In this document: positions 1-59,461 of the stretch, in pieces
How the letters are laid out: each line of letters starts with the position of its first letter
How positions within the stretch are numbered: the stretch's first letter is position 1
Assembly (NCBI GenBank): GCA_017448455.1
Contig: JAFSLL010000201.1
Location: forward strand, 1-59,461
DNA: 59,461 nt
DNA from: Oscillospiraceae bacterium
GTDB lineage: Bacteria > Bacillota > Clostridia > Oscillospirales > Oscillospiraceae
Reading direction: 5' to 3'
Made by a program: the position numbers and the translations under genes
The notes under the pieces: generated by a model
Seen by the model: only the letters and a program-made list of their open reading frames with translations
What the model was told of the DNA's origin: nothing
Database searches by the model: none

Positions 1-76
1 GCTTTGTCACCAGAACGCTGTTATACATCGGATCAGGCAAAATATCTCTCTTGGGAACATTACCTCTTCTGGGCAC
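1..76 (-). CDS. rpsG: 30S ribosomal protein S7, N-terminal fragment
   Basis: This is the first 25 codons of S7, which binds the 3' domain of 16S rRNA and nucleates assembly of the small-subunit head. The reading frame gives [20 protein letters not shown] and onward, the conserved S7 N-terminus, and runs off the left edge of the window. The start is GTG at 74-76, preceded by an AAGGAGGGAAG ribosome site. It lies 116 bases downstream of rpsL in the same direction, the usual str-operon order, and is probably transcribed from the rpsL promoter. Confidence 0.93.
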
Positions 77-192
77 GTTCTTCCCTCCTTCATTAAAAAA
101 TGGAATCACAGGTACTCAAACGTGTTATTCACGTCCGTTGCGCCCTGAGGTTTATCTATACATAAACGACAGGGCAATTGCCGCCGTTGAAT

Positions 193-618
193 TTACTTTT
201 TCTTTGCGGCTTTGGGTCTCTTGGCACCGTACTTGGAACGGCCCTGCATACGGCCATTGACACCCTGAGCATCCAGCGTGCCGCGGATGATGTGGTAACG
301 CACACCAGGCAGGTCCTTGACACGGCCGCCGCGAATCATGACGACGGAGTGCTCCTGCAGGTTGTGGCCGATACCGGGGATGTATGCGGTGACTTCATAT
401 CCGTTGGTCAGACGAACACGCGCGATCTTACGCAGAGCGGAGTTCGGCTTCTTCGGAGTGGAAGTACGCACAGCGGTGCAGACGCCTCTCTTCTGGGGAG
501 AGCTCTGGTTGGTCTCCTTGTTGCGCAGGGTGTTCATGCTCTTCTGCAGTGCAGGAGAGGTGGACTTGTAGGTGACCTTTTCCCTTCCCTTTCTCACCAG
601 CTGGTTAAAGGTTGGCAT
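193..618 (-). CDS. rpsL: 30S ribosomal protein S12
   Basis: S12 sits at the decoding centre of the 30S subunit and is the classical streptomycin-resistance protein. The 141-residue product begins [13 protein letters not shown] and carries the conserved [11 protein letters not shown] segment (the KPNS loop) and a [10 protein letters not shown] block, so length and motifs are normal. The frame is open 40 codons further upstream, but the ATG at 616-618 has an AAAGGAGG site at the right distance, which fixes the start. It is followed by rpsG. No rpoBC genes lie immediately upstream; the neighbour on that side is an unrelated esterase. Confidence 0.97.
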
Positions 619-709
619 TGTTTTCCTCCTTTCCTCAAGAATCATTCTGCCGTAATCCGGCATTTTCGCGCGCACTACGCCCTTCGTGGCGCAATCCACG
701 CAATTGGTG

Positions 710-738
710 ATTATAGCAAAAGAAAAGGGAGACGTCAA
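710..738 (-). promoter_or_regulatory. Sigma-A-type promoter of rpsL-rpsG
   Basis: Reading the minus strand, a TTGACG -35 box (733-738) and a perfect TATAAT -10 box (710-715) are separated by 17 bases. Transcription would start near 703, leaving a leader of about 85 bases that contains a short hairpin (CGTGG and CCACG arms) before rpsL. Confidence 0.8.
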
Positions 739-800
739 GAATTTTCTCCCTTTTCCACAAAATTTATTTTACATTTTTGTGAACAATGAACACATGCAAA

Positions 801-1937
801 TTACGCGCCTTCGGCTCCCTCCGGCGTGTCCCGGAAAAACACCTGCAGGGTGTTGAACAGACCGACCAGATAGCTGTGATCCTCATGCCCCCAGCCGTAG
901 ATCAGCGTAAAGCGCACATTGTCCTCCCGGAAGGGACCGCCCGTCCGGAGCAGGTTGTGATAGGAAATCTCCGGTCCCGCCCGGTCGTCGTACTCGCCCT
1001 CCGAAATATACAGGCAGCGCAGCGGCAGCCCGTCGGTTCCCGTCCGGGCCCAGCAGTTCAGCAGGTAGCCCGGGTCGATCTCCCCGCCGCCGCAGAAGGT
1101 ATACCAGGCGATCAGGTCGAAGTTGTCGCCGATGACGCTGATATACGAGGCGTAGGCGCCGAAGCTCGCACCGAGCACGCCGAAGTGCTCCCGCGCGTCG
1201 CGCAGGGCTTCCCGGCTGCCGTCTTCCGCCCAGGTCGCGTAGTGCTCCGCCAGATACGGAAGCAGGTCCGCGCCGATCTCCGTCTGAAACTGCGTATAGT
1301 CATAGCCGTTTCCCGCCACGCTCGGCTGGTGATCGTACAGGTAGACACAGGGGCTGACCACAATGAGCGGTCTGCAGTATCCCTCCTCGATCATGCGGTC
1401 GAGCATATTCGGGACGGATACGGGGAGAATGCTGTCATCCGCCAGGCGGTATTCCCGGTTCTGCACCAGCCAGAATCGGTGGTCCGCCCATGCGCAGTGC
1501 AGGAGAATCAGCACATCGTACTGCTGCGTCTCGTCATAGCCCCAGGGGAGATAGACCGCCATGTCCTTCGTGGTCGGGATGTCCTCATCCGAGACATAGT
1601 CCCGCGTCATGTACTGCACAAGGCTGACGGTTCCTTTGTGTTCCGCCTCCCGGAAGAGCTCCTCATCCAGGCTGCTCTCGCAGATCGCGATTTCCCGCAG
1701 CGCTTCGGGAAGGGGCGGCAGGGCCGGTTCCGCGGGCGCTGCCGGAAGCGGCGACGGTTCCTCCGTCGGTTCCGCTTCCGCCGATCCCGGATCCGATTCT
1801 CTCTGTTCTGCTGTTTCTGTCGGCAGCGGGTTCGTCTCCGCTCTCCGGACACCGCTGCGAACGCGAAACGTCAGAATTCCCGCCAGTACAGCGAAAACAA
1901 ACAGGAAAACAAAGACCGTCCATTTACCGTTCTTCAT
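801..1937 (-). CDS. Membrane-anchored or secreted alpha/beta-hydrolase esterase
   Basis: This 378-residue protein looks like a CE1/esterase-D type alpha/beta hydrolase facing the outside of the cell. Residues 6-24 form an uncleaved or signal-type hydrophobic helix. Residues 32-80 are a Pro/Glu-rich linker. The catalytic domain follows, with the nucleophile elbow GASFG at 256-260 (Ser258) and a WGHEDH segment near 349-354 that supplies the likely catalytic histidine. An IVVSP strand at 192-196 fits the fold. The substrate cannot be told from sequence; feruloyl or acetyl esters of glycans are typical for the family. It is the last gene of a five-gene minus-strand run, 12 bases after the GT4 gene. 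Confidence 0.72.
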   Translation of the reverse strand: MKNGKWTVFVFLFVFAVLAGILTFRVRSGVRRAETNPLPTETAEQRESDPGSAEAEPTEEPSPLPAAPAEPALPPLPEALREIAICESSLDEELFREAEHKGTVSLVQYMTRDYVSDEDIPTTKDMAVYLPWGYDETQQYDVLILLHCAWADHRFWLVQNREYRLADDSILPVSVPNMLDRMIEEGYCRPLIVVSPCVYLYDHQPSVAGNGYDYTQFQTEIGADLLPYLAEHYATWAEDGSREALRDAREHFGVLGASFGAYASYISVIGDNFDLIAWYTFCGGGEIDPGYLLNCWARTGTDGLPLRCLYISEGEYDDRAGPEISYHNLLRTGGPFREDNVRFTLIYGWGHEDHSYLVGLFNTLQVFFRDTPEGAEGA

Positions 1938-1949
1938 GATCCCGTCGGT

Positions 1950-3488
1950 TTACAGGAAGATATCATAGTAGCTTTTCAGCTCCTGTTCCAGATTGTCGCG
2001 GCGCGCCTGCAGCCGTTTCTTTCCGCTCTCCAGTCCCGTCTTCAGGGAGCCGATCCCGCTTTCCACGTCCGCTTTCCAGTCGGCCAGGCCGTTCTCCATT
2101 CCCGCTCTCCATTCTTCCATGCCGCTTCTCAGATCCGCAAAGAAGGCATCGGTAACGTCCGCGTTAAAGCGGCGGGTCCAGTCGGGGAAGAGGTGCTTTC
2201 CTGCCGCCAGGGCATCCAGGATTTCCTGCCGCTTCAGCTCGCGGGTGCCGATGCGGTTCATCAGCTCCCCGATCCCGCTGAAGAGCTCGTCGGCGGGCTT
2301 TTCGTGTTTCGGATACCGGCCCAGACGGTAGTTCTCAATCACGGTCCCGTAGCGGTCGACTGCGCCCTTCACAGCGGTGTCCCAGGAGATATAAATGTCC
2401 CGGAGCGCGTTTTCTCCGATCCGCCTCACGGCATCGGGTTCCGCGCACACCCGGCGGAGGCAGGCTGCCATGGATTCGGCGTTCTCCTCAATCAGCAGGC
2501 CGTTGACACCGTCGGTGACGTCCTCCGCCGCGCAGCTGCCCCTGACCAGGACACTGCCGAGTGAGCATGCCGCCGCTTCCCGGACAACCAGGCCGTTGGT
2601 GTCGAAGGTGGACGGGAAGAGAAACAGGTCCGCACGGCAGTACCAGGCGCGGATGCGGATGCGGTCCCGGATCGGCTCCACAAAGAAGACCCTGTCCGTC
2701 AGGCCGAGCTCTTCCGTATAGGCGGTGATCTCCGCTTTGTCCGTTCCGCCGCCGACAAACACCATCCGGAAGTCAAGGCCGTCTTCCTTCAGTATCTTCA
2801 GTGCGTCCAGACTGATGCGGATTCCCTTATACCACATCATGCGTCCGACAAACAGGAAGAGCGGGACGCCGGCAGGCAGGTCGTATGCCGCGGTCACTTC
2901 GTCGATAAGCACGTCGTCCACCCTACCCTGCGGAAAGTCCACTCCGTTCGGCATGACGATGTACTCACCCTGATAGCCGAGCTTCTTCAGGTTCTCCCCC
3001 GCGCCGTTGGACACGGTCCAGACCTCGTCGCAGGCGGAGATGTTCTCTACCAGGATCTTCGCCGCCTCTTCCTGCAGCCGTCTGGACCGGATCGCGTTGG
3101 CGATGTCGATGTCAAATTTGGTGTGGTAGGTGAACACCAGCGGGACATCCAGCCGCTCACGGACCGAGCGCGCCAGCATGGTCGAGGTGATCGGGCAGTG
3201 ACTGTGAATAATGTCAAAATCGGCCGCTTCCAGGCGCGCGGCGATCTCCGGCGAAAACGGCAGGCCCGCTCGGTAGCCGACCAGTTTTGTCATGTCTACA
3301 CTTGGGTAGCGCACCACCGGGAAGTCATAGACGCTGTCATCGGCGTCCGGATAATACGGCGTCACAACCGTGGGGGAGCCGTAGTTCCGGGCGATTATCG
3401 CGGCATAATTGGTCACGGCGTTGGCCACCCCGTCGATGGCGGGAGGGAAGGAGTCGTTAATGAGGCAGACGTTCAATTTCACCATCAT
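1950..3488 (-). CDS. GT4 family glycosyltransferase with amphipathic C-terminal tail
   Basis: This is a retaining GT-B glycosyltransferase of family 4 (512 residues). It begins with the family's NDSFPPAIDGVANAV donor/acceptor loop. It also has HSHCPITSTMLAR, an FVGRMMWYKGI strand-turn at the start of the second Rossmann domain, and an EAAACSLGSVLV region carrying the conserved nucleotide-sugar glutamate. Relatives glucosylate diacylglycerol or make cell-surface glycans. The last roughly 70 residues are unusual: a charged, tryptophan-spaced, heptad-like stretch with several x-G-x-E/D-W/L turns that could lie on the membrane. It follows the NUDIX gene by 10 bases and precedes the esterase. Confidence 0.85.
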   Translation of the reverse strand: MMVKLNVCLINDSFPPAIDGVANAVTNYAAIIARNYGSPTVVTPYYPDADDSVYDFPVVRYPSVDMTKLVGYRAGLPFSPEIAARLEAADFDIIHSHCPITSTMLARSVRERLDVPLVFTYHTKFDIDIANAIRSRRLQEEAAKILVENISACDEVWTVSNGAGENLKKLGYQGEYIVMPNGVDFPQGRVDDVLIDEVTAAYDLPAGVPLFLFVGRMMWYKGIRISLDALKILKEDGLDFRMVFVGGGTDKAEITAYTEELGLTDRVFFVEPIRDRIRIRAWYCRADLFLFPSTFDTNGLVVREAAACSLGSVLVRGSCAAEDVTDGVNGLLIEENAESMAACLRRVCAEPDAVRRIGENALRDIYISWDTAVKGAVDRYGTVIENYRLGRYPKHEKPADELFSGIGELMNRIGTRELKRQEILDALAAGKHLFPDWTRRFNADVTDAFFADLRSGMEEWRAGMENGLADWKADVESGIGSLKTGLESGKKRLQARRDNLEQELKSYYDIFL

Positions 3489-3498
3489 GCTTTTCCTT

Positions 3499-4062
3499 TT
3501 AGCCCTGTTCCTTCCGGCGCTGCAGCAGCCGAGCGGCTTTCAGGATCGCCACCTGGGTTTTCCCGTCGGTGATCTCTCCGGAGAGGACCTCCTCCACAAG
3601 CTGCTCCAGAGGAACAAACGAGACGTTCAGGAACTCATCCTCATCCAGATGCTGTTTTCCGAGATGCAGTCCCTGCGCCAGATACATGGTGATTTTCTCA
3701 TCCGAATAGGCCGCCGCCGGGTAATACAGCCCCATATTGATCCAGCTGTCCGCCGTGATGCCGGTCTCTTCCGCAAGCTCCCGCTTGGCCGCGTCCAGGC
3801 GGTCTTCCTCCCGGCTGTCCAGCTTGCCGGCGGGGATTTCCGTAATCACCTGATCGATCGGATAACGGTACTGGCGTTCCACGACGACCCTTCCGTCATC
3901 CGTGACCGGAATGACACAGACCGCCCCGATATGGCGGACTACTTCCCGCACGCTCTCGTGGCCGTTCGGCAGTCTGACCCGGTCCCGCTTTACATTTAAT
4001 ATAATACCGTCAAAGATGTTCTCGGATCCGGTCTGAACTTCACGCAGTTTTTTCTCATCCAT
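3499..4062 (-). CDS. NUDIX hydrolase, ADP-ribose pyrophosphatase type
   Basis: A 187-residue NUDIX enzyme of the NudF/ADPRase group, expected to split ADP-ribose or related nucleoside diphosphate sugars into AMP and a sugar phosphate. The NUDIX box runs from PAGKLDS to RELAEETGI around residues 75-100, with REL..EETG intact for metal binding. The loop before it is one residue longer than the usual GX5EX7REUXEEXGU spacing. It opens with a VxLPNG.ES.REVVRHIGAV segment, typical of ADPRases. It lies between the metallophosphoesterase (35 bases upstream) and the GT4 gene. Confidence 0.88.
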   Translation of the reverse strand: MDEKKLREVQTGSENIFDGIILNVKRDRVRLPNGHESVREVVRHIGAVCVIPVTDDGRVVVERQYRYPIDQVITEIPAGKLDSREEDRLDAAKRELAEETGITADSWINMGLYYPAAAYSDEKITMYLAQGLHLGKQHLDEDEFLNVSFVPLEQLVEEVLSGEITDGKTQVAILKAARLLQRRKEQG

Positions 4063-4097
4063 TTTTTTGTTCTCCTACTTGGTTCGAAATCCTGTAT

Positions 4098-5204
4098 TTA
4101 TTTTCTGTGGTAGCTTCCGGCATACCAGCCGGAGACGCCGTTTCGCTTGCAGAGGATGCCGCGGCTTGTGCTCTCCACAAGGCGCAGCTCATCTCCCGCC
4201 CGCACCGGGAGAATATAGTCCGTGGAATCGTTGCAGGTGCTGATCTCCTGATCGGAATAGAGGTATCTGGTCAGGATGTCCATCTCGTACCCTGTGCGCA
4301 CATGGCGGCAGCGGGAAAACTCCTCTCCCCGCTGAAGCACGCGCACCTCACTGTCACCCCAGCGGATGTACCAGGAATGGTCTCCCTCCGCCTGATCCTC
4401 CCCGGCGATGACAACCGGGAACGGATCGTAGGCGGTATAGGTGAACACGTCCTCCCGCCAGTCGGGGATGATCAGGCAGTTGAGCTGGCCGTCGTCCTTC
4501 AGGGTGCAGCCGCCGTCGATGCTGATGATCTTCCGGTCCCGCTCCAGGATCGGGTTGGCGCACACGGTATTCTCCCCGTAGAGCATCACCGGCCAGTGTC
4601 CGACGACAAGCCAGCGTTCAAAGCGCCGGTCCGTCTTCAGCAGGGCGTTGACACGGTCGAGTTCCTCCGGCCGGTGTTCCTTCAGCGCTTTTCCGGGTGT
4701 CATCCCGGCGTGCGCGAAGACGAAGCGCTCCGATTCCAGCGCGTGCGGAATCCTGCCCAAAAAATCCCAGACTTCGGGGTACTCGTCGTAAAACAGTTTC
4801 CGCAGCGGACGAAAGTCCGTAACTTCCAGCGGGTCGATCCCCTGCTCCAGGCTCATGTCCCACAGAAGCCCGCCCCGGCGGAACTGAATATACTTCAGGA
4901 TCTGGTCGTTGGCGGCGTCGGGGAAGTCCGGCACGTACATATCCGCCCAGTCATCGCAGTTGCCGCAGACCACATGGACGTTCTCCTGTTTTTCCAGCTC
5001 CGTCAGCAAGCGGAGCAGGCGCAGGCTCTCCGTTCCCTTTTCCAGGAAATCCCCGTCGATGATCAGGGTGTCCCGATCACAGAAGCCGGACTGCTCCAGC
5101 GCGCCGTAAAAATACGGCACATTGGCATGGATATCGGACATGACAAGGACCCTGCCGTTTTCCGGCAGGTTCAGCTTCTCGATCCTCGCACGCCTCTCCT
5201 TCAT
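4098..5204 (-). CDS. Calcineurin-like metallophosphoesterase with SH3-like C-terminal domain
   Basis: A 368-residue cytoplasmic phosphoesterase. The dinuclear-metal motifs appear in order: MSDIHAN (DxH), DGDFLEKG (GDxxxxG), CGNCDDW where GNHD is expected, FAHAG, and VVGHWP. The GNHD histidine, normally a catalytic or metal-adjacent residue, is a cysteine here. The last roughly 70 residues (RAGDELRLVES to GWYAGS) resemble a bacterial SH3 domain. The layout is like bacterial PPP-family or class-III FBPase-like enzymes but the substrate is unknown. It starts 2 bases after the upstream phosphatase/GNAT gene, so the two are translationally linked. Confidence 0.8.
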   Translation of the reverse strand: MKERRARIEKLNLPENGRVLVMSDIHANVPYFYGALEQSGFCDRDTLIIDGDFLEKGTESLRLLRLLTELEKQENVHVVCGNCDDWADMYVPDFPDAANDQILKYIQFRRGGLLWDMSLEQGIDPLEVTDFRPLRKLFYDEYPEVWDFLGRIPHALESERFVFAHAGMTPGKALKEHRPEELDRVNALLKTDRRFERWLVVGHWPVMLYGENTVCANPILERDRKIISIDGGCTLKDDGQLNCLIIPDWREDVFTYTAYDPFPVVIAGEDQAEGDHSWYIRWGDSEVRVLQRGEEFSRCRHVRTGYEMDILTRYLYSDQEISTCNDSTDYILPVRAGDELRLVESTSRGILCKRNGVSGWYAGSYHRK

Positions 5205-5206
5205 TT

Positions 5207-6322
5207 TTATCCTCCGAGCATCCGCTCCATCAGCAGGAGCTTTCCGGTTGCCGCACTCCCCTCTCCGATCACGTGAAAGCCTTCACGCAGATAGAAGGCG
5301 CGAGCAATCCCGTTTTCCTCCGCAACCTGCAGCCGCAGGCGCCTGCGGTTCTGATCCTGATAGAAGAAGATCGGTCTCGCCAGCAGCTGAATGCCATAGC
5401 CCCGGTTTCGATATGCCTCCTTCAGATAGAGCAGGCTGATCCAGCCGGTGTTGTGCTCCGCGCCGCGCTCAGGATCCATATCGACCAGGCCGACCGGCTC
5501 TTCCCGGTGCCAGATCCGCAGCACCGCTTCCGGGTCTGCGGCCAGATGATGCTTTGCGGCCGCAAAATACACATCCGGCTCATAGCCGTTCAGGTTCCCG
5601 TGGACAGACTGCCAGGCATCGGCATAGCAGCTCTCGTAGTAATCCTTCTCCTCGTCGGGATGAAGCGGTGTATCCCGCAGGTCCCCGGCAGTGCTCCAGG
5701 TGCTTTTTTCCAGCGCCCCCAGATGGGAGTCATCGTTCATGTAGTCAATCTCAAACCCCGAGCCGTCCCAGCGCAGCTTCGACACCGCGGTGTTCTTGAA
5801 GATAGGGAGCCGTCCGGTATCTGCCAGCGGAATTCCCGTAATCTCCGACAGGATACAGCGGATGGTAACCCCGTGGCTGACCACGGCGACCGTCCGGCCG
5901 TCATTTTCTTCCGCAATCCGGCACAGTTCCCGATACGCCCGCCGGCGGACCTGGGCGTAGGTTTCCGCTCCGTCCAGCTGCCAGTTCTCCGCGTCATGAA
6001 TAAAACGGTAAGTAAGCTCCGGCTGGGCGTGCATGACATTGCCGAAAAACTGCCTCTCCCAGGGGCCGGTATCCAGTTCCCGCAGCGCGGTACTGGTCTG
6101 GACCGAAAGGTGCTTTCCCCTGGCAGCTCCCTCCGCCGTCCGGATCGCGCGGGAAAGGTCGCTTGCGTAGACCGCGTCCAGCGGCACATTCGCAAAGCGC
6201 TCGGCGAGCGCGTCAATCTGCCTTCGGCCTTTCTCGGTCACATCCCCGTCCCAGGAGCCCTGCAGCATACGGTAACGGTTTCCTTCCGCCTGCGTATGCC
6301 GTATGAGATAAATTTCCGTCAT
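5207..6322 (-). CDS. Histidine phosphatase fused to GNAT acetyltransferase
   Basis: A 371-residue two-domain enzyme. Residues 1-195 are a phosphoglycerate-mutase-like histidine phosphatase with the catalytic IRHTQAEGN (His9), the ASDLSRAIRTAE segment, the ELDTGPWE acid loop and SHG (His150). Residues 200-371 are a GNAT N-acyltransferase, recognisable from YRNRGYGIQLL (the acetyl-CoA pyrophosphate loop, here Q/R-x-x-G-x-G/I) and AFYLREGFHVIGEG. The fusion pairs dephosphorylation with acylation; the substrates are unknown. It is the first gene of the five-gene run, with a clear promoter upstream. Confidence 0.85.
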   Translation of the reverse strand: MTEIYLIRHTQAEGNRYRMLQGSWDGDVTEKGRRQIDALAERFANVPLDAVYASDLSRAIRTAEGAARGKHLSVQTSTALRELDTGPWERQFFGNVMHAQPELTYRFIHDAENWQLDGAETYAQVRRRAYRELCRIAEENDGRTVAVVSHGVTIRCILSEITGIPLADTGRLPIFKNTAVSKLRWDGSGFEIDYMNDDSHLGALEKSTWSTAGDLRDTPLHPDEEKDYYESCYADAWQSVHGNLNGYEPDVYFAAAKHHLAADPEAVLRIWHREEPVGLVDMDPERGAEHNTGWISLLYLKEAYRNRGYGIQLLARPIFFYQDQNRRRLRLQVAEENGIARAFYLREGFHVIGEGSAATGKLLLMERMLGG

Positions 6323-6339
6323 TCTTCATCCTCCAACGC

Positions 6340-6368
6340 TTGACCGTTGACATAAGATCAAGTATAAT
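6340..6368 (+). promoter_or_regulatory. Promoter of the PurN-like gene
   Basis: TTGACC (6340-6345), a 17-base spacer and a perfect TATAAT (6363-6368). It lies close to, and points away from, the promoter of the minus-strand phosphatase run. Confidence 0.75.
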
Positions 6369-6397
6369 ACCTGAGTATGCACGGACAGCGTATCTGT

Positions 6398-6426
6398 ATT
6401 ATACCTGTTCCCCCGTTTGCAGACAA
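6398..6426 (-). promoter_or_regulatory. Promoter of the five-gene phosphatase-to-esterase run
   Basis: On the minus strand, TTGTCT (6421-6426) and TATAAT (6398-6403) are 17 bases apart. Transcription would start near 6391 and lead into the histidine phosphatase/GNAT gene. The two transcripts from this region therefore overlap at their 5' ends. Confidence 0.7.
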
Positions 6427-6458
6427 GTATCTTTTTCTTCCGGAGGCCGGACGGTGAA

Positions 6459-7094
6459 ATGGTAAGAGCCGCGGTTCTCGCATCCGGAGACGGCGCCAGG
6501 CTTCAGGCGATTCTGGATGCGGTGTATTTTCATGAAATACCGAATTTTGAGCTGGTTGCAGTCATCTGCCCCCAGCGCGGCTGTTATGCCATGACCCGTG
6601 CCCTGAACGCCGGCATCCCCGCCTACGTTGTCGATCCGGAGCTCTTTCCCAATATGACCAGCCACAGCATGGCGATCGCCAACAAGCTGCGGGACATGGA
6701 TATTGAGCTGGTGATTCTCGCCGGTTATGATCTTCCGCTCGGTGTTGTGCCCTATCAGTTCAAAAACCGGATCATCGGGATCTTTCCCGCCCTGTATCCC
6801 GCTTTCCACGAGGAAGAGGGCGACCCGGTCGCCCTGGCGCTGGATTCCGGTCTGAAGGTCACCGGCGCAACCGCTTTCTTCTCGGACGGGGACGGCCGCG
6901 TCGGCGCCGTAATCCTGCAGCGCTCCATGGAGATTCTCCCGGAAGACACGGTTGAGAGTCTTTCTGTGCGTCTGCTGGAAGACTGTGAATGGCCCCTTCT
7001 GCGGGAGGCAATCACGCTGTTCTGCAGCGGCAGGCTCCATGTGCGCGGGAAGCGGGTTGATCTTCTTCCTCCCTCGCCGGAAGAAACGGAATAA
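6459..7094 (+). CDS. PurN-like formyltransferase homolog lacking catalytic residues
   Basis: This 211-residue protein has the fold and length of glycinamide ribonucleotide formyltransferase (PurN), which makes formyl-GAR in purine synthesis. The phosphate-loop segment is ASGDGARLQAILDA, and LKVTGATAFF and VGAVILQ match the second half of the family. The Asn/His/Asp catalytic set is missing by alignment: the NIHPSLLPAF motif is GIFPALYPAF (positions 107 and 109 are Gly and Phe) and the catalytic Asp is Arg147. It stands alone with its own promoter, not in a purine operon. The start is ATG 6459 after GGAGG; an earlier in-frame start at 6417 is less likely. I do not expect normal GAR transformylase activity. 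Confidence 0.8.
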   Translation: MVRAAVLASGDGARLQAILDAVYFHEIPNFELVAVICPQRGCYAMTRALNAGIPAYVVDPELFPNMTSHSMAIANKLRDMDIELVILAGYDLPLGVVPYQFKNRIIGIFPALYPAFHEEEGDPVALALDSGLKVTGATAFFSDGDGRVGAVILQRSMEILPEDTVESLSVRLLEDCEWPLLREAITLFCSGRLHVRGKRVDLLPPSPEETE

Positions 7095-7112
7095 TCGGAA
7101 ACCGAAAAACAA

Positions 7113-7153
7113 AACCGGGCTGATCAGGCTGTCAAAGCTTTTTCAGTCCGGTT
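7113..7153. terminator. Bidirectional terminator hairpin
   Basis: AACCGGGCTGA pairs with TCAGTCCGGTT (one G-U pair) around a 19-base loop and is followed by ATTTTCT. It separates the converging PurN-like gene and the small membrane-protein gene. Confidence 0.6.
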
Positions 7154-7161
7154 ATTTTCTG

Positions 7162-7374
7162 TTATAAGCCGATCAGCGATTTCGCGTAGTCGAACAGCTG
7201 ATGGGCGTATTCGGTATAGGCATCGATGTACGCGGTCAGCTGATACTGCGAATCGAGGTTCTGGACGATCCTGTGCATGTCGGAGCCGGTCAGAATGCCG
7301 ACGCCGAAGCAGATGCTTCCCAGAAGGATCGCGACAAGGACAATGCCGAGGATAATCCTCCATCCGTTTTTCAT
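7162..7374 (-). CDS. Small single-pass membrane protein of unknown function
   Basis: A 70-residue protein with one transmembrane helix (about residues 6-27, IILGIVLVAILLGSICFGVG), and a C-terminal tail rich in Tyr and Gln. Its ATG overlaps the stop of the upstream HAAS-like gene in an ATGA arrangement, so the pair is translationally coupled. The two proteins probably act together at the membrane. I recognise no family. An earlier in-frame start at 7401 would lie inside the upstream gene and is less likely. Confidence 0.6.
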   Translation of the reverse strand: MKNGWRIILGIVLVAILLGSICFGVGILTGSDMHRIVQNLDSQYQLTAYIDAYTEYAHQLFDYAKSLIGL

Positions 7375-8537
7375 TCTGTCGGAACCTCCTTCCTGCACCA
7401 TCTCCTGCCGAGTTCACTCACCCCGCGGATCAGGCCGACAATCCCGCCGCCGATAAGCCAGATGCCCAGCCACAGGAAGAGAAGCCCCAGCGCAAGGAAG
7501 ATCACCGCCGTGCCGACCAGCACCAGAATATCCGCCAGAACCGCGAAGCCGCCGAAGGCAGCCATGATCAGGGTGACGCCCAGCGCGATCGCGCCTGCCG
7601 CGAGGGCAAAGCTGCACGCTGTCGGGATCAGCAGAAGCAATACAAGGGCCAGGGTGACCGGGATCGCGATCAGGAGGAACAGGATCAGCAGCGGAACATT
7701 GGTGACCGTTTTCGTGAGAGGCGCATCTGCCTCTCCCCGCTTTTTCAAATGCGCCTTTTCTGCTGCAGGGACCGTTTCCGGCTCCGCTTCCTCTTCGGTT
7801 TCCGATTCCGGGAACTCCGGCTCAGAATCGGTCTCCCGGACGCCGGTCTCCTCTTCGGGCTCCTCCGGCGGTTCCTGCGCTTCCTCTTCTGTCTCCGGCA
7901 CCGGCTCCTCATCAGAAGCTGCCGGCTCTTCTTCCTTATTTTCCGCTGCTTCTGTCTCTTCTTCGGAAGCTGCGGGTTCTTCTTCCGCGTCTTCCGCAAT
8001 CCGCTCCGGTTCTTCCGGCTGAGGCACCTCTTCCACAGAATGAGCCCCGGCCTCTTCCGCTGCGAGGGCTTTCATCTCGGCGAGGATATCCTCCGCCTGA
8101 TACGTGATTTCCTCTTCCGGATCCTCCGCAGCCTCCGAAACAGGTCTGCTTCCTTCCTCGTCCGCCGCGGCGTCAAAGAAGGAGATCTGATCCTCCACCA
8201 TTTCCTGGGCGGGTGTCCGGTCCGGGAAAATCTCTTCAAATACCCTGTTGATCACCAGGACAAACTGCGGGGTCTCTTCCTCATCCTGATGATAGCCGTC
8301 CTCGTCTTTGGAGCTGGATGAAACGGAGAGTCTCCTCTCCTTCGCATCATAAGCCCGCGCAACCATAACGGCCTGCTTGGTCGGAGAGATCAGGCGCTGA
8401 ATGATCACCTGCTCATCCTCGGCGGCATCAAACATCCTCTCGTAAATGCTGAGCGCCAGCTGCCGGTCTTCCTCATACATGAAAGTCAGCAGTTTCCCCA
8501 GCTCAGCAAGAAACTTCTGTCTGTTGATGGTCATCAC
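7371..8537 (-). CDS. HAAS-like acidic multi-pass membrane protein
   Basis: The 388-residue protein has three parts. An N-terminal helical segment (to about 65; FLAELGKLLTFMYEEDRQLALSIYERM) resembles the DUF1700/HAAS signalling domain. A very acidic Glu/Pro/Ala-rich linker spans about 100-265. A C-terminal membrane domain (about 278-370) has three to four helices. HAAS proteins often partner with PadR-type regulators, but none is adjacent here. The start is uncertain: GTG-ATG at 8537-8532 follows GGAGGTGAT so closely that spacing is poor, and the codon at the ideal distance is ATC. It is coupled to the small membrane gene downstream. Confidence 0.62.
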   Translation of the reverse strand: MMTINRQKFLAELGKLLTFMYEEDRQLALSIYERMFDAAEDEQVIIQRLISPTKQAVMVARAYDAKERRLSVSSSSKDEDGYHQDEEETPQFVLVINRVFEEIFPDRTPAQEMVEDQISFFDAAADEEGSRPVSEAAEDPEEEITYQAEDILAEMKALAAEEAGAHSVEEVPQPEEPERIAEDAEEEPAASEEETEAAENKEEEPAASDEEPVPETEEEAQEPPEEPEEETGVRETDSEPEFPESETEEEAEPETVPAAEKAHLKKRGEADAPLTKTVTNVPLLILFLLIAIPVTLALVLLLLIPTACSFALAAGAIALGVTLIMAAFGGFAVLADILVLVGTAVIFLALGLLFLWLGIWLIGGGIVGLIRGVSELGRRWCRKEVPTE

Positions 8538-8582
8538 CTCCGAACCCGTATTTCTCTTTCAAAACGCGTGGGATTCTTAGGT

Positions 8583-8611
8583 ATTATAGTCGTTACAGTC
8601 CACGAGGTCAA
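8583..8611 (-). promoter_or_regulatory. Promoter of the HAAS-like gene pair
   Basis: Minus-strand TTGACC (8606-8611), 17-base spacer, TATAAT (8583-8588). Confidence 0.75.
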
Positions 8612-8703
8612 GGAAATTCTTCATTTTCCGGTGTTTTTCCGCCATTTGACCGCCTTTTTTCCTGTCTGACGGGAACAATTTCGGGCAAAGCCGGGATCTG
8701 CGC

Positions 8704-8732
8704 TTGACAAGCAGGATGGGGAAGCATAAAAT
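8704..8732 (+). promoter_or_regulatory. Promoter of proS
   Basis: TTGACA (8704-8709), 17-base spacer, TAAAAT (8727-8732), giving a leader of only about 40 bases. No T-box element fits in that space. Confidence 0.75.
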
Positions 8733-8777
8733 ATCAGCGCATTTTGAAATCATCAACACGGAAGGAACGAGACTTCT

Positions 8778-10214
8778 ATGGCAAAAGATAAAAAGGTAGA
8801 ACAGATCACCGACATGGAAACCGATTTCGCGCAGTGGTACACCGATATCTGCCGCAAGGCGGAGCTGGTGGAGTATGCCTCCGTCAAGGGCTTTACCATT
8901 CTGCGCCCTTACGGCTACGCGATCTGGGAGAACATGCAGCAGATTATGGACGGCGAATTCAAGAAGACCGGGCACGTCAATGTCGCGATGCCGGTTCTGA
9001 TTCCGGAGAGTCTGCTGAAAAAGGAAGGCGAGCTGGTTAACGGCTTTGCCCCGGAGGTCGCCTGGGTCACGATGGGCGGCAGCGAGCAGCTGGAAGAGCG
9101 CCTTGCCTTCCGCCCCACCTCGGAGACCATGTTCTGCGATCACTGGTCCCGCGTGCTGCACTCCTGGCGTGAGCTGCCCATGCTTTACAACCAGTGGTGC
9201 TCTGTCATCCGCTGGGAGAAGACCACCCGTCCCTTCCTGCGCTCACGTGAGTTCTGGTGGCAGGAAGGCCACACCATCCATGAGACCGCCGAAGAGGCCC
9301 AGGCCGAGACCGAACAGCAGCTCAACTGCTATGCGGACTTCTTTGAGAAGACACTGGCCATTCCCGTAGTCCGCGGCAGAAAAACCGATAAGGAGAAGTT
9401 TGCCGGCGCGGAGGCGACCTATACGGTAGAGTGCCTGATGAAGGACCACAAGGCATTGCAGGGCGCCACTTCCCACTACTTTGGCGATAAGTTCTCCCGC
9501 GCCTATGACGTAACCTTTACCGGGCGTGACAACAAGCTGCAGTACCCCTTCCAGACCTCCTGGGGCTCCACCACCCGCATGATCGGCGCCGTCATCATGG
9601 CGCACGGCGACAACAACGGACTGGTGCTTCCGCCGAAAATCGCGCCCATCCAGGTCATGATCGTCCCGGTTGCCGCGCACAAGCCCGGCGTTACGGAGAA
9701 GGCGAAAGAGCTTCTGGCGGCCATCGCTTCCTTCGGGATCCGCGTTCAGGCGGACTTCTCCGACAACAGCCTCGGCTGGAAGTGTGCCCAGTATGAGATG
9801 AAGGGTGTTCCCCTCCGTCTGGAACTCGGTCCCCGCGATATCGAAAACAATGTCTGCGTCCTCGTCCGCCGCGACAACGGCGAAAAGACCACGGTCCCGC
9901 TGGACGCGCTGGAGGAGACGATTCCCGCGCTGCTGGACGCGGTGCAGCAGGGCCTGTACGACGCTGCGCTGAAGAATCTGGAAGAGCATATCTTCCCCGC
10001 TTACTCCGTGGAAGAAGCCAAACGGCTTCAGGCGGAGCACGGCGGCTTCATCAAGACCATGTGGTGCGGCGACGAGGCCTGTGAGCTGAAGATGAAGGAA
10101 GAGGCCGGCATGTCATCCCGCTGCATCCCCTTCAAACAGGAAAAGCTCAGCGATACCTGCCCCTGCTGCGGAAAACCCGCAAAGCACATGATCTACTGGG
10201 GCGTTGCCTACTGA
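8778..10214 (+). CDS. proS: Prolyl-tRNA synthetase, short (archaeal/eukaryote-like) type
   Basis: A class II aminoacyl-tRNA synthetase that charges tRNA-Pro. At 478 residues it is the short form, without the INS editing domain found between motifs 2 and 3 in the long bacterial enzyme. Motif 2 is visible at the IRWEKTTRPFLRSREFWWQEGHT segment, and motif 3 lies near GSTTRMIGAVIMAHGD. The C-terminus has paired cysteines (CGDEAC, CPCCG) and ends in a Tyr (WGVAY), both typical of this type. It is monocistronic, with its own promoter and a strong terminator overlapping its stop codon. Confidence 0.97.
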   Translation: MAKDKKVEQITDMETDFAQWYTDICRKAELVEYASVKGFTILRPYGYAIWENMQQIMDGEFKKTGHVNVAMPVLIPESLLKKEGELVNGFAPEVAWVTMGGSEQLEERLAFRPTSETMFCDHWSRVLHSWRELPMLYNQWCSVIRWEKTTRPFLRSREFWWQEGHTIHETAEEAQAETEQQLNCYADFFEKTLAIPVVRGRKTDKEKFAGAEATYTVECLMKDHKALQGATSHYFGDKFSRAYDVTFTGRDNKLQYPFQTSWGSTTRMIGAVIMAHGDNNGLVLPPKIAPIQVMIVPVAAHKPGVTEKAKELLAAIASFGIRVQADFSDNSLGWKCAQYEMKGVPLRLELGPRDIENNVCVLVRRDNGEKTTVPLDALEETIPALLDAVQQGLYDAALKNLEEHIFPAYSVEEAKRLQAEHGGFIKTMWCGDEACELKMKEEAGMSSRCIPFKQEKLSDTCPCCGKPAKHMIYWGVAY

Positions 10215-10255
10215 TTAAAAGAACTCCGTCGGTTTCCCGACGGAGTTCTTTTAAT
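10214..10255. terminator. Bidirectional terminator between proS and the CDF exporter
   Basis: A perfect 19-base-pair stem (10214-10232 with 10237-10255) closes a TTTC loop and has A/T runs at both ends. It includes the last base of the proS stop and the stop codon of the convergent CDF gene, so both genes end inside the hairpin. Confidence 0.92.
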
Positions 10256-11366
10256 CCGCAAGATCGACATCTCTCGTGATGCAGACCTGGTATCCCGGGC
10301 AGCAGGCCTCCACCTCCTGATAGAGCGTCCGCATCGCCTCTTTCGGATCCACATCAAAATCCGTAACCACGTCAAAGCGCAGTTCCTTCTTCTCCAAATC
10401 CGCGTGGAAGCCGTGCAGCTGAAGCGCCCAGTCATGCGCAAGTACCGTCTCCAGCACTTTGGTGCGGAGCACAGCGGCCTCATCGTCTTTTGTATTATAG
10501 GAGTATACCCCGACCCCGGTCAGGATGACGCCGGTCTCCTGAAAGACCTTCGCCTGGACGCGGCGGGTGAGCCTGTCCACTTCGTCCACCGTCATGACAT
10601 CCGGCAGCTCCAGATGGACGGAGGCATAGTTCCGGTCCGGGCCGTAATTGTCCAGAAACAGGTCATAAGCGCCGCGCACTTCCGGCTCCTCTGTGAGCAG
10701 ATGCCGGATTTTCTGCGTCAGCTCCGCGTCCGCGCGGTGTCCCAGAATGTCGTCGAGGGTTTCGGTCATCATCTCAATGCCCGAGCGGATGATGAAGACC
10801 GCGATGACCACGCCGACCCAGGCCTCCAGGGAGAGTCCCGTCAGCTTGAAGATCAGGGCGGAGGCGAGGACAGAAGCGGACAGAATGGCGTCGAAGCGCG
10901 CGTCCTCGCCGGAAGCCACCAGCGCGCCGGAGTTATTTTTCTTCCCCTGTGACTTGACGTACTGTCCGAGGAGAAGCTTCACCGCGATTGCCGCCGCAAT
11001 GATGACCAGAGAAATGACAGAATAGTCCGGCGTCTCCGGCTGCAGGATTTTCTTCACCGATTCCACCAGAGAAGTAATACCGGCGTACAGCACAATCGCC
11101 GCCACAATCATGGCGCTCAGATATTCCACGCGGCCGTGGCCGAGCGGGTGCTTTTTATCCGGTGCCCGGTTGGCCAGCCGGGTCCCGATGATCGTGATGA
11201 CCGAAGACAGCGCGTCGGACAGGTTGTTCACCGCGTCCAGTGTCACCGCGATGGAGTGGGAAAGCAGTCCGATCACCGCCTTAAACGCGGCCAGAAATAC
11301 GTTCGCCACGATCCCGACCACACTCGTCCTGATGATCTGCTGATCACGTCTTACTGCTTCTTTCAA
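10251..11366 (-). CDS. Cation diffusion facilitator (CDF) metal exporter
   Basis: A 371-residue CDF-family antiporter that exports divalent metal (Zn, Mn, Fe or Co) in exchange for protons. Six transmembrane helices occupy about residues 12-205. The family metal site appears as DAVNNLSDAL on helix 2 and DDILGHRAD after helix 6, with the cytoplasmic loop KKHPLGHGRVEYLSA. A ferredoxin-like dimerisation domain follows (from about 215) with an SVHLELPD segment. The start is a TTG (11366) preceded by GGAG; a two-codon ATG-AAT-TGA overlaps it. Metal specificity is not clear from sequence. Confidence 0.88.
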   Translation of the reverse strand: MKEAVRRDQQIIRTSVVGIVANVFLAAFKAVIGLLSHSIAVTLDAVNNLSDALSSVITIIGTRLANRAPDKKHPLGHGRVEYLSAMIVAAIVLYAGITSLVESVKKILQPETPDYSVISLVIIAAAIAVKLLLGQYVKSQGKKNNSGALVASGEDARFDAILSASVLASALIFKLTGLSLEAWVGVVIAVFIIRSGIEMMTETLDDILGHRADAELTQKIRHLLTEEPEVRGAYDLFLDNYGPDRNYASVHLELPDVMTVDEVDRLTRRVQAKVFQETGVILTGVGVYSYNTKDDEAAVLRTKVLETVLAHDWALQLHGFHADLEKKELRFDVVTDFDVDPKEAMRTLYQEVEACCPGYQVCITRDVDLAD

Positions 11367-11401
11367 TTCATTCAGCTCCGTTTCCTGTAAATACAGAGGT
11401 T

Positions 11402-11429
11402 ATCATAGCAGAATTTTCGGCTTTGTCAA
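11402..11429 (-). promoter_or_regulatory. Promoter of the CDF exporter gene
   Basis: Minus-strand TTGACA (11424-11429), 16-base spacer, TATGAT (11402-11407). Confidence 0.7.
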
Positions 11430-11459
11430 ATCCGGGAACAGCAGAAGGGAAAAATATCC

Positions 11460-11488
11460 TTGAATTCCTTCCTGTTCTGTCGTATTCT
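11460..11488 (+). promoter_or_regulatory. Promoter of the HD-domain gene
   Basis: TTGAAT (11460-11465), 17-base spacer, TATTCT (11483-11488). Both boxes are two mismatches or fewer from consensus. Confidence 0.5.
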
Positions 11489-11519
11489 GTATAACACAAC
11501 AGCGGAAGGACGTGCTTCT

Positions 11520-12086
11520 ATGAGTAAACTGACCCTCGAACGGGCGAAGGAAATTCTGCCCAAACATACCACCGAACAGCATCTGTTTGTACACGCCGCC
11601 TGTGTCAGCGCCGCGATGGGCGCCATGGCGGAGTATTTCGGTGAAGACAAGGATCACTGGGAAGCCATCGGCTGGCTTCATGATGTGGATTATGAGCAGT
11701 ACCCCAGCACCGAGGAACACTGTCATCATGTGCGGGAGTTTCTCGAACCGGAAGGCGTGGATGAGGAAGACATCCGCAGCATCATCTCTCACGGCTACGG
11801 TCTGACCACGGACGAAGTGAAGCCGGAGAGCAATCTGGAAAAGAGCCTCTTCACCGTGGATGAGCTGACCGGTATTATCCACGCTTACGGTCTCATGCGC
11901 CCGGAGGGCATGGACGGCATGAGCCTGAAAAGCTTCAAGAAGAAGTACAAATCGCTCAGCTTTGCCGCCAAATGCAACCGCGAGGTGATTGAGCAGGGCT
12001 TCCAGATGCTCGGCATCGATCCAGCGATCGTAATGCAGTGCTGCATCGACGGCATGACCGCACACAAGGAAGAGATCGGTTTCTGA
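11520..12086 (+). CDS. HD-domain (HDIG-like) putative phosphohydrolase
   Basis: A 188-residue cytoplasmic protein of the HD superfamily, metal-dependent phosphohydrolases. The first metal histidine is in FVHAACVSAAM, the HD pair in GWLHDVDYEQYP, the EHCHHV segment supplies further ligands, and a later FTVDELTGII carries the distal Asp. It matches the small stand-alone HDIG proteins common in Clostridia; the substrate is unknown. The start is ATG 11520 after GGAAGGA. A frame-open extension to 11460 runs back into the promoter and is rejected. Confidence 0.82.
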   Translation: MSKLTLERAKEILPKHTTEQHLFVHAACVSAAMGAMAEYFGEDKDHWEAIGWLHDVDYEQYPSTEEHCHHVREFLEPEGVDEEDIRSIISHGYGLTTDEVKPESNLEKSLFTVDELTGIIHAYGLMRPEGMDGMSLKSFKKKYKSLSFAAKCNREVIEQGFQMLGIDPAIVMQCCIDGMTAHKEEIGF

Positions 12087-12113
12087 ATCGAAGCTTACCA
12101 GGATAGATAAGAA

Positions 12114-12136
12114 GAGACGGCAGCTCCGGCCGTCTC
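12114..12136 (+). terminator. Terminator after the HD-domain gene
   Basis: GAGACGG and CCGTCTC arms (12114-12120 and 12130-12136) around a 9-base loop, followed by a short T-rich stretch. The stem is short, so some read-through is likely. Confidence 0.6.
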
Positions 12137-12142
12137 TATTTG

Positions 12143-12171
12143 TTGACATTTTCGTTCAATTTTAGTACATT
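12143..12171 (+). promoter_or_regulatory. Promoter of the acyltransferase-transporter pair
   Basis: TTGACA (12143-12148), 17-base spacer, TACATT (12166-12171). Transcription would start near 12178, about 33 bases before the proposed CTG start. Confidence 0.65.
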
Positions 12172-12210
12172 TAGTCTAACCGTGATCCGGAAAAGGAAGG
12201 GGGGCTTTCT

Positions 12211-13350
12211 CTGGACGAGTACGAACGGCATCTGAAAATCTGGCGTTTCCTGTATGCGGTCGCGAACCGCTGGATCTGCCACAAGTTCAACATGACCCAT
12301 GAAGACCTCCAGATCGACGGACCGGCGCTGATTGTTCCCAATCACGGCTGCGCCTGGGACCCGCTCCTCGTCGCCATGAGTCTGCGGGATCAGCACGCCT
12401 ACTTTGTCGCGAGTGAGCACCTGTTCCGCCTCGGTCCGGTCTCACGGATCATTGAATCGCTGGTCGCCCCCATCCCCCGCCGGAAGGCCTCCACCGGAAC
12501 CGATACGGTCAAGGCCTGTCTGCGTCATCTCCGCGCCGGACACTCTGTCTGTCTCTTCGCGGAGGGAGAACAGTGCTGGGACGGACGGAACATCCCCATC
12601 TTCCCCGCAACCGGAAAACTCGCGCGCAGCTCCGGCGCCACGCTGGTCACCTATCGGCTGGAGGGCAACTATCTGAGCATCCCCCGCTGGGGAAAGGGCA
12701 TCCGCCGCGGGAAGGTGCGCGGCTATCCGGTCGGCATCTATCCGCCTGAGGTTCTCCGGACCATGAGCGCGGCGGAGATTGAGGCGCTTATCAACCGGGA
12801 TATCCATGAAAACGCCTGGGACCGGCAGCGCGAGAACCCGGTCGCATTCCTAGGGCGGAACCGCGCGAAGGGAATGGAACGGGCCCTGTACCTCTGCCCC
12901 CGCTGCCGAAAGATCGACAGCCTGCAGACAGAGAGAAACCGCGTTTTCTGTTCCTGCGGCCTGGATCTGACGTATACGGAAACCGGATTTTTTGAGCCCC
13001 CACAGCCCTTTGAAACGATCGCCGACTGGGAAGACTGGCAGAAGAAAGAGCTCGCGCAGCGCAGCTTTTTGCCTGCGGGAGCGGACGGTCTGCTCTTTTC
13101 CGACCCGGACGTAAGTCTTTCTCTCGTGAAGTCCGGCCATGAGGAGACGCCGCTTGGTCAGGGCTCCCTCTGCCAGTATGAAGACCGCCTGATCTGCGCG
13201 GGACACAGCTTCCCGCTCCGGGAGATCAGCAACATGGCCGATGTCCTCGCAAGCCGCCTGCTCCTGACCGTGCAGGGAGACTACTATGAGATTCGCACCA
13301 AAAAGGCTGCCAATCTCCGCAAATATCTGGAAATCTGGAGGAATCGCTAA
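12211..13350 (+). CDS. PlsC-like 1-acylglycerol-3-phosphate acyltransferase with zinc ribbon
   Basis: A lysophospholipid acyltransferase homolog. The catalytic block IVPNHGCAWDP keeps HX4D, and LFAEGEQCWDG corresponds to the family's EGTRS-type motif. After the roughly 210-residue acyltransferase domain comes a Cys4 zinc-ribbon-like segment (LCPRCRKI ... FCSCGLDL) and a further domain. Between the in-frame stop at 12169-12171 and ATG 12292 there is no ATG, GTG or TTG. A CTG at 12211 sits 6 bases after a strong GGAAGGGGGG site and would give 379 residues with a normal N-terminal helix. ATG 12292 would give 352 residues and remove that helix. The stop is 2 bases before the transporter gene. Confidence 0.8.
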   Translation: MDEYERHLKIWRFLYAVANRWICHKFNMTHEDLQIDGPALIVPNHGCAWDPLLVAMSLRDQHAYFVASEHLFRLGPVSRIIESLVAPIPRRKASTGTDTVKACLRHLRAGHSVCLFAEGEQCWDGRNIPIFPATGKLARSSGATLVTYRLEGNYLSIPRWGKGIRRGKVRGYPVGIYPPEVLRTMSAAEIEALINRDIHENAWDRQRENPVAFLGRNRAKGMERALYLCPRCRKIDSLQTERNRVFCSCGLDLTYTETGFFEPPQPFETIADWEDWQKKELAQRSFLPAGADGLLFSDPDVSLSLVKSGHEETPLGQGSLCQYEDRLICAGHSFPLREISNMADVLASRLLLTVQGDYYEIRTKKAANLRKYLEIWRNR

Positions 13351-13352
13351 GT

Positions 13353-14729
13353 ATGGATTACTCTGCTGCCAACCACGCGCTCTGGAATATCATCATTCAG
13401 CTCGGTCTTCTCGCCGGCGCCATTCTGCTGGCGCAGTTTCTGCGGCAGAAGTTCGCCTTTATCCGCAGGAGCCTGATGCCGATCGCCGTTCTCGCCGGTT
13501 TTCTGCTGCTGATCGCACGCTACCTCGGCATCGTGACGGTGGATCAGACCATTATGGAAATCCTTGTCTATCACGGCATCGCGCTCGGCTTCATCGCGAT
13601 GAGTCTGCGTGTGCCGCCTGAAAAGGACAAACAGTCCGGTGACCTCACGGCGCTGAAATCCGGCTCCATTATCGTCAGTACCTATCTGGTGCAGGGTGTA
13701 ACCGGTCTGCTGGTTACCATTCTGCTGGGCTATACCCTGATGCCCACCCTGTTTAAGGCCTCCGGCCTGCTCCTGCCGATGGGCTACGGACAGGGACCCG
13801 GTCAGGCGAACAACGTCGGTTCCAGTTATGAGGCGCTCGGGTTCACCGGCGGACGCAGCTTCGGCCTGTCCATCGCCGCCGCCGGTTATCTGGTCGCCTG
13901 CATTGTCGGTGTCATCATTCTGAATGTTCTCTCCCGAAAAGGGAAGGTCGGCGCCGCGCGCAGAGGCAAGGCAAGCCGTCCGGGCGTGGACTTTTTTGAG
14001 AGCGAAGATGAGATTCCCGTCTCGGACTCCATCGACAAGCTCTCTGTCCAGCTCGCCATGGTACTGCTTGTGTATCTGGTCACCTTCCTCTGCGCCTGGG
14101 GGATTACCTCCGGCCTCTCCGCCATTTCCACCGGCCTTGCCAACACGCTGAACGCGCTGATCTGGGGCTTTAACTTCATCATCGGCGCTGCCCTTGCCAT
14201 GCTGCTGCGGGTTCTGCTGGAGAAAGGCAAGCGCGCCGGTGTAATCCGGAGGCAGTATCAGAACAACTACCTGCTCAACCGCATCTCCGGTTTCTTCTTT
14301 GACATCATGATCGTTGCCGGCATCGCCTCCATCAATCTGGAGGACATCCGCGGCCTCTGGCTGCCCTTCCTCCTGCTCGTCGTTGCCGGCGGGATTGTCA
14401 CCTGGTTCCACCTGGCCTATGTCTGCAAAAAGGTCTATCCGGACTATTACTATGAGGGCCTCATCTCCATGTACGGGATGATGACCGGAACCATCAGCTC
14501 CGGCGTCCTGCTTCTGCGCGAGATTGACCCCGATTTGAGCACGCCCGCTGCCAACAACCTCATCACCGGCAGCAGCTTCGGTATCATCCTCGGCGCTCCG
14601 GTTTTGGTGCTGGTCAGTCTTGCCCCGCGCTCCGACCTGTTCTGCTGGCTGGTCGTCGCGCTGGCAACCGCCTACCTGCTGATTCTCTATCTTGTCATCC
14701 TGAAGGCCCACCGGAAGAAAAAGACCTGA
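13353..14729 (+). CDS. GltS-like sodium/glutamate symporter family membrane protein
   Basis: A 458-residue inner-membrane protein with about ten hydrophobic helices and an internal two-fold layout, resembling the GltS/ESS sodium:glutamate symporters. Family-like glycine-rich segments include GYGQGPGQANNVGSSYEALGF and MYGMMTGTISSGVLLLREIDP. A charged cytoplasmic loop lies around residues 195-230. It is longer than E. coli GltS (about 400), and substrate specificity is not certain. It begins 2 bases after the acyltransferase with GGAGG upstream, so the two are co-expressed. The link between lipid acylation and this carrier is unclear. Confidence 0.72.
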   Translation: MDYSAANHALWNIIIQLGLLAGAILLAQFLRQKFAFIRRSLMPIAVLAGFLLLIARYLGIVTVDQTIMEILVYHGIALGFIAMSLRVPPEKDKQSGDLTALKSGSIIVSTYLVQGVTGLLVTILLGYTLMPTLFKASGLLLPMGYGQGPGQANNVGSSYEALGFTGGRSFGLSIAAAGYLVACIVGVIILNVLSRKGKVGAARRGKASRPGVDFFESEDEIPVSDSIDKLSVQLAMVLLVYLVTFLCAWGITSGLSAISTGLANTLNALIWGFNFIIGAALAMLLRVLLEKGKRAGVIRRQYQNNYLLNRISGFFFDIMIVAGIASINLEDIRGLWLPFLLLVVAGGIVTWFHLAYVCKKVYPDYYYEGLISMYGMMTGTISSGVLLLREIDPDLSTPAANNLITGSSFGIILGAPVLVLVSLAPRSDLFCWLVVALATAYLLILYLVILKAHRKKKT

Positions 14730-14752
14730 ACCTGTACCGCCGGCATCCTCTC

Positions 14753-14781
14753 TTGACACCGCGGCATGAGCTGCCTATAAT
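14753..14781 (+). promoter_or_regulatory. Consensus promoter of the dCMP deaminase gene
   Basis: A full-consensus sigma-A promoter: TTGACA (14753-14758), exactly 17 bases, TATAAT (14776-14781). Confidence 0.88.
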
Positions 14782-14817
14782 GGCGGCATCAACTGAAAAA
14801 AAGGGGCTGAGCGCTTT

Positions 14818-15300
14818 ATGGATTCCCGTACCAGTAAACAGAATTATTACCTCGACATCGCCGATGCCGTTCTGGAGCGGTCAACCTGCCTGCGCAGGAA
14901 ATACGGTGCGATCATCGTCCGCAATGACGAGATCATCTCCACCGGATACAACGGCGCGCCGCGCGGCAGACGCAACTGCAGCGACCTGGGGGTCTGCACC
15001 CGTGAAACCCTGAAGATTCCTTCCGGGGAACGGTACGAGCTCTGCCGCAGTGTACACGCGGAGGCAAACGCCATCATTTCCGCCTCCCGCCGCGATATGA
15101 TCGGCGCTACCATCTACCTGGTCGGCCGGGACGCCAGAACCAATGAGCTGCTGAGCGACGCGATGAGCTGCTCCATGTGCAAGCGGCAGATCATCAACGC
15201 CGGGATTGACAAGATCGTGATCCGCGTCACCCCGACGGAATACCGCACCATTCCGGTCAGCGACTGGATCGAAAACGACGATTCCATTTTCATGCTCTGA
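14818..15300 (+). CDS. comEB: dCMP deaminase family protein (ComEB-like)
   Basis: A 160-residue zinc deaminase expected to convert dCMP to dUMP, feeding dTTP synthesis. The zinc site is complete: the HAEANAI motif provides His and the catalytic Glu, and SCSMCKRQIINAGI provides the two Cys ligands with Ser in place of the usual Pro before the first. STGYNGAPRG is the substrate loop typical of dCMP deaminases. It has its own consensus promoter and terminator. ComEB is named from the Bacillus competence operon, but there is no competence context here. Confidence 0.88.
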   Translation: MDSRTSKQNYYLDIADAVLERSTCLRRKYGAIIVRNDEIISTGYNGAPRGRRNCSDLGVCTRETLKIPSGERYELCRSVHAEANAIISASRRDMIGATIYLVGRDARTNELLSDAMSCSMCKRQIINAGIDKIVIRVTPTEYRTIPVSDWIENDDSIFML

Positions 15301-15343
15301 GCACGTTCCTTCGCCGGCACCGCAATCATCATGGGAAATATGA

Positions 15344-15373
15344 AAAAACGCTCTTCAACGGAAGAGCGTTTTT
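15344..15373 (+). terminator. Terminator after the dCMP deaminase gene
   Basis: A 13-base-pair stem (15344-15356 with 15361-15373; core CGCTCTTC/GAAGAGCG), AACG tetraloop, followed by CTTTT. Confidence 0.88.
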
Positions 15374-15411
15374 CTTTTGAGTCTTTCTGTATCCGAATTG
15401 TAATTATTCTG

Positions 15412-15440
15412 TTGACAAAATGATTTTATCGTGCTATGAT
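15412..15440 (+). promoter_or_regulatory. Promoter of the CAP-domain protein gene
   Basis: TTGACA (15412-15417), 17-base spacer, TATGAT (15435-15440). Confidence 0.8.
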
Positions 15441-15474
15441 GAAGCCCAAGTAATGCAGAAAGCTGGTGATTATC

Positions 15475-16212
15475 ATGAGACAGTTGAAAACTGGACTCTC
15501 ACTTTTTTTGATTCTGATGCTTTGCTTCACGCTCCTGCCGGTTTCCGCCTTTGCGGACACCCAGATCGTAATCGGCGGGCAGATTCCTTCCAGCGCGCAG
15601 GTCGTCGGCGGACCGGATGATTCTTCCGCCATCATCGTCGGCAGCGACAGCAGCGTTTCCACGCTTCCCGCTCCGGATGCTGCGGACAGCTCCGTGTTTG
15701 TCGCCGGTCAGAACACCACTGGGAAAGAGCCCTCCCAGGCTGTGATCGTCAGCCCGGACGGCAAGGCAGATACACCGTTTACGCTGGAAGACAGCGCCGC
15801 GGCAGCCAATGCCGGCAATGCGCCGGCAAATGTCGTCCCCGCCGGTCTTCGCGCGGAAGTTTTTGCCATTGTCAATCAGGCACGTATCGAAAACGGCCTC
15901 CAGCCGCTCTCCTACAACAGTTCCCTGCAGCAGGCGGCGGAAACGCGCGCCAAGGAGTGCGCGGTGTCTTTTTCGCATGTCCGTCCTGACGGGAGCGCGA
16001 GCGAAACCGTAATCACAACGAACTATACCTACGCAGGTGAAAACCTGATTCTTGTCACGAGCGAGTATGCCGCGGCGGATCTGCTTCTGGACACCTGGAT
16101 GCAGTCCGGCATCCATCAGGCGAACATTCTCAACAGCGCATACACGCAGACCGCTGTCGGTCTCTATGAGGCAGACGGCACCACCTATGTTGCCCAGGTC
16201 TTTATCGGTTAA
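15475..16212 (+). CDS. Secreted CAP/SCP-domain protein
   Basis: A 245-residue exported protein. Residues 1-27 are a signal peptide ending VSAFA-D. A low-complexity Ser/Val/Gly-rich linker with repeated VI/VVGG-type blocks runs to about 120. Residues 125-245 form a CAP domain (the CRISP/Antigen-5/PR-1 fold), with FAIVNQARIENGLQPL, a central FSHVRPDG and YAGENLILV. The His and Glu there are the usual CAP cleft residues. Bacterial CAP proteins are often cell-surface or spore-associated; the exact role is unknown. The chosen ATG 15475 follows GGTGAT, which pairs with the 16S tail; an earlier GTG at 15466 is the alternative. Confidence 0.85.
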   Translation: MRQLKTGLSLFLILMLCFTLLPVSAFADTQIVIGGQIPSSAQVVGGPDDSSAIIVGSDSSVSTLPAPDAADSSVFVAGQNTTGKEPSQAVIVSPDGKADTPFTLEDSAAAANAGNAPANVVPAGLRAEVFAIVNQARIENGLQPLSYNSSLQQAAETRAKECAVSFSHVRPDGSASETVITTNYTYAGENLILVTSEYAAADLLLDTWMQSGIHQANILNSAYTQTAVGLYEADGTTYVAQVFIG

Positions 16213-16245
16213 TTTCAAGACCTTTCTTTATTGATTTTCCTTTCC

Positions 16246-16287
16246 ATAACACAGAGCCTTCCGCTAGAGCGGAGGGCTCTGTGTTAT
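16246..16287. terminator. Bidirectional terminator between CAP gene and asd
   Basis: A stem of about 19 pairs (ATAACACAGAGCC on one side, GGGCTCTGTGTTAT on the other, with one mismatch or wobble) closing a TAGA loop, followed by TTTT. Confidence 0.9.
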
Positions 16288-16296
16288 TTTCTGTTA

Positions 16297-17304
16297 TCAG
16301 CTGTTTTCCGCGACAAACCGCAGAATCTGTACCGCGTTGGCGGCGGCGCCTTTGCGGATCTGATCGCCGCAGCACCAGAGCGTAAGGCCCTTCTCGTCCG
16401 TCAGATCATCGCGGATCCTTCCGACCCAGACGAGATCCTGATTGCTGGTGTCGAGCGGGGTCGGATAGCAGCGGCCCTCGTAGTCTTCAATCAGGCGGAC
16501 GCCGGGATAAGCCGCCACGGCGGCCTTGGCGGCCTCGACGGAAACCTTCTCCGCAGTCTTCAGCGTGATCGCGATGGAGTGCGAACGCATGACCGGCACG
16601 CGTACACAGGTGCAGTTGACCTTCAGGTCCGGTGCGTGCATGATGCGGCGCCCCTCGTTCTGCATCTTCATCTCTTCCTTGGTATAATCATTGCCGTAGG
16701 GCGCGTCAATGAAGGGAATGACGTTCAGGGCAATCTGGGTGGCAAAGGTTTTGACTTCCGGCTTCTCTCCTTTGGCCAGAGCCGCCATCTGGCTCTCCAG
16801 CTCTGCCAGGCCGGCCTGTCCGGCGCCGGAGACCGCCTGATAGGTGCAGGCGATCATGCTCTCAATCGGAGAGATCTTCGCGATGCCTGCCACCGCCATC
16901 AGGGCAATAATCGTGCAGCAGTTCGGATTCGCGATAATCCCCTTGTGCTGCAGGGCATCCGCGCCATTAATCTCGGGAACCACCAGCGGCACATCCGGAT
17001 CCAGCCGGAAGGCGGAGCTGTTGTCGATATAAACCGCGCCGCTCTTCTTAATCGCTGGCGCGAAACGCTGGCTCATCGGGCCTTCCACGGCGCCGAGGAC
17101 AAAATCCAGTCCTTCAAAGCTGTCGTCCGTCGCCTCCTGAATCACGACCTCTCTGTCGTGAAAAGCAACTTTCTCACCGGCGCTGCGCGCGCTCGCCAAC
17201 AGGCGGAGCTCTCCGACCGGAATCTCATACTCCTGCAGAACCTTCAGCATCTCCCGGCCGACGGCGCCCGTCGCGCCAAGAATTCCCACATTGCACTGTT
17301 TCAT
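16297..17304 (-). CDS. asd: Aspartate-semialdehyde dehydrogenase
   Basis: Asd reduces aspartyl-phosphate to aspartate semialdehyde with NADPH, the branch point to lysine, threonine and methionine. The 335-residue product opens with NVGILGATGAVGREML (NADP-binding GxxGxxG) and has the catalytic cysteine in ANPNCCTI. Further family blocks are QAVSGAGQAG and VRVPVMRSHS. The start is ATG 17302-17304 after AAAGGAG; the 18-codon open extension upstream overlaps the lysC region and is not used. It is the third gene of hom-lysC-asd. Confidence 0.96.
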   Translation of the reverse strand: MKQCNVGILGATGAVGREMLKVLQEYEIPVGELRLLASARSAGEKVAFHDREVVIQEATDDSFEGLDFVLGAVEGPMSQRFAPAIKKSGAVYIDNSSAFRLDPDVPLVVPEINGADALQHKGIIANPNCCTIIALMAVAGIAKISPIESMIACTYQAVSGAGQAGLAELESQMAALAKGEKPEVKTFATQIALNVIPFIDAPYGNDYTKEEMKMQNEGRRIMHAPDLKVNCTCVRVPVMRSHSIAITLKTAEKVSVEAAKAAVAAYPGVRLIEDYEGRCYPTPLDTSNQDLVWVGRIRDDLTDEKGLTLWCCGDQIRKGAAANAVQILRFVAENS

Positions 17305-17354
17305 CTTATGATACTCCTTTGTATTATTTCTTTCTGTCCGGAGCGGAATCCGGA

Positions 17355-18668
17355 TCATCCCGCGAAGCTTTCGTACAGCACGCGGATGGCCTGTTCATAC
17401 TGTTCATTCTCCACGCCGACGGTGATCGCCAGCTCATCGGCGCCCTGCGCGATGGTGCGGATGTTGATCCCCTCATCACCCAGCGCCTTAAACAGGCGGC
17501 CGGATACACCCGGCTGACTGCTCATCTTCCGTCCGACAGCGGAGACCATGGCGATGTTCTCACGGATTTCCACATCGTCCGGACGGCAGTTTTTCTTGAT
17601 CTCGGCAATGATGTCATAAACCGCGTCCCCAAGGCTTGCCGTGGAGGAGACCAGCGCGAAGGAATCCAGGCCGAGCGTGATGTGCTCCACCGGCACGTTG
17701 TAGCGGTCAAAGACCTCCAGCGCCTGGCGGAGACTGTGGCTGAGCTTCATCGCGTGCTTGTATACGGTCAGGATCGTGAAATTCTTCCGTCCGGCGATGC
17801 CGGTGATGAAGCGCTCGGAAGCCTCTTTCTCGCCGACGCTTTCCACGATCATGGTGCCGGGATCCTGCGGACGGTTTGTGTTGCGGATGTTCAGGGCGAT
17901 GCCCTTTTCCTTGACCGGCTGAACCGATTCCTCATGCAGAACGGAAGCTCCCATAAACGCCAGCTCCCGCAGTTCCGCGAAGGTGATCTTCTCGATCGGC
18001 GCCGGGTTCGGTACGATCCTCGGGTCCGCCATCAGAATTCCGGAGACATCGGTCCAGTTTTCATAGACATCCGCGTTCACCGCCGCCGCGGCAATCGCCC
18101 CGGTGATATCGCTGCCGCCGCGGGACATAACCCGGAGGCGTCCGGTCGGAAGCCTTCCGTAAAAGCCGGGAATCACAATCCTGCCATGCCGCTCCAGCGC
18201 TTCCGCGATCGCGGCATCGGTGGTCTCCCGGTCGAGGCTGCCGTCGAGCGCGAAGAAGATGCAGTCCGCGGCATCGACAAAGGCATAGCCCAGATAGGAG
18301 GCCATCAGCTTGGATGTAAAATACTCTCCCCGCGAGACGATCTCATCCACCGAGGTGTCTTTTCCGAGTCTGCTCCGAAACTGTCGGAGTTCGGTTTCGA
18401 TGTCCACCGGGATCTCCAGCAGATCGCGGATCTCCACCAGACGGGATTCCACCGTCTGCAGAATCTCGTCACAGGAGACCCCGTAGGTCAGATGCGCGTG
18501 AATCAGGTAGAGCAGATCGGTCAGCTTGTGGTCTCCCCCGTTGCGTTTTCCGGCGGCGGAAACGACGACAATGCGCCGGCTCTCATCCGCTTCGACAATT
18601 GCGCGGACCTTGCGGAACTGTTCTGCCCCGGCGACGGAAGAGCCGCCGAACTTCGCTACTTTCAGCAT
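17355..18668 (-). CDS. lysC: Aspartate kinase
   Basis: Aspartokinase makes aspartyl-phosphate, the committed first step of the aspartate family. The N-terminal kinase domain starts VAKFGGSSVAG and contains the SRGGSDITGAI substrate loop. Two ACT regulatory domains fill roughly residues 300-437, so feedback inhibition by lysine and/or threonine is likely. At 437 residues it is the monofunctional Clostridia type. Its ATG shares one base with the hom stop (TGATG), indicating coupling, and asd follows 50 bases later. Confidence 0.96.
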   Translation of the reverse strand: MLKVAKFGGSSVAGAEQFRKVRAIVEADESRRIVVVSAAGKRNGGDHKLTDLLYLIHAHLTYGVSCDEILQTVESRLVEIRDLLEIPVDIETELRQFRSRLGKDTSVDEIVSRGEYFTSKLMASYLGYAFVDAADCIFFALDGSLDRETTDAAIAEALERHGRIVIPGFYGRLPTGRLRVMSRGGSDITGAIAAAAVNADVYENWTDVSGILMADPRIVPNPAPIEKITFAELRELAFMGASVLHEESVQPVKEKGIALNIRNTNRPQDPGTMIVESVGEKEASERFITGIAGRKNFTILTVYKHAMKLSHSLRQALEVFDRYNVPVEHITLGLDSFALVSSTASLGDAVYDIIAEIKKNCRPDDVEIRENIAMVSAVGRKMSSQPGVSGRLFKALGDEGINIRTIAQGADELAITVGVENEQYEQAIRVLYESFAG

Positions 18669-19825
18669 CAGGCGCTCCTCCGGCAGGCGGCGAAGAACAC
18701 CGCGTGATGGTCCGCTCTGAGCGAGGCTGCCGTTTCATGCATTGTTTTGACGCTGACCTCTCCGGTCCGGAACCGGAGCGTCTCCCCGTCATCCGAGAGC
18801 ACCGCGGCAACCGGAAGGCTGTGAACCGCGGCTTTGGGAAGACGGACATAGTATTCGTGCACTTCCGCGCTGTTGTCCGCGGCTCCGTTTACACAGCCGG
18901 CCGGGAACATGGCGCTCTCCCCAGCCGCGATACCGCTGAGATCCCGCAGAACCGCAGATGCCGTCGGGTACCGTCCGGCGCCCTGACCGATCATGGCAAT
19001 CGGGCCGGAGCACCTGCCCTCATAGCGGGCCATGTTATAGTTTCTCAAAACCGCGCTCTCCGCGTCGCCCGCGGAAACCAGAACCGGTTCCACATAGGCG
19101 GCAAGTCTTCCGTCTTCCGCGCGTTTTCCGCTCGCCACAAGGCGGCAGACAAATCCGCGCGCGGCAAGGTCTCTGACATCCTCGGCCGTGAAGCTGTCAA
19201 TCCCCTCATTCAGCAGGCCTTCCTGCGGAAGCTCACCCCAGGCAACCGCGCAGGCAAGCATGATCTTGCGCAGCGCGTCCAGGCCGGTAACGTCGGCAGT
19301 CGGATCCGCCTCGGCATAGCCCAGCTGTTGCGCCTGCCGGAGCGCCTCTCCGTAATCCAGACCAATACTCTGCATCTGGTCCAGCATATAGTTGGTCGTC
19401 CCGTTCAGGATGCCGCCGACGGACAGAATCTCGTCCGTCTCGACCGCGCGGGCCAGATTGTGCAGAATCGGAACTCCGCCGCCGCAGGCAGCGCTGAACA
19501 GGAACGCGACCCCGTTCTCCCGCGCGGCGCGGTTGAGCTCCACACCCTTTGCCGCGACCAGTGCCTTGTTCGAAGTCACAAAATGCTTGCCGGCCTGAAT
19601 GGCGGCAAGGGCATAAGTGAACGCGGGCTCAACACCGCCCATGACTTCCGCCACCGCGTCCACGGTCGCGTCCCCTGTGATTGCCTCGATGCTGTCTACT
19701 TTAAACGGCTCATTTACTTTCCCCGGCCGTACCAGTACGGGCCCCGCTTCCAGCCCTTCGGCTGCCTGCAGCATCTCATACACGCCAACGCCGACCGTTC
19801 CATAGCCTAAAACCGCCACTTTCAC
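18668..19825 (-). CDS. hom: Homoserine dehydrogenase
   Basis: Homoserine dehydrogenase reduces aspartate semialdehyde to homoserine with NAD(P)H. The 385-residue protein has an N-terminal Rossmann fold (VAVLGYGTVGVGVYEML), an AACGGGVPILHNLA catalytic region and GGILNGTTNYML. A shortened C-terminal part (from about 320) has an ACT-like flavour. The start is GTG at 19823-19825 with GGAGGAATAAGA upstream. It is the first gene of the minus-strand operon and shares its control region with the divergent ACT-thrC pair. Confidence 0.96.
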   Translation of the reverse strand: MKVAVLGYGTVGVGVYEMLQAAEGLEAGPVLVRPGKVNEPFKVDSIEAITGDATVDAVAEVMGGVEPAFTYALAAIQAGKHFVTSNKALVAAKGVELNRAARENGVAFLFSAACGGGVPILHNLARAVETDEILSVGGILNGTTNYMLDQMQSIGLDYGEALRQAQQLGYAEADPTADVTGLDALRKIMLACAVAWGELPQEGLLNEGIDSFTAEDVRDLAARGFVCRLVASGKRAEDGRLAAYVEPVLVSAGDAESAVLRNYNMARYEGRCSGPIAMIGQGAGRYPTASAVLRDLSGIAAGESAMFPAGCVNGAADNSAEVHEYYVRLPKAAVHSLPVAAVLSDDGETLRFRTGEVSVKTMHETAASLRADHHAVFFAACRRSA

Positions 19826-19864
19826 TCTCTTATTCCTCCTGAAATATTTTTGCGTCCGTAAAAT

Positions 19865-19880
19865 AAAAACACTTGTTTTT
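19865..19880. promoter_or_regulatory. Palindromic operator candidate 1
   Basis: AAAAACA and TGTTTTT arms around CT. It covers the -35 box of the forward (ACT-thrC) promoter and shares the TTGTTTTT half-site with the second palindrome. Confidence 0.5.
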
Positions 19881-19901
19881 TTACGAGCGACAGTGTATCA
19901 T
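19873..19901 (+). promoter_or_regulatory. Promoter of the ACT-protein/thrC transcript
   Basis: TTGTTT (19873-19878), 17-base spacer, TATCAT (19896-19901). Its -10 box overlaps the -10 box of the opposing hom promoter, so RNA polymerase cannot occupy both at once. Confidence 0.6.
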
Positions 19902-19920
19902 AGTCGACGATGAAAAACAA
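19892..19920 (-). promoter_or_regulatory. Promoter of hom-lysC-asd
   Basis: Minus-strand TTGTTT (19915-19920), 17-base spacer, TACACT (19892-19897), mirroring the forward promoter. Confidence 0.55.
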
Positions 19921-19932
19921 GTCTTGTTTTTC
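19912..19932. promoter_or_regulatory. Palindromic operator candidate 2
   Basis: A perfect inverted repeat: 10-base arms GAAAAACAAG and CTTGTTTTTC with one central T. It covers the -35 box of the hom promoter, about 50 bases centre-to-centre from the first palindrome. Confidence 0.6.
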
Positions 19933-19960
19933 AATTGACAAAGAATCGGAGATTTGAACA

Positions 19961-20398
19961 ATGTTGTCAAATTATTTAATTGTCCATAAAAGCATTTTGC
20001 CGGATTATTATGAAAAAGTGCTCGAATGCCGCCGGCTGATGGAGAGCGGCAAAGTCCGTGAGGTCAGTCAGGCCGTTAAACTGGTCGGCATTTCGCGGAG
20101 CACATACTACAAATACAAGGACTTCATCTTCGAGCCGTCTGATCTCAACGATTCCCGGAAAGCGGTCTACTCCATGATGCTCGACCATGCTCCAGGCGTT
20201 CTTTCTTCGCTGCTCACCTGCATCTCAGACATCGGGGCCAGTGTGCTGACCATCACACAGAGCCTTCCGATCCATAACAAAGCCAGCGTCACGATTTCCG
20301 TCGACATCTCAAACGTCACGGAGAAAATCGACACTGTCACGGAGCGCCTGAAAGCGATTCCCGGGCTTGACAACCTGCGCCTGATCGCCATAGAATAA
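19961..20398 (+). CDS. UPF0735 ACT-domain protein (PheB-like), possible regulator
   Basis: A 145-residue protein of the UPF0735/PheB family often found beside hom in Bacillota. Residues 30-60 (VREVSQAVKLVGISRSTYYKYKD) read as a helix-turn-helix, and residues 70-145 are an ACT domain (HAPGVLSSLLTCISDIGASVLT), the amino-acid-binding fold used for allosteric control. That pairing suggests an amino-acid-responsive DNA-binding regulator, although the family's biochemistry is not settled to my knowledge. It is divergent from hom and upstream of thrC; the palindromes in the shared promoter are obvious candidate targets. Confidence 0.85.
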   Translation: MLSNYLIVHKSILPDYYEKVLECRRLMESGKVREVSQAVKLVGISRSTYYKYKDFIFEPSDLNDSRKAVYSMMLDHAPGVLSSLLTCISDIGASVLTITQSLPIHNKASVTISVDISNVTEKIDTVTERLKAIPGLDNLRLIAIE

Positions 20399-20433
20399 GA
20401 CCTCACAAACTGCCGGAAGAAAGGAATCCGCTC

Positions 20434-21969
20434 ATGAGTCTGTTTACGCGTATGAAATCCCGTCTTGTCTCTGCCGGAGAAAAAGCCGAAAGAGATTCTC
20501 TTCCCTTTCAGTCCACCCGCGGAGACCTGCGTGCCTCCGCGCCGGAAGCTGTCCTGCGGGGTCTGGCCCCGGACGGCGGCCTTTATATTGACCCGCTGCT
20601 TGCCTCCCGCGCTTTTGATGTGAAAGCCTGTCTTGCGCTGGAACCGCTTGGACAGGCGGAGATGATTCTGTCCCATCTGCTTCCCGGTTTTCAGGATATG
20701 CATACCCTGGTGTGCAACGCCTATCAGGGGCGCTTCGCCAGCGAGGCGCTGACACCGCTCGTGCCGGTTGGAGACCGCTATATCCTGGAACTCTATCACG
20801 GCCCTACCGCTGCCTTTAAAGATGTGGCGCTCTGCATGCTGCCCCAGCTTATGACCGCCGCACGCGCTCTCACCGGCGTCAGAGAGAAGACAGTAATCCT
20901 GACGGCAACTTCCGGCGATACCGGAAAAGCGGCGCTTGAAGGCTTCCACGATGTCCCCGGTACCGGTATCGTTGTCTTTTTCCCGCATCAGGGTGTTTCC
21001 GCCGTCCAGGAAGCGCAGATGCTGACGCAGATCGGGAACAATGTGGCGGTCTGCGCCGTCCGCGGAAACTTTGATGACTGCCAGAGCGCCGTGAAGTCCG
21101 TGTTTTCCGCTTACGCGGATCGGGCGCCTGTTCCCGGCGTCCGTTTGTCCTCCGCGAATTCCATCAACATCGGGCGACTTGCCCCGCAGGTGGTCTACTA
21201 TTTTCTCGCCTATGCCTCTCTGATGCGGGACGGAAAGATCACCTTCGGCGATCCTGTGGATTATGTCGTTCCGACCGGAAATTTCGGTGATATCCTGGCC
21301 GGCTGGTATGCCAAGCAGATCGGGCTCCCCGTCGGCCGGCTCGTCTGCGCATCAAACGCAAACCGCGTTCTGACCGACTTCATCAACACCGGCGTTTATG
21401 ACCGCCGGCGCAGTTTCTACAAAACCGTGTCCCCGTCCATGGATATTCTGGTCTCCTCCAACCTGGAGCGGCTCCTGTACTATGCCTGCGGCGGCGACAC
21501 GGACGCCGTACGCGGGAACATGCTCCGTCTGCAGAACTCCGGCTACTATAAGCTCGGCGCCGGGGAGATGGCGCTGATCCGCAGGGATTTCTCCGGGTAC
21601 TGCTGTACGGAAGAACAGACCCTCGAAACCATCCGGGACTGCTTCCGCAATACCGGCTATCTGTGCGATACGCACACCGCCGTCGCGCTCCACGCCGCGG
21701 AAGAATACCGTGAGGCCGAAAAAAGTGACGCCCCGCAGGTCGTTCTCTCCACCGCTTCCCCCTTCAAGTTCCCCGCTGCCGTTCTGACCGCGCTCGGGGA
21801 GAGTTCGGAGGGAGACGCTTTCTGCCAGATGGAACGGCTTGCCGAAGTTTCCGGTCTGACGCCGCCCTCATCGCTCTCCGGTCTGCAGGGAAAAGAGATT
21901 CTTCATCACGATGTGATCAATCGGGAAGAGATCTCGGATTATGTCATCGACCGGCTGAAAGCTTTTTAA
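20434..21969 (+). CDS. thrC: Threonine synthase
   Basis: A PLP enzyme that converts O-phosphohomoserine to threonine. The 511-residue protein carries the thrC N-terminus (FQSTRGD ... LAPDGGLYI), the PLP lysine in YHGPTAAFKDVALCMLP, the ATSGDTGKAALEGF phosphate-binding loop and a DYVVPTGNFGDILAGWYAK block. It follows the ACT gene by 35 bases with AAAGGAA upstream and ends at a clear terminator. No homoserine kinase (thrB) lies in this cluster, so the phosphohomoserine substrate must come from a gene elsewhere. Confidence 0.96.
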   Translation: MSLFTRMKSRLVSAGEKAERDSLPFQSTRGDLRASAPEAVLRGLAPDGGLYIDPLLASRAFDVKACLALEPLGQAEMILSHLLPGFQDMHTLVCNAYQGRFASEALTPLVPVGDRYILELYHGPTAAFKDVALCMLPQLMTAARALTGVREKTVILTATSGDTGKAALEGFHDVPGTGIVVFFPHQGVSAVQEAQMLTQIGNNVAVCAVRGNFDDCQSAVKSVFSAYADRAPVPGVRLSSANSINIGRLAPQVVYYFLAYASLMRDGKITFGDPVDYVVPTGNFGDILAGWYAKQIGLPVGRLVCASNANRVLTDFINTGVYDRRRSFYKTVSPSMDILVSSNLERLLYYACGGDTDAVRGNMLRLQNSGYYKLGAGEMALIRRDFSGYCCTEEQTLETIRDCFRNTGYLCDTHTAVALHAAEEYREAEKSDAPQVVLSTASPFKFPAAVLTALGESSEGDAFCQMERLAEVSGLTPPSSLSGLQGKEILHHDVINREEISDYVIDRLKAF

Positions 21970-21983
21970 GGGAATACGGTAAA

Positions 21984-22010
21984 ACGGGAGATGCTGTCCG
22001 CATCTCCCGT
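21984..22010 (+). terminator. Terminator after thrC
   Basis: ACGGGAGATGC and GCATCTCCCGT arms (11 pairs), TGTCC loop, then CTGTTTTTTA. Confidence 0.93.
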
Positions 22011-22028
22011 CTGTTTTTTATCTGATTA

Positions 22029-22931
22029 TCACGCTGCCGGGTCTTCACTTTCCGCCTCACGGGCTTCCGCCAGCTCCTGTTCCGCGGCGAAGGGATCATA
22101 GCCCTCCCGATAGGTCAGCCCGATCTCATCGCCGAGCTCCTCCACATTCCGCCAGAAGAGATCCGGCCCGTCGCCCTGCCAGTAGTAGCGGGACCATTCC
22201 GTTTCCGGGTCGCAGAGCCAGACGATGCCGTCTTCATCGACGATATCCACCCAGCCGTGCTGCTGATCGGCAGCGCCGATTTCCCCTCCGACCGCGTACG
22301 CCTGATAGCCAAGCCCGCGTGCCAGCGCGGCAAAAAGCGCGGCAAAGTGATAGCAGTTGCCATAATTGTACGTCATCGCGTAGATCGCGGCGTCCGGCAT
22401 CCAGCCGTCTGGACCGTGCGCCGGGGAGTAGCTGAAGTCGTGGTTGCCGAAGGCAACATACTTCATATTGTTGACCGTGTAGTCGTACAGTGCGCGGAGC
22501 TTTTCCATCCGGGTCATGTCAGCCTCGGTGTTCTTCTCAATTACACCCGCGACCATTTTATCCAGCTCATCAGAGCCGCTTGTGTACCGCCCGTTCCTGC
22601 CGAAATACAGCACGCCGATATAGCAGTCCTTCTTCAGATTGCCTTCTTCGTCCACCGCGTAAAGATAGCCGCTCTTCCAGATGAAGCCGTCCTGCTGCTC
22701 TTCCAGCCGTTCCTGCCGCTCCTTCTCCTGCTTCGGATCCGGGGTCGCCGTCGGAACCGGCGTGGGTGCCGGAGCCGGTGAGGGCGACTCCGCGGTCTCT
22801 GCCGGCGCCGTCTCTTCCCCGGGCACGGGATCCGGACCTGCCGGCGTTGCCTGGGCTCCGCAGCCGCAGAGCAGCAGCACCGCAATCAGCAGCAGTGCCG
22901 TCACGCGTTTCCAGTGTCTCATGAACGTCAC
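22029..22931 (-). CDS. Transglutaminase-domain lipoprotein
   Basis: A 300-residue surface lipoprotein. The N-terminus is a lipoprotein signal with LLLCGC at about residues 20-25, then a Pro/Ala/Glu/Thr-rich spacer to about 65. Residues 130-260 are a transglutaminase-like (papain-fold) domain with the full triad: Cys in NYGNCYHFAALFAALARGLG, His in QQHGWVDI, Asp in LCDPE. Bacterial members act as peptidases or cross-linkers on cell-wall or surface proteins. The start is GTG (22931) with AGAAGG close by, or ATG at 22922. It follows glyA by 11 bases and probably shares its transcript. Confidence 0.85.
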   Translation of the reverse strand: MTFMRHWKRVTALLLIAVLLLCGCGAQATPAGPDPVPGEETAPAETAESPSPAPAPTPVPTATPDPKQEKERQERLEEQQDGFIWKSGYLYAVDEEGNLKKDCYIGVLYFGRNGRYTSGSDELDKMVAGVIEKNTEADMTRMEKLRALYDYTVNNMKYVAFGNHDFSYSPAHGPDGWMPDAAIYAMTYNYGNCYHFAALFAALARGLGYQAYAVGGEIGAADQQHGWVDIVDEDGIVWLCDPETEWSRYYWQGDGPDLFWRNVEELGDEIGLTYREGYDPFAAEQELAEAREAESEDPAA

Positions 22932-22942
22932 AAAGCCTTCTT

Positions 22943-24184
22943 TCAGTATTCCGGGTAAAGCGGGAAGCGTCTGCAGAGATCCAGAACGGCTTCCTTCACG
23001 GCGGGAACCGCGTCGTCCCCTTCGCGGACCAGACGGCCGATCAGGCTGCCGATCTCCGTCATTTCCGCTTCCTTCATTCCACGGGTGGTGGAAGCGGGTG
23101 TTCCGAAGCGCATGCCGCTTGTCTCCTTCACGGAAAGTTTATCAAACGGAATGGCATTCTTATTGGCGGTGATGTTCGCGCGGTCAAGCAGCAGCTGGAC
23201 TTCCGCGCCGGTCCGGCCCAGAACCGAGACATCCGCCAGCATCAGATGATTGTCCGTGCCGCCGGAGACGAGGCGGATTCCCTCTTTCTGAAGGGACGCA
23301 GCGAGCACTGCCGCATTTTTCACCACCTGCTGCTGATAAAGGCGGAACTCCGGCTGCAGCGCCTCCTGGAAGCAAACCGCCTTCGAGGCGATGGTGTGCA
23401 TCAGCGGACCGCCCTGAGAACCGGGGAAAACCGCGCTGTTGATCTTCTTTCCGAGTTCTTCGGTGCAGAGAATCAGTGCGCCGCGCGGGCCGCGGAGCGT
23501 CTTGTGGGTTGTTGTCGTTACCACATGGGCGTAGGGAACCGGGCTCGGGTGCACACCCGCTGCGACAAGCCCCGCCACATGGGCCATATCGACCATCAGG
23601 TAGGCGCCGACATCGTCCGCGATCTCCCGCATGCGCTTGAAATCGATGAAGCGCGGATAGGCGCTCGCGCCGGCGATAATCAGCTTCGGTCTGACTTCTT
23701 CCGCCTTGCGGGCCAGGGCGTCATAATCGATCAGCTCGTCCCCTTCCCGCACGCCGTAGCTCTCCGCGTGGAAATACTTTCCGGAGATGGAGGCTTTGGA
23801 CCCGTGCGTCAGATGGCCGCCGTCGGAGAGACTCATGCCGAGGATCGTATCACCGGGTTTGAGAAGGGCCAGATACACCGCGACGTTCGCCTGGGTTCCG
23901 GAATGCGGCTGAACATTGGCATGCTCCGCGCCGAACAGCTTCTTCGCCCGGTCAATTGCCAGCCGCTCCACCTCATCGACGAATTCACAGCCGCCGTAAT
24001 AGCGCGCGCCGGGGTAGCCTTCCGCGTATTTGTTGGTCAGATGACTGCCGAGCGCCTCCATCACGGCTTCGCTGACAAAGTTCTCCGAAGCGATCAGCTC
24101 AATATGGTCCTGCTGTCTGCGGAGCTCCCGCATCATGGACGCGTAAACTTCGGGATCTTCCCGCTGTATATTGGAAAAGTTCAT
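22943..24184 (-). CDS. glyA: Serine hydroxymethyltransferase
   Basis: GlyA interconverts serine and glycine and loads one-carbon units onto tetrahydrofolate. The 413-residue PLP enzyme has [46 protein letters not shown] and the Schiff-base lysine in [15 protein letters not shown]. Length and motifs are normal. The start is ATG at 24182-24184 with AAAAGGGG upstream and a good promoter beyond it. Confidence 0.98.
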
Positions 24185-24212
24185 GAGAACCAGCCCCTTT
24201 TATTTTTTTGCT

Positions 24213-24241
24213 ATTATAACCTGTTTTCTTTCTCTTTACAA
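24213..24241 (-). promoter_or_regulatory. Promoter of glyA
   Basis: Minus-strand TTGTAA (24236-24241), 17-base spacer, TATAAT (24213-24218). No THF or glycine riboswitch fits in the short leader. Confidence 0.68.
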
Positions 24242-24265
24242 TGGGTGAGTTTCAACGAATATTGC

Positions 24266-24294
24266 TTGTCACCCCGGATGAAAAATGGTATACT
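24266..24294 (+). promoter_or_regulatory. Promoter of the EEP-domain gene
   Basis: TTGTCA (24266-24271), 17-base spacer, TATACT (24289-24294). Confidence 0.68.
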
Positions 24295-24333
24295 CCACGT
24301 ATAAAAAGTACCGTACCGGGAGGTTTTTCGGCT

Positions 24334-25389
24334 ATGATCAAAAAACTGCTGAAGGCGCTGCTAAGCATCCTTCTTGTCGTCCTCATCGCGATCGGCGGGC
24401 TTTTTGGATACCTGACCGTCACGGAGTTCAAGCCGGAGCCGGTTGAGCCGCTGCCGGTCCGACAGCTGCAGAGCGTGGAAGGGGTCCCGGAAGGAGAGCT
24501 CCGTGTTTTGAGCTGGAACATCGGTTATGCCGGTCTCGGCGAAGGCTCTGACTTCTTTATGGACGGCGGGACGCACTCCAAATCCGCCGACCTGTCTACG
24601 GTCAACCGCTATCTCGCCGGGATTCGCGACAGCATTGCGGGCACCGGCGCGGACCTTGTCCTCCTGCAGGAAGTTGATACCGATTCTTCCCGGACCTACG
24701 GCATTAACGAGACCACGCCTCTGATCCGCAATACGGGTGTCTTTGCGCTGAATTACTCCTGTCCCTTTGTTCCCCTTCCGATGCCGCCGATCGGAAAAGT
24801 CCACAGCGGACTGTTTACCACCACGGACTATGAAATCGACTCCGCCGAGCGCATCGCTCTGCCCTGCCCCTTCAGCTGGCCGCTGAGCACCGCGAATCTG
24901 AAGCGCTGTCTTCTGGTCAGCCATGTCCCGGTGGAAGGCAGCGACCGGGAGCTGGTTCTCGTAAATCTCCATCTGGAAGCCTATGACGACGGCGAGGGAA
25001 AAATCGCCCAGACGAAACAGCTGATGGACTTCCTGCAGACGGAATACGCGAAGGGCAATTATGTCATCGCCGGCGGTGACTTCAACCAGATCTTCCCCGG
25101 CGGTCTGGAGGCATACCCAAACGCGCATCCCGATCTCTGGAGTCCGGGCATCCTGGAAGAATCCTCTCTGCCGGAGGGCTTCCGCTATGTCTATGATCTG
25201 TCCGTCCCGACCTGCCGGCTTCTGAACCAGCCCTACGATCCCTCCGACACGGAAAACACCCAGTACTACGTCATTGACGGCTTTATTGTATCTCCGAATG
25301 TTACGGTCAGCGAAGTATCCGTCCTCGACCTCGGCTTTGAAAACTCCGACCACAACCCGGTGCTGATCAGCGTCTCGCTCGCCGGATAA
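24334..25389 (+). CDS. Membrane-anchored endonuclease/exonuclease/phosphatase (EEP) protein
   Basis: A 351-residue EEP-fold hydrolase fixed outside the cell by an N-terminal helix (residues 5-25). The metal and catalytic motifs appear in order: VLSWNIGYAG, LVLLQEVD, LVNLHLEA, IAGGDFNQ and SDHNPVL. This is the pattern of DNase I-like phosphodiesterases and of extracytoplasmic phospholipid- or phosphoester-cleaving relatives. The export signal argues against a DNA-repair role. The start is ATG 24334 after GGGAGG; a 31-codon open extension runs over the promoter and is rejected. Confidence 0.87.
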   Translation: MIKKLLKALLSILLVVLIAIGGLFGYLTVTEFKPEPVEPLPVRQLQSVEGVPEGELRVLSWNIGYAGLGEGSDFFMDGGTHSKSADLSTVNRYLAGIRDSIAGTGADLVLLQEVDTDSSRTYGINETTPLIRNTGVFALNYSCPFVPLPMPPIGKVHSGLFTTTDYEIDSAERIALPCPFSWPLSTANLKRCLLVSHVPVEGSDRELVLVNLHLEAYDDGEGKIAQTKQLMDFLQTEYAKGNYVIAGGDFNQIFPGGLEAYPNAHPDLWSPGILEESSLPEGFRYVYDLSVPTCRLLNQPYDPSDTENTQYYVIDGFIVSPNVTVSEVSVLDLGFENSDHNPVLISVSLAG

Positions 25390-25416
25390 AAAGCGGAAAA
25401 TACCGGTAAAAAAAGC

Positions 25417-25445
25417 TTGACAAAGCTCCGGAAATCGGCTATATT
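25417..25445 (+). promoter_or_regulatory. Promoter of rplJ-rplL
   Basis: TTGACA (25417-25422), 17-base spacer, TATATT (25440-25445). Confidence 0.8.
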
Positions 25446-25452
25446 ATTCGAG

Positions 25453-25532
25453 CGCTCCGAAGACAGCAGGTGGGGTTTGCCCCGTAAGTCCTGCCGAGGA
25501 CAACAACTTTCAATTTCATTTTGATTGTTTTT
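25453..25532 (+). ncRNA. Ribosomal protein L10 leader
   Basis: The 5' leader of rplJ-rplL matches the L10 leader of Bacillota, which binds the L10(L12)4 complex and represses the operon. The conserved core is visible: CCGAAGACAGCAGGTG, a GGG/CCC apical stem, then GTAAGTCCTGCCGAGGAC, with GCAGG (25466-25470) pairing CCTGC (25490-25494). The attenuator hairpin follows. Confidence 0.88.
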
Positions 25533-25535
25533 GTA

Positions 25536-25566
25536 CCTCTGCGTCTTTATGCCGCAGAGGTTTCTT
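25536..25566 (+). terminator. Attenuator hairpin of the L10 leader
   Basis: CCTCTGCG pairs with CGCAGAGG (25536-25543 with 25553-25560), followed by TTTCTTT. Upstream of rplJ this is the expected terminator of L10-leader control. Confidence 0.78.
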
Positions 25567-25603
25567 TATGAGCGTGAGTTCAAGTGTGGAGGTGAAATCA
25601 CAC

Positions 25604-26134
25604 ATGCCAAACGCAAAGGTTCTCAGCGAAAAGCAGGCGATCGTGGAAGCGCTGGCCGCGCGCATTAAGAACGCAGGCGCCGGTATCCTGGTGGATTACC
25701 AGGGAATCACCGTGGAAGAGGATACCGCTCTCCGTACAGAGATGCGCAAGGAATCCGTTAACTACACCGTCGTCAAAAACACGCTGACCAGAAAGGCGTT
25801 GGACCAGCTCGGAATGAGCGGACTGGATGAAGTCCTCAACGGCACCACCTCTCTGGCTACCACCGAAAGCGATCCTATCGCGCCCTTCCGTATCGTTACG
25901 GATTACAGCAAGAAGCTGGGCGATCGCTTCAATGTCAAGGCCGCGTTCATGGAGGGCAAGATCCTCAGTGAACAGGAAATCGCGGAGATTTCCGAGCTGC
26001 CGAGCAAAGACGCGCTCTATGCCAAGGTTCTGGGTACGATGATCGCGCCGATCACAGGTCTCGCCGTTTGCCTCGGTCAGATCCTGGAACAGAAGGGCGG
26101 CTCCCTGGGAGCTCCCGAAGAAGCTGCTGAATAA
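25604..26134 (+). CDS. rplJ: 50S ribosomal protein L10
   Basis: L10 anchors the L7/L12 stalk to 23S rRNA and, as L10(L12)4, represses this operon through its leader. The 176-residue protein starts MPNAKVLSEKQAIVEAL and has GAGILVDYQGITVEEDTALR and NYTVVKNTLTRKAL, typical of the family. ATG 25604 is fixed by GGAGGTGA 8 bases upstream; an in-frame ATG at 25568 lies in the attenuator region and is not used. Confidence 0.97.
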   Translation: MPNAKVLSEKQAIVEALAARIKNAGAGILVDYQGITVEEDTALRTEMRKESVNYTVVKNTLTRKALDQLGMSGLDEVLNGTTSLATTESDPIAPFRIVTDYSKKLGDRFNVKAAFMEGKILSEQEIAEISELPSKDALYAKVLGTMIAPITGLAVCLGQILEQKGGSLGAPEEAAE

Positions 26135-26164
26135 GCAGGAATACTTAAAATGGAGGAAATTACA

Positions 26165-26536
26165 ATGAGTGAAAAAATCGCTGCCATGATCGAAGAGATC
26201 AAAGGCCTTTCCGTTCTGGAGCTCTCTGAGCTCGTACACGCTCTGGAAGACACCTTCGGTGTTTCCGCCGCTGCTGTTGCCGCACCCGCTGCCGGTGCCG
26301 CCGCCGGCCCCGTTGTCGAAGAGAAGACTGAGTTTGACGTTGTCATGACCAGCTTTGGTGCTGAGAAGATCAAGGTCATCAAGGAAGTCCGCGGCATCAC
26401 CGGTCTCGGCCTTGCCGACGCGAAGGCACTGGTCGAAGGCATCCCCGCCAAGATCAAGGAAGCTGTTTCCAAGGAAGACGCCGAGGCTCTCAAGGCTCAG
26501 CTCGAAGCTGTCGGTGCCACCGTCGAGCTCAAGTAA
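26165..26536 (+). CDS. rplL: 50S ribosomal protein L7/L12
   Basis: L7/L12 forms the mobile stalk that recruits translation GTPases. The 123-residue protein has the N-terminal dimerisation helix ([20 protein letters not shown]), the Ala/Gly/Pro hinge (about 40-52) and the globular C-terminal domain with [20 protein letters not shown]. It follows rplJ by 30 bases with TGGAGGA upstream. Unlike the common Bacillota order, rpoB does not follow. Confidence 0.97.
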
Positions 26537-26652
26537 GCACGCCCTGTCGAATCTTTCTCATGCCGCCGCTGCCTGTCTCATTTGTTTCGTGAGATACCGC
26601 TTCGGTGGTCTGAACCGGTCCGTGTTTCCTGTTTTTGAAGAGGTTTTCTATC

Positions 26653-27147
26653 ATGCGGCTTGATCTCAGAGAACTGATTGTCAATCCATCGTCCCGGATT
26701 CCGTTTGAGACGGAGCTGGACACAGAGAGACTGGACTTCCCTTCGGTGAAGGCCTATCTTTCCGCCCCGACGGCGGAGGGTGTTGTCTGCAGTGAAGCCG
26801 GTGTCCTGCACCTGCGCGGAACCGTCACGGCAGATCTGCTGTGTACCTGTGACCGCTGCGGGCAGGAGTTTGAAAGCGTGAAGGAAACGGACGTCGACGC
26901 GGTCCTCGCGGAAGAAGAGAATGAGGATAACCCGGATCTCTTCCTTCTGCAGGGCACGGAGATTGATCTGCAGGAGCTGCTGTCGACCTGTCTGATTCTT
27001 GACATGGAGACAAAGTTTCTGTGTCGGGAAGACTGCAAGGGTCTGTGCCCCCGCTGCGGGAGAAACCTGAATCTCGGGCCGTGTGGCTGTGAGAAAGAAA
27101 TTGATCCAAGATTTGCTGTGCTTGAGCAGCTTTTGGATAAAGAATAG
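26653..27147 (+). CDS. yceD: YceD/DUF177 family protein
   Basis: A 164-residue member of the YceD family, found next to rpmF across bacteria and implicated in ribosomal large-subunit or 23S rRNA maturation. Two cysteine pairs are visible: TCDRCGQEF in the middle and LCPRCGRNLNLGPCGC near the C-terminus, so a structural zinc is likely. The start is taken as ATG 26653, since an earlier TTG at 26635 has no ribosome site. rpmF follows after 56 bases. Confidence 0.88.
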   Translation: MRLDLRELIVNPSSRIPFETELDTERLDFPSVKAYLSAPTAEGVVCSEAGVLHLRGTVTADLLCTCDRCGQEFESVKETDVDAVLAEEENEDNPDLFLLQGTEIDLQELLSTCLILDMETKFLCREDCKGLCPRCGRNLNLGPCGCEKEIDPRFAVLEQLLDKE

Positions 27148-27203
27148 CGCGAATTGTGGAAATGAGCTGCTCAAACAGCTATTGATCAGGAGGTGTCTAG
27201 AAT

Positions 27204-27392
27204 ATGGCAGTCCCAAAAGGAAAAGTATCCAGACAGAGACGTGACAAGCGTCGTTCTTCCGTCTGGAAGCTCACCGCTCCCGAACTGGTTGCATGCCCCA
27301 ACTGCGGCGCGCTGATAAAGCCGCATCATGCATGCCCGGCTTGCGGTCAGTATAAAGGCCGTTCGGTCATCAACGTGGAAGAGAGCAAGTAA
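27204..27392 (+). CDS. rpmF: 50S ribosomal protein L32, zinc-binding form
   Basis: The 62-residue L32 starts MAVPKGKVSRQRRDKRRSSVWKL in the standard way and keeps both CxxC pairs (ACPNCGAL and HACPACGQY), so this is the zinc-binding form rather than the C-minus paralog. It forms the usual yceD-rpmF pair with a GGAGGTG site upstream. Confidence 0.97.
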   Translation: MAVPKGKVSRQRRDKRRSSVWKLTAPELVACPNCGALIKPHHACPACGQYKGRSVINVEESK

Positions 27393-27404
27393 GAGTTTCT
27401 TTAT

Positions 27405-27439
27405 GAGGAGGAGGGCAAGGTCTTTCCTCCTCTTTTTTT
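27405..27439 (+). terminator. Terminator after rpmF
   Basis: GAGGAGGA (27405-27412) pairs with TCCTCCTC (27425-27432), then seven T. It lies only 10 bases before the DUF512 start. Confidence 0.85.
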
Positions 27440-27449
27440 GGTGAAAACG

Positions 27450-28829
27450 ATGCGGAATGTCATTCGCGCCATCGACCCCGGCAGCCCGCTGGAGCAGCGC
27501 GCCCATGTCGGCGACCGGCTGATCTCCATCAACGGCCACCGGATTGTCGATGTGCTCGATTATAAATATTATGCTTATGACCGCAGTCTGCGGCTTGTCC
27601 TTGCCCGACCGGACGGAGAAGAGTACCAGGTCAGGATCCGCAAGCCGGAAGGCGGCGACCTCGGGCTGGACTTTGAGACCTATCTCATGGACAGCCCTCG
27701 TTCGTGCGCCAACAACTGCGTTTTCTGCTTTATCGACCAGCTCCCCCCGGGGATGCGGCCGACCATGTATTTTAAAGACGATGATGCCCGGCTCAGTTTT
27801 CTGCTCGGCAACTACATTACGCTCACCAATCTCTCCAAACGGGAGATTGAGCGCATCATCGCGCTCCATGTGAGCCCGGTGAATGTCTCGGTTCATACCA
27901 TGAACCCGGAGCTGCGGGTGAAAATGCTGAACAACCCGCGCGCCGGAGAGAGCATCCAGACCATGAAGCAGCTGGCAGCGGCAGGGATCGTTCTGAACTG
28001 CCAGATTGTCTGCTGCCCCGGCCTGAACGACGGAGAAGAGCTGGCGTACAGCATGCGGGAGCTCGCGGCACTCTGGCCCGCCGTACACAGCGTTTCGATC
28101 GTCCCCGTCGGTCTCACCCGGTTTCGGGAGGGTCTTTATCCGCTCACTCCCTTCACCACCGCGCTCGCCGCGGAAACCCTCGACCAGGTAACGGCCTTCG
28201 GTGATCGCTGCGTTGAAAAATACGGTTCCCGGATTTTCTTCTGCGGGGACGAGCTGTACCTGCAGGCAGGCCGGGAATTCCCGCCGGATGAGTTTTATGA
28301 GGAATACACCCAGCTGGAGAACGGGATCGGCATGCTGCGGCTCCTGGAGACGGAATTCCGCTCCGCGCTGCGCCTGTCCGACGATCCCGGTGAGCAGCAT
28401 TTCAGCATCGCGACCGGTGTTGCCGCGGCACCCTGGTTTCAGATGCTGTCGGATCTGGCCAGCGAACGCTATCCTTCGCTGCGGATCCATGTCTATGCGA
28501 TTGAAAATGACTTTTTCGGCCATTCCATCACGGTCGCCGGGCTTGTCACCGGGCAAGATCTGATTCGGCAGCTGACCGGAAAGGAACTGGGCGACCGGCT
28601 CCTGATCTCCCAGAACATGCTCCGACGCCAGGAGTTGGATTTTCTGGACGATATCAGGCTGTCCGAAGCGGAGCAGGCGCTCGGCCTCCCCGTGATCCCG
28701 GTTGAGGCAGACGGCTTCGCGCTCTGGGACGCGTTCTGCGGCAAGATACCGGAAAGCGCGGAACGCCCGCCGGAATGGATTGAAAATACCGCCTATTACC
28801 TGTATAATCAGAATAACAGTCAACAATGA
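27450..28829 (+). CDS. DUF512 PDZ-radical SAM protein
   Basis: A 459-residue protein of the DUF512 family, always upstream of der in Clostridia. An N-terminal PDZ-like domain (IDPGSPLEQRAHVGDRLISINGHRI, about 8-75) is followed by a radical-SAM-like segment with a CANNCVFCFIDQLP cluster motif (CxxxCxxC type) and then the DUF512 C-terminal domain. The iron-sulfur and SAM chemistry is inferred; the substrate is unknown. There is no ideal ribosome site. ATG 27450 follows GGTGAAAAC, and in-frame TTG (27438) and GTG (27441) lie directly upstream. The rpmF terminator sits just before it, so it may depend on read-through or an unseen promoter. Confidence 0.85.
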   Translation: MRNVIRAIDPGSPLEQRAHVGDRLISINGHRIVDVLDYKYYAYDRSLRLVLARPDGEEYQVRIRKPEGGDLGLDFETYLMDSPRSCANNCVFCFIDQLPPGMRPTMYFKDDDARLSFLLGNYITLTNLSKREIERIIALHVSPVNVSVHTMNPELRVKMLNNPRAGESIQTMKQLAAAGIVLNCQIVCCPGLNDGEELAYSMRELAALWPAVHSVSIVPVGLTRFREGLYPLTPFTTALAAETLDQVTAFGDRCVEKYGSRIFFCGDELYLQAGREFPPDEFYEEYTQLENGIGMLRLLETEFRSALRLSDDPGEQHFSIATGVAAAPWFQMLSDLASERYPSLRIHVYAIENDFFGHSITVAGLVTGQDLIRQLTGKELGDRLLISQNMLRRQELDFLDDIRLSEAEQALGLPVIPVEADGFALWDAFCGKIPESAERPPEWIENTAYYLYNQNNSQQ

Positions 28830-28850
28830 TTTCGAAAAAAGGAGGAAACC

Positions 28851-30176
28851 ATGCCAAGACCGCTTGTTGCGATTGTCGGAAGGCCAAATGTCGGAAAGTC
28901 CATGCTGTTTAACAAGCTGGTCGGTCAGCGGCTTTCCATTGTAGAAGATACCCCGGGCGTCACCCGGGACCGTCTGTATGCCTCCAGCGAGTGGCGCGGA
29001 CGGACATTTGACATTGTCGATACGGGAGGTATCGAGCCTTCCACCGACAGTGAAATCCTGCTTTTCATGCGGGAACAGGCACAGATTGCCATTGACGCCG
29101 CGACAGTGATCGTGCTCGTCACCGATATCCGCACCGGTGTAACCGCCGCGGACGAGGACGTCGCTGCCATGCTGCTGCGTTCCCGGAAGCCGGTCGTCCT
29201 GGCCGTCAACAAAGCCGACTCCACCGGCATCACAGATCCTGCGCTGTACGAGTTCTATTCTCTCGGTCTGGGCGATCCCATTGCCGTTTCCGCCATTCAC
29301 GGGCACGGAACCGGAGACCTGCTTGATGCCTGTTTTGAGCACTTCCCCCCGGAAGAAGAAGACGATGACCTGGAAGAGGCCATCCATGTCGCGGTGATCG
29401 GCAAGCCGAATGTCGGAAAGTCCTCGCTCATCAACCGCATGCTCGGCGAGAAGCGGGTCATTGTCAGCGATATCGCCGGCACAACGCGGGACGCGGTCGA
29501 CACACCTTTTGAAAACGAAACCGGGCATTACGTCTTTATCGACACGGCGGGCATCCGCCGGAAGTCCAAGGTGGAAGAGCGCGTGGAGAAGTTCTCCGTC
29601 ATGCGCGCACAGCTGGCCATTGAACGCGCGGATGTCTGCCTGATCCTGATTGACGGACGCGACGGCGTGACGGATCAGGACACGAAGATCGCCGGTCTGG
29701 CACACGAAGCCGGAAAAGCCTGCATCATCGTGGTCAACAAATGGGACCTCGTCGAAAAAGAGACGGGCACCCTGGAAGCCATGCGGAAGGATGTGCTGCG
29801 GGATCTTTCCTTTATGAGCTACGCTCCTGTCGTGTTCATTTCCGCGCTGACCGGGCAGCGGACGGAGCGTCTGTTCGAGCAGATCAACCAGGTCTATGAA
29901 CAGAGCCGCATGCGCATTTCCACCGGCCAGCTCAACAACGTGCTCGCCGACGCGCAGATGCGTGTTCAGCCGCCGACAGACAAAGGGAGAAGACTGAAGA
30001 TCTACTATATGACGCAGACCGGTATTCAGCCGCCCTGCTTTGTGATCTTCTGTAATTCCCGGGAGCTGTTTCATTTTTCTTATCAACGGTATCTGGAAAA
30101 CCAGATCCGCTCCGTGTTCGGCCTGACAGGCACGCCTGTTCGGCTGGTGATCAGGCAGAAGGGAGACCAGGAATGA
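28851..30176 (+). CDS. der: Ribosome-assembly GTPase Der (EngA)
   Basis: Der is an essential tandem-GTPase that matures the 50S subunit. Both G domains are complete: GRPNVGKSMLFN ... DTGG ... NKAD (G1) and GKPNVGKSSLIN ... DTAG ... NKWD (G2). A KH-like C-terminal domain follows (from about 350; NNVLADAQMRVQPPTDKGRR). At 441 residues it has normal length. The plsY-like gene starts inside its last codons (4-base overlap). Confidence 0.97.
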   Translation: MPRPLVAIVGRPNVGKSMLFNKLVGQRLSIVEDTPGVTRDRLYASSEWRGRTFDIVDTGGIEPSTDSEILLFMREQAQIAIDAATVIVLVTDIRTGVTAADEDVAAMLLRSRKPVVLAVNKADSTGITDPALYEFYSLGLGDPIAVSAIHGHGTGDLLDACFEHFPPEEEDDDLEEAIHVAVIGKPNVGKSSLINRMLGEKRVIVSDIAGTTRDAVDTPFENETGHYVFIDTAGIRRKSKVEERVEKFSVMRAQLAIERADVCLILIDGRDGVTDQDTKIAGLAHEAGKACIIVVNKWDLVEKETGTLEAMRKDVLRDLSFMSYAPVVFISALTGQRTERLFEQINQVYEQSRMRISTGQLNNVLADAQMRVQPPTDKGRRLKIYYMTQTGIQPPCFVIFCNSRELFHFSYQRYLENQIRSVFGLTGTPVRLVIRQKGDQE

Positions 30177-30820
30177 TTCTGTACTGGATTCTCCTGCTGA
30201 TCATCGCCTTTGTCGCCTACAACTTCGGCAGCGTCAGCACGCTCTCCATCGCATCTGTTTTTGTTTTCCACCGCGACCTGCACCGTATCGGGAAAAAACG
30301 GCTCTTCATCTCAAACTTCCGCCGCCTGTACGGGTACCCCGGTTTTGCCAAGCTGCTTGCTGTTGAGCTTGTGCGGGACTTTTTCCCGATCCTGTTCGGC
30401 AGCATTCTGATGAGCATTCCGGGACACGCGGACATCGGCCGCGCCTTTGCCGGCTTCTGTCTGGTTCTGGGCAGGGTCTTTCCGCTCTACAACCGCTTTC
30501 GCGGCAGCTATGCCAGCATCTGCCTGGTTGTATCCATGCTGTGCATCAACACCTCCGCCGGGATTGCCGCAGCGGTTCTCGTCGCCCTGGTTACCTGGTT
30601 CACCCGCTATCCCTCTCTGGGGGCGATTGCCGGCGCGCTCGCGTCCATTCTGGTCGTGGTTCTGGTTGTGGACGGGCAGCTGCTTACGACCCTCTCGATC
30701 CTCACCGCCGCGGTAGTCCTGGTTAAAAACCTGCCCGCTCTGGTGCGGATTTCTCAGAAAAAAGAGTTTCAGCTGAGCCTCGAAGAGGACATCAGCTACA
30801 AGTTTGATCAGAAGTTCTGA
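30173..30820 (+). CDS. Degenerate PlsY-like membrane protein at the plsY locus
   Basis: A 215-residue, roughly five-helix membrane protein that sits where plsY (acyl-phosphate:glycerol-3-phosphate acyltransferase) normally lies, directly after der. It keeps the hydrophobic pattern and GRVFPLYNRFRG, aligned with PlsY motif 2 GHxFPxxxxFKGGKG, but the His is Arg and the GGKG phosphate loop is GSYA. Motif 1 (SGNIGATN) reads KKRLFISN, losing the Ser and Asn. The active-site residues are therefore absent. It may be a structural or regulatory paralog; a working PlsY or PlsB would be needed elsewhere. It overlaps der by 4 bases. Confidence 0.68.
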   Translation: MILYWILLLIIAFVAYNFGSVSTLSIASVFVFHRDLHRIGKKRLFISNFRRLYGYPGFAKLLAVELVRDFFPILFGSILMSIPGHADIGRAFAGFCLVLGRVFPLYNRFRGSYASICLVVSMLCINTSAGIAAAVLVALVTWFTRYPSLGAIAGALASILVVVLVVDGQLLTTLSILTAAVVLVKNLPALVRISQKKEFQLSLEEDISYKFDQKF

Positions 30821-30831
30821 AGGTTTCCGGT

Positions 30832-31659
30832 ATGAAGGCTTTCCGAAAAGAAGTGCTAGTCGCGGTTCTGATTCTCGCGCTGGCCATTGTCTGCGGCAGC
30901 GGCATTCAGTTTCTGCTGACCCTGCAGGAGATTCATCGCGCGGATCAGGCTGCGGATGTTCTGATCTCAGAAACCCTGACTGCAGTTGCCGACTACGGCA
31001 ATGCGGAAAGGGAACGCTGTGCCGCCGCCGCGGAGCGCATGGCTTCGCTGCCGCAGGTAAAACAGCAGCGCCTGGACGATCTGCATCTGGAGCTGCTGAT
31101 GATTGTCAACCCCTGGAGTCCGCTGCCCGAAGGGTACGCGCCGGAGCTTGCGACGGTGGTGGGAGATTATCTGATGGATTCCCGCTGCGCCGCTCTCGCC
31201 TGGCAGATGATCCAGGACTGTTCCGCCTACAGCGGAGGCCTGCCGATGATCTGCTCCGCCTACCGCACCCAGGAAGACCAGCAGATGCTGTATGACAACA
31301 AGGTCATCCGTGTCATGCTCGAAGAATATGCCCCCTATGAGGAAGCCTTGGTCCGCGCTGCAGCGGAAGTGGCCCTGCCCGGCACCAGCGAGCATCAGCT
31401 CGGCCTTGCCGCGGATATCATCGATGAAATCTATCCCTACCTGAACAACTTTCAGGAGACGATGCCCACCCAGATCTGGCTCTCGGAACACTCGCCTGAA
31501 TACGGCTTCATCCTGCGTTATCCGAACGGAACCTCCGAGATCACCGGCATCATCTATGAACCCTGGCACTACCGCTATGTTGGGGAGAAGTTCGCACGGG
31601 AAATTACAGCCCGTGGCATTACGCTGGAAGAATACGTCGCCTGGAGACGAGGCAGATAA
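30832..31659 (+). CDS. VanY-type D,D-carboxypeptidase, membrane-anchored
   Basis: A 275-residue M15B peptidase that trims the D-Ala end of peptidoglycan stems. Residues 7-28 are a membrane anchor and a helical linker follows. The zinc site is complete: GTSEHQLGLAADI (SxHxxGxAxD) and EPWHYRYVG, the second His with its Glu. VanY-like enzymes occur widely in housekeeping roles and the gene alone does not imply vancomycin resistance; no van genes are near. It follows the PlsY-like gene by 11 bases. Confidence 0.88.
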   Translation: MKAFRKEVLVAVLILALAIVCGSGIQFLLTLQEIHRADQAADVLISETLTAVADYGNAERERCAAAAERMASLPQVKQQRLDDLHLELLMIVNPWSPLPEGYAPELATVVGDYLMDSRCAALAWQMIQDCSAYSGGLPMICSAYRTQEDQQMLYDNKVIRVMLEEYAPYEEALVRAAAEVALPGTSEHQLGLAADIIDEIYPYLNNFQETMPTQIWLSEHSPEYGFILRYPNGTSEITGIIYEPWHYRYVGEKFAREITARGITLEEYVAWRRGR

Positions 31660-31679
31660 CCGGATAACTGCATATTGCC

Positions 31680-31721
31680 GCAAAGAGGGCAGCCGCCTGC
31701 AATGGCAGCTGCCCTCTTTGC
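31680..31721. terminator. Bidirectional terminator between the VanY-type gene and acpP
   Basis: GCAAAGAGGGCAGC and GCTGCCCTCTTTGC arms (14 pairs) around a loop of 14 bases, A/T-rich on both sides. Confidence 0.82.
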
Positions 31722-31741
31722 ATTTATTGGTTTTCCGGTTT

Positions 31742-31969
31742 TCAGCCGAGATTTTCCAGGTATTCGACAATCTTCCCAACGGTGTAAAGCTGCGCGGCAG
31801 CTTCATCGGAAATGGTGACGCCGAATTCGTCCTCCAGGGACATAATCAGCTCGACGACGTCCAGGGAATCCGCTCCAAGGTCGTCGATCAGATTGGTCTC
31901 CGGGGTGATGGTGTCGGGGTCCAGCTCAAACTGCTGGGCAAGTGCGTTTTTGACTTTCTCAAAATACAT
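31742..31969 (-). CDS. acpP: Acyl carrier protein
   Basis: The 75-residue carrier of fatty-acid synthesis. The 4'-phosphopantetheine serine is in the LGADSLDVVELIM motif, and the pattern of acidic helices is typical. ATG 31969 has GGAGG at 9 bases; a 14-codon open extension lacks this. It stands alone, convergent with the VanY-type gene, not in a fab cluster. Confidence 0.96.
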   Translation of the reverse strand: MYFEKVKNALAQQFELDPDTITPETNLIDDLGADSLDVVELIMSLEDEFGVTISDEAAAQLYTVGKIVEYLENLG

Positions 31970-32066
31970 TTCAGGTTTCCTCCGATCTGCAGACAGATGC
32001 GCTGTTGTCATCCGTCATGATCCTTTCTTCTGTTACAGATACGAGTTTATACTCCGGCGGGCAGGT

Positions 32067-32864
32067 TTACGCCCACTCTCTGGTCTGCGTTTTGCGTCCG
32101 TTCTGCGGTTCCGAACGCACATAACTGACCACGACACGGCGGTTTGGCTCCGTTCCCGTAGAGGCTGTGGTCACGCCTTCATAATTCTGCAGCGCGGTGT
32201 GTATCACATGCCGCTCATAGGAATTCATCGGCTCCAGCGCCATGCTGCGCTTGTACTTGATCGCCTTCTCCGCCATCTTTTCCGCCAGCTTCACGAGGGA
32301 TTCCTCCCGCTTCGCACGGTAATTTTCCGCATCGACGCTGACGCGCAGGCGTTTGTCGTTGCCGCGGTTGACGGCATAGTTGGTCAGATGCTGGATGGCA
32401 TCCAGGGTCTCGCCCCGGCGGCCGATGACGGCGCCCATCCCGGGCCCGGCCAGATCCACCAGAAGCCCGCCGTCATCCCGCTCTGTGATGACGATTTCGG
32501 CCTCAACGCCCATTTTTTCCAGAAGACCGCTCAGGAAGCTGCGTACGGCCGTATATTCCGCCGGCTCTTCCGGGACCGGTGCGAACGGCTCTGCTGCCGC
32601 TTCTTTTTCCGCGACAGGCGCTGCTGCGGCAGCTTCAGGCTGTGCTTTCGGCTCTTCCGGCACCGGCGCGGTCTCTGCCGGCATATCCGGGCTTTCCCAG
32701 CTCACGCGAATCCGCGCGGGGCTTGCTCCGATTCCGAGAAAACCGGATTTGGCGCGTTCCAGGATCTCAACAGAAACGTCATCGCGTTCCTTGCCGAGCT
32801 CACCAAGCGCTGCCGCGATGGCTTCGTCCTCGGTACGGCCGGTTTTTTCCAGATAATTGATCAT
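32067..32864 (-). CDS. khpB: RNA-binding protein KhpB (Jag/EloR)
   Basis: A 265-residue RNA-binding protein linked to cell elongation and division in Bacillota. It has a Jag-N domain (residues 1-55, with ERAKSGFLGIG), an acidic Pro/Ala/Glu linker (60-135), a KH domain (about 140-205, with GAVIGRRGETLDAIQ, the GxxG loop) and a C-terminal R3H domain (R-x3-H in MNSYERHVIHTALQ). It overlaps yidC by 4 bases, the common Bacillota arrangement. Confidence 0.94.
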   Translation of the reverse strand: MINYLEKTGRTEDEAIAAALGELGKERDDVSVEILERAKSGFLGIGASPARIRVSWESPDMPAETAPVPEEPKAQPEAAAAAPVAEKEAAAEPFAPVPEEPAEYTAVRSFLSGLLEKMGVEAEIVITERDDGGLLVDLAGPGMGAVIGRRGETLDAIQHLTNYAVNRGNDKRLRVSVDAENYRAKREESLVKLAEKMAEKAIKYKRSMALEPMNSYERHVIHTALQNYEGVTTASTGTEPNRRVVVSYVRSEPQNGRKTQTREWA

Positions 32865-34213
32865 TCGTTTTCTCCGTTCTCTGCCTCAGGCGCCTCAGCA
32901 GACTCCGGAACGGACGCCGTTTCCTTCACGGCGGGCAGCACGTCTTCCATCGTTTCATCGATGGCCTCTGCGCCTTCCGACGCCAGCGCGGCCGCGAGCG
33001 TCGCCTCTTCCGCGTTCTCCGGATTGGTAAAGCGATCCGGCACATAGGCACGGCCGCGGGCATAACGCCGGTTGCCGACCTGGGAAGCGGGCTTCTCCTG
33101 CTCCTTCACGCCGAGGCGTTCTCTGCGGGCGGCGCGTTCCGCCCTCTCCAGTGCGGCTTTGCGCTCATCGCTTTTCTGCTTTTCATTGGCCTGAATTTTC
33201 TTTTTGCTGGTATTCGCGTTCTTTTCCGTTTTCCCTTCGGCGCGGAGACGCTCGGTCTCTTCACGCTGCTTTTCCAGTTCCCATTCTCTGGCGTTCCGCG
33301 CGGCGATCTTGTCCGCGTCCTCGATATCCAGCTGACGCTTGTAGTACTTGGTCAGGATGTAGTCACGCGCCATGCCGAAAACGGAGTTGGCAATCCAGTA
33401 GACACCCATCGCCGCCGGCATGATAAAGCAGATCCAGATGCTCATCAGGGGCATCATCAGGTTCATGCTCTTCATCGTCGCGGCGCTCTGCGCGTCCTGC
33501 GCGGTCTGCGGGTTGCTCGCGCTGCTGACCTTCATGGACAGCCAGGAGAGGCCCGCCGAGATGAACGGGATCAGGAACAGGCCCAGCGCCGGCAGCCAGA
33601 CATGTACGTCGCTCCAGTCAGTGCTGGTGAAAAAGTTCCACTGCGGCTGGTCGCCCAGATTCAGGCCGAGGAAGGAGAAGTCAATGTCCAGCAGATTCGG
33701 GTCCAGGACATCCTTGAGCCCGGACTGGACAAGATTCCAGTTCTCATGCACCAGCTTGGTCAGCTTGATTTCCACGTAAGCGTCCGCACGCTCGGGGATC
33801 ACATACAGTCCCTGTTCGACGAAGAAGTTCTGCAGGGTTGTGACAAAATCCTCCGCAACAAACATCATTCTGGTCAGCGGCTGACGGATGACGCTGTAGA
33901 GGGCGATCAGGATCGGAAAGGGGATCAGGGACCACAGGCAGCCGGACATGGGGTTGACGCCCTCCTCGCGGTAGAGCTTCTGCATCTCCTCGTTCAGCTT
34001 CTGCGGGTTCCCTTCGTGGCGGCGCTGCAGCTCCTGAATTCTGGGCTGCAGACGTGTGGAACGCATCATGCTCTTCTTGCTCTTGGCCATAAACGGCGCA
34101 AGAATGAGGTTGACCGCCAGGGCGAAGAGGATGATTGCCAAACCATAGCTTCCGGTCAGGTTATAGAGCCAGATCATCAGCCAGGCAAAGGGTCTAGTAA
34201 TGGTCTTCCACAT
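32861..34213 (-). CDS. yidC: Membrane protein insertase YidC (Oxa1 type)
   Basis: YidC inserts membrane proteins with or without Sec. The 450-residue protein has the first transmembrane helix at about 20-42 (SYGLAIILFALAVNLILAPF), the conserved KMMRSTRLQPRIQELQRR cytoplasmic hairpin, NPMSGCLWSLIPFPILIALY, and later helices near residues 205-290. The C-terminal 150 residues are a long charged, low-complexity tail, unusually long for this type and probably ribosome-facing. No signal lipobox is visible. It lies between yidD and khpB. Confidence 0.95.
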   Translation of the reverse strand: MWKTITRPFAWLMIWLYNLTGSYGLAIILFALAVNLILAPFMAKSKKSMMRSTRLQPRIQELQRRHEGNPQKLNEEMQKLYREEGVNPMSGCLWSLIPFPILIALYSVIRQPLTRMMFVAEDFVTTLQNFFVEQGLYVIPERADAYVEIKLTKLVHENWNLVQSGLKDVLDPNLLDIDFSFLGLNLGDQPQWNFFTSTDWSDVHVWLPALGLFLIPFISAGLSWLSMKVSSASNPQTAQDAQSAATMKSMNLMMPLMSIWICFIMPAAMGVYWIANSVFGMARDYILTKYYKRQLDIEDADKIAARNAREWELEKQREETERLRAEGKTEKNANTSKKKIQANEKQKSDERKAALERAERAARRERLGVKEQEKPASQVGNRRYARGRAYVPDRFTNPENAEEATLAAALASEGAEAIDETMEDVLPAVKETASVPESAEAPEAENGENE

Positions 34214-34241
34214 ATCGTTTCCTCAAATCTTCCCGGTTCGC

Positions 34242-34460
34242 TCAGGGAACCGGATCATAATAGGGGTGCTTCCCGTGATAAAAGGGATGGCACCGGCATA
34301 CGCGCTTCAGGGCAAGCCATCCGCCCTTCAGGGCGCCGTATTTTTCAACGGCCTCCAGCGCGTACTGCGAACAGGTCGGCATAAAGCGGCAGCAGGGAGG
34401 ACGGTTCGGAGAAATATACTTTCGGTAAAAGCGGATCAGCCAGAGAAGAAGCTGTTTCAT
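34242..34460 (-). CDS. yidD: Membrane protein insertion efficiency factor YidD
   Basis: A 72-residue protein of the YidD family that assists YidC. It has the standard [31 protein letters not shown] block and ends with CRCHPF..GHP-type residues. Its ATG overlaps the rnpA stop by 4 bases, so the two are coupled. yidC follows after 28 bases. Confidence 0.95.
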
Positions 34461-34813
34461 TCACTCACGTCCTTTACAGTCAGGTGGAGCTGCTCAAAGC
34501 AGCGCAGGACATCTTCTTCCAGTTTCCGGTATTCCGAATCCACCGCGCGCGTCCGCGCGACAACAATGAGATCATAGCCCTGGCGAAACTGTGGGCTGTT
34601 CAGCCGGACAATTTCCCGCAGACGGCGTCGGACCCGGTTGCGGACAACCGCATGCCCCAGCTTCTTGGATACGGTAAATCCGGTCCGGTTCACACCGAGC
34701 CGGTTCTTCCGGCAGTACACCACCACGCGCGGACTGGCCGCGCTCTTGCCGCGGGCATACACCCGGCGGAAATCACTGTTTCGTTTTAAGCTGCTCTCGG
34801 GATTCAAGAACAC
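34457..34813 (-). CDS. rnpA: Ribonuclease P protein component
   Basis: The 118-residue protein subunit of RNase P, which helps the catalytic RNA cleave tRNA leaders. It starts with [13 protein letters not shown] and has [23 protein letters not shown], including the RNR motif, then [11 protein letters not shown]. It sits in the universal rpmH-rnpA-yidD-yidC order, 96 bases after rpmH. Confidence 0.96.
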
Positions 34814-34909
34814 TCACTCCCACAGATGCCGAAAACACCAAAAGGGCGGACTGCGCCGCCCTGTGAAGCACTTCCGGCTGCCCCATTCCTGCTCCTCAAG
34901 GCCTTTCCA

Positions 34910-35044
34910 TCAGGCACTGAGTTTCGCTCTGCCTTTTGCTCTGCGGCGGGCAAGAACCTTGCGGCCGTTGGCGGTACGCATTCTCTTGCGGAAGCCGTGC
35001 TCTTTGCTGCGCTGGCGTTTTTTGGGCTGATAGGTACGAAGCAT
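34910..35044 (-). CDS. rpmH: 50S ribosomal protein L34
   Basis: A 44-residue basic protein: [20 protein letters not shown] and onward to [18 protein letters not shown]-type ending, standard for L34. ATG 35042-35044 follows AAAGGAG by 9 bases. It is normally next to dnaA and the origin, but galU lies upstream here, so the origin is elsewhere. Confidence 0.97.
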
Positions 35045-35138
35045 TTGTCTGCACTCCTTTCAAACATGATACTCAACATCACCCATCCCGGCCGGGGAAG
35101 CCCCATGCGGGTTTTCAGGGTGACGCAGTTGACAAAAC

Positions 35139-35168
35139 AGGCACTCGACGAACACACGTCGAGTGCCT
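35139..35168. terminator. Palindrome overlapping the rpmH start site, likely galU terminator
   Basis: Two perfect 12-base arms, AGGCACTCGACG and CGTCGAGTGCCT, around a 6-base loop. On the minus strand it is followed by GTTTTGTC, so transcripts coming from galU would form a full terminator hairpin. The rpmH promoter abuts it, so rpmH transcripts start inside the first arm and lack several pairs. An operator role is the alternative. Confidence 0.6.
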
Positions 35169-35198
35169 ATTATAGCGTATCGTTCGGAGGGATGTCAA
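35169..35198 (-). promoter_or_regulatory. Promoter of the rpmH operon
   Basis: Minus-strand TTGACA (35193-35198), 18-base spacer, TATAAT (35169-35174), both perfect boxes. It directly adjoins the palindrome. Confidence 0.85.
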
Positions 35199-35214
35199 CA
35201 CATTTTTCCCGCAG

Positions 35215-36090
35215 TCAGCGGAGTATTTCGGCTTTTTGGATGATGAAGTCTCTCAGCCACTCGCCCGCTTCTTCATTGAGCAGCGCAAAGTCAATAATCG
35301 CTTCCAGATATCCCTTCAGGTTACCGGTGTCATAGCGGCGGCCTTCAAAGTCAACACCGCACATTTTCTCGTGCCGCACCAGCTCCTTCATGCCGTCGGT
35401 CAGCTGGATCTCATTGTTGCGGCCCGGAGCGGTGTTCTCCAGAATGTCGAAAATTGCCGGGGTCAGGACATAGCGGCCGAGGATCGCGTAATTGGAAAAC
35501 TTTTCGCTCAGGGTCGGCTTTTCGTTCATGTCGGTGATCCGGTACACCCGGTCGGAGAGCTTCTCCGTCATCAGCACGGAGGAATACTTGACGATCAGCT
35601 CATCGGGAACCTCATGGATGGCAACCGCGCTGCAGTCGTTCGCTTCCGAAGCCTCCACCAGCTGCTTGAGCACCGGCTTCTGCCCGAGCATGATATCGTC
35701 TCCCAGCAGGACGGCGAAGGGCTCGTCCCCGACGAAGCTCCTGGCGCGCCAGACCGCGTGGCCCAGTCCCTTGGTCTCCTTCTGGCGCAGGAAAAGCACA
35801 TCCGCCATGTCCGCGACCGCCCGGATGGTCCTGGCTTCCTTCTCCTTTCCGTCCTGGAGAAGACGCTCTTCCAGGTCCGGCGCGTAGTCAAAGTAGTCCT
35901 CGATCGGAGATTTGCCGCGGTTGGTGATGATCAGGATCTGTTCCACGCCCGCGGCAACCGCCTCTTCCACGATGTACTGCAGAACAGGCTTGTCCACCAG
36001 CGGCAGCATTTCCTTGGGAATGCTCTTGGTGTTGGGCAGCAGGCGCGTGCCGAGGCCGGCGGCGGGGATAATCGCTTTTCTGACTTTCAT
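35215..36090 (-). CDS. galU: UTP-glucose-1-phosphate uridylyltransferase
   Basis: GalU makes UDP-glucose for glycolipids, polysaccharides and wall polymers. The 291-residue protein starts MKVRKAIIPAAGLGTRLLPNTKSIPKEMLP, the nucleotide-binding signature, and has PFAVLLGDDIM (the metal Asp) and an RYDTGNLKGYLEA block. The start is ATG 36088-36090; the frame is open far upstream but overlaps queH. It begins 22 bases after queH. Confidence 0.95.
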   Translation of the reverse strand: MKVRKAIIPAAGLGTRLLPNTKSIPKEMLPLVDKPVLQYIVEEAVAAGVEQILIITNRGKSPIEDYFDYAPDLEERLLQDGKEKEARTIRAVADMADVLFLRQKETKGLGHAVWRARSFVGDEPFAVLLGDDIMLGQKPVLKQLVEASEANDCSAVAIHEVPDELIVKYSSVLMTEKLSDRVYRITDMNEKPTLSEKFSNYAILGRYVLTPAIFDILENTAPGRNNEIQLTDGMKELVRHEKMCGVDFEGRRYDTGNLKGYLEAIIDFALLNEEAGEWLRDFIIQKAEILR

Positions 36091-36112
36091 GCATAGCACC
36101 TCATTGTTACTT

Positions 36113-36754
36113 TCATTCTTTCTGATCACGGACAGAATACTCGCATCCGCAGTAGTTCTGCCGGTAGATTCCATATTGTTCGCAGAGCTGTTTGGAACGC
36201 AGCTCCCTGCCTCGCTTCTTAAACTCGGACGGCAGCCAGGCAACGCCGAATTCCTCCGCAAAGCGTTCGCCAAGCGCGTTGATGCGAACCGGGTCCTTGT
36301 GCCGCGACAGGGTCAGCGTGCTGCAGAAGCAGTCAAACCCGCCTTCCGCGGCAATTCTCGCCGCCTCCCGCAGCCGCAGGCGAAAGCACTCCGTACAGCG
36401 CTTTCCGCCCTCCGGTTCCCGCTCCAGGCCGCGAACCGCCTCATACCAGGCTTCGCTGTTCCTCGGAACCTGCATGACAGGAACCTTTTCCCGCAGACCC
36501 GCTCTTTCGAGAAGCTGCAGCTGCGCCTGCAGCCGCCGGTCAAATTCCTCCTGCGGATAGATGTTCGGATTGTACCAGAGCAGCGTCACGCGGTAATACT
36601 GCGTCAGATACTCCAGCACGGAGCTGGAGCATGGCCCGCAGCAGCTGTGCAGCAGGAGCCGCGGCCGGGTCTTTCCCTGCCGGCGGATGATTTCATCCAG
36701 CTCCTGCTGATAATTTCTCTTCGCTTCTGTGTCGGCCGGTTTTTCAGAGCGCAA
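36113..36754 (-). CDS. queH: Epoxyqueuosine reductase QueH
   Basis: QueH performs the last step in queuosine tRNA modification, reducing epoxyqueuosine. It has the expected cysteine pairs: LLHSCCGPCSSSVL near the start, KRCTECFRLRL in the middle and YCGCEYS at the end, which hold an iron-sulfur cluster and metal. The start is uncertain. ATG 36799 would overlap the Hpt gene by 56 bases, while TTG 36754 follows GAGGG at a good distance and overlaps by 11 bases, so I use TTG. Confidence 0.9.
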   Translation of the reverse strand: MRSEKPADTEAKRNYQQELDEIIRRQGKTRPRLLLHSCCGPCSSSVLEYLTQYYRVTLLWYNPNIYPQEEFDRRLQAQLQLLERAGLREKVPVMQVPRNSEAWYEAVRGLEREPEGGKRCTECFRLRLREAARIAAEGGFDCFCSTLTLSRHKDPVRINALGERFAEEFGVAWLPSEFKKRGRELRSKQLCEQYGIYRQNYCGCEYSVRDQKE

Positions 36755-37079
36755 GAAGCCGATCCCTCGCTTCCAGAATGCGGCGCACATACGCGGCATA
36801 ATCCGCTTCCGCGTGGCCGCGCAGCAGCTCTGTCACCTCCGCCGCCGGTTCGAAAACCGGGGTCAGGGCGAGGTTTCCGATCATCCCTTTCAGCGCGTGA
36901 GCGGCTTCAAACGCCGCTGTCAGATCGCCGCTGTCCACCGCCGCGCGCAGCCTGTCAAAGTTGGCGTCGTTCAGCGCCATGCCGACAAGCCGCAGGTAAA
37001 AGGCCTCGTTATTCATGCAGCGGCCCAGACCTTCTTCCGTCTTCACGCCGTTTTCTTTCAAGGCTTCCACTGTAATCAT
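36744..37079 (-). CDS. Stand-alone Hpt (histidine phosphotransfer) protein
   Basis: A 111-residue helical protein with the Hpt signature AHALKGMIGNLAL, whose His relays phosphate between a sensor kinase and a response regulator. It has no other domain and no kinase or receiver gene beside it; partners must be encoded elsewhere. It is the last gene of the run that also holds the BTAD regulator and the pilus-like genes, so it may link them to a phosphorelay. The start is ATG 37079. Confidence 0.82.
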   Translation of the reverse strand: MITVEALKENGVKTEEGLGRCMNNEAFYLRLVGMALNDANFDRLRAAVDSGDLTAAFEAAHALKGMIGNLALTPVFEPAAEVTELLRGHAEADYAAYVRRILEARDRLLAL

Positions 37080-37115
37080 TTCTCTGTCCCTCTGTCTCCC
37101 TGTTTACTTACTTCT

Positions 37116-37610
37116 TCACTCTGCGTCTTCTTCCGGGAACCATTCCGACAGCTCGTCGGATTCGGACTCGCTGACCTTGTCCACCGCACTTTCAATCAGC
37201 TTGATCATTTCCCAGACGGAGCGGAACTGAATGGTCTTGTCCTCTTCCATCCAGGTGATTCTCCCCTGCCAGCTGCTGTTCTGACGGTGCTGCACCCGGA
37301 TAATAAAGGTGCCGATGTCTCCGTGCCTGGATAACAGTTCGTCGTCTTTCATAATTCTTTTCCTTTCATGTACGAGTCTGGTCGGCTTTGGAATTTCGCC
37401 GAAACTTCTGTTGTTTGTTCCCGGATACGGAAACCGGAGCCAGTCATACAGCCGTTCCATCCGCAGGGTCATCTGGCCGATGCCTTCAAAGGGGACCGGG
37501 TCAAAGCTGTAGCTGTGATAGAAGACCCCGCCGAGCTCTCCCCCCCGGTTCACGTTTACGCAGAGCACCACCCCGTTCGGCGCTCCGATATACCACTGTG
37601 TTCTGCTCAC
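37116..37610 (-). CDS. Hypothetical protein of the pilus-like locus
   Basis: A 164-residue cytoplasmic protein I cannot assign. The first half has a compact beta-rich look (YIGAPNGVVLCVNVNRGGEL, then YPGTNNRSFGEIPKPTR). The second half (IGTFIIRVQHRQNSSWQGRITW to SVWEMIKLIESAV) looks like a small conserved domain seen near regulators in Bacillota, ending in a very acidic tail. A possible second start (Met, MKDDELLSRH) could make the C-terminal half alone. It overlaps the BTAD gene by 4 bases and is co-transcribed with it. Confidence 0.6.
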   Translation of the reverse strand: MSRTQWYIGAPNGVVLCVNVNRGGELGGVFYHSYSFDPVPFEGIGQMTLRMERLYDWLRFPYPGTNNRSFGEIPKPTRLVHERKRIMKDDELLSRHGDIGTFIIRVQHRQNSSWQGRITWMEEDKTIQFRSVWEMIKLIESAVDKVSESESDELSEWFPEEDAE

Positions 37611-38860
37611 GTCTGATTATCCCTCCGCATTCCGGCATCGGTCAGCTCCACCGTCGGAACCCAGAAGACGGAGTTGACGTAGTATTCGATCCTTGTTCTC
37701 TGTCTGCCGACAATAAAGCGCTCGTTGATTCTCTTCTGTACAATGCCGCAGTTCTCTCTGGTGGTGTTGACCAGCAGAGCAAGGAACTGTCCCTTGCCGT
37801 ACTGGCACATGGCGTCGCCGCGCCGGATGGAGCGGCGGACCGAATCTCCCATCCGTCTGGTCAGCTCTTCCAGCATGGGTCCGTCCCGCATGGGGTTCCC
37901 CTTGCCGTCGACCACCGTGCACAGCATCAGGTACACAGACTGGCCGCCGCGCTCCAGCATCCTCTCCACCATCCGGTAGATCCCGACAAAGACCGGATAG
38001 CTGCAGAGATAGCCGCCCGGGAAGGCATCGCTCTGGCCGGAGAGCTCGGACTGTATGATATCCAGCGCCGCATGCTGATGCTGCATGCCCGCGCCGAGCC
38101 GTTCCAGCTGCAGCATCATCTTCCGGGAGGGACGCAGTCCCTGTTCGTTGAAGTAGAACTGCACCGTATCGTCATAGAGTTTTCGCGCCTCGTCGTACCG
38201 GCCGAGCGACACCAGCGCCTCCATGGTCAGGGTTTCCCAGTCGGCCAGCGGGTCGATTCTGGCTGCCAGCAGCCCGATTTCCTCCAGCTGGAAGAAGTCC
38301 TGATGCTCCCGAAGCCGCTCCGCCGCGCGTTCAACCGCGTTGCAGAACATGCTCTTCAGGCGCCTTTCCTCCTGCGCGACCCAGATGGCTGCCGTCTGGG
38401 CCGGGAGGAACTCCCCTTCGTACCAGTGTACCGCATCCTGATACAGCGCCAGCTGCTCATCCGGGTCCTCCGCCTGCTCCGCCGCGCGATAGAGTTTCTC
38501 AAACTCGGTCGCGTCTTCCTGGAGAGGCAGCTCATCCGTCCAGTAAAACACGCCTTTTTTCTGAACGATGTAGTTGACCGGCGGAAGTCCTGCCTTCTGC
38601 AGTTTTTTCTTGGTGTTATAGATCACGCTCTGCAGGGCATGATGCACGTTGCTCATATCCCGCTCTTCAAAAAGAAGTTCCTCCAGCCGGTCGCGCGTCA
38701 CCCCTCTCTCCCGGTGATGGATCAGGATCTGCAGCAGGCTGGTCAGCTGGGATTCGCTCGCCTTGGAACCGCCGGCGATCAATTTCCCGTTCCAGCGTAC
38801 GGAAAAGCCGCCCAGCATGCGTACGTACAGGACATCCGGTTTCGTTTCCGTCATTTTCAT
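37607..38860 (-). CDS. BTAD/SARP-type regulator with degenerate GGDEF-like C-terminus
   Basis: A 417-residue regulator. Residues 8-105 are a winged-helix DNA-binding domain of the SARP type (VRMLGGFSVRWNGKLI ... TRDRLEELLFE ... VHHALQSVIYNTKKKL). Residues 115-250 are a TPR-like BTAD domain. The last roughly 160 residues resemble a GGDEF fold (YLMLCTVVDGKGN, LTRRMGDSVRRSIRRGDAMCQYGKGQFLALL) where GKGQF stands for GGDEF, so cyclase activity is unlikely. The start is ATG 38860 after GGGGTGATC. It lies 69 bases after pilT and probably controls this locus. Confidence 0.78.
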   Translation of the reverse strand: MKMTETKPDVLYVRMLGGFSVRWNGKLIAGGSKASESQLTSLLQILIHHRERGVTRDRLEELLFEERDMSNVHHALQSVIYNTKKKLQKAGLPPVNYIVQKKGVFYWTDELPLQEDATEFEKLYRAAEQAEDPDEQLALYQDAVHWYEGEFLPAQTAAIWVAQEERRLKSMFCNAVERAAERLREHQDFFQLEEIGLLAARIDPLADWETLTMEALVSLGRYDEARKLYDDTVQFYFNEQGLRPSRKMMLQLERLGAGMQHQHAALDIIQSELSGQSDAFPGGYLCSYPVFVGIYRMVERMLERGGQSVYLMLCTVVDGKGNPMRDGPMLEELTRRMGDSVRRSIRRGDAMCQYGKGQFLALLVNTTRENCGIVQKRINERFIVGRQRTRIEYYVNSVFWVPTVELTDAGMRRDNQT

Positions 38861-38929
38861 GGTGATCACCCCTTAAAGTGATATGGAACTGAATGGAATC
38901 CGGCTCCCGCCGGGGAAATGCCGTCCGGC

Positions 38930-39985
38930 TCAGGAGAGCCGCTTCGACATGTTCTCGTAATTGACGCAGGAGAGGAGGGCCGTATCTTTTGTAATTTTTC
39001 CCTCCCGATACAGTTTCAGGAGGCTGCCGTCCATCGTTCGCATCCCGTCCGCCGCGCCCGCCTGCATGGCGGACTCCAGCTGATGGAGCTTGTCCTCGCG
39101 GATCATGTTCTGGATGGCCGGTGTGGCTTTCATAATCTCAAACACCGCAATCTGTCCGCCGTCTACAGACGGCACCAGCTGCTGGCAGACCACGCCCTTC
39201 AGGATCTGTGCCAGCTGGATCTTGACCTGTTTCTGCTGGTTTGCCGGAAACACGTCGAGAATGCGGCTGATGGTGTTCGCCGCGCTGCTGGTATGGAGCG
39301 TACTGAGCAGCAGCACGCCGGTTTCCGCCGCGGTAATCGCCGCAGAGATCGTGTCGTAGTCACGCATCTCTCCCAGCAGGATGACATCCGGGCTCTCCCG
39401 GAGAGCGGATCGCAGGGATTCCAGATAGCCGGGCGTATCGATGGAGATCTCCCGCTGCGTGACGATGGATTTGTCATGCCGGTGGATGTATTCGATCGGA
39501 TCCTCCATCGTAATGATATGGCAGTCCCGGCTGCGGTTAATGCGGTCAATCATGCAGGCCAGTGTGGTCGATTTGCCCGTTCCGGCGGAACCGGTAATCA
39601 GGACCAGGCCCTTCTTATTGTCCGCCAGGGAGAGGACGCTCTCTGGGATGCCCAGCTGCACCGGATCCGGCAGGCCGAAGCGGATCACCCGGATGACAGC
39701 CGCCAGGGAGCCGCGCTGCCGGAACACGTTCACGCGAAAGCGCCCCAGATGCGGCACGGAGAAGGAGAAGTCGTCGTCGAGACCTCTCTCCAGCTGATAA
39801 CGCTCCCGATGGCTGAGTTCATAGATGGCATCCACGATCACCCGGATGTCATCGGGGCGCAGGAACGCCTCCGGCATCCGCTCCTGACGCCCGCCGCACT
39901 TGAATGTCACCGGCAGCCCGGCGATCAGGAACACGTCCGCCGCGTCCGAGACTATCGCGCGCTGTAAAATATCCAGAATTTCCAT
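38930..39985 (-). CDS. pilT: PilT-type retraction ATPase
   Basis: A 351-residue secretion/pilus ATPase. Walker A is GSAGTGKST (132-140), the Asp box is TMEDPIEYIH, Walker B is VILLGEMRD (201-209) and the His box is LLSTLHT. The retraction signature AIxNxIRE is present as AIQNMIREDKLHQLES, so this is PilT class rather than PilB or GspE. It is the only ATPase of the locus; no assembly ATPase is visible. It begins 15 bases after the small membrane gene 40001-40402. Confidence 0.92.
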   Translation of the reverse strand: MEILDILQRAIVSDAADVFLIAGLPVTFKCGGRQERMPEAFLRPDDIRVIVDAIYELSHRERYQLERGLDDDFSFSVPHLGRFRVNVFRQRGSLAAVIRVIRFGLPDPVQLGIPESVLSLADNKKGLVLITGSAGTGKSTTLACMIDRINRSRDCHIITMEDPIEYIHRHDKSIVTQREISIDTPGYLESLRSALRESPDVILLGEMRDYDTISAAITAAETGVLLLSTLHTSSAANTISRILDVFPANQQKQVKIQLAQILKGVVCQQLVPSVDGGQIAVFEIMKATPAIQNMIREDKLHQLESAMQAGAADGMRTMDGSLLKLYREGKITKDTALLSCVNYENMSKRLS

Positions 39986-40000
39986 ACTCTTCCTCCCCGC

Positions 40001-40402
40001 TCAGAAACTGCCGTCCCAGAGCTCGCCAAGGCTGTCGTTTTCCGCCCAGTCCTTCTCGATGCGCCAGGAGACGACCCGATAGCCCTTTTCCGCGTCCGGG
40101 ACAAAGCCGATATGCAGCTTCGTCTCTCCTTCGCCGAGCACCTCCCGGTATACCCCGTCCGCGCCGCGCTCCCAGCCCTCCAGGGCATAGTCCATGGGGT
40201 CGGTCATGCTCAGCTCCCGCAGGAAAGCCTGCCCCTGCATCTCCAGCGCGTAGCGCGCCGACACCGTCTCGGCGTATTTCTCCGCGAGCCGCAGATCCGC
40301 GCGCGCGGTGGTGAAGGTCAGGATGGCCAGCATGGTCAGGCAGATGCTGATCACAGCCAGCAGCAGCGCGAGCGGCCCCAGCCTGATCGGTACCTGTTTC
40401 AT
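40001..40402 (-). CDS. Small single-pass membrane protein of the pilus-like locus
   Basis: A 133-residue protein with one N-terminal helix (about 10-32, LALLLAVISICLTMLAILTF) and a mixed extracellular domain with Tyr/Trp-rich strands. The size and layout fit a minor pilin-like or pseudopilin-like role, but the helix begins after KQVPIRLGP and there is no GFTLIE-type cleavage site, so normal prepilin processing is not expected. It overlaps the next gene by 4 bases. Confidence 0.62.
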   Translation of the reverse strand: MKQVPIRLGPLALLLAVISICLTMLAILTFTTARADLRLAEKYAETVSARYALEMQGQAFLRELSMTDPMDYALEGWERGADGVYREVLGEGETKLHIGFVPDAEKGYRVVSWRIEKDWAENDSLGELWDGSF

Positions 40403-40848
40403 GCCTCCGCCTCCTGTCTGTACTTCGCCGTCTGCAGCGTATACACCGGCTCCTCCGCGGTCCCGGCATAGACCAGAATCCGCGCGTAGAACATGGTTCC
40501 CGGACCGGGCATCGGATCCGGCTGCCAGGTCAGCTCAACCCGGTAGATCCCGTCCGCTTCCGGGTTCAGATCCCGGTCATAAAAGGCCGTCACGCCTGCC
40601 GTGTCTTCCCTTGGAAACGCGTTTCCGTTTTCGTCCAGCAGCTGCAGCAGTGTTTCCGCTCCGTCGGCCGCGGCGAATTTTTCCGCGGCATTCCCTGCCA
40701 GCGTGACGGCATCCGTCAGGTGTTCCGCCGCGCTGCTCTGCGTCTGGGCGAGACCGAACACGCCGGTGAGCAGCAGGATCATCAGGATGAAGACGACAAC
40801 CAGGAGCATCGTCTCCAGATAGAAGGCTGTATTGTGACCACTTCTCAT
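40399..40848 (-). CDS. Divergent pseudopilin-like protein
   Basis: A 149-residue protein. After a short HNTAFYLE segment comes one long hydrophobic helix (MLLVVVFILMILLLTGVFGL), then a soluble domain. The AFYLE part, with Phe and Glu near the start of the helix, vaguely recalls the prepilin FTLIE pattern but the Gly before the Phe is missing and the Glu is one residue early, so I call it divergent. Overlaps with both neighbours (4 bases) mark a tight operon. Confidence 0.65.
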   Translation of the reverse strand: MRSGHNTAFYLETMLLVVVFILMILLLTGVFGLAQTQSSAAEHLTDAVTLAGNAAEKFAAADGAETLLQLLDENGNAFPREDTAGVTAFYDRDLNPEADGIYRVELTWQPDPMPGPGTMFYARILVYAGTAEEPVYTLQTAKYRQEAEA

Positions 40849-41312
40849 CCCGCTCCCTCCTCACCGCGCAGGCAGAGGAAGACACTGCCGCTGTCCGTCC
40901 TGACCGAAAGCGTCCCGTCTCCCGGAAGCACCGGTTCGAATATATCCGTCTCCCCGATCACCTGGGCATGCTCCGGCCGAAGCGCTTCCGCTTCTTCCGC
41001 ATAGTCCTCCAGGAGCTGCCCGTTCATGCAGTAGATTCGGAGCGCGTAACCGCTGTTTCCGTCCTTCAGGACAAGAACCGGTCCCGCAGCGGCGTCCTCC
41101 CGGAGCAGAACCGCACCGCGCTCATCACAGGCCTTTACCGTGGTAGAAAGGTAGGACAGGAGCGCACGGCTCTGCATATTCCCGCTCTGTCCGGAAACGG
41201 TCTTCCGGTAGCTTTTGGCGCCGAAAACCACAAGCAGAAGAAAACCTGCCAGAAACAGCGCGGCAATCCCGACGGTATACAGCCCCAGCGCGGAACGTTT
41301 TTCTTCTCTCAC
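40845..41312 (-). CDS. DUF4860-like small membrane protein
   Basis: A 155-residue protein with an N-terminal helix (LGLYTVGIAALFLAGFLLLVVFGA) and an extracellular domain ending in the SVFLCLRGEE strand. The sequence pattern, especially the helix and the SGNMQSRALLSYLSTTVKACDE segment, resembles the DUF4860 family of clostridial pilus-like loci; this rests on memory, not a search. No prepilin cleavage site is visible. It is coupled to the following gene. Confidence 0.62.
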   Translation of the reverse strand: MREEKRSALGLYTVGIAALFLAGFLLLVVFGAKSYRKTVSGQSGNMQSRALLSYLSTTVKACDERGAVLLREDAAAGPVLVLKDGNSGYALRIYCMNGQLLEDYAEEAEALRPEHAQVIGETDIFEPVLPGDGTLSVRTDSGSVFLCLRGEEGAG

Positions 41313-41350
41313 CGGACAGTCCTCCTTTCATGCCGTATTTCCGCCGCCGC

Positions 41351-41665
41351 TCACCTGCGCGTAACCCGGATGGTCGGCGGCAGGTTTGAGGCAAAGGCCT
41401 CATAGGTCACATAAAAATCCTCCGTATTGATCTGCAGGCCGTAATTGTCCTCCAGATACTGCAGATCCGGCGGGTAGACACCTTCGACCGCGTAGCACTG
41501 CAGCGCGCCGCGGCGAACCGCGTCCCGGATGGCCTGTGCGCTGCTCTCGCTCAGATCCCGTCCCGGATCCATCCGGATAAACAGAAACAGGAGCAGAACC
41601 AGCAGCAGGAGCAGGATCGCCCAGAACAGCAGGCGCCTTCGCCTCGGGGCATAGTCAGAATACAT
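41351..41665 (-). CDS. Pilin-like small membrane protein (GspG-like tail)
   Basis: A 104-residue protein. An Arg-rich start (APRRRR) precedes one helix (LLFWAILLLLLVLLLFLFI). The C-terminal part, RRGALQCYAVEGVYPPDLQYLEDNYGL and a Tyr-rich strand, resembles the major pseudopilin end: the AVEGxYPxxLxYLxxxYG pattern. There is no leader-peptidase motif. It is the most pilin-like of the four small proteins and may be the major subunit. Confidence 0.62.
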   Translation of the reverse strand: MYSDYAPRRRRLLFWAILLLLLVLLLFLFIRMDPGRDLSESSAQAIRDAVRRGALQCYAVEGVYPPDLQYLEDNYGLQINTEDFYVTYEAFASNLPPTIRVTRR

Positions 41666-41678
41666 TTCGCCCTCCCCG

Positions 41679-42719
41679 TTACGCGACGGAATTCATCATT
41701 CCGATCAGCGGCAGCATCACGCTCAGCAGCGAGAGCCCGACTGTAAGCATCAGCACGCCGGACAGGAGCGGATCGACGATCCCGACCAGCCGTTCCACCA
41801 GATTGCCGCAGTTTTCTTCCAGCAGTCCGGTCAACCTGCCGAGTACGCGTTCCAGATTGCCGCTTCGCTCCCCGGCGAGCAGCATTCTCCCATATATCGG
41901 CTCAAAAAGATTCTCCTCATAGGCTGCCTGCGAGATGCTGTGTCCTTCTTCCATCCGCGCGACACAGCGCCGCAGTTTCTCCTCCACGGGCTCGCAGTCC
42001 GTCATCGGGATGCTCTTCAGCACCGCCTCGTCCTGCATCTCGCCGCTGGCGAGGAAAGTCGCGAGGGCGGAGGTGAAGCGAAACATCCCCATGCTCTCCA
42101 GGATGGACGCGCACAGCCTGCTTTTCCGCAGCAGCTTCTCCACCGCGCCGCGCCGGCCGCTGTTCCAGAGCAGCAGACCGACCAGCAGGCCGGCCGCCAG
42201 AAGCAGCATCAGGATCAGCGCGATCCAGCAGAGCACATAGGCCCAGCGGACATAACTGTAGCTGGAAGCCGCCAGGCTTCCGGTCAGGTTGTTGTAAACG
42301 CCGGTAAAGGCGGGCAGCACCATGGTCAGCATGACCGCAAGCACCGCAATGATCAGAATCAGCATCGCGGCCGGATAGGTTACGGCGTTGCGCAGCTTCT
42401 CCGAAATCGTCTTCTGCTCGGCGTAATAGGCGGAGAGCCGGAACAGGATGTCCTCCAGTCTGCCGGAAGACTCCCCCGCTTCCACCATCTGCAGCGCGTA
42501 GTTTGGAAAAATGCCGCTTTCCTTCATGGCGGCCGCGAGCCCGCTGCCCGCGTCGATCTGTTCCTTCATCACCGCGAGCCCATGCTCCAGCACGCCGCCG
42601 GAGCGCTCGCTCTGCAGCAGGGAAATCGCTTCCTCCGTCGAAATCCCGGCCTGTGCCAGCATGGCCATGCTCTCGCAGAAGGCGCTGACCCCGAGATAGT
42701 CCAGTTTCCTGCCGTTCAT
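41679..42719 (-). CDS. GspF/PilC-type secretion platform protein
   Basis: A 346-residue membrane protein of the T2SF family, the inner-membrane platform that ATPases act on to add or remove pilins. Two homologous cytoplasmic helical regions are seen (residues 5-95 and 185-300), each followed by hydrophobic helices (about 108-140, 165-190 and 320-345). The family glutamate/glycine blocks appear, such as QMVEAGESSGRLEDIL and LAGERSGNLERVLGRL. It is the second gene after the promoter, behind the transglutaminase gene. Confidence 0.9.
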   Translation of the reverse strand: MNGRKLDYLGVSAFCESMAMLAQAGISTEEAISLLQSERSGGVLEHGLAVMKEQIDAGSGLAAAMKESGIFPNYALQMVEAGESSGRLEDILFRLSAYYAEQKTISEKLRNAVTYPAAMLILIIAVLAVMLTMVLPAFTGVYNNLTGSLAASSYSYVRWAYVLCWIALILMLLLAAGLLVGLLLWNSGRRGAVEKLLRKSRLCASILESMGMFRFTSALATFLASGEMQDEAVLKSIPMTDCEPVEEKLRRCVARMEEGHSISQAAYEENLFEPIYGRMLLAGERSGNLERVLGRLTGLLEENCGNLVERLVGIVDPLLSGVLMLTVGLSLLSVMLPLIGMMNSVA

Positions 42720-42737
42720 TCCTTCCCCTTCCTCCGC

Positions 42738-43652
42738 TCAATAAAAGTACACATCGGAGTAGTTGCTCCCGTCCCCGATAAAACTCGCATCCTGTCCGTT
42801 CGCGGAAAACGTCAGATCCAGCCGGTTCCAGTCCTTCCCGCTGACCTGAAACCCGACCGTGACCCAGCCGGTCTGCTCGGTATAGAACATGTTCCACGCG
42901 TGGTAGAGTCCGTTGGGCGAGACATAGCCGAAGACCATCTTCGTCGGGATCCCCTGACTGCGCAGCATGGACGCCGCCAGCGCGGCGTAGTCAAAGCAGA
43001 TTCCCTTGCCGGTCCGCATGGTCTCGTCCGGGTCCGGAAGATACCCGCTCTTCACCGTGGCGGCCTTCTCCCGGTCGTAGGTCACCTGCCTGCAGACAAA
43101 ACTGTAGACCGCCGTCACCACGCCGAGCGCGTCGTCTGCCGGCTCTGCCAGCTCAGCCGCTTTCTGTACGCATTCGGACTCCTCGGTATAGCTGATATAG
43201 GTGCTCGGCCGCAGAAAAGGCTGATACGGATCCAGCAGCCTCACGTCCACCGTCAGAGAGTACAGTTCCGAATACTTCTTATCGACAACGTTCTCCATGA
43301 CCCGGAAGAAATAGCTGCCGTCCCCGCTCTGCAGCGGAAAGATCCCGGGTGTTCCGTCGTTCGGGAGGTCATAGGTGTAGGTGTCCTCCCCCTTGATGAC
43401 CTGAAACTTCAGCCGCCTGTCCGAAGTGGCCGAGACCGCCACATAGCCCTCCGACGCGCCGGAGGTATCGATCTTCACCCGCCCGCCATCGACCGCGGCA
43501 TCCTCATGATACGCTGCGCCGCGAAAGGCCGGCGCCGAATAGGCGCTTGCCCGGACGGAGAGTCCGCTGCCTCTTCCGGTCGGGATGCCGAAGAAAAAGC
43601 CGGCGCAGAGCAGGAGCGCGCATAAACCCATGGCAATCCTTTTCATTCCCAT
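42738..43652 (-). CDS. Secreted transglutaminase-like protein
   Basis: A 304-residue exported protein with a signal peptide (about residues 4-25). Residues 140-300 are a transglutaminase-like domain with all three key residues: Cys in GKGICFDYAALAASMLRSQG, His in GLYHAWNMFY and Asp in RLDLTFS. It could cross-link or process extracellular subunits, which fits a locus building a surface structure. It is the first gene of the pilus-like run. Two starts are close (Met 43652 and 43646); the ribosome site GGGAGGTGG is 15 bases from the first. Confidence 0.8.
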   Translation of the reverse strand: MGMKRIAMGLCALLLCAGFFFGIPTGRGSGLSVRASAYSAPAFRGAAYHEDAAVDGGRVKIDTSGASEGYVAVSATSDRRLKFQVIKGEDTYTYDLPNDGTPGIFPLQSGDGSYFFRVMENVVDKKYSELYSLTVDVRLLDPYQPFLRPSTYISYTEESECVQKAAELAEPADDALGVVTAVYSFVCRQVTYDREKAATVKSGYLPDPDETMRTGKGICFDYAALAASMLRSQGIPTKMVFGYVSPNGLYHAWNMFYTEQTGWVTVGFQVSGKDWNRLDLTFSANGQDASFIGDGSNYSDVYFY

Positions 43653-43714
43653 CGATTTCAGCGCTTCCACCTCCCTGACAGCCGGCAAAAGATCCTTTTT
43701 CTATATTTAAAAGT

Positions 43715-43743
43715 ATTGTAGCACATTCCCGCAGAAGCATCAA
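43715..43743 (-). promoter_or_regulatory. Promoter of the pilus-like locus
   Basis: Minus-strand TTGATG (43738-43743), 17-base spacer, TACAAT (43715-43720). It would drive the transglutaminase gene and perhaps the genes down to queH and galU. Confidence 0.6.
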
Positions 43744-43835
43744 TCTTTTTCTGCGCTTTTCCCCAGTTTTTTCAAAAATATGACTCTCAGCCCGATTCTG
43801 CCGTCGATCTCCGCGCAGTGCCGCCTGGCTTCCGC

Positions 43836-43864
43836 TTGACAGGTGCCGCGTCCCGTGATATTTT
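43836..43864 (+). promoter_or_regulatory. Promoter of mntP
   Basis: TTGACA (43836-43841), 17-base spacer, TATTTT (43859-43864). The 80-base leader has a CCGCC/GGCGG hairpin but I see no yybP-ykoY manganese riboswitch core. Confidence 0.65.
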
Positions 43865-43951
43865 TTGAAAAACCACCCGAAATTTATCTTTTTTCCGCCG
43901 GACCGACTCCTGGCGGAACGTCATTCTTTCCATCCCGGAGGCTGCAGATTC

Positions 43952-44551
43952 ATGGCGTGGAATGCTCTGTTCTTCCTAAACAGTATCCTGTTCGGCATCG
44001 GGCTGGCCATGGACGCCTTTTCCGTTTCCATGGCGAACGGCCTGCACGATCCCGGCATGTCGTCCGGCAGGGTCTGTACCATTGCTGGCGCCTTCGGCCT
44101 GTTTCAGGTTCTGATGCCGCTGATCGGCTGGTTCTGCGTCCATACCGCGGCGGCACTGTTTTCCGCCTTTCACCGCCTGATCCCCTGGATCGCACTGCTT
44201 CTGCTGCTGTATATCGGCGGCAAGATGCTGCGGGAAGGTCTGCGCGGAGAATCCGACGCACCGTCCTCCCCCGTACTCGGCTGGGGCACCCTGCTGCTTC
44301 AGGCAGTCGCCACCTCCATCGACGCGCTTTCGGTCGGCTTCACCATCGCCGACGATCCCTGGGTCATGGCCTTTGCGGAAGCGATGATCATCGGGGTCGT
44401 AACCTTCGGGATCTGTATTCTGGGGGTGCGGATCGGCAAACGCTTCGGAACCCGGCTCGCGGGGAAAGCCTCCGTACTCGGCGGAATCATCCTGATCGCC
44501 ATTGGGCTGGAGATCTTCCTGAAAGGCATTCTGTCCGCGACACCCGTCTGA
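43952..44551 (+). CDS. mntP: Manganese efflux pump MntP
   Basis: A 199-residue, six-helix membrane protein that exports Mn(II). The two internal repeats carry matching Asp motifs: GLAMDAFSVSMANG in the first and ATSIDALSVGFT in the second. Length and helix spacing are normal. ATG 43952 follows GGAGG by about 10 bases; a 29-codon extension overlaps the promoter and is rejected. The gene is divergent from the pilus-like locus. Confidence 0.93.
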   Translation: MAWNALFFLNSILFGIGLAMDAFSVSMANGLHDPGMSSGRVCTIAGAFGLFQVLMPLIGWFCVHTAAALFSAFHRLIPWIALLLLLYIGGKMLREGLRGESDAPSSPVLGWGTLLLQAVATSIDALSVGFTIADDPWVMAFAEAMIIGVVTFGICILGVRIGKRFGTRLAGKASVLGGIILIAIGLEIFLKGILSATPV

Positions 44552-44614
44552 AGCCGTCCTCTTCAAACAAGCTTTCCGGCGGGAATATAAAGAAAATTTC
44601 AGAAGCGGGCGCCC

Positions 44615-44643
44615 TTGTTTTCCCCTGTAAATGATGGTAAGAT
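44615..44643 (+). promoter_or_regulatory. Promoter of the proline-rich lipoprotein gene
   Basis: TTGTTT (44615-44620), 17-base spacer, TAAGAT (44638-44643). Confidence 0.5.
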
Positions 44644-44686
44644 ACAGACAGGAAACCGTCATGGAAAAGAGAAGGAGGAAACTGGA

Positions 44687-45277
44687 ATGAAGAAAATGAT
44701 CACCGTTCTGCTGCTTGCAGCGCTGCTGCTCTGCATGACTGCCTGCGGTCAGAAAAAGGCGGCAGATTCCGCGCAGCCGGCTGCCGGCACGGACGCTTCT
44801 GTCTCCACCCCGGAACCGACCCCGCCTCCGGCGAACATTGTCACGCCGGAACCGACGCCCGAACCCACGCCGGCGCCCACACCCGAACCGACGCCTGAGC
44901 CGACACCGGAACCCACACCCGAACCCACACCGACTCCGACACCGCCCCCGGCGGGATACCCCATTGTCACAAAGAGCCCGACGGATGAAACCGTGGAAGA
45001 GGGCGGCTCCTGCTGGTTTGTCGCCAATTATTTAAGCGCGACCTGGGCCGTCTGGCACTTTGTCAGCCCGGACGGGAGCCAGGATCTCACCTACAAGGAA
45101 ATCGGCGAGCAGTTCCCGACCCTGCAGATCCGCGGCGGAAACGTCAGTGAAATGAAGCTGAGCAACATCCCGCTTGAGATGAACGGCTGGCGGGTATACT
45201 GCCAGTACACCAACGATCTGGGCAGCACCAACACCGGTACCGCGGTCGTCACCGTCAAATCCGCGTCAGGCACCTGA
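44687..45277 (+). CDS. Lipoprotein with Pro/Thr/Glu repeats and Ig-like domain
   Basis: A 196-residue surface lipoprotein. The signal ends in the lipobox MTAC (about residues 16-19). Residues 45-85 are a tandem array of PEPT-type tetrapeptide units, a rigid wall-spanning spacer. Residues 95-196 look like an immunoglobulin-like fold (VEEGGSCWFVANYLSATWAVWHF ... GWRVYCQYTNDLGSTNTGTAVVTV) with two cysteines placed as in Ig domains. Its role is unknown. ATG 44687 follows GGAGG, and a terminator ends the gene. Confidence 0.75.
   Translation: MKKMITVLLLAALLLCMTACGQKKAADSAQPAAGTDASVSTPEPTPPPANIVTPEPTPEPTPAPTPEPTPEPTPEPTPEPTPTPTPPPAGYPIVTKSPTDETVEEGGSCWFVANYLSATWAVWHFVSPDGSQDLTYKEIGEQFPTLQIRGGNVSEMKLSNIPLEMNGWRVYCQYTNDLGSTNTGTAVVTVKSASGT
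44837..44947 (+). repeat. Pro/Thr/Glu repeat tract in the lipoprotein gene
   Basis: Imperfect tandem units coding for P-E-P-T or P-A-P-T (about 12 bases each: CCGGAACCGACG, CCCGAACCCACG and similar), roughly nine in a row. Such tracts vary in length between strains. Confidence 0.75.
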
Positions 45278-45300
45278 TTCGTCCTGCCGCCCCGCATCCG

Positions 45301-45344
45301 ATAAGAAAATCCGACAGAGCGTCTGTTCTGTCGGATTTTCTTAT
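45301..45344. terminator. Bidirectional terminator between the lipoprotein and channel genes
   Basis: A perfect 18-base-pair stem (45301-45318 with 45327-45344; core AATCCGACAGA/TCTGTCGGATT), 8-base loop, T-rich on both sides. It ends both convergent transcripts. Confidence 0.92.
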
Positions 45345-45361
45345 TCTTATTATTTTATTAG

Positions 45362-46900
45362 CTATTCTTCGGTCAGTCGGCCGAGGATATCCCAGGCGTA
45401 TGCGTCCTTCTGCTGTTCCTTCATGCTCAGCTTCTCAAAAGGCAGAATCATGGGATGATGGCGCATCCCGTCGTTTCGCACGGGGTCATATTCCCAGTTA
45501 TAGAGCCGGTAGAACCGCATCCAGCGCCGGTGTTCCATCTCCAGCAGCGGTCTGCGCGCCTCTCCGCTCATCTTCCGGAAGCATTCCGACGCTTTCCGCA
45601 GCGTCTCCGGATCCGGGTCCGTCAGGATGTCGTCATCCAGCAGGAAACGGACTTTGACCGGGACATGGTCCGCCGCGGCGATATTCGACTGCCGCAGGAA
45701 CTCGGACAGCTTCTCCCAGGGAACCGGCTTGGAACTGCCCATGCTGTAGATGCGGTGCATCAGCTGCGCCCGGTCATTGACCGCGTCCCGCTCCACGAAC
45801 TCCCGGGTGATGATCTCCTCACTGCAGCCGAAGGAAGGGACCAGCGCGCTGCGCAGCGAGAGTCTGACATGGACGGTCGCGCCCGTGGGGAACCAGGCCC
45901 GCAGGCTGTTGTACACGGACAGGTTCTTCTCATCGCTGTCATGGCAGATCAGGATTCTGTCCGCCCGCTGCAGAAGCTCGGCCTGCGTCTCCCAGCTCTC
46001 CTGATAGAACCGAAGGCTGTCTCCGTCCGTCCCGCCGGTTCCCAGATCTGCCGTCAGCAGGGGATGGTCTTTTTCAAACGCACCGTCGGAAGCGAAGACA
46101 TGATACTCCACCTTCCTGTCCGCCTCGAACACATTGGTCAGCAGCGCACGCTGCAGCAGCGCGTTTCCAGCCTCCTCGCAGCCGATGATCACCACGCAGC
46201 TCTCGTCCTTCCGGAGCGGGTGTTCCTTCCAGTAGCAGCGGCTGAGCAGGTCGTTCCGGCTGAACAGATGGAGACCTTCCGGCATGGTGTCGGCCGTCTC
46301 CCTGCTCATGCAGAAAGCGGCGATCCCCTGTTCCGCCGCGAGCGTGGCTTCCCGGGCGTTCCGCCAGCCGTCCTCTGCCAGGAAGAAGCCCCGGATCCCT
46401 TCCGGATCCGTCCTGCGCAGGCGCAGCAGTTCTTCCGCGTCCACGTCCATGCGGATCACATTCCGTCCCTGCAGCTGCGCTTCTCCGCTCTTGGGAAAAA
46501 TCAGCAGCGTGTCCGGTTCCGTCCGGAGAAACTCCTTCGCGAGCGCGAGGGAGTCTTCATTCTCTTCGTTAAACAGGACCCATCTGCGCTTCCCGCCCAG
46601 ACGCAGCTGCAGCCGCGGCATCATCTTCCCGCCGAGCAGGCGGAGAAACAGCCCGACCATCGCGCTCAAAACGCCGATGCTGCACAGGGCGAAGATCAGC
46701 CCGATCAGCCTGCCTGCCGCCGTAACGGGAGAGAGATCGCCGTAGCCGACAGTGGTCATGGTAATCAGGGAGAACCAGACCGCGTCCCAGAAGCTGTGAA
46801 TCGAGGCCTCCGGCGAGCCGGACTCCGCCGCCACCAGCAGCACGAGCAGCAGCACATACACCGCCGCCGCGCTCAGTATGATTTTCCAGTGTTTCTTCAT
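45362..46900 (-). CDS. K+ channel with RCK-like Rossmann domains and RyR-like C-terminus
   Basis: A 512-residue membrane protein with a two-helix K+ channel module: TM1 about 7-25, pore helix 36-49, selectivity filter TVGYGD at 50-55 and TM2 about 64-88. Two Rossmann-like regions follow: one from about 106 (WVLFNEENEDSLALAKEF) and a second from about 235 (CVVIIGCEEAGNALL, a worn GxGxxG). Residues 453-508 (EMEHRRWMRFYRLYNWEY ... HHPMILPFEKL ... D) look like an RyR repeat domain. That suggests ligand-gated control of ion flux. The start is ATG 46898-46900, with a 4-base overlap with the upstream paralog. Confidence 0.8.
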   Translation of the reverse strand: MKKHWKIILSAAAVYVLLLVLLVAAESGSPEASIHSFWDAVWFSLITMTTVGYGDLSPVTAAGRLIGLIFALCSIGVLSAMVGLFLRLLGGKMMPRLQLRLGGKRRWVLFNEENEDSLALAKEFLRTEPDTLLIFPKSGEAQLQGRNVIRMDVDAEELLRLRRTDPEGIRGFFLAEDGWRNAREATLAAEQGIAAFCMSRETADTMPEGLHLFSRNDLLSRCYWKEHPLRKDESCVVIIGCEEAGNALLQRALLTNVFEADRKVEYHVFASDGAFEKDHPLLTADLGTGGTDGDSLRFYQESWETQAELLQRADRILICHDSDEKNLSVYNSLRAWFPTGATVHVRLSLRSALVPSFGCSEEIITREFVERDAVNDRAQLMHRIYSMGSSKPVPWEKLSEFLRQSNIAAADHVPVKVRFLLDDDILTDPDPETLRKASECFRKMSGEARRPLLEMEHRRWMRFYRLYNWEYDPVRNDGMRHHPMILPFEKLSMKEQQKDAYAWDILGRLTEE

Positions 46901-48771
46901 CCCGCTTTTTTCGCCTCCTCTTCCGACCGCAGCAGCTGCGGAAGCGCCAGCACATTGTTGATGTCCATCTGTCGGTAATTGACCTCCCGCCCGGTCAGCG
47001 CCTTTTCCCGCGCAGACAGGGCGTCCAGTTCCTCCCAGGGGATCAGGCAGGCATGCGTGCGCGTCTGCTGGTTTTTGGACACCCGCACAGGGCAGGGTTT
47101 TCCCTCCGCCATACACAGGGCGTAAAGCCGCGCGTTCGCCTCGAACTCCTCATCGCTCATCCGGGTATAACCCATTGCGTAATGGAAGGCCAGCCAGCGC
47201 CGGTGCTCGGTCTCCCCCAGGGCATCCAAGCGCTTCCCCTCCGGCTTCCAGTCTCCGGAGAGCAGCTCCTCCCGCGTACAGCCGGAGGCCTTCAGCAGCG
47301 CGGGAACAAAATCCGCCGAAGCGCGCGAGGACATCTTGCTGAAGGCGTCGCAGGCAACCCATTTTTCCCAGGGGCTGCGCTCCGAGGTATCATAGATGCT
47401 GTTCAGGAGAATCGCCTCCCGGTCCGCGTCTTCCGCGGAGAGCAGCGCGCGGGTAAAAATCCCGGTTGTCTGTACCGGGCTTCCCACGGTCTCCTGATAC
47501 CGCGCCCCGCTCCTTCCGCAGCGGACCACGCAGATATGCTCCGCCATCCGCCGCTTCAGATAGAGCATGAGGCTGTCGGAAACTTCGCGGTTTGTCTCTT
47601 CGTTCCCGGTGCAGACCGCGATCAGCTTCAGCTCCGACAGGTGCGCTTCCAGATAGTCGTAAAAGGCCTTGCTTCCGGCATATTCCTCATAAATCGTAAT
47701 ATCATAGTTTTTCATCAGATCCGGGCAGTCGGTAAGCAGGTAACCGGACTCGGTCCGAAACTTCGGGGAGAAAACTGCCGCGTGGAAGCGGCTGCCGGCG
47801 AACTGTCCGTTCATCACCAGCTGCTTCAGCGCCGCCTGTCCGTAGCGGCCGAAGCCGATCAGAACACAGGAGAAGTCCTCCTCCGCCCGTCCTTCCGCAT
47901 CAAAGGAGACGAAGTCCCACGGCGGGCAGGTGCGGATCATGGCCCTGGCGGCCAGCATCCCCAGGTCATAGACGTTGACATACCCGAAGCCGTACGCGCT
48001 TTCGCTGACCTGCAGCATGGGCGTCAGGATATCCTCCGCGCCGGGCAATGTAATCCGGGTCCGTTCCGGGGAGACGCCCGCCTTCTCCAGCGCGTCCTTC
48101 AGGCGGAGCGCATAAAACAGATTCCGGTCCTCCTCCGCGTGCAGCGCGTAAACCGTGAGTTTGCGCCTGCGCAGATGCAGCCGCCGGATAAACCGGCTGT
48201 CCGATTCTGCCGCGGCACGCCCGGAGAAAACGGACATCCCGCGGTTGTTCAGATCGTTTACCTGCGCGGCGGTGGCATTCTCCGCCACAAAAACGACGGA
48301 GCTGCCCCTGTCCCCGGCACAGTCCGCGGCAAGTGCCAGGCTGTCTTCGTTGATCCCGTAAATCAGCGTCAGGTCGCCCTTTTCCGACAGGAGGAAACGG
48401 AGATAGCGCAGGGCCTCCGCCCCCAGGGTGTTGATCGCCGCGCTCGCGACGGAATAGAAGGCGAGCAGGTGCAGCAGCCAGAAGACAAGAAGCCCCGGCA
48501 TCGTCGAAACCAGCGTGGTACCTTCGATGGCGGAAAGCTCGTTGACACCGACAAACATCCTCGTCACCGTCAGCGGCGTGCGGACAACGCTGAGCAGCAG
48601 ACTGCCCGTCTTTTCCGCGAAGCCGACGCCGTAATAAATCAGCCCGCCGAACACGCTGATCAGCATACAGTTTGTCGTGAGTTTTGCGGACTTTGCCGGC
48701 TTCTGTGTCAGGTTGACCACCATGGCCAGCAGCAGCGCCGCGGAGAGAAGCACAACCGAGACGGAAAACAT
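46897..48771 (-). CDS. Filterless membrane paralog with TrkA_N-like and RyR-like domains
   Basis: A 624-residue protein with the same cytoplasmic plan as its neighbour but no K+ filter. Three hydrophobic helices occupy about 3-20, 33-52 and 88-112. The first Rossmann region (LTLIYGINEDSLALAADCA) shares the NEDSLALA block with the channel protein. A second has a full GxGxxG (CVLIGFGRYGQAALKQLV). The C-terminus has an RyR-like unit at about 519-600 (GETEHRRWLAFHYAMGY ... RTHACLIPWEELDALS). A Phe/Gly-rich segment before TM3 could be a re-entrant loop. ATG 48771 follows GAGGGG. It may assemble with the channel as a sensor subunit. Confidence 0.75.
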   Translation of the reverse strand: MFSVSVVLLSAALLLAMVVNLTQKPAKSAKLTTNCMLISVFGGLIYYGVGFAEKTGSLLLSVVRTPLTVTRMFVGVNELSAIEGTTLVSTMPGLLVFWLLHLLAFYSVASAAINTLGAEALRYLRFLLSEKGDLTLIYGINEDSLALAADCAGDRGSSVVFVAENATAAQVNDLNNRGMSVFSGRAAAESDSRFIRRLHLRRRKLTVYALHAEEDRNLFYALRLKDALEKAGVSPERTRITLPGAEDILTPMLQVSESAYGFGYVNVYDLGMLAARAMIRTCPPWDFVSFDAEGRAEEDFSCVLIGFGRYGQAALKQLVMNGQFAGSRFHAAVFSPKFRTESGYLLTDCPDLMKNYDITIYEEYAGSKAFYDYLEAHLSELKLIAVCTGNEETNREVSDSLMLYLKRRMAEHICVVRCGRSGARYQETVGSPVQTTGIFTRALLSAEDADREAILLNSIYDTSERSPWEKWVACDAFSKMSSRASADFVPALLKASGCTREELLSGDWKPEGKRLDALGETEHRRWLAFHYAMGYTRMSDEEFEANARLYALCMAEGKPCPVRVSKNQQTRTHACLIPWEELDALSAREKALTGREVNYRQMDINNVLALPQLLRSEEEAKKAG

Positions 48772-48812
48772 AAGAGACCCCTCGCTCTCTGTCAAATCAA
48801 ACCCATGATCAA

Positions 48813-48841
48813 AGTATAAAAATAAAAGCCCGCCTTGTCAA
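48813..48841 (-). promoter_or_regulatory. Promoter of the RyR/channel operon
   Basis: Minus-strand TTGACA (48836-48841), 17-base spacer, TATACT (48813-48818), about 40 bases before the ATG. Confidence 0.78.
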
Positions 48842-48879
48842 CATCCGCCGAAAAAAAGCGTAAAAACCGAAAAACGGGA

Positions 48880-48908
48880 TTGATCGTCCCCTTTTCCTGT
48901 GATAAGAT
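48880..48908 (+). promoter_or_regulatory. Promoter of the surface protein/TIR operon
   Basis: TTGATC (48880-48885), 17-base spacer, TAAGAT (48903-48908). It is back to back with the RyR/channel promoter, 38 bases between the two -35 boxes. Confidence 0.6.
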
Positions 48909-48958
48909 AGATTTGGTTTAGTCTATGCCTGAAAGCTTGTTTATACAGGGAGGACAAA

Positions 48959-51124
48959 ATGGATAAACTCATACAGAAGATCACCGGCATTGCCGTCGGA
49001 ACCGTTCTGGCTGTCAGCCTGAGCGGCAAGGCCTACGCGGAGAACGCGGAGCAGCCGGTCCTGCCCGATAACCCGCCCGAGATCATTGAGCAGGCCTCCG
49101 CAGAAGAAGCTGCCGCAGAAGTCGTTGTTGAAGAGAAGTCCGCACCCGCGCCTGCTGCAGCAGAGCCTGCCGTTGAACCGGCGGCGGTGCCCGCCGTGGG
49201 AGAGGCAGCAGCCCCGGTCCTGACTTCCGTGCAGCAGGACGTGCCTGTGACAGAGGAAGCAAGCTCGACCTCTGCAGAAGAGGCGGTTACGGAAGTCGCA
49301 CCTTCTGAAGAAACGGATGTGTCTGAAACGGCCGACGCCGCAGATGAAGAGCCGGCTCCGGAAGAGGTGACCGAAGACCCCGCTTCCGGGCAAGAGGAGA
49401 CTGAGGAAGGAAACCGCGCAGCAGATGCTCTGCCCCCTGATTCCGCTCCTGCCGCAGAAACGCCAGCGGAGGAGAGCCCCGCGGAAGAAGAAATCAGGGA
49501 TACGCTCTCCGGCGCGGAGGAGACAGCAGTAAATCGCGCACTTGCCGATTCCGTCCCGGCAGACGGTACCGTTCCCGCTGACTCAGCAGACGCCACGTCC
49601 GGCAGCATCCAGTTTGACGGTGCCACCATCGGCGGGACGGAAGTCAACTGGGATAACTGGGCTGATAACCAAGGCTGGCGATATGAGAGTGAACGGCTCA
49701 CCATCGTCAATTGCCAGGGCTATGAAGCCATTCCTTCCCCATCTTTGGATACCGGGGATGAGAGCATCACGATCGTCGCCGCCGGAACAAACCATCTCAC
49801 CAGCATCCGTTCCAATGCCGATGTCAATATCATCGGAACCGGCATCCTGCTGGTGGATGAGGTCGAACTGGGAGAAAACGGCAAGGTCAACCTGCTGCCG
49901 AACAGCGATCTCTATAAAGAAGGCGGCGTCGCCGTGTTCCTGAAGCAGGAAGACGGCAGCTACCTGCTGGTCAACGGCAGTGTTCCCGGCATTCTGGACG
50001 AGGCCTGCTCTGTGCCGGACGGCGTCAAACTGGTAATCCCGGAGGGCTCCACCCTGCAGCTGGAAACCCTGGTACAGGAGACCGATTTGCATTCCTACGA
50101 CTCGACGATATATTCCGGTCAGAATGCGCCGAGTGTCCGGGACCTGGAAAACAAAGACTATGATGATTCATACGGCCGCCTGTACGTTCCCGAGAATTCC
50201 ACGCTGGAGGTTCAGAAAGGCGCTGTCATCAAAATGCACTCCGTAGACCTGGGAACGGACACGGAAACCGGAAAACACAGCGTTGTTGCACCACGCCTGC
50301 CAGTTTACGGCACACTGGTGGTCGACGGAACCATCAGTGGCGGCCTTACGGAGTTTTATCCCGGCTCCGTGCTCCAAACCGGTTCCGCTTCCGTGGATTA
50401 CGACGCAATCCTCGAAGCCCTCAAATCCCAGACCGGCTGGGAGATCCTCGATGGGGATCCCGTTATGATTACCAGCGCTTCTGCGGATGGAAACACCGGT
50501 GACGATGTCGACTACACCGTGGCAGAGTCCGACCCGGTCGAACTCCCCCTCGGACTTGATGCCCTGGCAGGTTGTGTGCATATCCTGCTGCCGCAGGCGC
50601 ATTCCTCTTCCGCCGGCACCGGCACTGGGATCGTCTCGGGTGAAAGCTCCGGAACCGTCAATGGCGGGACCCCGGTTACCATTCTGTCCGGAGCCGAAGA
50701 GCCCGAACCGCCGGTGGAGCCCACACCACCGCCGGTCATCACACCGATCGCCAGTGTTCAGCTGCTGCGGGTCGAGGTGATCCACGTGAAGGATCAGCAT
50801 TATGAGCTACGGGTCTATCTCGGCAACACCCGCCTGCGGAGTCTCTCCGGCATGTCGGTGCAGGCTCAGATGGACTTTGAGATTCCGGAGGATTGGGAAA
50901 TCGACGCCATCTATGTGGTCTTCCGCAATGCCGACGGCAGTCTGACCGTTTTCAAAGCCGTCTATGATCCCATCGCCCACACGCTGACCTTCCGGAGCAC
51001 CACGCTCGGAGATTTTGTTGTGGTCAACATGGCCGACTTCGACGGGGAACCCTTCAGCGAGGAATTCTACGCTGCCCTGAACGCGCTGGCGGAGGTCGCG
51101 GCCCTTGGAGGCAGCTCGGTATAA
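48959..51124 (+). CDS. Large secreted beta-rich surface protein
   Basis: A 721-residue exported protein. The signal peptide is residues 1-27 (ending GKAYA-E). Residues 30-215 are low-complexity, very acidic Ala/Glu/Pro/Thr sequence, like a wall-spanning stalk. Residues 220-500 have repeating short beta blocks (ITIVAAGTNHLTSI, VNIIGTGILLVDEV, GTLVVDGTISGG) that suggest a beta-helix, as in some carbohydrate-binding surface proteins. A second Ser/Gly/Pro linker and a compact C-terminal domain (about 590-721) follow. There is no LPXTG or membrane anchor, so it is probably secreted or non-covalently attached. The TIR gene follows after 27 bases, so the pair is co-transcribed. Confidence 0.7.
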   Translation: MDKLIQKITGIAVGTVLAVSLSGKAYAENAEQPVLPDNPPEIIEQASAEEAAAEVVVEEKSAPAPAAAEPAVEPAAVPAVGEAAAPVLTSVQQDVPVTEEASSTSAEEAVTEVAPSEETDVSETADAADEEPAPEEVTEDPASGQEETEEGNRAADALPPDSAPAAETPAEESPAEEEIRDTLSGAEETAVNRALADSVPADGTVPADSADATSGSIQFDGATIGGTEVNWDNWADNQGWRYESERLTIVNCQGYEAIPSPSLDTGDESITIVAAGTNHLTSIRSNADVNIIGTGILLVDEVELGENGKVNLLPNSDLYKEGGVAVFLKQEDGSYLLVNGSVPGILDEACSVPDGVKLVIPEGSTLQLETLVQETDLHSYDSTIYSGQNAPSVRDLENKDYDDSYGRLYVPENSTLEVQKGAVIKMHSVDLGTDTETGKHSVVAPRLPVYGTLVVDGTISGGLTEFYPGSVLQTGSASVDYDAILEALKSQTGWEILDGDPVMITSASADGNTGDDVDYTVAESDPVELPLGLDALAGCVHILLPQAHSSSAGTGTGIVSGESSGTVNGGTPVTILSGAEEPEPPVEPTPPPVITPIASVQLLRVEVIHVKDQHYELRVYLGNTRLRSLSGMSVQAQMDFEIPEDWEIDAIYVVFRNADGSLTVFKAVYDPIAHTLTFRSTTLGDFVVVNMADFDGEPFSEEFYAALNALAEVAALGGSSV

Positions 51125-51136
51125 TGTCTTTGATGG

Positions 51137-51151
51137 GAGGAGGCTCTCCTC
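51137..51151 (+). promoter_or_regulatory. Hairpin hiding the TIR gene ribosome site
   Basis: GAGGAG, GCT loop, CTCCTC: a perfect six-pair stem whose left arm is the Shine-Dalgarno sequence and whose right arm ends one base before the GTG start. Translation would need the hairpin to open, for example by ribosomes arriving from the upstream gene, which ends at 51124. Confidence 0.55.
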
Positions 51152-53278
51152 GTGGCTAGCGATTATGATGTGTTTTTCAGCTACCGTCACCGGCCGCTGG
51201 ACAACGAAATAACCCAGTGCGCTTTCAATATGCTGGAAAACTACCGTCTTCCGCAGGCCCTGCGGAAGGCGGGATATGAGAATATCCGCCGCGCTTTTCG
51301 CGACACGGAGGAGCTCCCGGTCAGCCGTATCCTGACTGAAACGATTGACCGGGCTCTCCGCTCCGCCCGCTGCCTCGTGGTTGTCTGTTCGGAGGACACG
51401 CCCAGTTCCGAATGGATTGACCGCGAGGTCTCCATCTTTATTGAGCTGGGGCGCGCAGACCATATCTACCCGCTCCTGATCAGCGGAGACCCGGACCATT
51501 CCTTTCCGCCTTCCCTGAAGCTGGTGCCCGACATCGCGGAGCGGATCATGGATGTGCGGGTTCCCGGCAATGACCGGAAGAAAATGACCGCCCTGCTGGA
51601 ACCTGCTCTGCTCAAGGTGATCTCCGGTGTCTCCGGCTGTCCGGAGCAGGAGCTGCGGCGCGAACACGATCTTCGGCGAAATCGCCGTCTTGCCTGGCGC
51701 ACCACCGTGATTGCCGCCGTTTTCCTTGCCGTTGCGGGTGTCTCGCTGCTGTTGATGCAGCAGGCGCAGCGTTACCGTGACAATGCGCAGGTCCGGCAGC
51801 AGGCCTCCCTGCGCATTCTGAGCGAGCTGACTTATACGCTGCCGAACCGGCTGTCGGATGTGCCTGGCGCCTGGTCAAGGATCAGGGACGTTCTGTACCG
51901 TAATACGGAGGACATCAATACCCTGCTGCTGCTGTCCCCGCAGAACGAGGCCGCATCTTTTGAAGTGGCGGCAAATTATGAAAAGCTGGCGACCGCGGAA
52001 AACGCGCTCGGGGAACCGGAAGCCGCTCTTGCCTCGGAAGCGCTGGCCCTTGACACCTTCCATACCCTCGCGGAAGCGGATTATCCAGGAGCGGAAGAGG
52101 CGCTGGCTTCTGCCTACAACAACCGCGGACGATTTCTGTTTGATGCCGGCCATTATGCGGATGCCTCTGCCGATTTCGAAGAAGCTTTGCACCGTCTGCG
52201 GAGCCTGCCCGATCCGGATCCGCTGACCCTCGCCCGCACAGAGATGCAGGCGGGAAACGGGTGCTTCAGCACCGGGGCATACGACGCCGCCGAAGCACAT
52301 TATGAGGAAAGTCTCTCGCTGCTTGTCCACACGCCGGACAGTCCTCAGCGCACCACCAGTCTGGTTTCCACAGAATATAATTACGGTCTGCTGCTTTACT
52401 CGCTCGGTCGGTATGATAAAGCCATCGAATATCTCTCCGACGCCGACCGTCTGTATGATGCGTATCTTCCTCCAATATTTTATCAGGAAGAGACCGGTCT
52501 TTGGGAGAACCTGACAAACCGTGAGGATCGTCGGATGCATGTTCGCGTTCTGGATCTTCTCGGCAGCTGTCTGCTCAACCGGGATCAGCCGGAAGCATCC
52601 CTGGTCAGTTACCTGAAAGCCCTCTCCCTCGCGGAAGCGTTGGCACAACATTCAGATAACCTGGATGATCTGCGCGCATTGGCAGCTCTGCATCAAAACT
52701 GCGGTAATCTGCTGAGCCTTACAGGGGATCGCGGAGAGCTGTCCCATAATCAATACGCGCTGGCGTCCGAGCAGTATTATGCCATCTGGGAGAAGACGGG
52801 CAGTGCATCGGACGCAGTCAATTACGCGGTCTCCCTTCGGCACAGCGCCGAGCTCGCCTTCTATGCTGGGGAACTGGAGCAGGCAAGAACCCTGGATGAA
52901 GCCGGTCTCGCTGTTTACGGTGCCGTCTGTGCGGAGCTCGGAAACTATCATCTCTCCTATTACCTCGCCTGGCTCTCCTATTATGACCTGATTCATCTGC
53001 GCGATCCGGCCGCAGCGCTGGAAGCAGCCGAAAATGCGCTGGCTCTGGATCCCGAACAGCTTCAGACAAAGCTGACGCTCGCCTACGCCTGTCTGTACAG
53101 CGGCAATAATGACGCTGCCGACGCACTGTTTTCGGAGCTTCTCTCGCTGGGAAGCGGTCTCGGCAGTTTTATCCGTGCCGATCTGGACGCGCAGCGGCAG
53201 GCAGGCCTGTATTCTGAGCACATTGATGCGGTATATGAGATGCTGGATGCGCTTCCCGAGATTCCGGAAGCTGCATAG
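51152..53278 (+). CDS. TIR-transmembrane-TPR protein
   Basis: A 708-residue protein. Residues 4-130 are a TIR domain: YDVFFSYRH (box 1), RSARCLVVVCSEDTPSSEWIDREV (box 2/alpha-C) with Glu92 in the place of the NADase glutamate. A hydrophobic helix lies at 184-202, and roughly the last 480 residues are TPR-like helical repeats (for example LASAYNNRGRFLFDAGHYADASADFEEAL). Depending on topology, TIR is inside and TPRs outside. Bacterial TIR domains often consume NAD+ or make cyclic ADP-ribose signals in immune systems. GTG 51152 follows GGAGGAGG. Confidence 0.82.
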   Translation: MASDYDVFFSYRHRPLDNEITQCAFNMLENYRLPQALRKAGYENIRRAFRDTEELPVSRILTETIDRALRSARCLVVVCSEDTPSSEWIDREVSIFIELGRADHIYPLLISGDPDHSFPPSLKLVPDIAERIMDVRVPGNDRKKMTALLEPALLKVISGVSGCPEQELRREHDLRRNRRLAWRTTVIAAVFLAVAGVSLLLMQQAQRYRDNAQVRQQASLRILSELTYTLPNRLSDVPGAWSRIRDVLYRNTEDINTLLLLSPQNEAASFEVAANYEKLATAENALGEPEAALASEALALDTFHTLAEADYPGAEEALASAYNNRGRFLFDAGHYADASADFEEALHRLRSLPDPDPLTLARTEMQAGNGCFSTGAYDAAEAHYEESLSLLVHTPDSPQRTTSLVSTEYNYGLLLYSLGRYDKAIEYLSDADRLYDAYLPPIFYQEETGLWENLTNREDRRMHVRVLDLLGSCLLNRDQPEASLVSYLKALSLAEALAQHSDNLDDLRALAALHQNCGNLLSLTGDRGELSHNQYALASEQYYAIWEKTGSASDAVNYAVSLRHSAELAFYAGELEQARTLDEAGLAVYGAVCAELGNYHLSYYLAWLSYYDLIHLRDPAAALEAAENALALDPEQLQTKLTLAYACLYSGNNDAADALFSELLSLGSGLGSFIRADLDAQRQAGLYSEHIDAVYEMLDALPEIPEAA

Positions 53279-53302
53279 CTCATATTTTTCAAAAAGTTTT
53301 TG

Positions 53303-53331
53303 TTTTTTTCCGGCACTATATTCGTTATAAT
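53303..53331 (+). promoter_or_regulatory. Promoter of mgtE
   Basis: TATAAT (53326-53331) with a T-rich -35 (TTTTTT at 53303-53308) at 17 bases. The -35 match is poor, so this rests mainly on the -10. Confidence 0.45.
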
Positions 53332-53337
53332 AGAAGA

Positions 53338-53546
53338 GATCCGGACTTCCGTCCGGAAATACAGATGACTGAAAAGGGGGAAGCATCATGGACAGCGGAA
53401 GTAGTACCGGCACAGCTGCCGGTCGAAGTAGCAGACAGGGCACACCGCATGTCTGTGCTGCCCTGTTTCTGACCTGACTCCTGCCGGCGTGCTGCGCCGT
53501 ACTTTTCCCGCTCCGATGAAGTTTTCGTTTCAAAGGAGGAGGAACC
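53338..53546 (+). promoter_or_regulatory. Structured 5' leader of mgtE
   Basis: About 209 bases with several stems: TCCGGAC/GTCCGGA (53340-53357), CCGGCA/TGCCGG (within 53408-53422) and ACAGGGCA/TGCCCTGT further on. It contains a 29-codon ORF. I see no M-box core and no Rho-independent terminator, so this would be a different sort of control or a mere long leader. Confidence 0.4.
53388..53477 (+). CDS. Possible leader peptide upstream of mgtE
   Basis: A 29-codon ORF with GGGGG 8 bases before ATG; the product is Ser/Gly/Thr-rich, starts MDSGSSTGTAAGRSS and ends CAALFLT. Part of the coding stretch forms leader hairpins. It has no recognisable domain, and it may act by its translation rather than its product. 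The mgtL peptide of enterobacteria is the precedent, but that one is proline-rich and unrelated in sequence. Confidence 0.35.
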   Translation: MDSGSSTGTAAGRSSRQGTPHVCAALFLT

Positions 53547-54923
53547 ATGGCAGAGCACAACATCACGGTAGAACGCACTTTGAAAGTGCTCCTGGAGGAG
53601 AAGAAGTATCCCACCCTGAAGGATATTCTGATCACCATGAACCCGGCGGACATCGCGGCGGTCTTCGAAGAACTCGGAGACGAGCGGATTCCGCTGCTGT
53701 TCCGCCTGCTCCCGAAGGAGCTGGCGGCGGAAAGCTTTGTGGAGATGGAACCGGAGCAGCAGGAGCTGCTGATCCGGGGCTTCTCCGACGCCGAGCTCCA
53801 CGAGGTTCTGGAGGAGCTCTACGTGGACGACGCGGTGGACATCGTGGAAGAGATGCCCGCCAACGTGGTCAAGCGGATCCTCGCGCAGGCGGATCCGCAG
53901 ATGCGCAAGGACATCAACGACATCCTGCGCTATCCCGAAAACTCCGCGGGCTCCATGATGACCACGGAGTATGTATCGCTGCGCCCGAGCATGACGGTTT
54001 CCGAGGCCATCACCCGCATCCGCCGGACCGGCGTCGACAAGGAGACCATCTACACCTGCTATGTGACGGAGGGCCGCAAGCTGCTCGGCTTCCTCACGGT
54101 GAAGGACCTGCTGCTGACCCTGGATGACGACGAGCGCATCGAGGACATCATGGACACCAACGTCATCTCCGTCAGCACGCTGACCGACCAGGAAGAAGTC
54201 GCGCAGATGCTGTCCAAGTACAACTTCCTCGCGCTTCCCGTGGTCGACAGCGATCAGCGCATGGTCGGCATCATCACCTTCGACGACGCGATGGACGTCA
54301 TGGTTGACGAGGCTACGGAAGACATCGAACTCATGGCCGGTATTACGCCATCGGACAAGACCTATCTGCGGTCCAGTCCGTTGGATCTGTTCAAACACCG
54401 GATTCCCTGGCTGATGCTCCTGATGGTCTCCGCCACCTTCACCGGCATGATCATCACCAGCTTTGAAAGCGCCCTTGCCGCGCAGGTCACGCTGACCGCC
54501 TTCATCCCCATGCTGATGGATACGGGCGGCAACTCCGGCTCCCAGTCCTCCGTGACCATCATCCGCGCGCTGTCCCTCGGGGAACTGGAGTTCGCGGATC
54601 TGCCCCGGGTCGTCTGGAAGGAGATCCAGGCTGCCGTTCTCTGCGGTCTTGCCCTCTCCCTCGCCTGCTTTGTGAAGATCATGCTGGTCGACCGGCTCTT
54701 TCTCGGCAACAGCGACGTGAGCATTCTGGTCTCCGCTGTTGTCTGCCTCACCATGGCCATGACGGTTCTGATCGCCAAGGTCATCGGCTGCACGCTGCCC
54801 ATGTGCGCGCGCAGGCTCGGTCTTGACCCCGCGGTCATGGCGAGTCCCTTTATTACGACCATTGTCGACGCGTTGTCCCTGCTGGTCTATTTCGGCATCG
54901 CGAGCGCCCTGCTCTTCTCGTAA
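53547..54923 (+). CDS. mgtE: Magnesium transporter MgtE
   Basis: A 458-residue Mg2+ channel. The N domain (residues 10-130) has the MgtE helical solenoid (LLEEKKYPTLKDILITMNPADIAAVFEEL); two CBS domains follow (about 135-260, with MMTTEYVSLRP), acting as the Mg sensor. Five transmembrane helices occupy the rest (about 285-455), with LMDTGGNSGSQSSVTIIRAL, the conserved Mg-pore motif. GGAGGAGG lies upstream of ATG 53547. It has a long structured leader and ends at a terminator. Confidence 0.96.
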   Translation: MAEHNITVERTLKVLLEEKKYPTLKDILITMNPADIAAVFEELGDERIPLLFRLLPKELAAESFVEMEPEQQELLIRGFSDAELHEVLEELYVDDAVDIVEEMPANVVKRILAQADPQMRKDINDILRYPENSAGSMMTTEYVSLRPSMTVSEAITRIRRTGVDKETIYTCYVTEGRKLLGFLTVKDLLLTLDDDERIEDIMDTNVISVSTLTDQEEVAQMLSKYNFLALPVVDSDQRMVGIITFDDAMDVMVDEATEDIELMAGITPSDKTYLRSSPLDLFKHRIPWLMLLMVSATFTGMIITSFESALAAQVTLTAFIPMLMDTGGNSGSQSSVTIIRALSLGELEFADLPRVVWKEIQAAVLCGLALSLACFVKIMLVDRLFLGNSDVSILVSAVVCLTMAMTVLIAKVIGCTLPMCARRLGLDPAVMASPFITTIVDALSLLVYFGIASALLFS

Positions 54924-54936
54924 GTCTCCAGATAAA

Positions 54937-54976
54937 ACGCAGCCCCGTGCGGTTTCGTCGTTCCGCACGGGGCTGC
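54937..54976. terminator. Bidirectional terminator between mgtE and the YhhN-type gene
   Basis: A perfect 15-base-pair stem, CGCAGCCCCGTGCGG with CCGCACGGGGCTGCG, 10-base loop, then CTTGTTTTCTTT. Confidence 0.93.
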
Positions 54977-54993
54977 GCTTGTTTTCTTTGATT

Positions 54994-55653
54994 CTATATG
55001 GACGCCGCTATCAGAAGCTGCGCAAGATAGTAGCTGGTAAGAGCCGCGATGTCTGCCGCCTTTGTATTCTCATCCCCAAAGTTGAGGGACAGCATCACAT
55101 TGTCCGAGAGCAGGAACAGCAGTCCGCCCAGCGCCATCACAAACTGCTTCCCGCCCGCGTTCAGCGCGCTTGAGAGGGCGGCAGCAGCCATCATCGCCAC
55201 AATCCCGATGTAGCAGTGACAGGCGCTCTGCAGGCTGCCCGCCTGAAACCGCTGCGTTTTCAGATAGACCAGGGAGGACGCGAGAAAGACCGCAAACAGG
55301 ATCAGTGTCGGCACAAAGCGGGCATGCCGCACGCAGGCAGCCAGGATATACAGCCCGTGACCGACGGAAAAAGCCAGTCCGCCCAGGGCAAAAAAGCGGC
55401 GAGGCTGTTCGGGCCGGAGAGATTGCAGCACCAGCAGCTCATCACCCAACAGGCCGCAGCCGAGGCCAACACAGACCAGCACCGCGTACCGGCTCCCATT
55501 CGCTAAATGCAGCCCGATCAGCAGGAAGCACAGCCCGGCAAACAGTTTGTAGAAAAACGCGGTCCGGTAGTTCCGCTTTTCACACGCGCCCAGATACAGA
55601 ACCATCCAGGCAAAGCAGGTTGCGGCCATAATCAGGGGCGGCACAATGCGCAC
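54994..55653 (-). CDS. YhhN family membrane protein (lysoplasmalogenase-like)
   Basis: A 219-residue, seven- to eight-helix membrane protein. Family positions GLLGDELLVL and ALGGLLFLLSDNVML, each with an Asp in the membrane, match the YhhN family, whose animal members (TMEM86) hydrolyse lysoplasmalogens. Its activity in Clostridia, many of which make plasmalogens, is plausible but unproven. It follows the GIY-YIG gene by only 3 bases. Confidence 0.8.
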   Translation of the reverse strand: MRIVPPLIMAATCFAWMVLYLGACEKRNYRTAFFYKLFAGLCFLLIGLHLANGSRYAVLVCVGLGCGLLGDELLVLQSLRPEQPRRFFALGGLAFSVGHGLYILAACVRHARFVPTLILFAVFLASSLVYLKTQRFQAGSLQSACHCYIGIVAMMAAAALSSALNAGGKQFVMALGGLLFLLSDNVMLSLNFGDENTKAADIAALTSYYLAQLLIAASI

Positions 55654-55656
55654 GGA

Positions 55657-55923
55657 TCATCCCTCCTTTTCGGTAAATCCTTCCACCAGTTCCAGTTTCT
55701 CTTCCCGACTGAGCCGCTTCAGATGCCACTCCCGGCTCAGCGCTTCCCTTCTGTCTTCGAACACTTCCCAATATACCAGTTTTGCGGGAAGTCTGCTGCG
55801 GGTATATTTGGCCCCCTGTCCGGCATTGTGCGTCCGGACGCGGTGCTCCAGATCCGTGGTCCAGCCGCAGTAGAGGCTGTCGTCCGCGCAGCGGAGAAGA
55901 TAGACGTAGTTCTTCTCTGTCAT
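55657..55923 (-). CDS. GIY-YIG nuclease family protein (UPF0213)
   Basis: An 88-residue single-domain GIY-YIG protein: YVYLLRCADDSLYCGWT takes the GIY...YIG place (YVY and YCG), then the catalytic-type RVRTHNAGQGAKYTRSR Arg and the WEVFEDRREALSREW Glu. This is the small UPF0213/YhbQ group, putative structure-specific nucleases. ATG 55921-55923 is taken since it starts the conserved block; the frame stays open far upstream but without coding sense. It overlaps the DUF896 gene by 4 bases. Confidence 0.9.
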   Translation of the reverse strand: MTEKNYVYLLRCADDSLYCGWTTDLEHRVRTHNAGQGAKYTRSRLPAKLVYWEVFEDRREALSREWHLKRLSREEKLELVEGFTEKEG

Positions 55924-56129
55924 TCTTTCTTCTTTTTCTGTAGTTTCCGTTTTTTCCCGTCCGGGGTGACGATGTAGGTGTTTTCCAGCACCTGTTCCGC
56001 GCCGCGGCGCCATTCGGCAATATACGCTTTCCGAAGGACATCCCGCTCCTGCAGTTCTTCCTCCGTCAGTGCCCGCTCCTTTGCGAGCTTTGCCAGTTCG
56101 TTGATCCGTTCCAGTTTTGTCTGTTCCAT
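55920..56129 (-). CDS. DUF896 family protein
   Basis: A 69-residue helical protein of the DUF896/YnzC family: LERINELAKLAKERALTEEE and ERDVLRKAYIAEWRRGAEQVL followed by VTPDGKKRKLQKKKKE. It is a two-helix bundle, with Lys-rich tail. The family is widespread in Bacillota; the Bacillus member is linked to the SOS response by operon position. It is the first of DUF896-GIY-YIG-YhhN. ATG 56127-56129 follows GGAGGGCAGAT. Confidence 0.88.
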   Translation of the reverse strand: MEQTKLERINELAKLAKERALTEEELQERDVLRKAYIAEWRRGAEQVLENTYIVTPDGKKRKLQKKKKE

Positions 56130-56218
56130 ATCTGCCCTCCGGGAATCCGCCTGTTTCCATTGTACCACGCGTCTTCCCTCCGGGCAAGATGCAGTTGGGG
56201 TTTCCGCCTTTTCTTCTC

Positions 56219-56247
56219 TTTACAATCCCTGCCGTTTGCAGTATGAT
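56219..56247 (+). promoter_or_regulatory. Promoter of the TauE-DMT pair
   Basis: TTTACA (56219-56224), 17-base spacer, TATGAT (56242-56247). Confidence 0.65.
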
Positions 56248-56280
56248 AGCCGCAATCTTCCGAAGAGGAGATGCTTCTCC

Positions 56281-57045
56281 ATGCTCACTTCTCCCAGCCT
56301 TGTGACCTACCTGATCGTCTGTCCGCTCGTGTTCCTCGGCGGCTTTGTCGACGCTGTCGCCGGCGGCGGCGGACTGATCTCCCTCCCGGCTTATATGATC
56401 GCCGGCCTCCCGGTGCATAATGCGATTGCCACCAACAAACTCAGCTCCGCCATGGGCACCTCTGTGGCCACAGCGAAGCTGGCACTGGATCGTTATATCC
56501 CGTGGAAAAAAGCCCTGCCCTGTGTCATCGCCGCGCTGATCGGCTCCGGCATCGGCGCCAGGCTCGCGCTGATGGTGACGGACGCAGTCTTCAAGCGGAT
56601 CATGCTGGTGGTTTTGCCGCTCACGGCCTTTTACATCCTGCGGAAAAAGGACTTTTCCGAAAAGCCCGACCCGCTTCCCTTCTGGCCGACGCTTCTGCTC
56701 TCCGTTTCCATCGCGCTCGTCATCGGGATGTACGACGGCTTTTACGGCCCCGGCACCGGGACCTTCCTGATCCTTCTCCTGACCAGTCTGGCGCACTTCC
56801 CCCTCGGAGAGGCCAACGGCGTCGCCAAGTCTATCAACCTCACCACGAACATCACCTCTCTGACGGTGTATCTTCTGAACGGCAAGGTCATTCTGCTGCT
56901 CGGATTCGTAGCGGGCCTGTGCGGTGTCGCGGGGAACTACATCGGCGTCACCTTTTTTGAGAGCCGCGGCAGCCGGGCGGTCAAGCCCATCATGCTCACC
57001 GTCCTGACCATTTTCTTCATCCGCATTCTGTCCGAAATCCTGTAA
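56281..57045 (+). CDS. TauE/SafE family sulfite or anion exporter-like protein
   Basis: A 254-residue, eight-helix membrane protein of the TauE/SafE family, transporters linked to sulfonates, sulfite or sulfoacetate. The two family repeats are seen: GGFVDAVAGGGGLISLPA in the first half and GMYDGFYGPGTGTFLIL in the second. There is no sulfur gene nearby, so the substrate is open. ATG 56281 follows GAGGAG; an open 101-codon extension runs back through the promoter and is rejected. The DMT permease follows after 24 bases. Confidence 0.88.
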   Translation: MLTSPSLVTYLIVCPLVFLGGFVDAVAGGGGLISLPAYMIAGLPVHNAIATNKLSSAMGTSVATAKLALDRYIPWKKALPCVIAALIGSGIGARLALMVTDAVFKRIMLVVLPLTAFYILRKKDFSEKPDPLPFWPTLLLSVSIALVIGMYDGFYGPGTGTFLILLLTSLAHFPLGEANGVAKSINLTTNITSLTVYLLNGKVILLLGFVAGLCGVAGNYIGVTFFESRGSRAVKPIMLTVLTIFFIRILSEIL

Positions 57046-57069
57046 AGTGCCCGGAGTCTCCTTCTGTCT

Positions 57070-57984
57070 ATGGAAAAGAACCATTTGAAACTCATCAGCA
57101 GTCTGCTGCTGCTTCTGACGGCCGTCATCTGGGGCGTCGCCTTTGTCGCGCAGAGCGTCGGCGCCGGCTATGTCGGTCCCTGGACCTTTGTCTTCAGCCG
57201 CTACGTTCTCTCTACCCTCGTTCTGCTTCCGGTCACCCTTCTGACGGACCGGCGCGCGGGGAAGACGAAGCCTGCCCCGGAGAAGACGCCGATTCGCTTC
57301 TATCTGCTCGGCGGGGCTGCCTGCGGACTGCTGCTCGGCATCGCCAGCATCACACAGCAGGCCGGGATTCAGACGACCACCGCCGGGAAAGCCGGCTTCA
57401 TCACCGCGCTCTATGTCGTGCTGGTCCCGATCATGGCCATGCTGCTCGGCAGGCGGCCGGAGAAGAAGATCTGGCTCTGCGTGGCGCTGGGGATGCTCGG
57501 ACTCTACCTGATCAGCGTCAGGGGCGGCTTCCGCATTGAGCGCGGCGACGCCCTGGTCATGGTCTGCGCCGTGGTTTTCTCGATGCAGATCCTCTGTGTG
57601 GACTATTTCTCTCCCCGGGTTTTGAATCCGGTCAAGCTGGCAAATCTCCAGTTTTTCTTCTGTGCCGTCTTCGCGCTTATCGGCATGCTCCTGTTTGAGA
57701 CACCGCAGCTCTCTGCCGTTCTGGACGCCGCCGTTCCGATTCTCTACGCCGGCGTATTCTCCGGCGCGGTCGGCTACACGCTGCAGATCGTCGGGCAGAA
57801 GAACACTGACCCCGCTGTGGCCTCGCTCCTGATGAGTCTGGAATCCGTTTTTTCCGCGCTGGCAGGCTGGCTGATCCTGCATGAGGCGCTCTCTTCCCGG
57901 GAGCTGCTCGGCTGCGCCCTTGTCTTCCTGGCGGTCCTGCTGGCGGAGCTGCCCGTCGCCACCCTGCTACGAAAACGGACTTAA
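57070..57984 (+). CDS. EamA/DMT superfamily permease
   Basis: A 304-residue, ten-helix drug/metabolite transporter with the two EamA halves: LLTAVIWGVAFVAQSVGAGYVGPWTF and later AGVFSGAVGYTLQIVGQKNTDPAVASLLMSLESVFSALAGWLILHE, the conserved end of the second half. It probably exports a metabolite or amino acid. Only a CGGAG far upstream of ATG 57070 could serve as ribosome site, so expression may lean on the TauE gene before it. Confidence 0.9.
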   Translation: MEKNHLKLISSLLLLLTAVIWGVAFVAQSVGAGYVGPWTFVFSRYVLSTLVLLPVTLLTDRRAGKTKPAPEKTPIRFYLLGGAACGLLLGIASITQQAGIQTTTAGKAGFITALYVVLVPIMAMLLGRRPEKKIWLCVALGMLGLYLISVRGGFRIERGDALVMVCAVVFSMQILCVDYFSPRVLNPVKLANLQFFFCAVFALIGMLLFETPQLSAVLDAAVPILYAGVFSGAVGYTLQIVGQKNTDPAVASLLMSLESVFSALAGWLILHEALSSRELLGCALVFLAVLLAELPVATLLRKRT

Positions 57985-58015
57985 GGCGGCTGTCCCGCTT
58001 GTTCATATTTTCCGC

Positions 58016-58044
58016 TTGAATTCCCCCTGCCGGGATGCTACGAT
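58016..58044 (+). promoter_or_regulatory. Promoter of the YugP-like protease gene
   Basis: TTGAAT (58016-58021), 17-base spacer, TACGAT (58039-58044). Confidence 0.5.
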
Positions 58045-58082
58045 CAAGGCAAGAAAAAGCTTTTCCGACAGGAGGGATTTTC

Positions 58083-58769
58083 ATGTATTATTACTGGACG
58101 GATATTTTCTACATCTTAACCCTTGTTCTTTTTGTCGTCAGCCTGATCGCGTCCGGCGTCGTGAAATCGCGCTTCCGGAAATACGCGAAGGAACCGACCT
58201 TGAGCGGCATGACCGGCGCCATGGCCGCGGAGCGCATCCTCCGCGCCAACGGCATCACCAATGTCGCCATCCGGCAGGTCAACGGAACCCTGTCGGACAA
58301 CTACAACCCGACGGACAACACCCTGAACCTCTCCGCCGATGTCTACGGCGGCGCCAACGTCTCCGCAGTCGCGGTGGCGGCGCATGAGTGCGGGCACGCC
58401 ATCCAGCACGCGCAGGCCTATCCCCTGCTGATGCTGCGCAAGGCGCTCATCCCGGTCTGCAATATCGGCTCCATGGGCTCGTACATCGCCATTCTGCTCG
58501 GCATCATTTTCTCCTGGAGCGGGCTGATCACGCTCGGCGCAGTTCTGTTTTCCGGCATCGTGCTCTTCAACCTGGTCACGCTCCCGGTTGAGGTGGACGC
58601 TTCCCGCCGCGCGCTCGCGGAGGTGGACCGGCTGAACCTTCTCCCGGAGGACCAGCTGCAGGGCGGAAAGAAGGTGCTCTTCGCCGCCGGGATGACCTAC
58701 TTTATCTCCCTGGTCTCCTCCATTGTCCAGCTGCTGCGGCTCCTGAGCCTCGCCAGCAGAAGGAGATAA
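58083..58769 (+). CDS. YugP-like neutral zinc metallopeptidase
   Basis: A 228-residue membrane zinc protease of the YugP/DUF2268-like group. An N-terminal helix (about 8-25) leads to a cytoplasmic or membrane-adjacent catalytic domain with the HExxH-like AAHECGHAIQHAQ (His, Glu, His), and a downstream VEVDASRRA that supplies the third ligand. Two further helices lie around residues 130-180 and one at the end. Substrate unknown. ATG 58083 follows AGGAGGG; an earlier in-frame start at 58035 lies in the promoter. Confidence 0.88.
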   Translation: MYYYWTDIFYILTLVLFVVSLIASGVVKSRFRKYAKEPTLSGMTGAMAAERILRANGITNVAIRQVNGTLSDNYNPTDNTLNLSADVYGGANVSAVAVAAHECGHAIQHAQAYPLLMLRKALIPVCNIGSMGSYIAILLGIIFSWSGLITLGAVLFSGIVLFNLVTLPVEVDASRRALAEVDRLNLLPEDQLQGGKKVLFAAGMTYFISLVSSIVQLLRLLSLASRRR

Positions 58770-58785
58770 CACAACACATATATAC

Positions 58786-58820
58786 CAAAACGGACGACTC
58801 ACTGTGAGTCGTCCGTTTTG
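58786..58820. terminator. Bidirectional terminator
   Basis: A 16-base-pair stem (58786-58801 with 58805-58820; core CGGACGACTCA/TGAGTCGTCCG), loop CTG, with A and T runs on the outer sides. It separates the protease gene from the convergent ferredoxin-oxidoreductase gene. Confidence 0.92.
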
Positions 58821-58850
58821 CTGTTTTCTTATTGATTTCTGCCTGTTCAA

Positions 58851-59393
58851 TCAGGCTTTTGCTGCCTCCATGCCGGCTACGAGGGCGGCCTTGTTGCCTT
58901 CCAGGAAGCGCAGCTTGCGCTCGCCCAGCTCGATCTTGATGGCTTCGACCATCTTGTCGAACTCTACGGCGTCGGGGTCAGCGCCCATCATGGCACCGAG
59001 GATCGCGACGTTCGCGCCCTTCGGGTTCTTGACCGCGTCGGCAATGCCGGCCGCGTCACAGTAAACCACGCGGACGTCATCACGCACGACCTTGCGGTCG
59101 ATGATGGAAGAGTTGACCACGATCAGTCCGCCGGGCTTTACGGTGTGCTCAAACTTGTCCAGAGAGGGCAGGTTCATCGCGATCAGCACATCGCAGTTGT
59201 CGACCAGAGGAGAGCCGACCGGCTCATCCGAGATGACAACAGAGCAGTTGGCTGTGCCGCCGCGCATCTCCGGGCCGTAGGAGGGCAGCCAGGAGACGTG
59301 CTTGCCTTCCAGCATATTCGCCATGGCCAGGAACTTGCCGATCAGCAGCATGCCCTGTCCGCCGAATCCCGCAAAAACATACTGTTTCATCAT
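58851..59393 (-). CDS. 2-oxoacid:ferredoxin oxidoreductase, gamma subunit
   Basis: A 180-residue gamma subunit of the pyruvate/2-oxoglutarate:ferredoxin oxidoreductase family, which oxidatively decarboxylates 2-oxoacids to acyl-CoA. It has the signature [17 protein letters not shown] and the [23 protein letters not shown] block. The closest fit is a KorC/VorC-type subunit from a branched-chain or 2-oxoglutarate enzyme. It directly follows the beta subunit (2 bases between stop and start). Two ATG codons start it (59393 and 59390). Confidence 0.9.
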
Positions 59394-59395
59394 GA

Positions 59396-59461
59396 TTATT
59401 CAGCCCCCTTGTCTTTCTTCACACCCAGCGGATAGTAGGGGATCATGTTCTCTTCCAGCCA
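59396..59461 (-). CDS. 2-oxoacid:ferredoxin oxidoreductase, beta subunit C-terminus (partial)
   Basis: The last 21 codons of a gene running in from the right edge: WLEENMIPYYPLGVKKDKG and AE before the TAA at 59396-59398. The LGVxKD-type ending and the gene order fit the thiamine-pyrophosphate beta subunit (KorB/VorB), the partner of the gamma subunit. The product call depends partly on context. Confidence 0.6.
   Translation of the reverse strand, partial: WLEENMIPYYPLGVKKDKGAE

Follow-up and report, generated by a model that had tools for sequence, protein, structure and literature searches.

A candidate signalling module of a TIR protein and a RyR-domain K+ channel in an Oscillospiraceae bacterium

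We analysed a window of 59,461 nt from an Oscillospiraceae bacterium (GCA_017448455.1, contig JAFSLL010000201.1, positions 1 to 59,461), for which an initial annotation had proposed four genes in two divergent operons at 45362..53278. All four ORFs were recovered intact (Table 1). The announced 4-base overlap between the channel and its filterless paralog (hereafter the partner) was found at 46897-46900, where the channel ATG overlaps the partner TGA. For the channel, ATG at 46900 is the likely start, the GTG ORF being longer; for the partner, homologs favour an ATG at 48771. The "back-to-back promoters" of the initial annotation were recovered on one side only: the minus strand carries a sigma-70-type site (Table 1), whereas a pattern search found no plus-strand promoter in the gap between the divergent operons. 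The same search returned a weaker minus-strand promoter-like site overlapping the partner start. Metal-ion transporter genes of the Mntp and MgtE families lie near both module ends in the window. The carriers of the module are gut bacteria.

Table 1. Positions in the window of the genes, sites and domains of the candidate module
Feature	Position	Strand	Remarks
RyR-domain K+ channel, 512 aa	45362..46900	-	2 TM + pore, two Rossmann-like regions, C-terminal RyR; family A1
Filterless channel paralog (partner)	46897..48795	-	TM region, two Rossmann-like regions; family A2
Secreted protein ("surf")	48959..51124	+	Signal-like N-terminus; C-terminal region conserved
TIR-TM-TPR protein, 708 aa, GTG start	51152..53278	+	Family A3
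Strong terminator-like hairpin past channel gene	45300..45345	+	20-pair stem, T-rich tail; pattern only
Sigma-70-type promoter-like site, partner-channel operon	48813..48841	-	TTGACA-17-TATACT, 11/12 matches; pattern only
Selectivity filter TTVGYGD, residues 49-55	46736..46756	-	Invariant in 18/18 family members
Channel RyR domain	45401..45541	-	H457, W460, H482, D499 align with RyDEP H75, W78, H100, D117
Partner C-terminal RyR-like region (EHRRW ... THACLIPW ... YRQMD)	46951..47220	-	Weak RyR support
Catalytic Glu92 of TIR domain	51425..51427	+	Glu in 22/22 TIR-TPR proteins
Single TM between TIR and TPR, residues 184-202	51701..51757	+	K/R 7 before, 3 after

The channel matched Ion_trans_2 PF07885 (E 3.3e-16) in Pfam and has two TM helices (residues 7-25 and 68-86) with an intact TVGYG filter between them, as in KcsA-type pores. 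The annotation of a TVGYGDL K+ channel was thus confirmed, and conduction is predicted. The initial annotation had also given both channel proteins RyR-like ends. For the channel, profile searches agreed: all 18 family members matched RyR PF02026 (best 3.7e-9), and the family profile reached the ryanodine receptors of the PDB at 2e-18. The window channel taken as a single protein fell under the Pfam cut-off (E 1.2e-4), its C-terminal piece scoring 26.7 and the whole protein 22.6 for a curated cut-off of 27.4. Judged by the family profiles, the C-terminal domain of the channel is a real RyR domain.

Among the best phage matches of this domain (E 4e-5) was RyDEP (DyoEdafos gp78, PDB 35TM), a phage anti-Thoeris protein that cleaves 2'/3'cADPR and two tested relatives of which sequester cADPR isomers (PMC13232231). 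The four RyDEP contact positions are all matched in the window channel (Table 1) and, in the 18-row family alignment, H, W and H are kept in every row and D in 17. Contacts of this type are common to animal RyR domains binding other adenine ligands (PMC13232231). RyDEP is a stand-alone anti-defence protein, whereas here the RyR domain sits on a bacterial channel. The likeness to animal ryanodine receptors, for which modulation by cADPR has been implicated (PMC13232231), is that of an ion channel with PF02026 domains; in contrast to the RyR Ca2+ pore, the window channel has a KcsA-type K+ pore with Rossmann regions, and one RyR unit per chain.

The partner proved, as claimed, to be related to the channel (homology across 393 columns; hhalign 98.65%, E 4.9e-16) and to lack the K+ filter. 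The claim of an RyR-like end held less well here than for the channel: in the window partner the C-terminal region matched no Pfam family, six of the 23 partner-family members matched RyR weakly (best E 0.0096), and the family profile reached an RyR1 chimera at 1e-4. The C-terminal regions of partner and channel aligned at 94.7% (hhalign), and E530, H531, W534, H581 and D611 are invariant in all 23 members. These comparisons point weakly to an RyR domain in the partner.

The combination of a pore with Rossmann regions also recalls RCK/TrkA-gated K+ channels such as GsuK and MthK. Of the 18 channel rows, 16 retain the Rossmann GxG motif; the window row and L015 lack it. In Pfam, TrkA_N was unmatched in the window channel and weakly matched in the partner (E 0.0015, under the cut-off); the RyR proteins of L074 and L076 matched it at 1e-14 and 4e-15. 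Unlike these known channels, the window channel has an extra RyR domain, a paired filterless paralog and a genetic link to TIR.

The TIR-TM-TPR protein matched TIR_2 PF13676 (1e-7), ThsB_TIR PF08937 (4.4e-7) and TPR_12 (1.5e-14). It did not reach the cut-off of Pfam TIR PF01582, and the search of its own genome with that family found nothing. By these matches, its TIR domain is of the TIR_2/ThsB_TIR type. The residue put forward as candidate NADase Glu92 is intact. Hydropathy and the positive-inside rule placed more K/R before the TM segment than after it in nine of the ten TIR-TPR proteins examined out of 22, with a tie in L013 and a weak extra segment in L027; the predicted topology has the TIR domain inside and the TPRs outside. 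A second TIR is present in all 17 genomes with a full-length TIR-TPR. In 16 of the 17 examined, this companion has Arg or Lys at the Glu position, the 17th showing an alignment gap; a Glu-less TIR is absent from the window locus. The Glu-less second TIR of the relatives, the predicted outward TPR and the RyDEP link go beyond the initial annotation.

The secreted protein was also confirmed as an intact ORF with a signal-like N-terminus. It matched no Pfam family and no informative domain; seven of eight homologs likewise lacked a Pfam family, and the eighth gave a low-complexity match only. Its homologs occur at 10 of the 22 related loci, sometimes in several copies.

The co-occurrence expected by the initial annotation was recovered among the related genomes, and the operons are not apart in most of them. 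Channel and partner are found together in all 22 genomes and are adjacent in 17. The five loci with a "partner without channel" were considered as evidence against the pairing and set aside, a channel-family match lying elsewhere in each of the five genomes (E 2e-146 or better; the sequence was read for one, L083). A full-length TIR-TPR is present in 17/22 related genomes versus 1/295 genomes of the order, this one being the window's own; at 1e-20 the family had no match in G771, G779 and G782, and G781 and G783 matched the TIR part alone. The TIR lies inside the fetched stretch around the partner at only 10/22 loci, and in at least five genomes the TIR operon is outside it, as a separate operon. 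TIR_2 genes of one sort or another occur in every one of the 22 genomes, with as many as 10 per genome; the presence of a TIR is therefore uninformative as such, and it is the family and the linkage that are telling. Pairwise distances correlate between the channel, partner and TIR-TPR families (r 0.85, 0.98 and 0.97), which shared descent alone could explain.

In a survey of 398 genomes of the phylum, 9 of the 12 RyR matches outside the window's genome had a TIR match no more than 5 kb away. Counted per genome, RyR was near TIR in 6/9, with 0.05 genomes expected (P 7e-13 under a naive model that assumes uniform placement; one genus accounts for two of the six, and the matches are not all separate genes). 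In the TrkA_N control, one match in 44 was near a TIR, and that one was RyR-fused. RyR occurred without a TIR nearby in three of the nine phylum genomes and, within the family/order set, in 6/14. The TIRs beside RyR-type proteins have changing partners (TPR, beta-propeller, Sel1, LRR and beta-helix). On plasmids, an annotated TIR was nearby at only one of the nine RyR loci opened, where a cyclase gene also lies beside RyR; other nucleotides are therefore possible.

Carriage by phages or plasmids was considered and rejected in scans of viral contigs and plasmids. Two peptide patterns run against viral contigs returned no relative of the TIR-TPR family, and plasmids gave TIR-part matches only, on five, one of which was opened and had no RyR annotated. 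The channel profile matched 48 viral-contig loci, 47 confined to the pore region (residues 1-102) and one reaching residue 210; none extends to the RyR domain. Five loci that carry the label Mogibacterium or Clostridiales have stable flanks with 91-93% identity, and the module proteins diverge faster than these flanks, the secreted protein most (61%). The conservation of the flanks speaks against recent mobility in this one group.

No known defence system was recovered with the 2023 copy of PADLOC: channel, partner and secreted protein had no match, the ThsA effector classes catalogued there included; the TIR proteins gave weak TIR-level matches only and the RyR proteins nothing relevant. Newer Thoeris types, among them the type VI mentioned in PMC13232231, are outside that copy. 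The module resembles Thoeris (ThsB TIR with a ThsA effector) in that a catalytic-Glu TIR is encoded close to an effector able to bind a ligand through a dedicated domain. In one of the known Thoeris classes the effector combines TM segments and a macro domain (PMC11204291); here, in contrast, the effector would be an RyR-domain K+ channel with a filterless paralog, neither a SIR2-SLOG nor a macro domain was matched, the TIR is membrane-anchored with TPRs, and the module further includes a secreted protein and, among relatives, a TIR that lacks the Glu. The accessible parts of the open-licence PMC literature yielded no paper linking an RyR-domain channel to TIR genes: by word search, PMC9503650 contained neither RyR nor ryanodine, PMC9092222 no ryanodine, and PMC7016017 four RyR passages without TIR.

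The pairing of a TIR with an RyR channel suggests that an NAD-derived TIR signal controls the channel. Our preferred reading, with a probability of roughly 0.6, is that the genes form one signalling module in which a TIR-made nucleotide controls the K+ channel via the RyR domain, in a Thoeris-like pathway. The TIR-TM-TPR protein would be a membrane receptor, its TIR cytosolic and its TPRs probably outward, alongside the secreted protein. Once triggered, the TIR would convert NAD+ to a nucleotide of the ADP-ribose type (ADPR itself or one of its cyclic isomers), whose binding to the channel RyR, and perhaps also to the RyR-like end of the partner, would change the K+ flux. Channel and partner may form a mixed gating ring, and in relatives the Glu-less TIR might tune the receptor. 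Infection or damage as the trigger, depolarisation of the cell and consumption of NAD+ are speculative; a K+ channel drives the membrane toward the K+ equilibrium potential, whichever direction that is. Gating of the channel by TIR output, as proposed initially, is in line with the RyR profile matches of the channel, the co-occurrence, the RyR-TIR linkage and the RyDEP contacts. Counting against the preferred reading are the five related genomes lacking a full-length TIR-TPR, the TIR operons outside the fetched stretch, the absence of a Glu-less TIR from the window locus, the RyR loci without a nearby TIR, the cyclase gene beside RyR on one plasmid and the occurrence of the same contacts in animal RyR domains with other adenine ligands.

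The existence of two divergent operons in one window, and of separate operons in some genomes, could suggest chance neighbours, but the genes co-occur across genomes and RyR links to TIR; this explanation is thus contradicted and hardly credible. Alternatively, the channel could read a fall in NAD+ or a rise in ADP or ADPR through its Rossmann regions, with another ligand for RyR. The two Rossmann-like regions, the GxG motif of most channel rows and the activation of GsuK by NAD+ and ADP, which it reads with RCK domains (PMC3510474), speak for such sensing, which is nevertheless unlikely: TIR genes are tracked by RyR and not by TrkA_N, and the channel has kept the contact residues of RyDEP. 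The latter include the residues matching the RyDEP catalytic pair H75/D117 and, given the cleavage or sequestration of cADPR isomers by RyDEP and its relatives, the RyR domains might rather be a sponge or a hydrolase ending the signal. We consider this quite improbable, as an RyR domain joined in one protein with a pore and Rossmann regions seems better suited to sensing. Control of the channel by direct contact with the TIR-TPR, without a nucleotide, would make use of the ability of TIR domains to be scaffolds (PMC8494770), and a Glu-less TIR, if it acts at all, must use contact; the Glu kept in every TIR-TPR protein and the ligand-type nature of RyR make it more improbable still. Separate TIR operons are compatible with direct contact.

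The module may serve phage defence or the response to envelope or surface events. A role outside phage defence, in everyday cell physiology such as K+ control or the sensing of envelope, osmotic or surface conditions, is a serious contender to which we give somewhat less than even odds; it bears on the role and not on the mechanism, and is compatible with the preferred reading. It would agree with the secreted protein and the predicted outward TPR, the neighbouring metal-ion transporter genes, the stable flanks, the lack of TIR-TPR in the viral-contig scan with TIR-part matches only on plasmids, and the lack of PADLOC matches for channel, partner and secreted protein. Defence is favoured, in contrast, by the patchy distribution (the partner is present in 4/101 genomes of the family), by the faster divergence of the module proteins, by the resemblance of the parts to anti-phage TIR systems and by the presence of the same domain type in a phage anti-defence protein.

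More broadly, and tentatively, there might be a bacterial signalling family in which TIR proteins swap their sensor repeats (TPR, beta-propeller, LRR or Sel1) and make cADPR-type messengers that act on membrane proteins bearing RyR domains. In the branch described here, the TIRs would be receptors anchored in the membrane and the target a K+ channel. Such a family would be a prokaryotic counterpart of the link between cADPR and ryanodine receptors, and possibly the host source of the phage RyDEP. If the preferred reading is true, bacterial RyR domains would gain a role and ion channels would join the possible effectors of TIR-made nucleotides. The action of cADPR on ryanodine receptors, an old question, would become testable on a small bacterial channel, and many uncharacterised RyR genes adjoining TIR genes would be predicted to encode effectors of TIR signals.

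The window corresponds to contig C180 of an assembly of 3.5 Mb in 308 contigs (92% complete, 7% contamination). The genes of the filterless partner and the channel, both on the minus strand, overlap by four bases (46897-46900), as reported in the initial annotation. The channel, of 512 aa from the ATG at 46900, exhibits a TTVGYGD motif flanked by two TM helices, followed by two Rossmann-like regions and a RyR domain at the C-terminal end. The partner, whose ORF starts at TTG 48795 (homologs favoring ATG 48771 as the start), is a channel paralog lacking the filter (393 columns aligned by hhalign at 98.65%, E 4.9e-16). On the plus strand, the genes of the secreted protein and the TIR-TM-TPR protein (TIR-TPR, family A3) are separated by 27 bases. 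Judged by sequence patterns only, the minus-strand operon has a good sigma-70-like box ahead of it and, past its end, a terminator-like hairpin of 20 pairs.

Coordinates of the module genes and of features in related loci
Locus	Coordinates	Strand	Feature
Window	44687-45277		Small, secreted protein; contains a repeat stretch rich in proline, glutamate, and threonine; adjoins the hairpin at the channel-operon end
Window	45362-46900	-	RyR-domain K+ channel
Window	46897-48795	-	Filterless partner
Window	48959-51124	+	Secreted protein
Window	51152-53278	+	TIR-TPR
L046	14015-14320		Stand-alone RyR protein (query)
L047 (G000:C272:15000-33000)	9886-15048		Further pair of secreted protein and TIR-TPR, window's own assembly
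L056 (G365:C3)	5130-11003		TIR-LRR protein adjoining two partner-like proteins, one with a weak RyR match
L074	7486-9273		RyR-TrkA_N gene paired with a protein weakly matching DUF4231
L076	7670-9472		As preceding row
L074	9331-14517		RyR and TrkA_N adjoining DUF4062-TPR proteins, no TIR seen nearby
L101	5940-9663		As preceding row
L093 (Priestia plasmid NZ_CP128553.1)	2653-10862		Pycsar effector, cyclase-domain protein, stand-alone RyR gene, TIR gene

The window's channel by itself scored slightly below the Pfam cut-off for RyR. PF02026 was matched by 18/18 members of the channel family (best 3.7e-9), and the family profile recovered from the PDB both ryanodine receptors (2e-18) and 35TM (6e-9), the phage anti-Thoeris protein RyDEP (DyoEdafos gp78). 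RyR-like ends had been proposed for both membrane proteins; the proposal was borne out for the channel and is less certain for the partner, since only 6/23 partner-family members matched the RyR profile (best 0.0096) and the window's own did not. The partner profile reached an RyR1 chimera at 1e-4, and hhalign matched the partner end to the channel end at 94.7%. Among the RyDEP ligand contacts, H75, W78, and D117 were invariant across a 10-row alignment, in which the position of H100 was His in 6/6 channel rows; the same positions were H, W, and H in 18/18 and D in 17/18 rows of the channel family, and in the partner family the residues at the matching positions (H, W, H, with a candidate D) were invariant (23/23). 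In a tblastn search of 50,697 phage records, the window RyR domain matched 26 at E values of 0.1 or less. Ranked on identity and coverage, the first was DyoEdafos gp78 (39% over 59 residues, E 4e-5), with gp81 of Aegeus and Baudelaire almost equal to it (E 1e-5). In the work on RyDEP (PMC13232231), 6/8 relatives tested bound the signals, the two measured doing so with nanomolar strength. The stand-alone RyR protein matched 246 phage records, mostly annotated as hypothetical among the 40 matches listed; these could possibly be further cADPR sponges or hydrolases.

The candidate NADase Glu92 described as intact in the TIR protein was indeed conserved in 22/22 TIR-TPR proteins. Related loci encode a companion TIR, presumably inactive, with Arg or Lys at this position in 16 of the 17 examined, the last one having an alignment gap. 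A TM segment follows the TIR part in the TIR-TPR proteins (10 examined, L027 having a weak additional segment) and in the companion TIRs (3 examined). Lys/Arg were commoner ahead of this segment than behind it in 9/10 TIR-TPR proteins (L013 giving a tie), from which the TIR part is predicted to be inside and the TPR part outside. The TIR-Sel1 protein encoded at L046, which is more distant, showed no TM; membrane anchoring is thus not general.

The scan of the genome collection with the partner recovered 22 loci, from records named Oscillospiraceae, Ruminococcaceae, Lachnospiraceae, Mogibacterium, and unclassified Clostridia/Eubacteriales. The channel directly followed the partner in 17 of them, and L011, L012, L022, L024, and L026 had a channel-family match elsewhere in the genome (E 2e-146 or better). 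The suggested co-occurrence of the genes held for the channel family (22/22) and for full-length TIR-TPR (17/22 genomes, nine within the fetched stretch and eight elsewhere), but a TIR gene lay in the partner stretch in only 10/22 (L008, L013, L014, L016, L017, L019, L021, L023, L025, and L027). The TIR operon was not in the fetched stretch of L009, L011, L012, L018, and L022, while L007, L010, and L015 are cut by contig ends near the module and allow no linkage judgement. All eight TIR-TPR genes located elsewhere adjoin a companion TIR; a secreted-protein gene lies above six, the contig ending there in the other two, and one such operon (L083) is headed by a channel gene. G771, G779, and G782 had no TIR-TPR match at 1e-20; in G781 and G783 the TIR part alone matched, the latter being L021, in which a short TIR adjoins the channel. 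Since TIR_2 genes of some type were present in 22/22 genomes, only the TIR-TPR family and linkage are informative, and because the genomes were selected through partner similarity, this co-occurrence is an association among relatives and not an independent sample. Within the order, 1/295 genomes contained TIR-TPR at 1e-40, and this was the genome of the window; within the family, the partner was found at 1e-3 in 4/101 genomes.

Six loci (L013, L014, L016, L017, L019, and L027, from Mogibacterium or Clostridiales records) exhibited a single operon, partner-channel-secreted protein-second TIR-TIR-TPR, all five genes of which were also found in G084, and L008 and L025 had the same operon without the secreted protein. 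The window locus has the divergent order and no second TIR. The additional pair in its assembly (L047), without adjoining channel or companion TIR, may be foreign to the genome because of the 7% contamination. In the five loci with common flanks (L016, L017, L019, L025, and L027; flank proteins 91-93% identical), median identities, with some genes missing from some loci, were 84% for the partner, 83% for TIR-TPR, 84% for the companion TIR, 76% for the channel, and 61% for the secreted protein. In ten A3 rows, the TIR part was 81% identical and the TPR part 65%. Change is slower in the TIR part than in either the TPR part or the secreted protein. Two or three secreted-protein gene copies, divergent between relatives, were seen near the module in L010, L014, L023, and L085.

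In an independent test on 398 genomes of the phylum, PF02026 gave 13 matches in 10 genomes. Without the window's genome, 9/12 matches, in 6/9 genomes, had a TIR_2 match at a distance of at most 5 kb; the expectation, calculated from the number of TIRs and the size of each genome, was 0.05 genomes (naive P 7e-13). Two of these six are of one genus. As a control, 44 TrkA_N matches from eight of these nine genomes were compared; one was near TIR_2, and that protein is a RyR fusion. RyR was without TIR nearby in G519, G588, and G707, a DUF4062-TPR protein adjoining the RyR-TrkA_N gene in G588; DUF4062 may replace TIR in L074 and L101. In the family/order set, selected for partner-profile matches, a TIR was within 10 kb of a partner-like or RyR gene in 8/14 genomes and not in the other 6/14. 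Near RyR-type genes, TIR was joined to beta-propellers (L045), Sel1 (L046, with the stand-alone RyR gene, E 2.6e-35), LRR (L056), TPR (L057 and L058), or beta-helix (L073). The T-x-G-Y/F-G filter motif was absent from all ten RyR ORFs mapped, and the K+-selective version may therefore be a specialised branch. One of the DUF4231-like proteins of L074 and L076 also weakly matches SLATT_1 membrane effectors.

Plasmids do not follow the RyR-TIR pattern. Among 8 records recovered with the stand-alone RyR query (plasmid gene tables being incomplete), one, from Priestia, had an annotated TIR within 7 kb, in an apparent defence cluster (L093); a SIR2 gene was near one record, phage structural or terminase genes near three, and neither near three. 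With the channel query, an Arcobacter plasmid exhibited consecutive TrkA_N, RyR, and DUF4062-TPR genes, with no TIR.

PMC13232231 reports that Thoeris TIR proteins produce ADPR-type nucleotides and that RyDEP-type RyR domains bind them. Together with the RyR-TIR linkage, this makes it the simplest reading that a receptor TIR would produce a nucleotide that would act on the channel through its RyR domain. The filterless paralog may co-assemble with the channel, since the four-base overlap of their genes is seen in the window as well as, e.g., in L008, L013, and L016. The main rival is that the channel would sense NAD+ and not a TIR-made nucleotide, because GsuK, a Rossmann-gated K+ channel, is activated by NAD+ and ADP (PMC3510474).

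The combination of a TIR-TM-TPR receptor, a Glu-less TIR, a secreted protein, and a RyR-domain K+ channel with its paralog had no match in PADLOC 2023 and was not found in our literature search. The module contains no ThsA effector catalogued in PADLOC 2023, and for this reason we do not class it as Thoeris, the comparison covering the Thoeris types of that library. Its parts are of known kinds; we read their combination as a novel form of nucleotide signalling by TIR proteins. Opening of the K+ channel would move the membrane towards the K+ equilibrium potential; as a role for the module, phage defence and an envelope response both fit.
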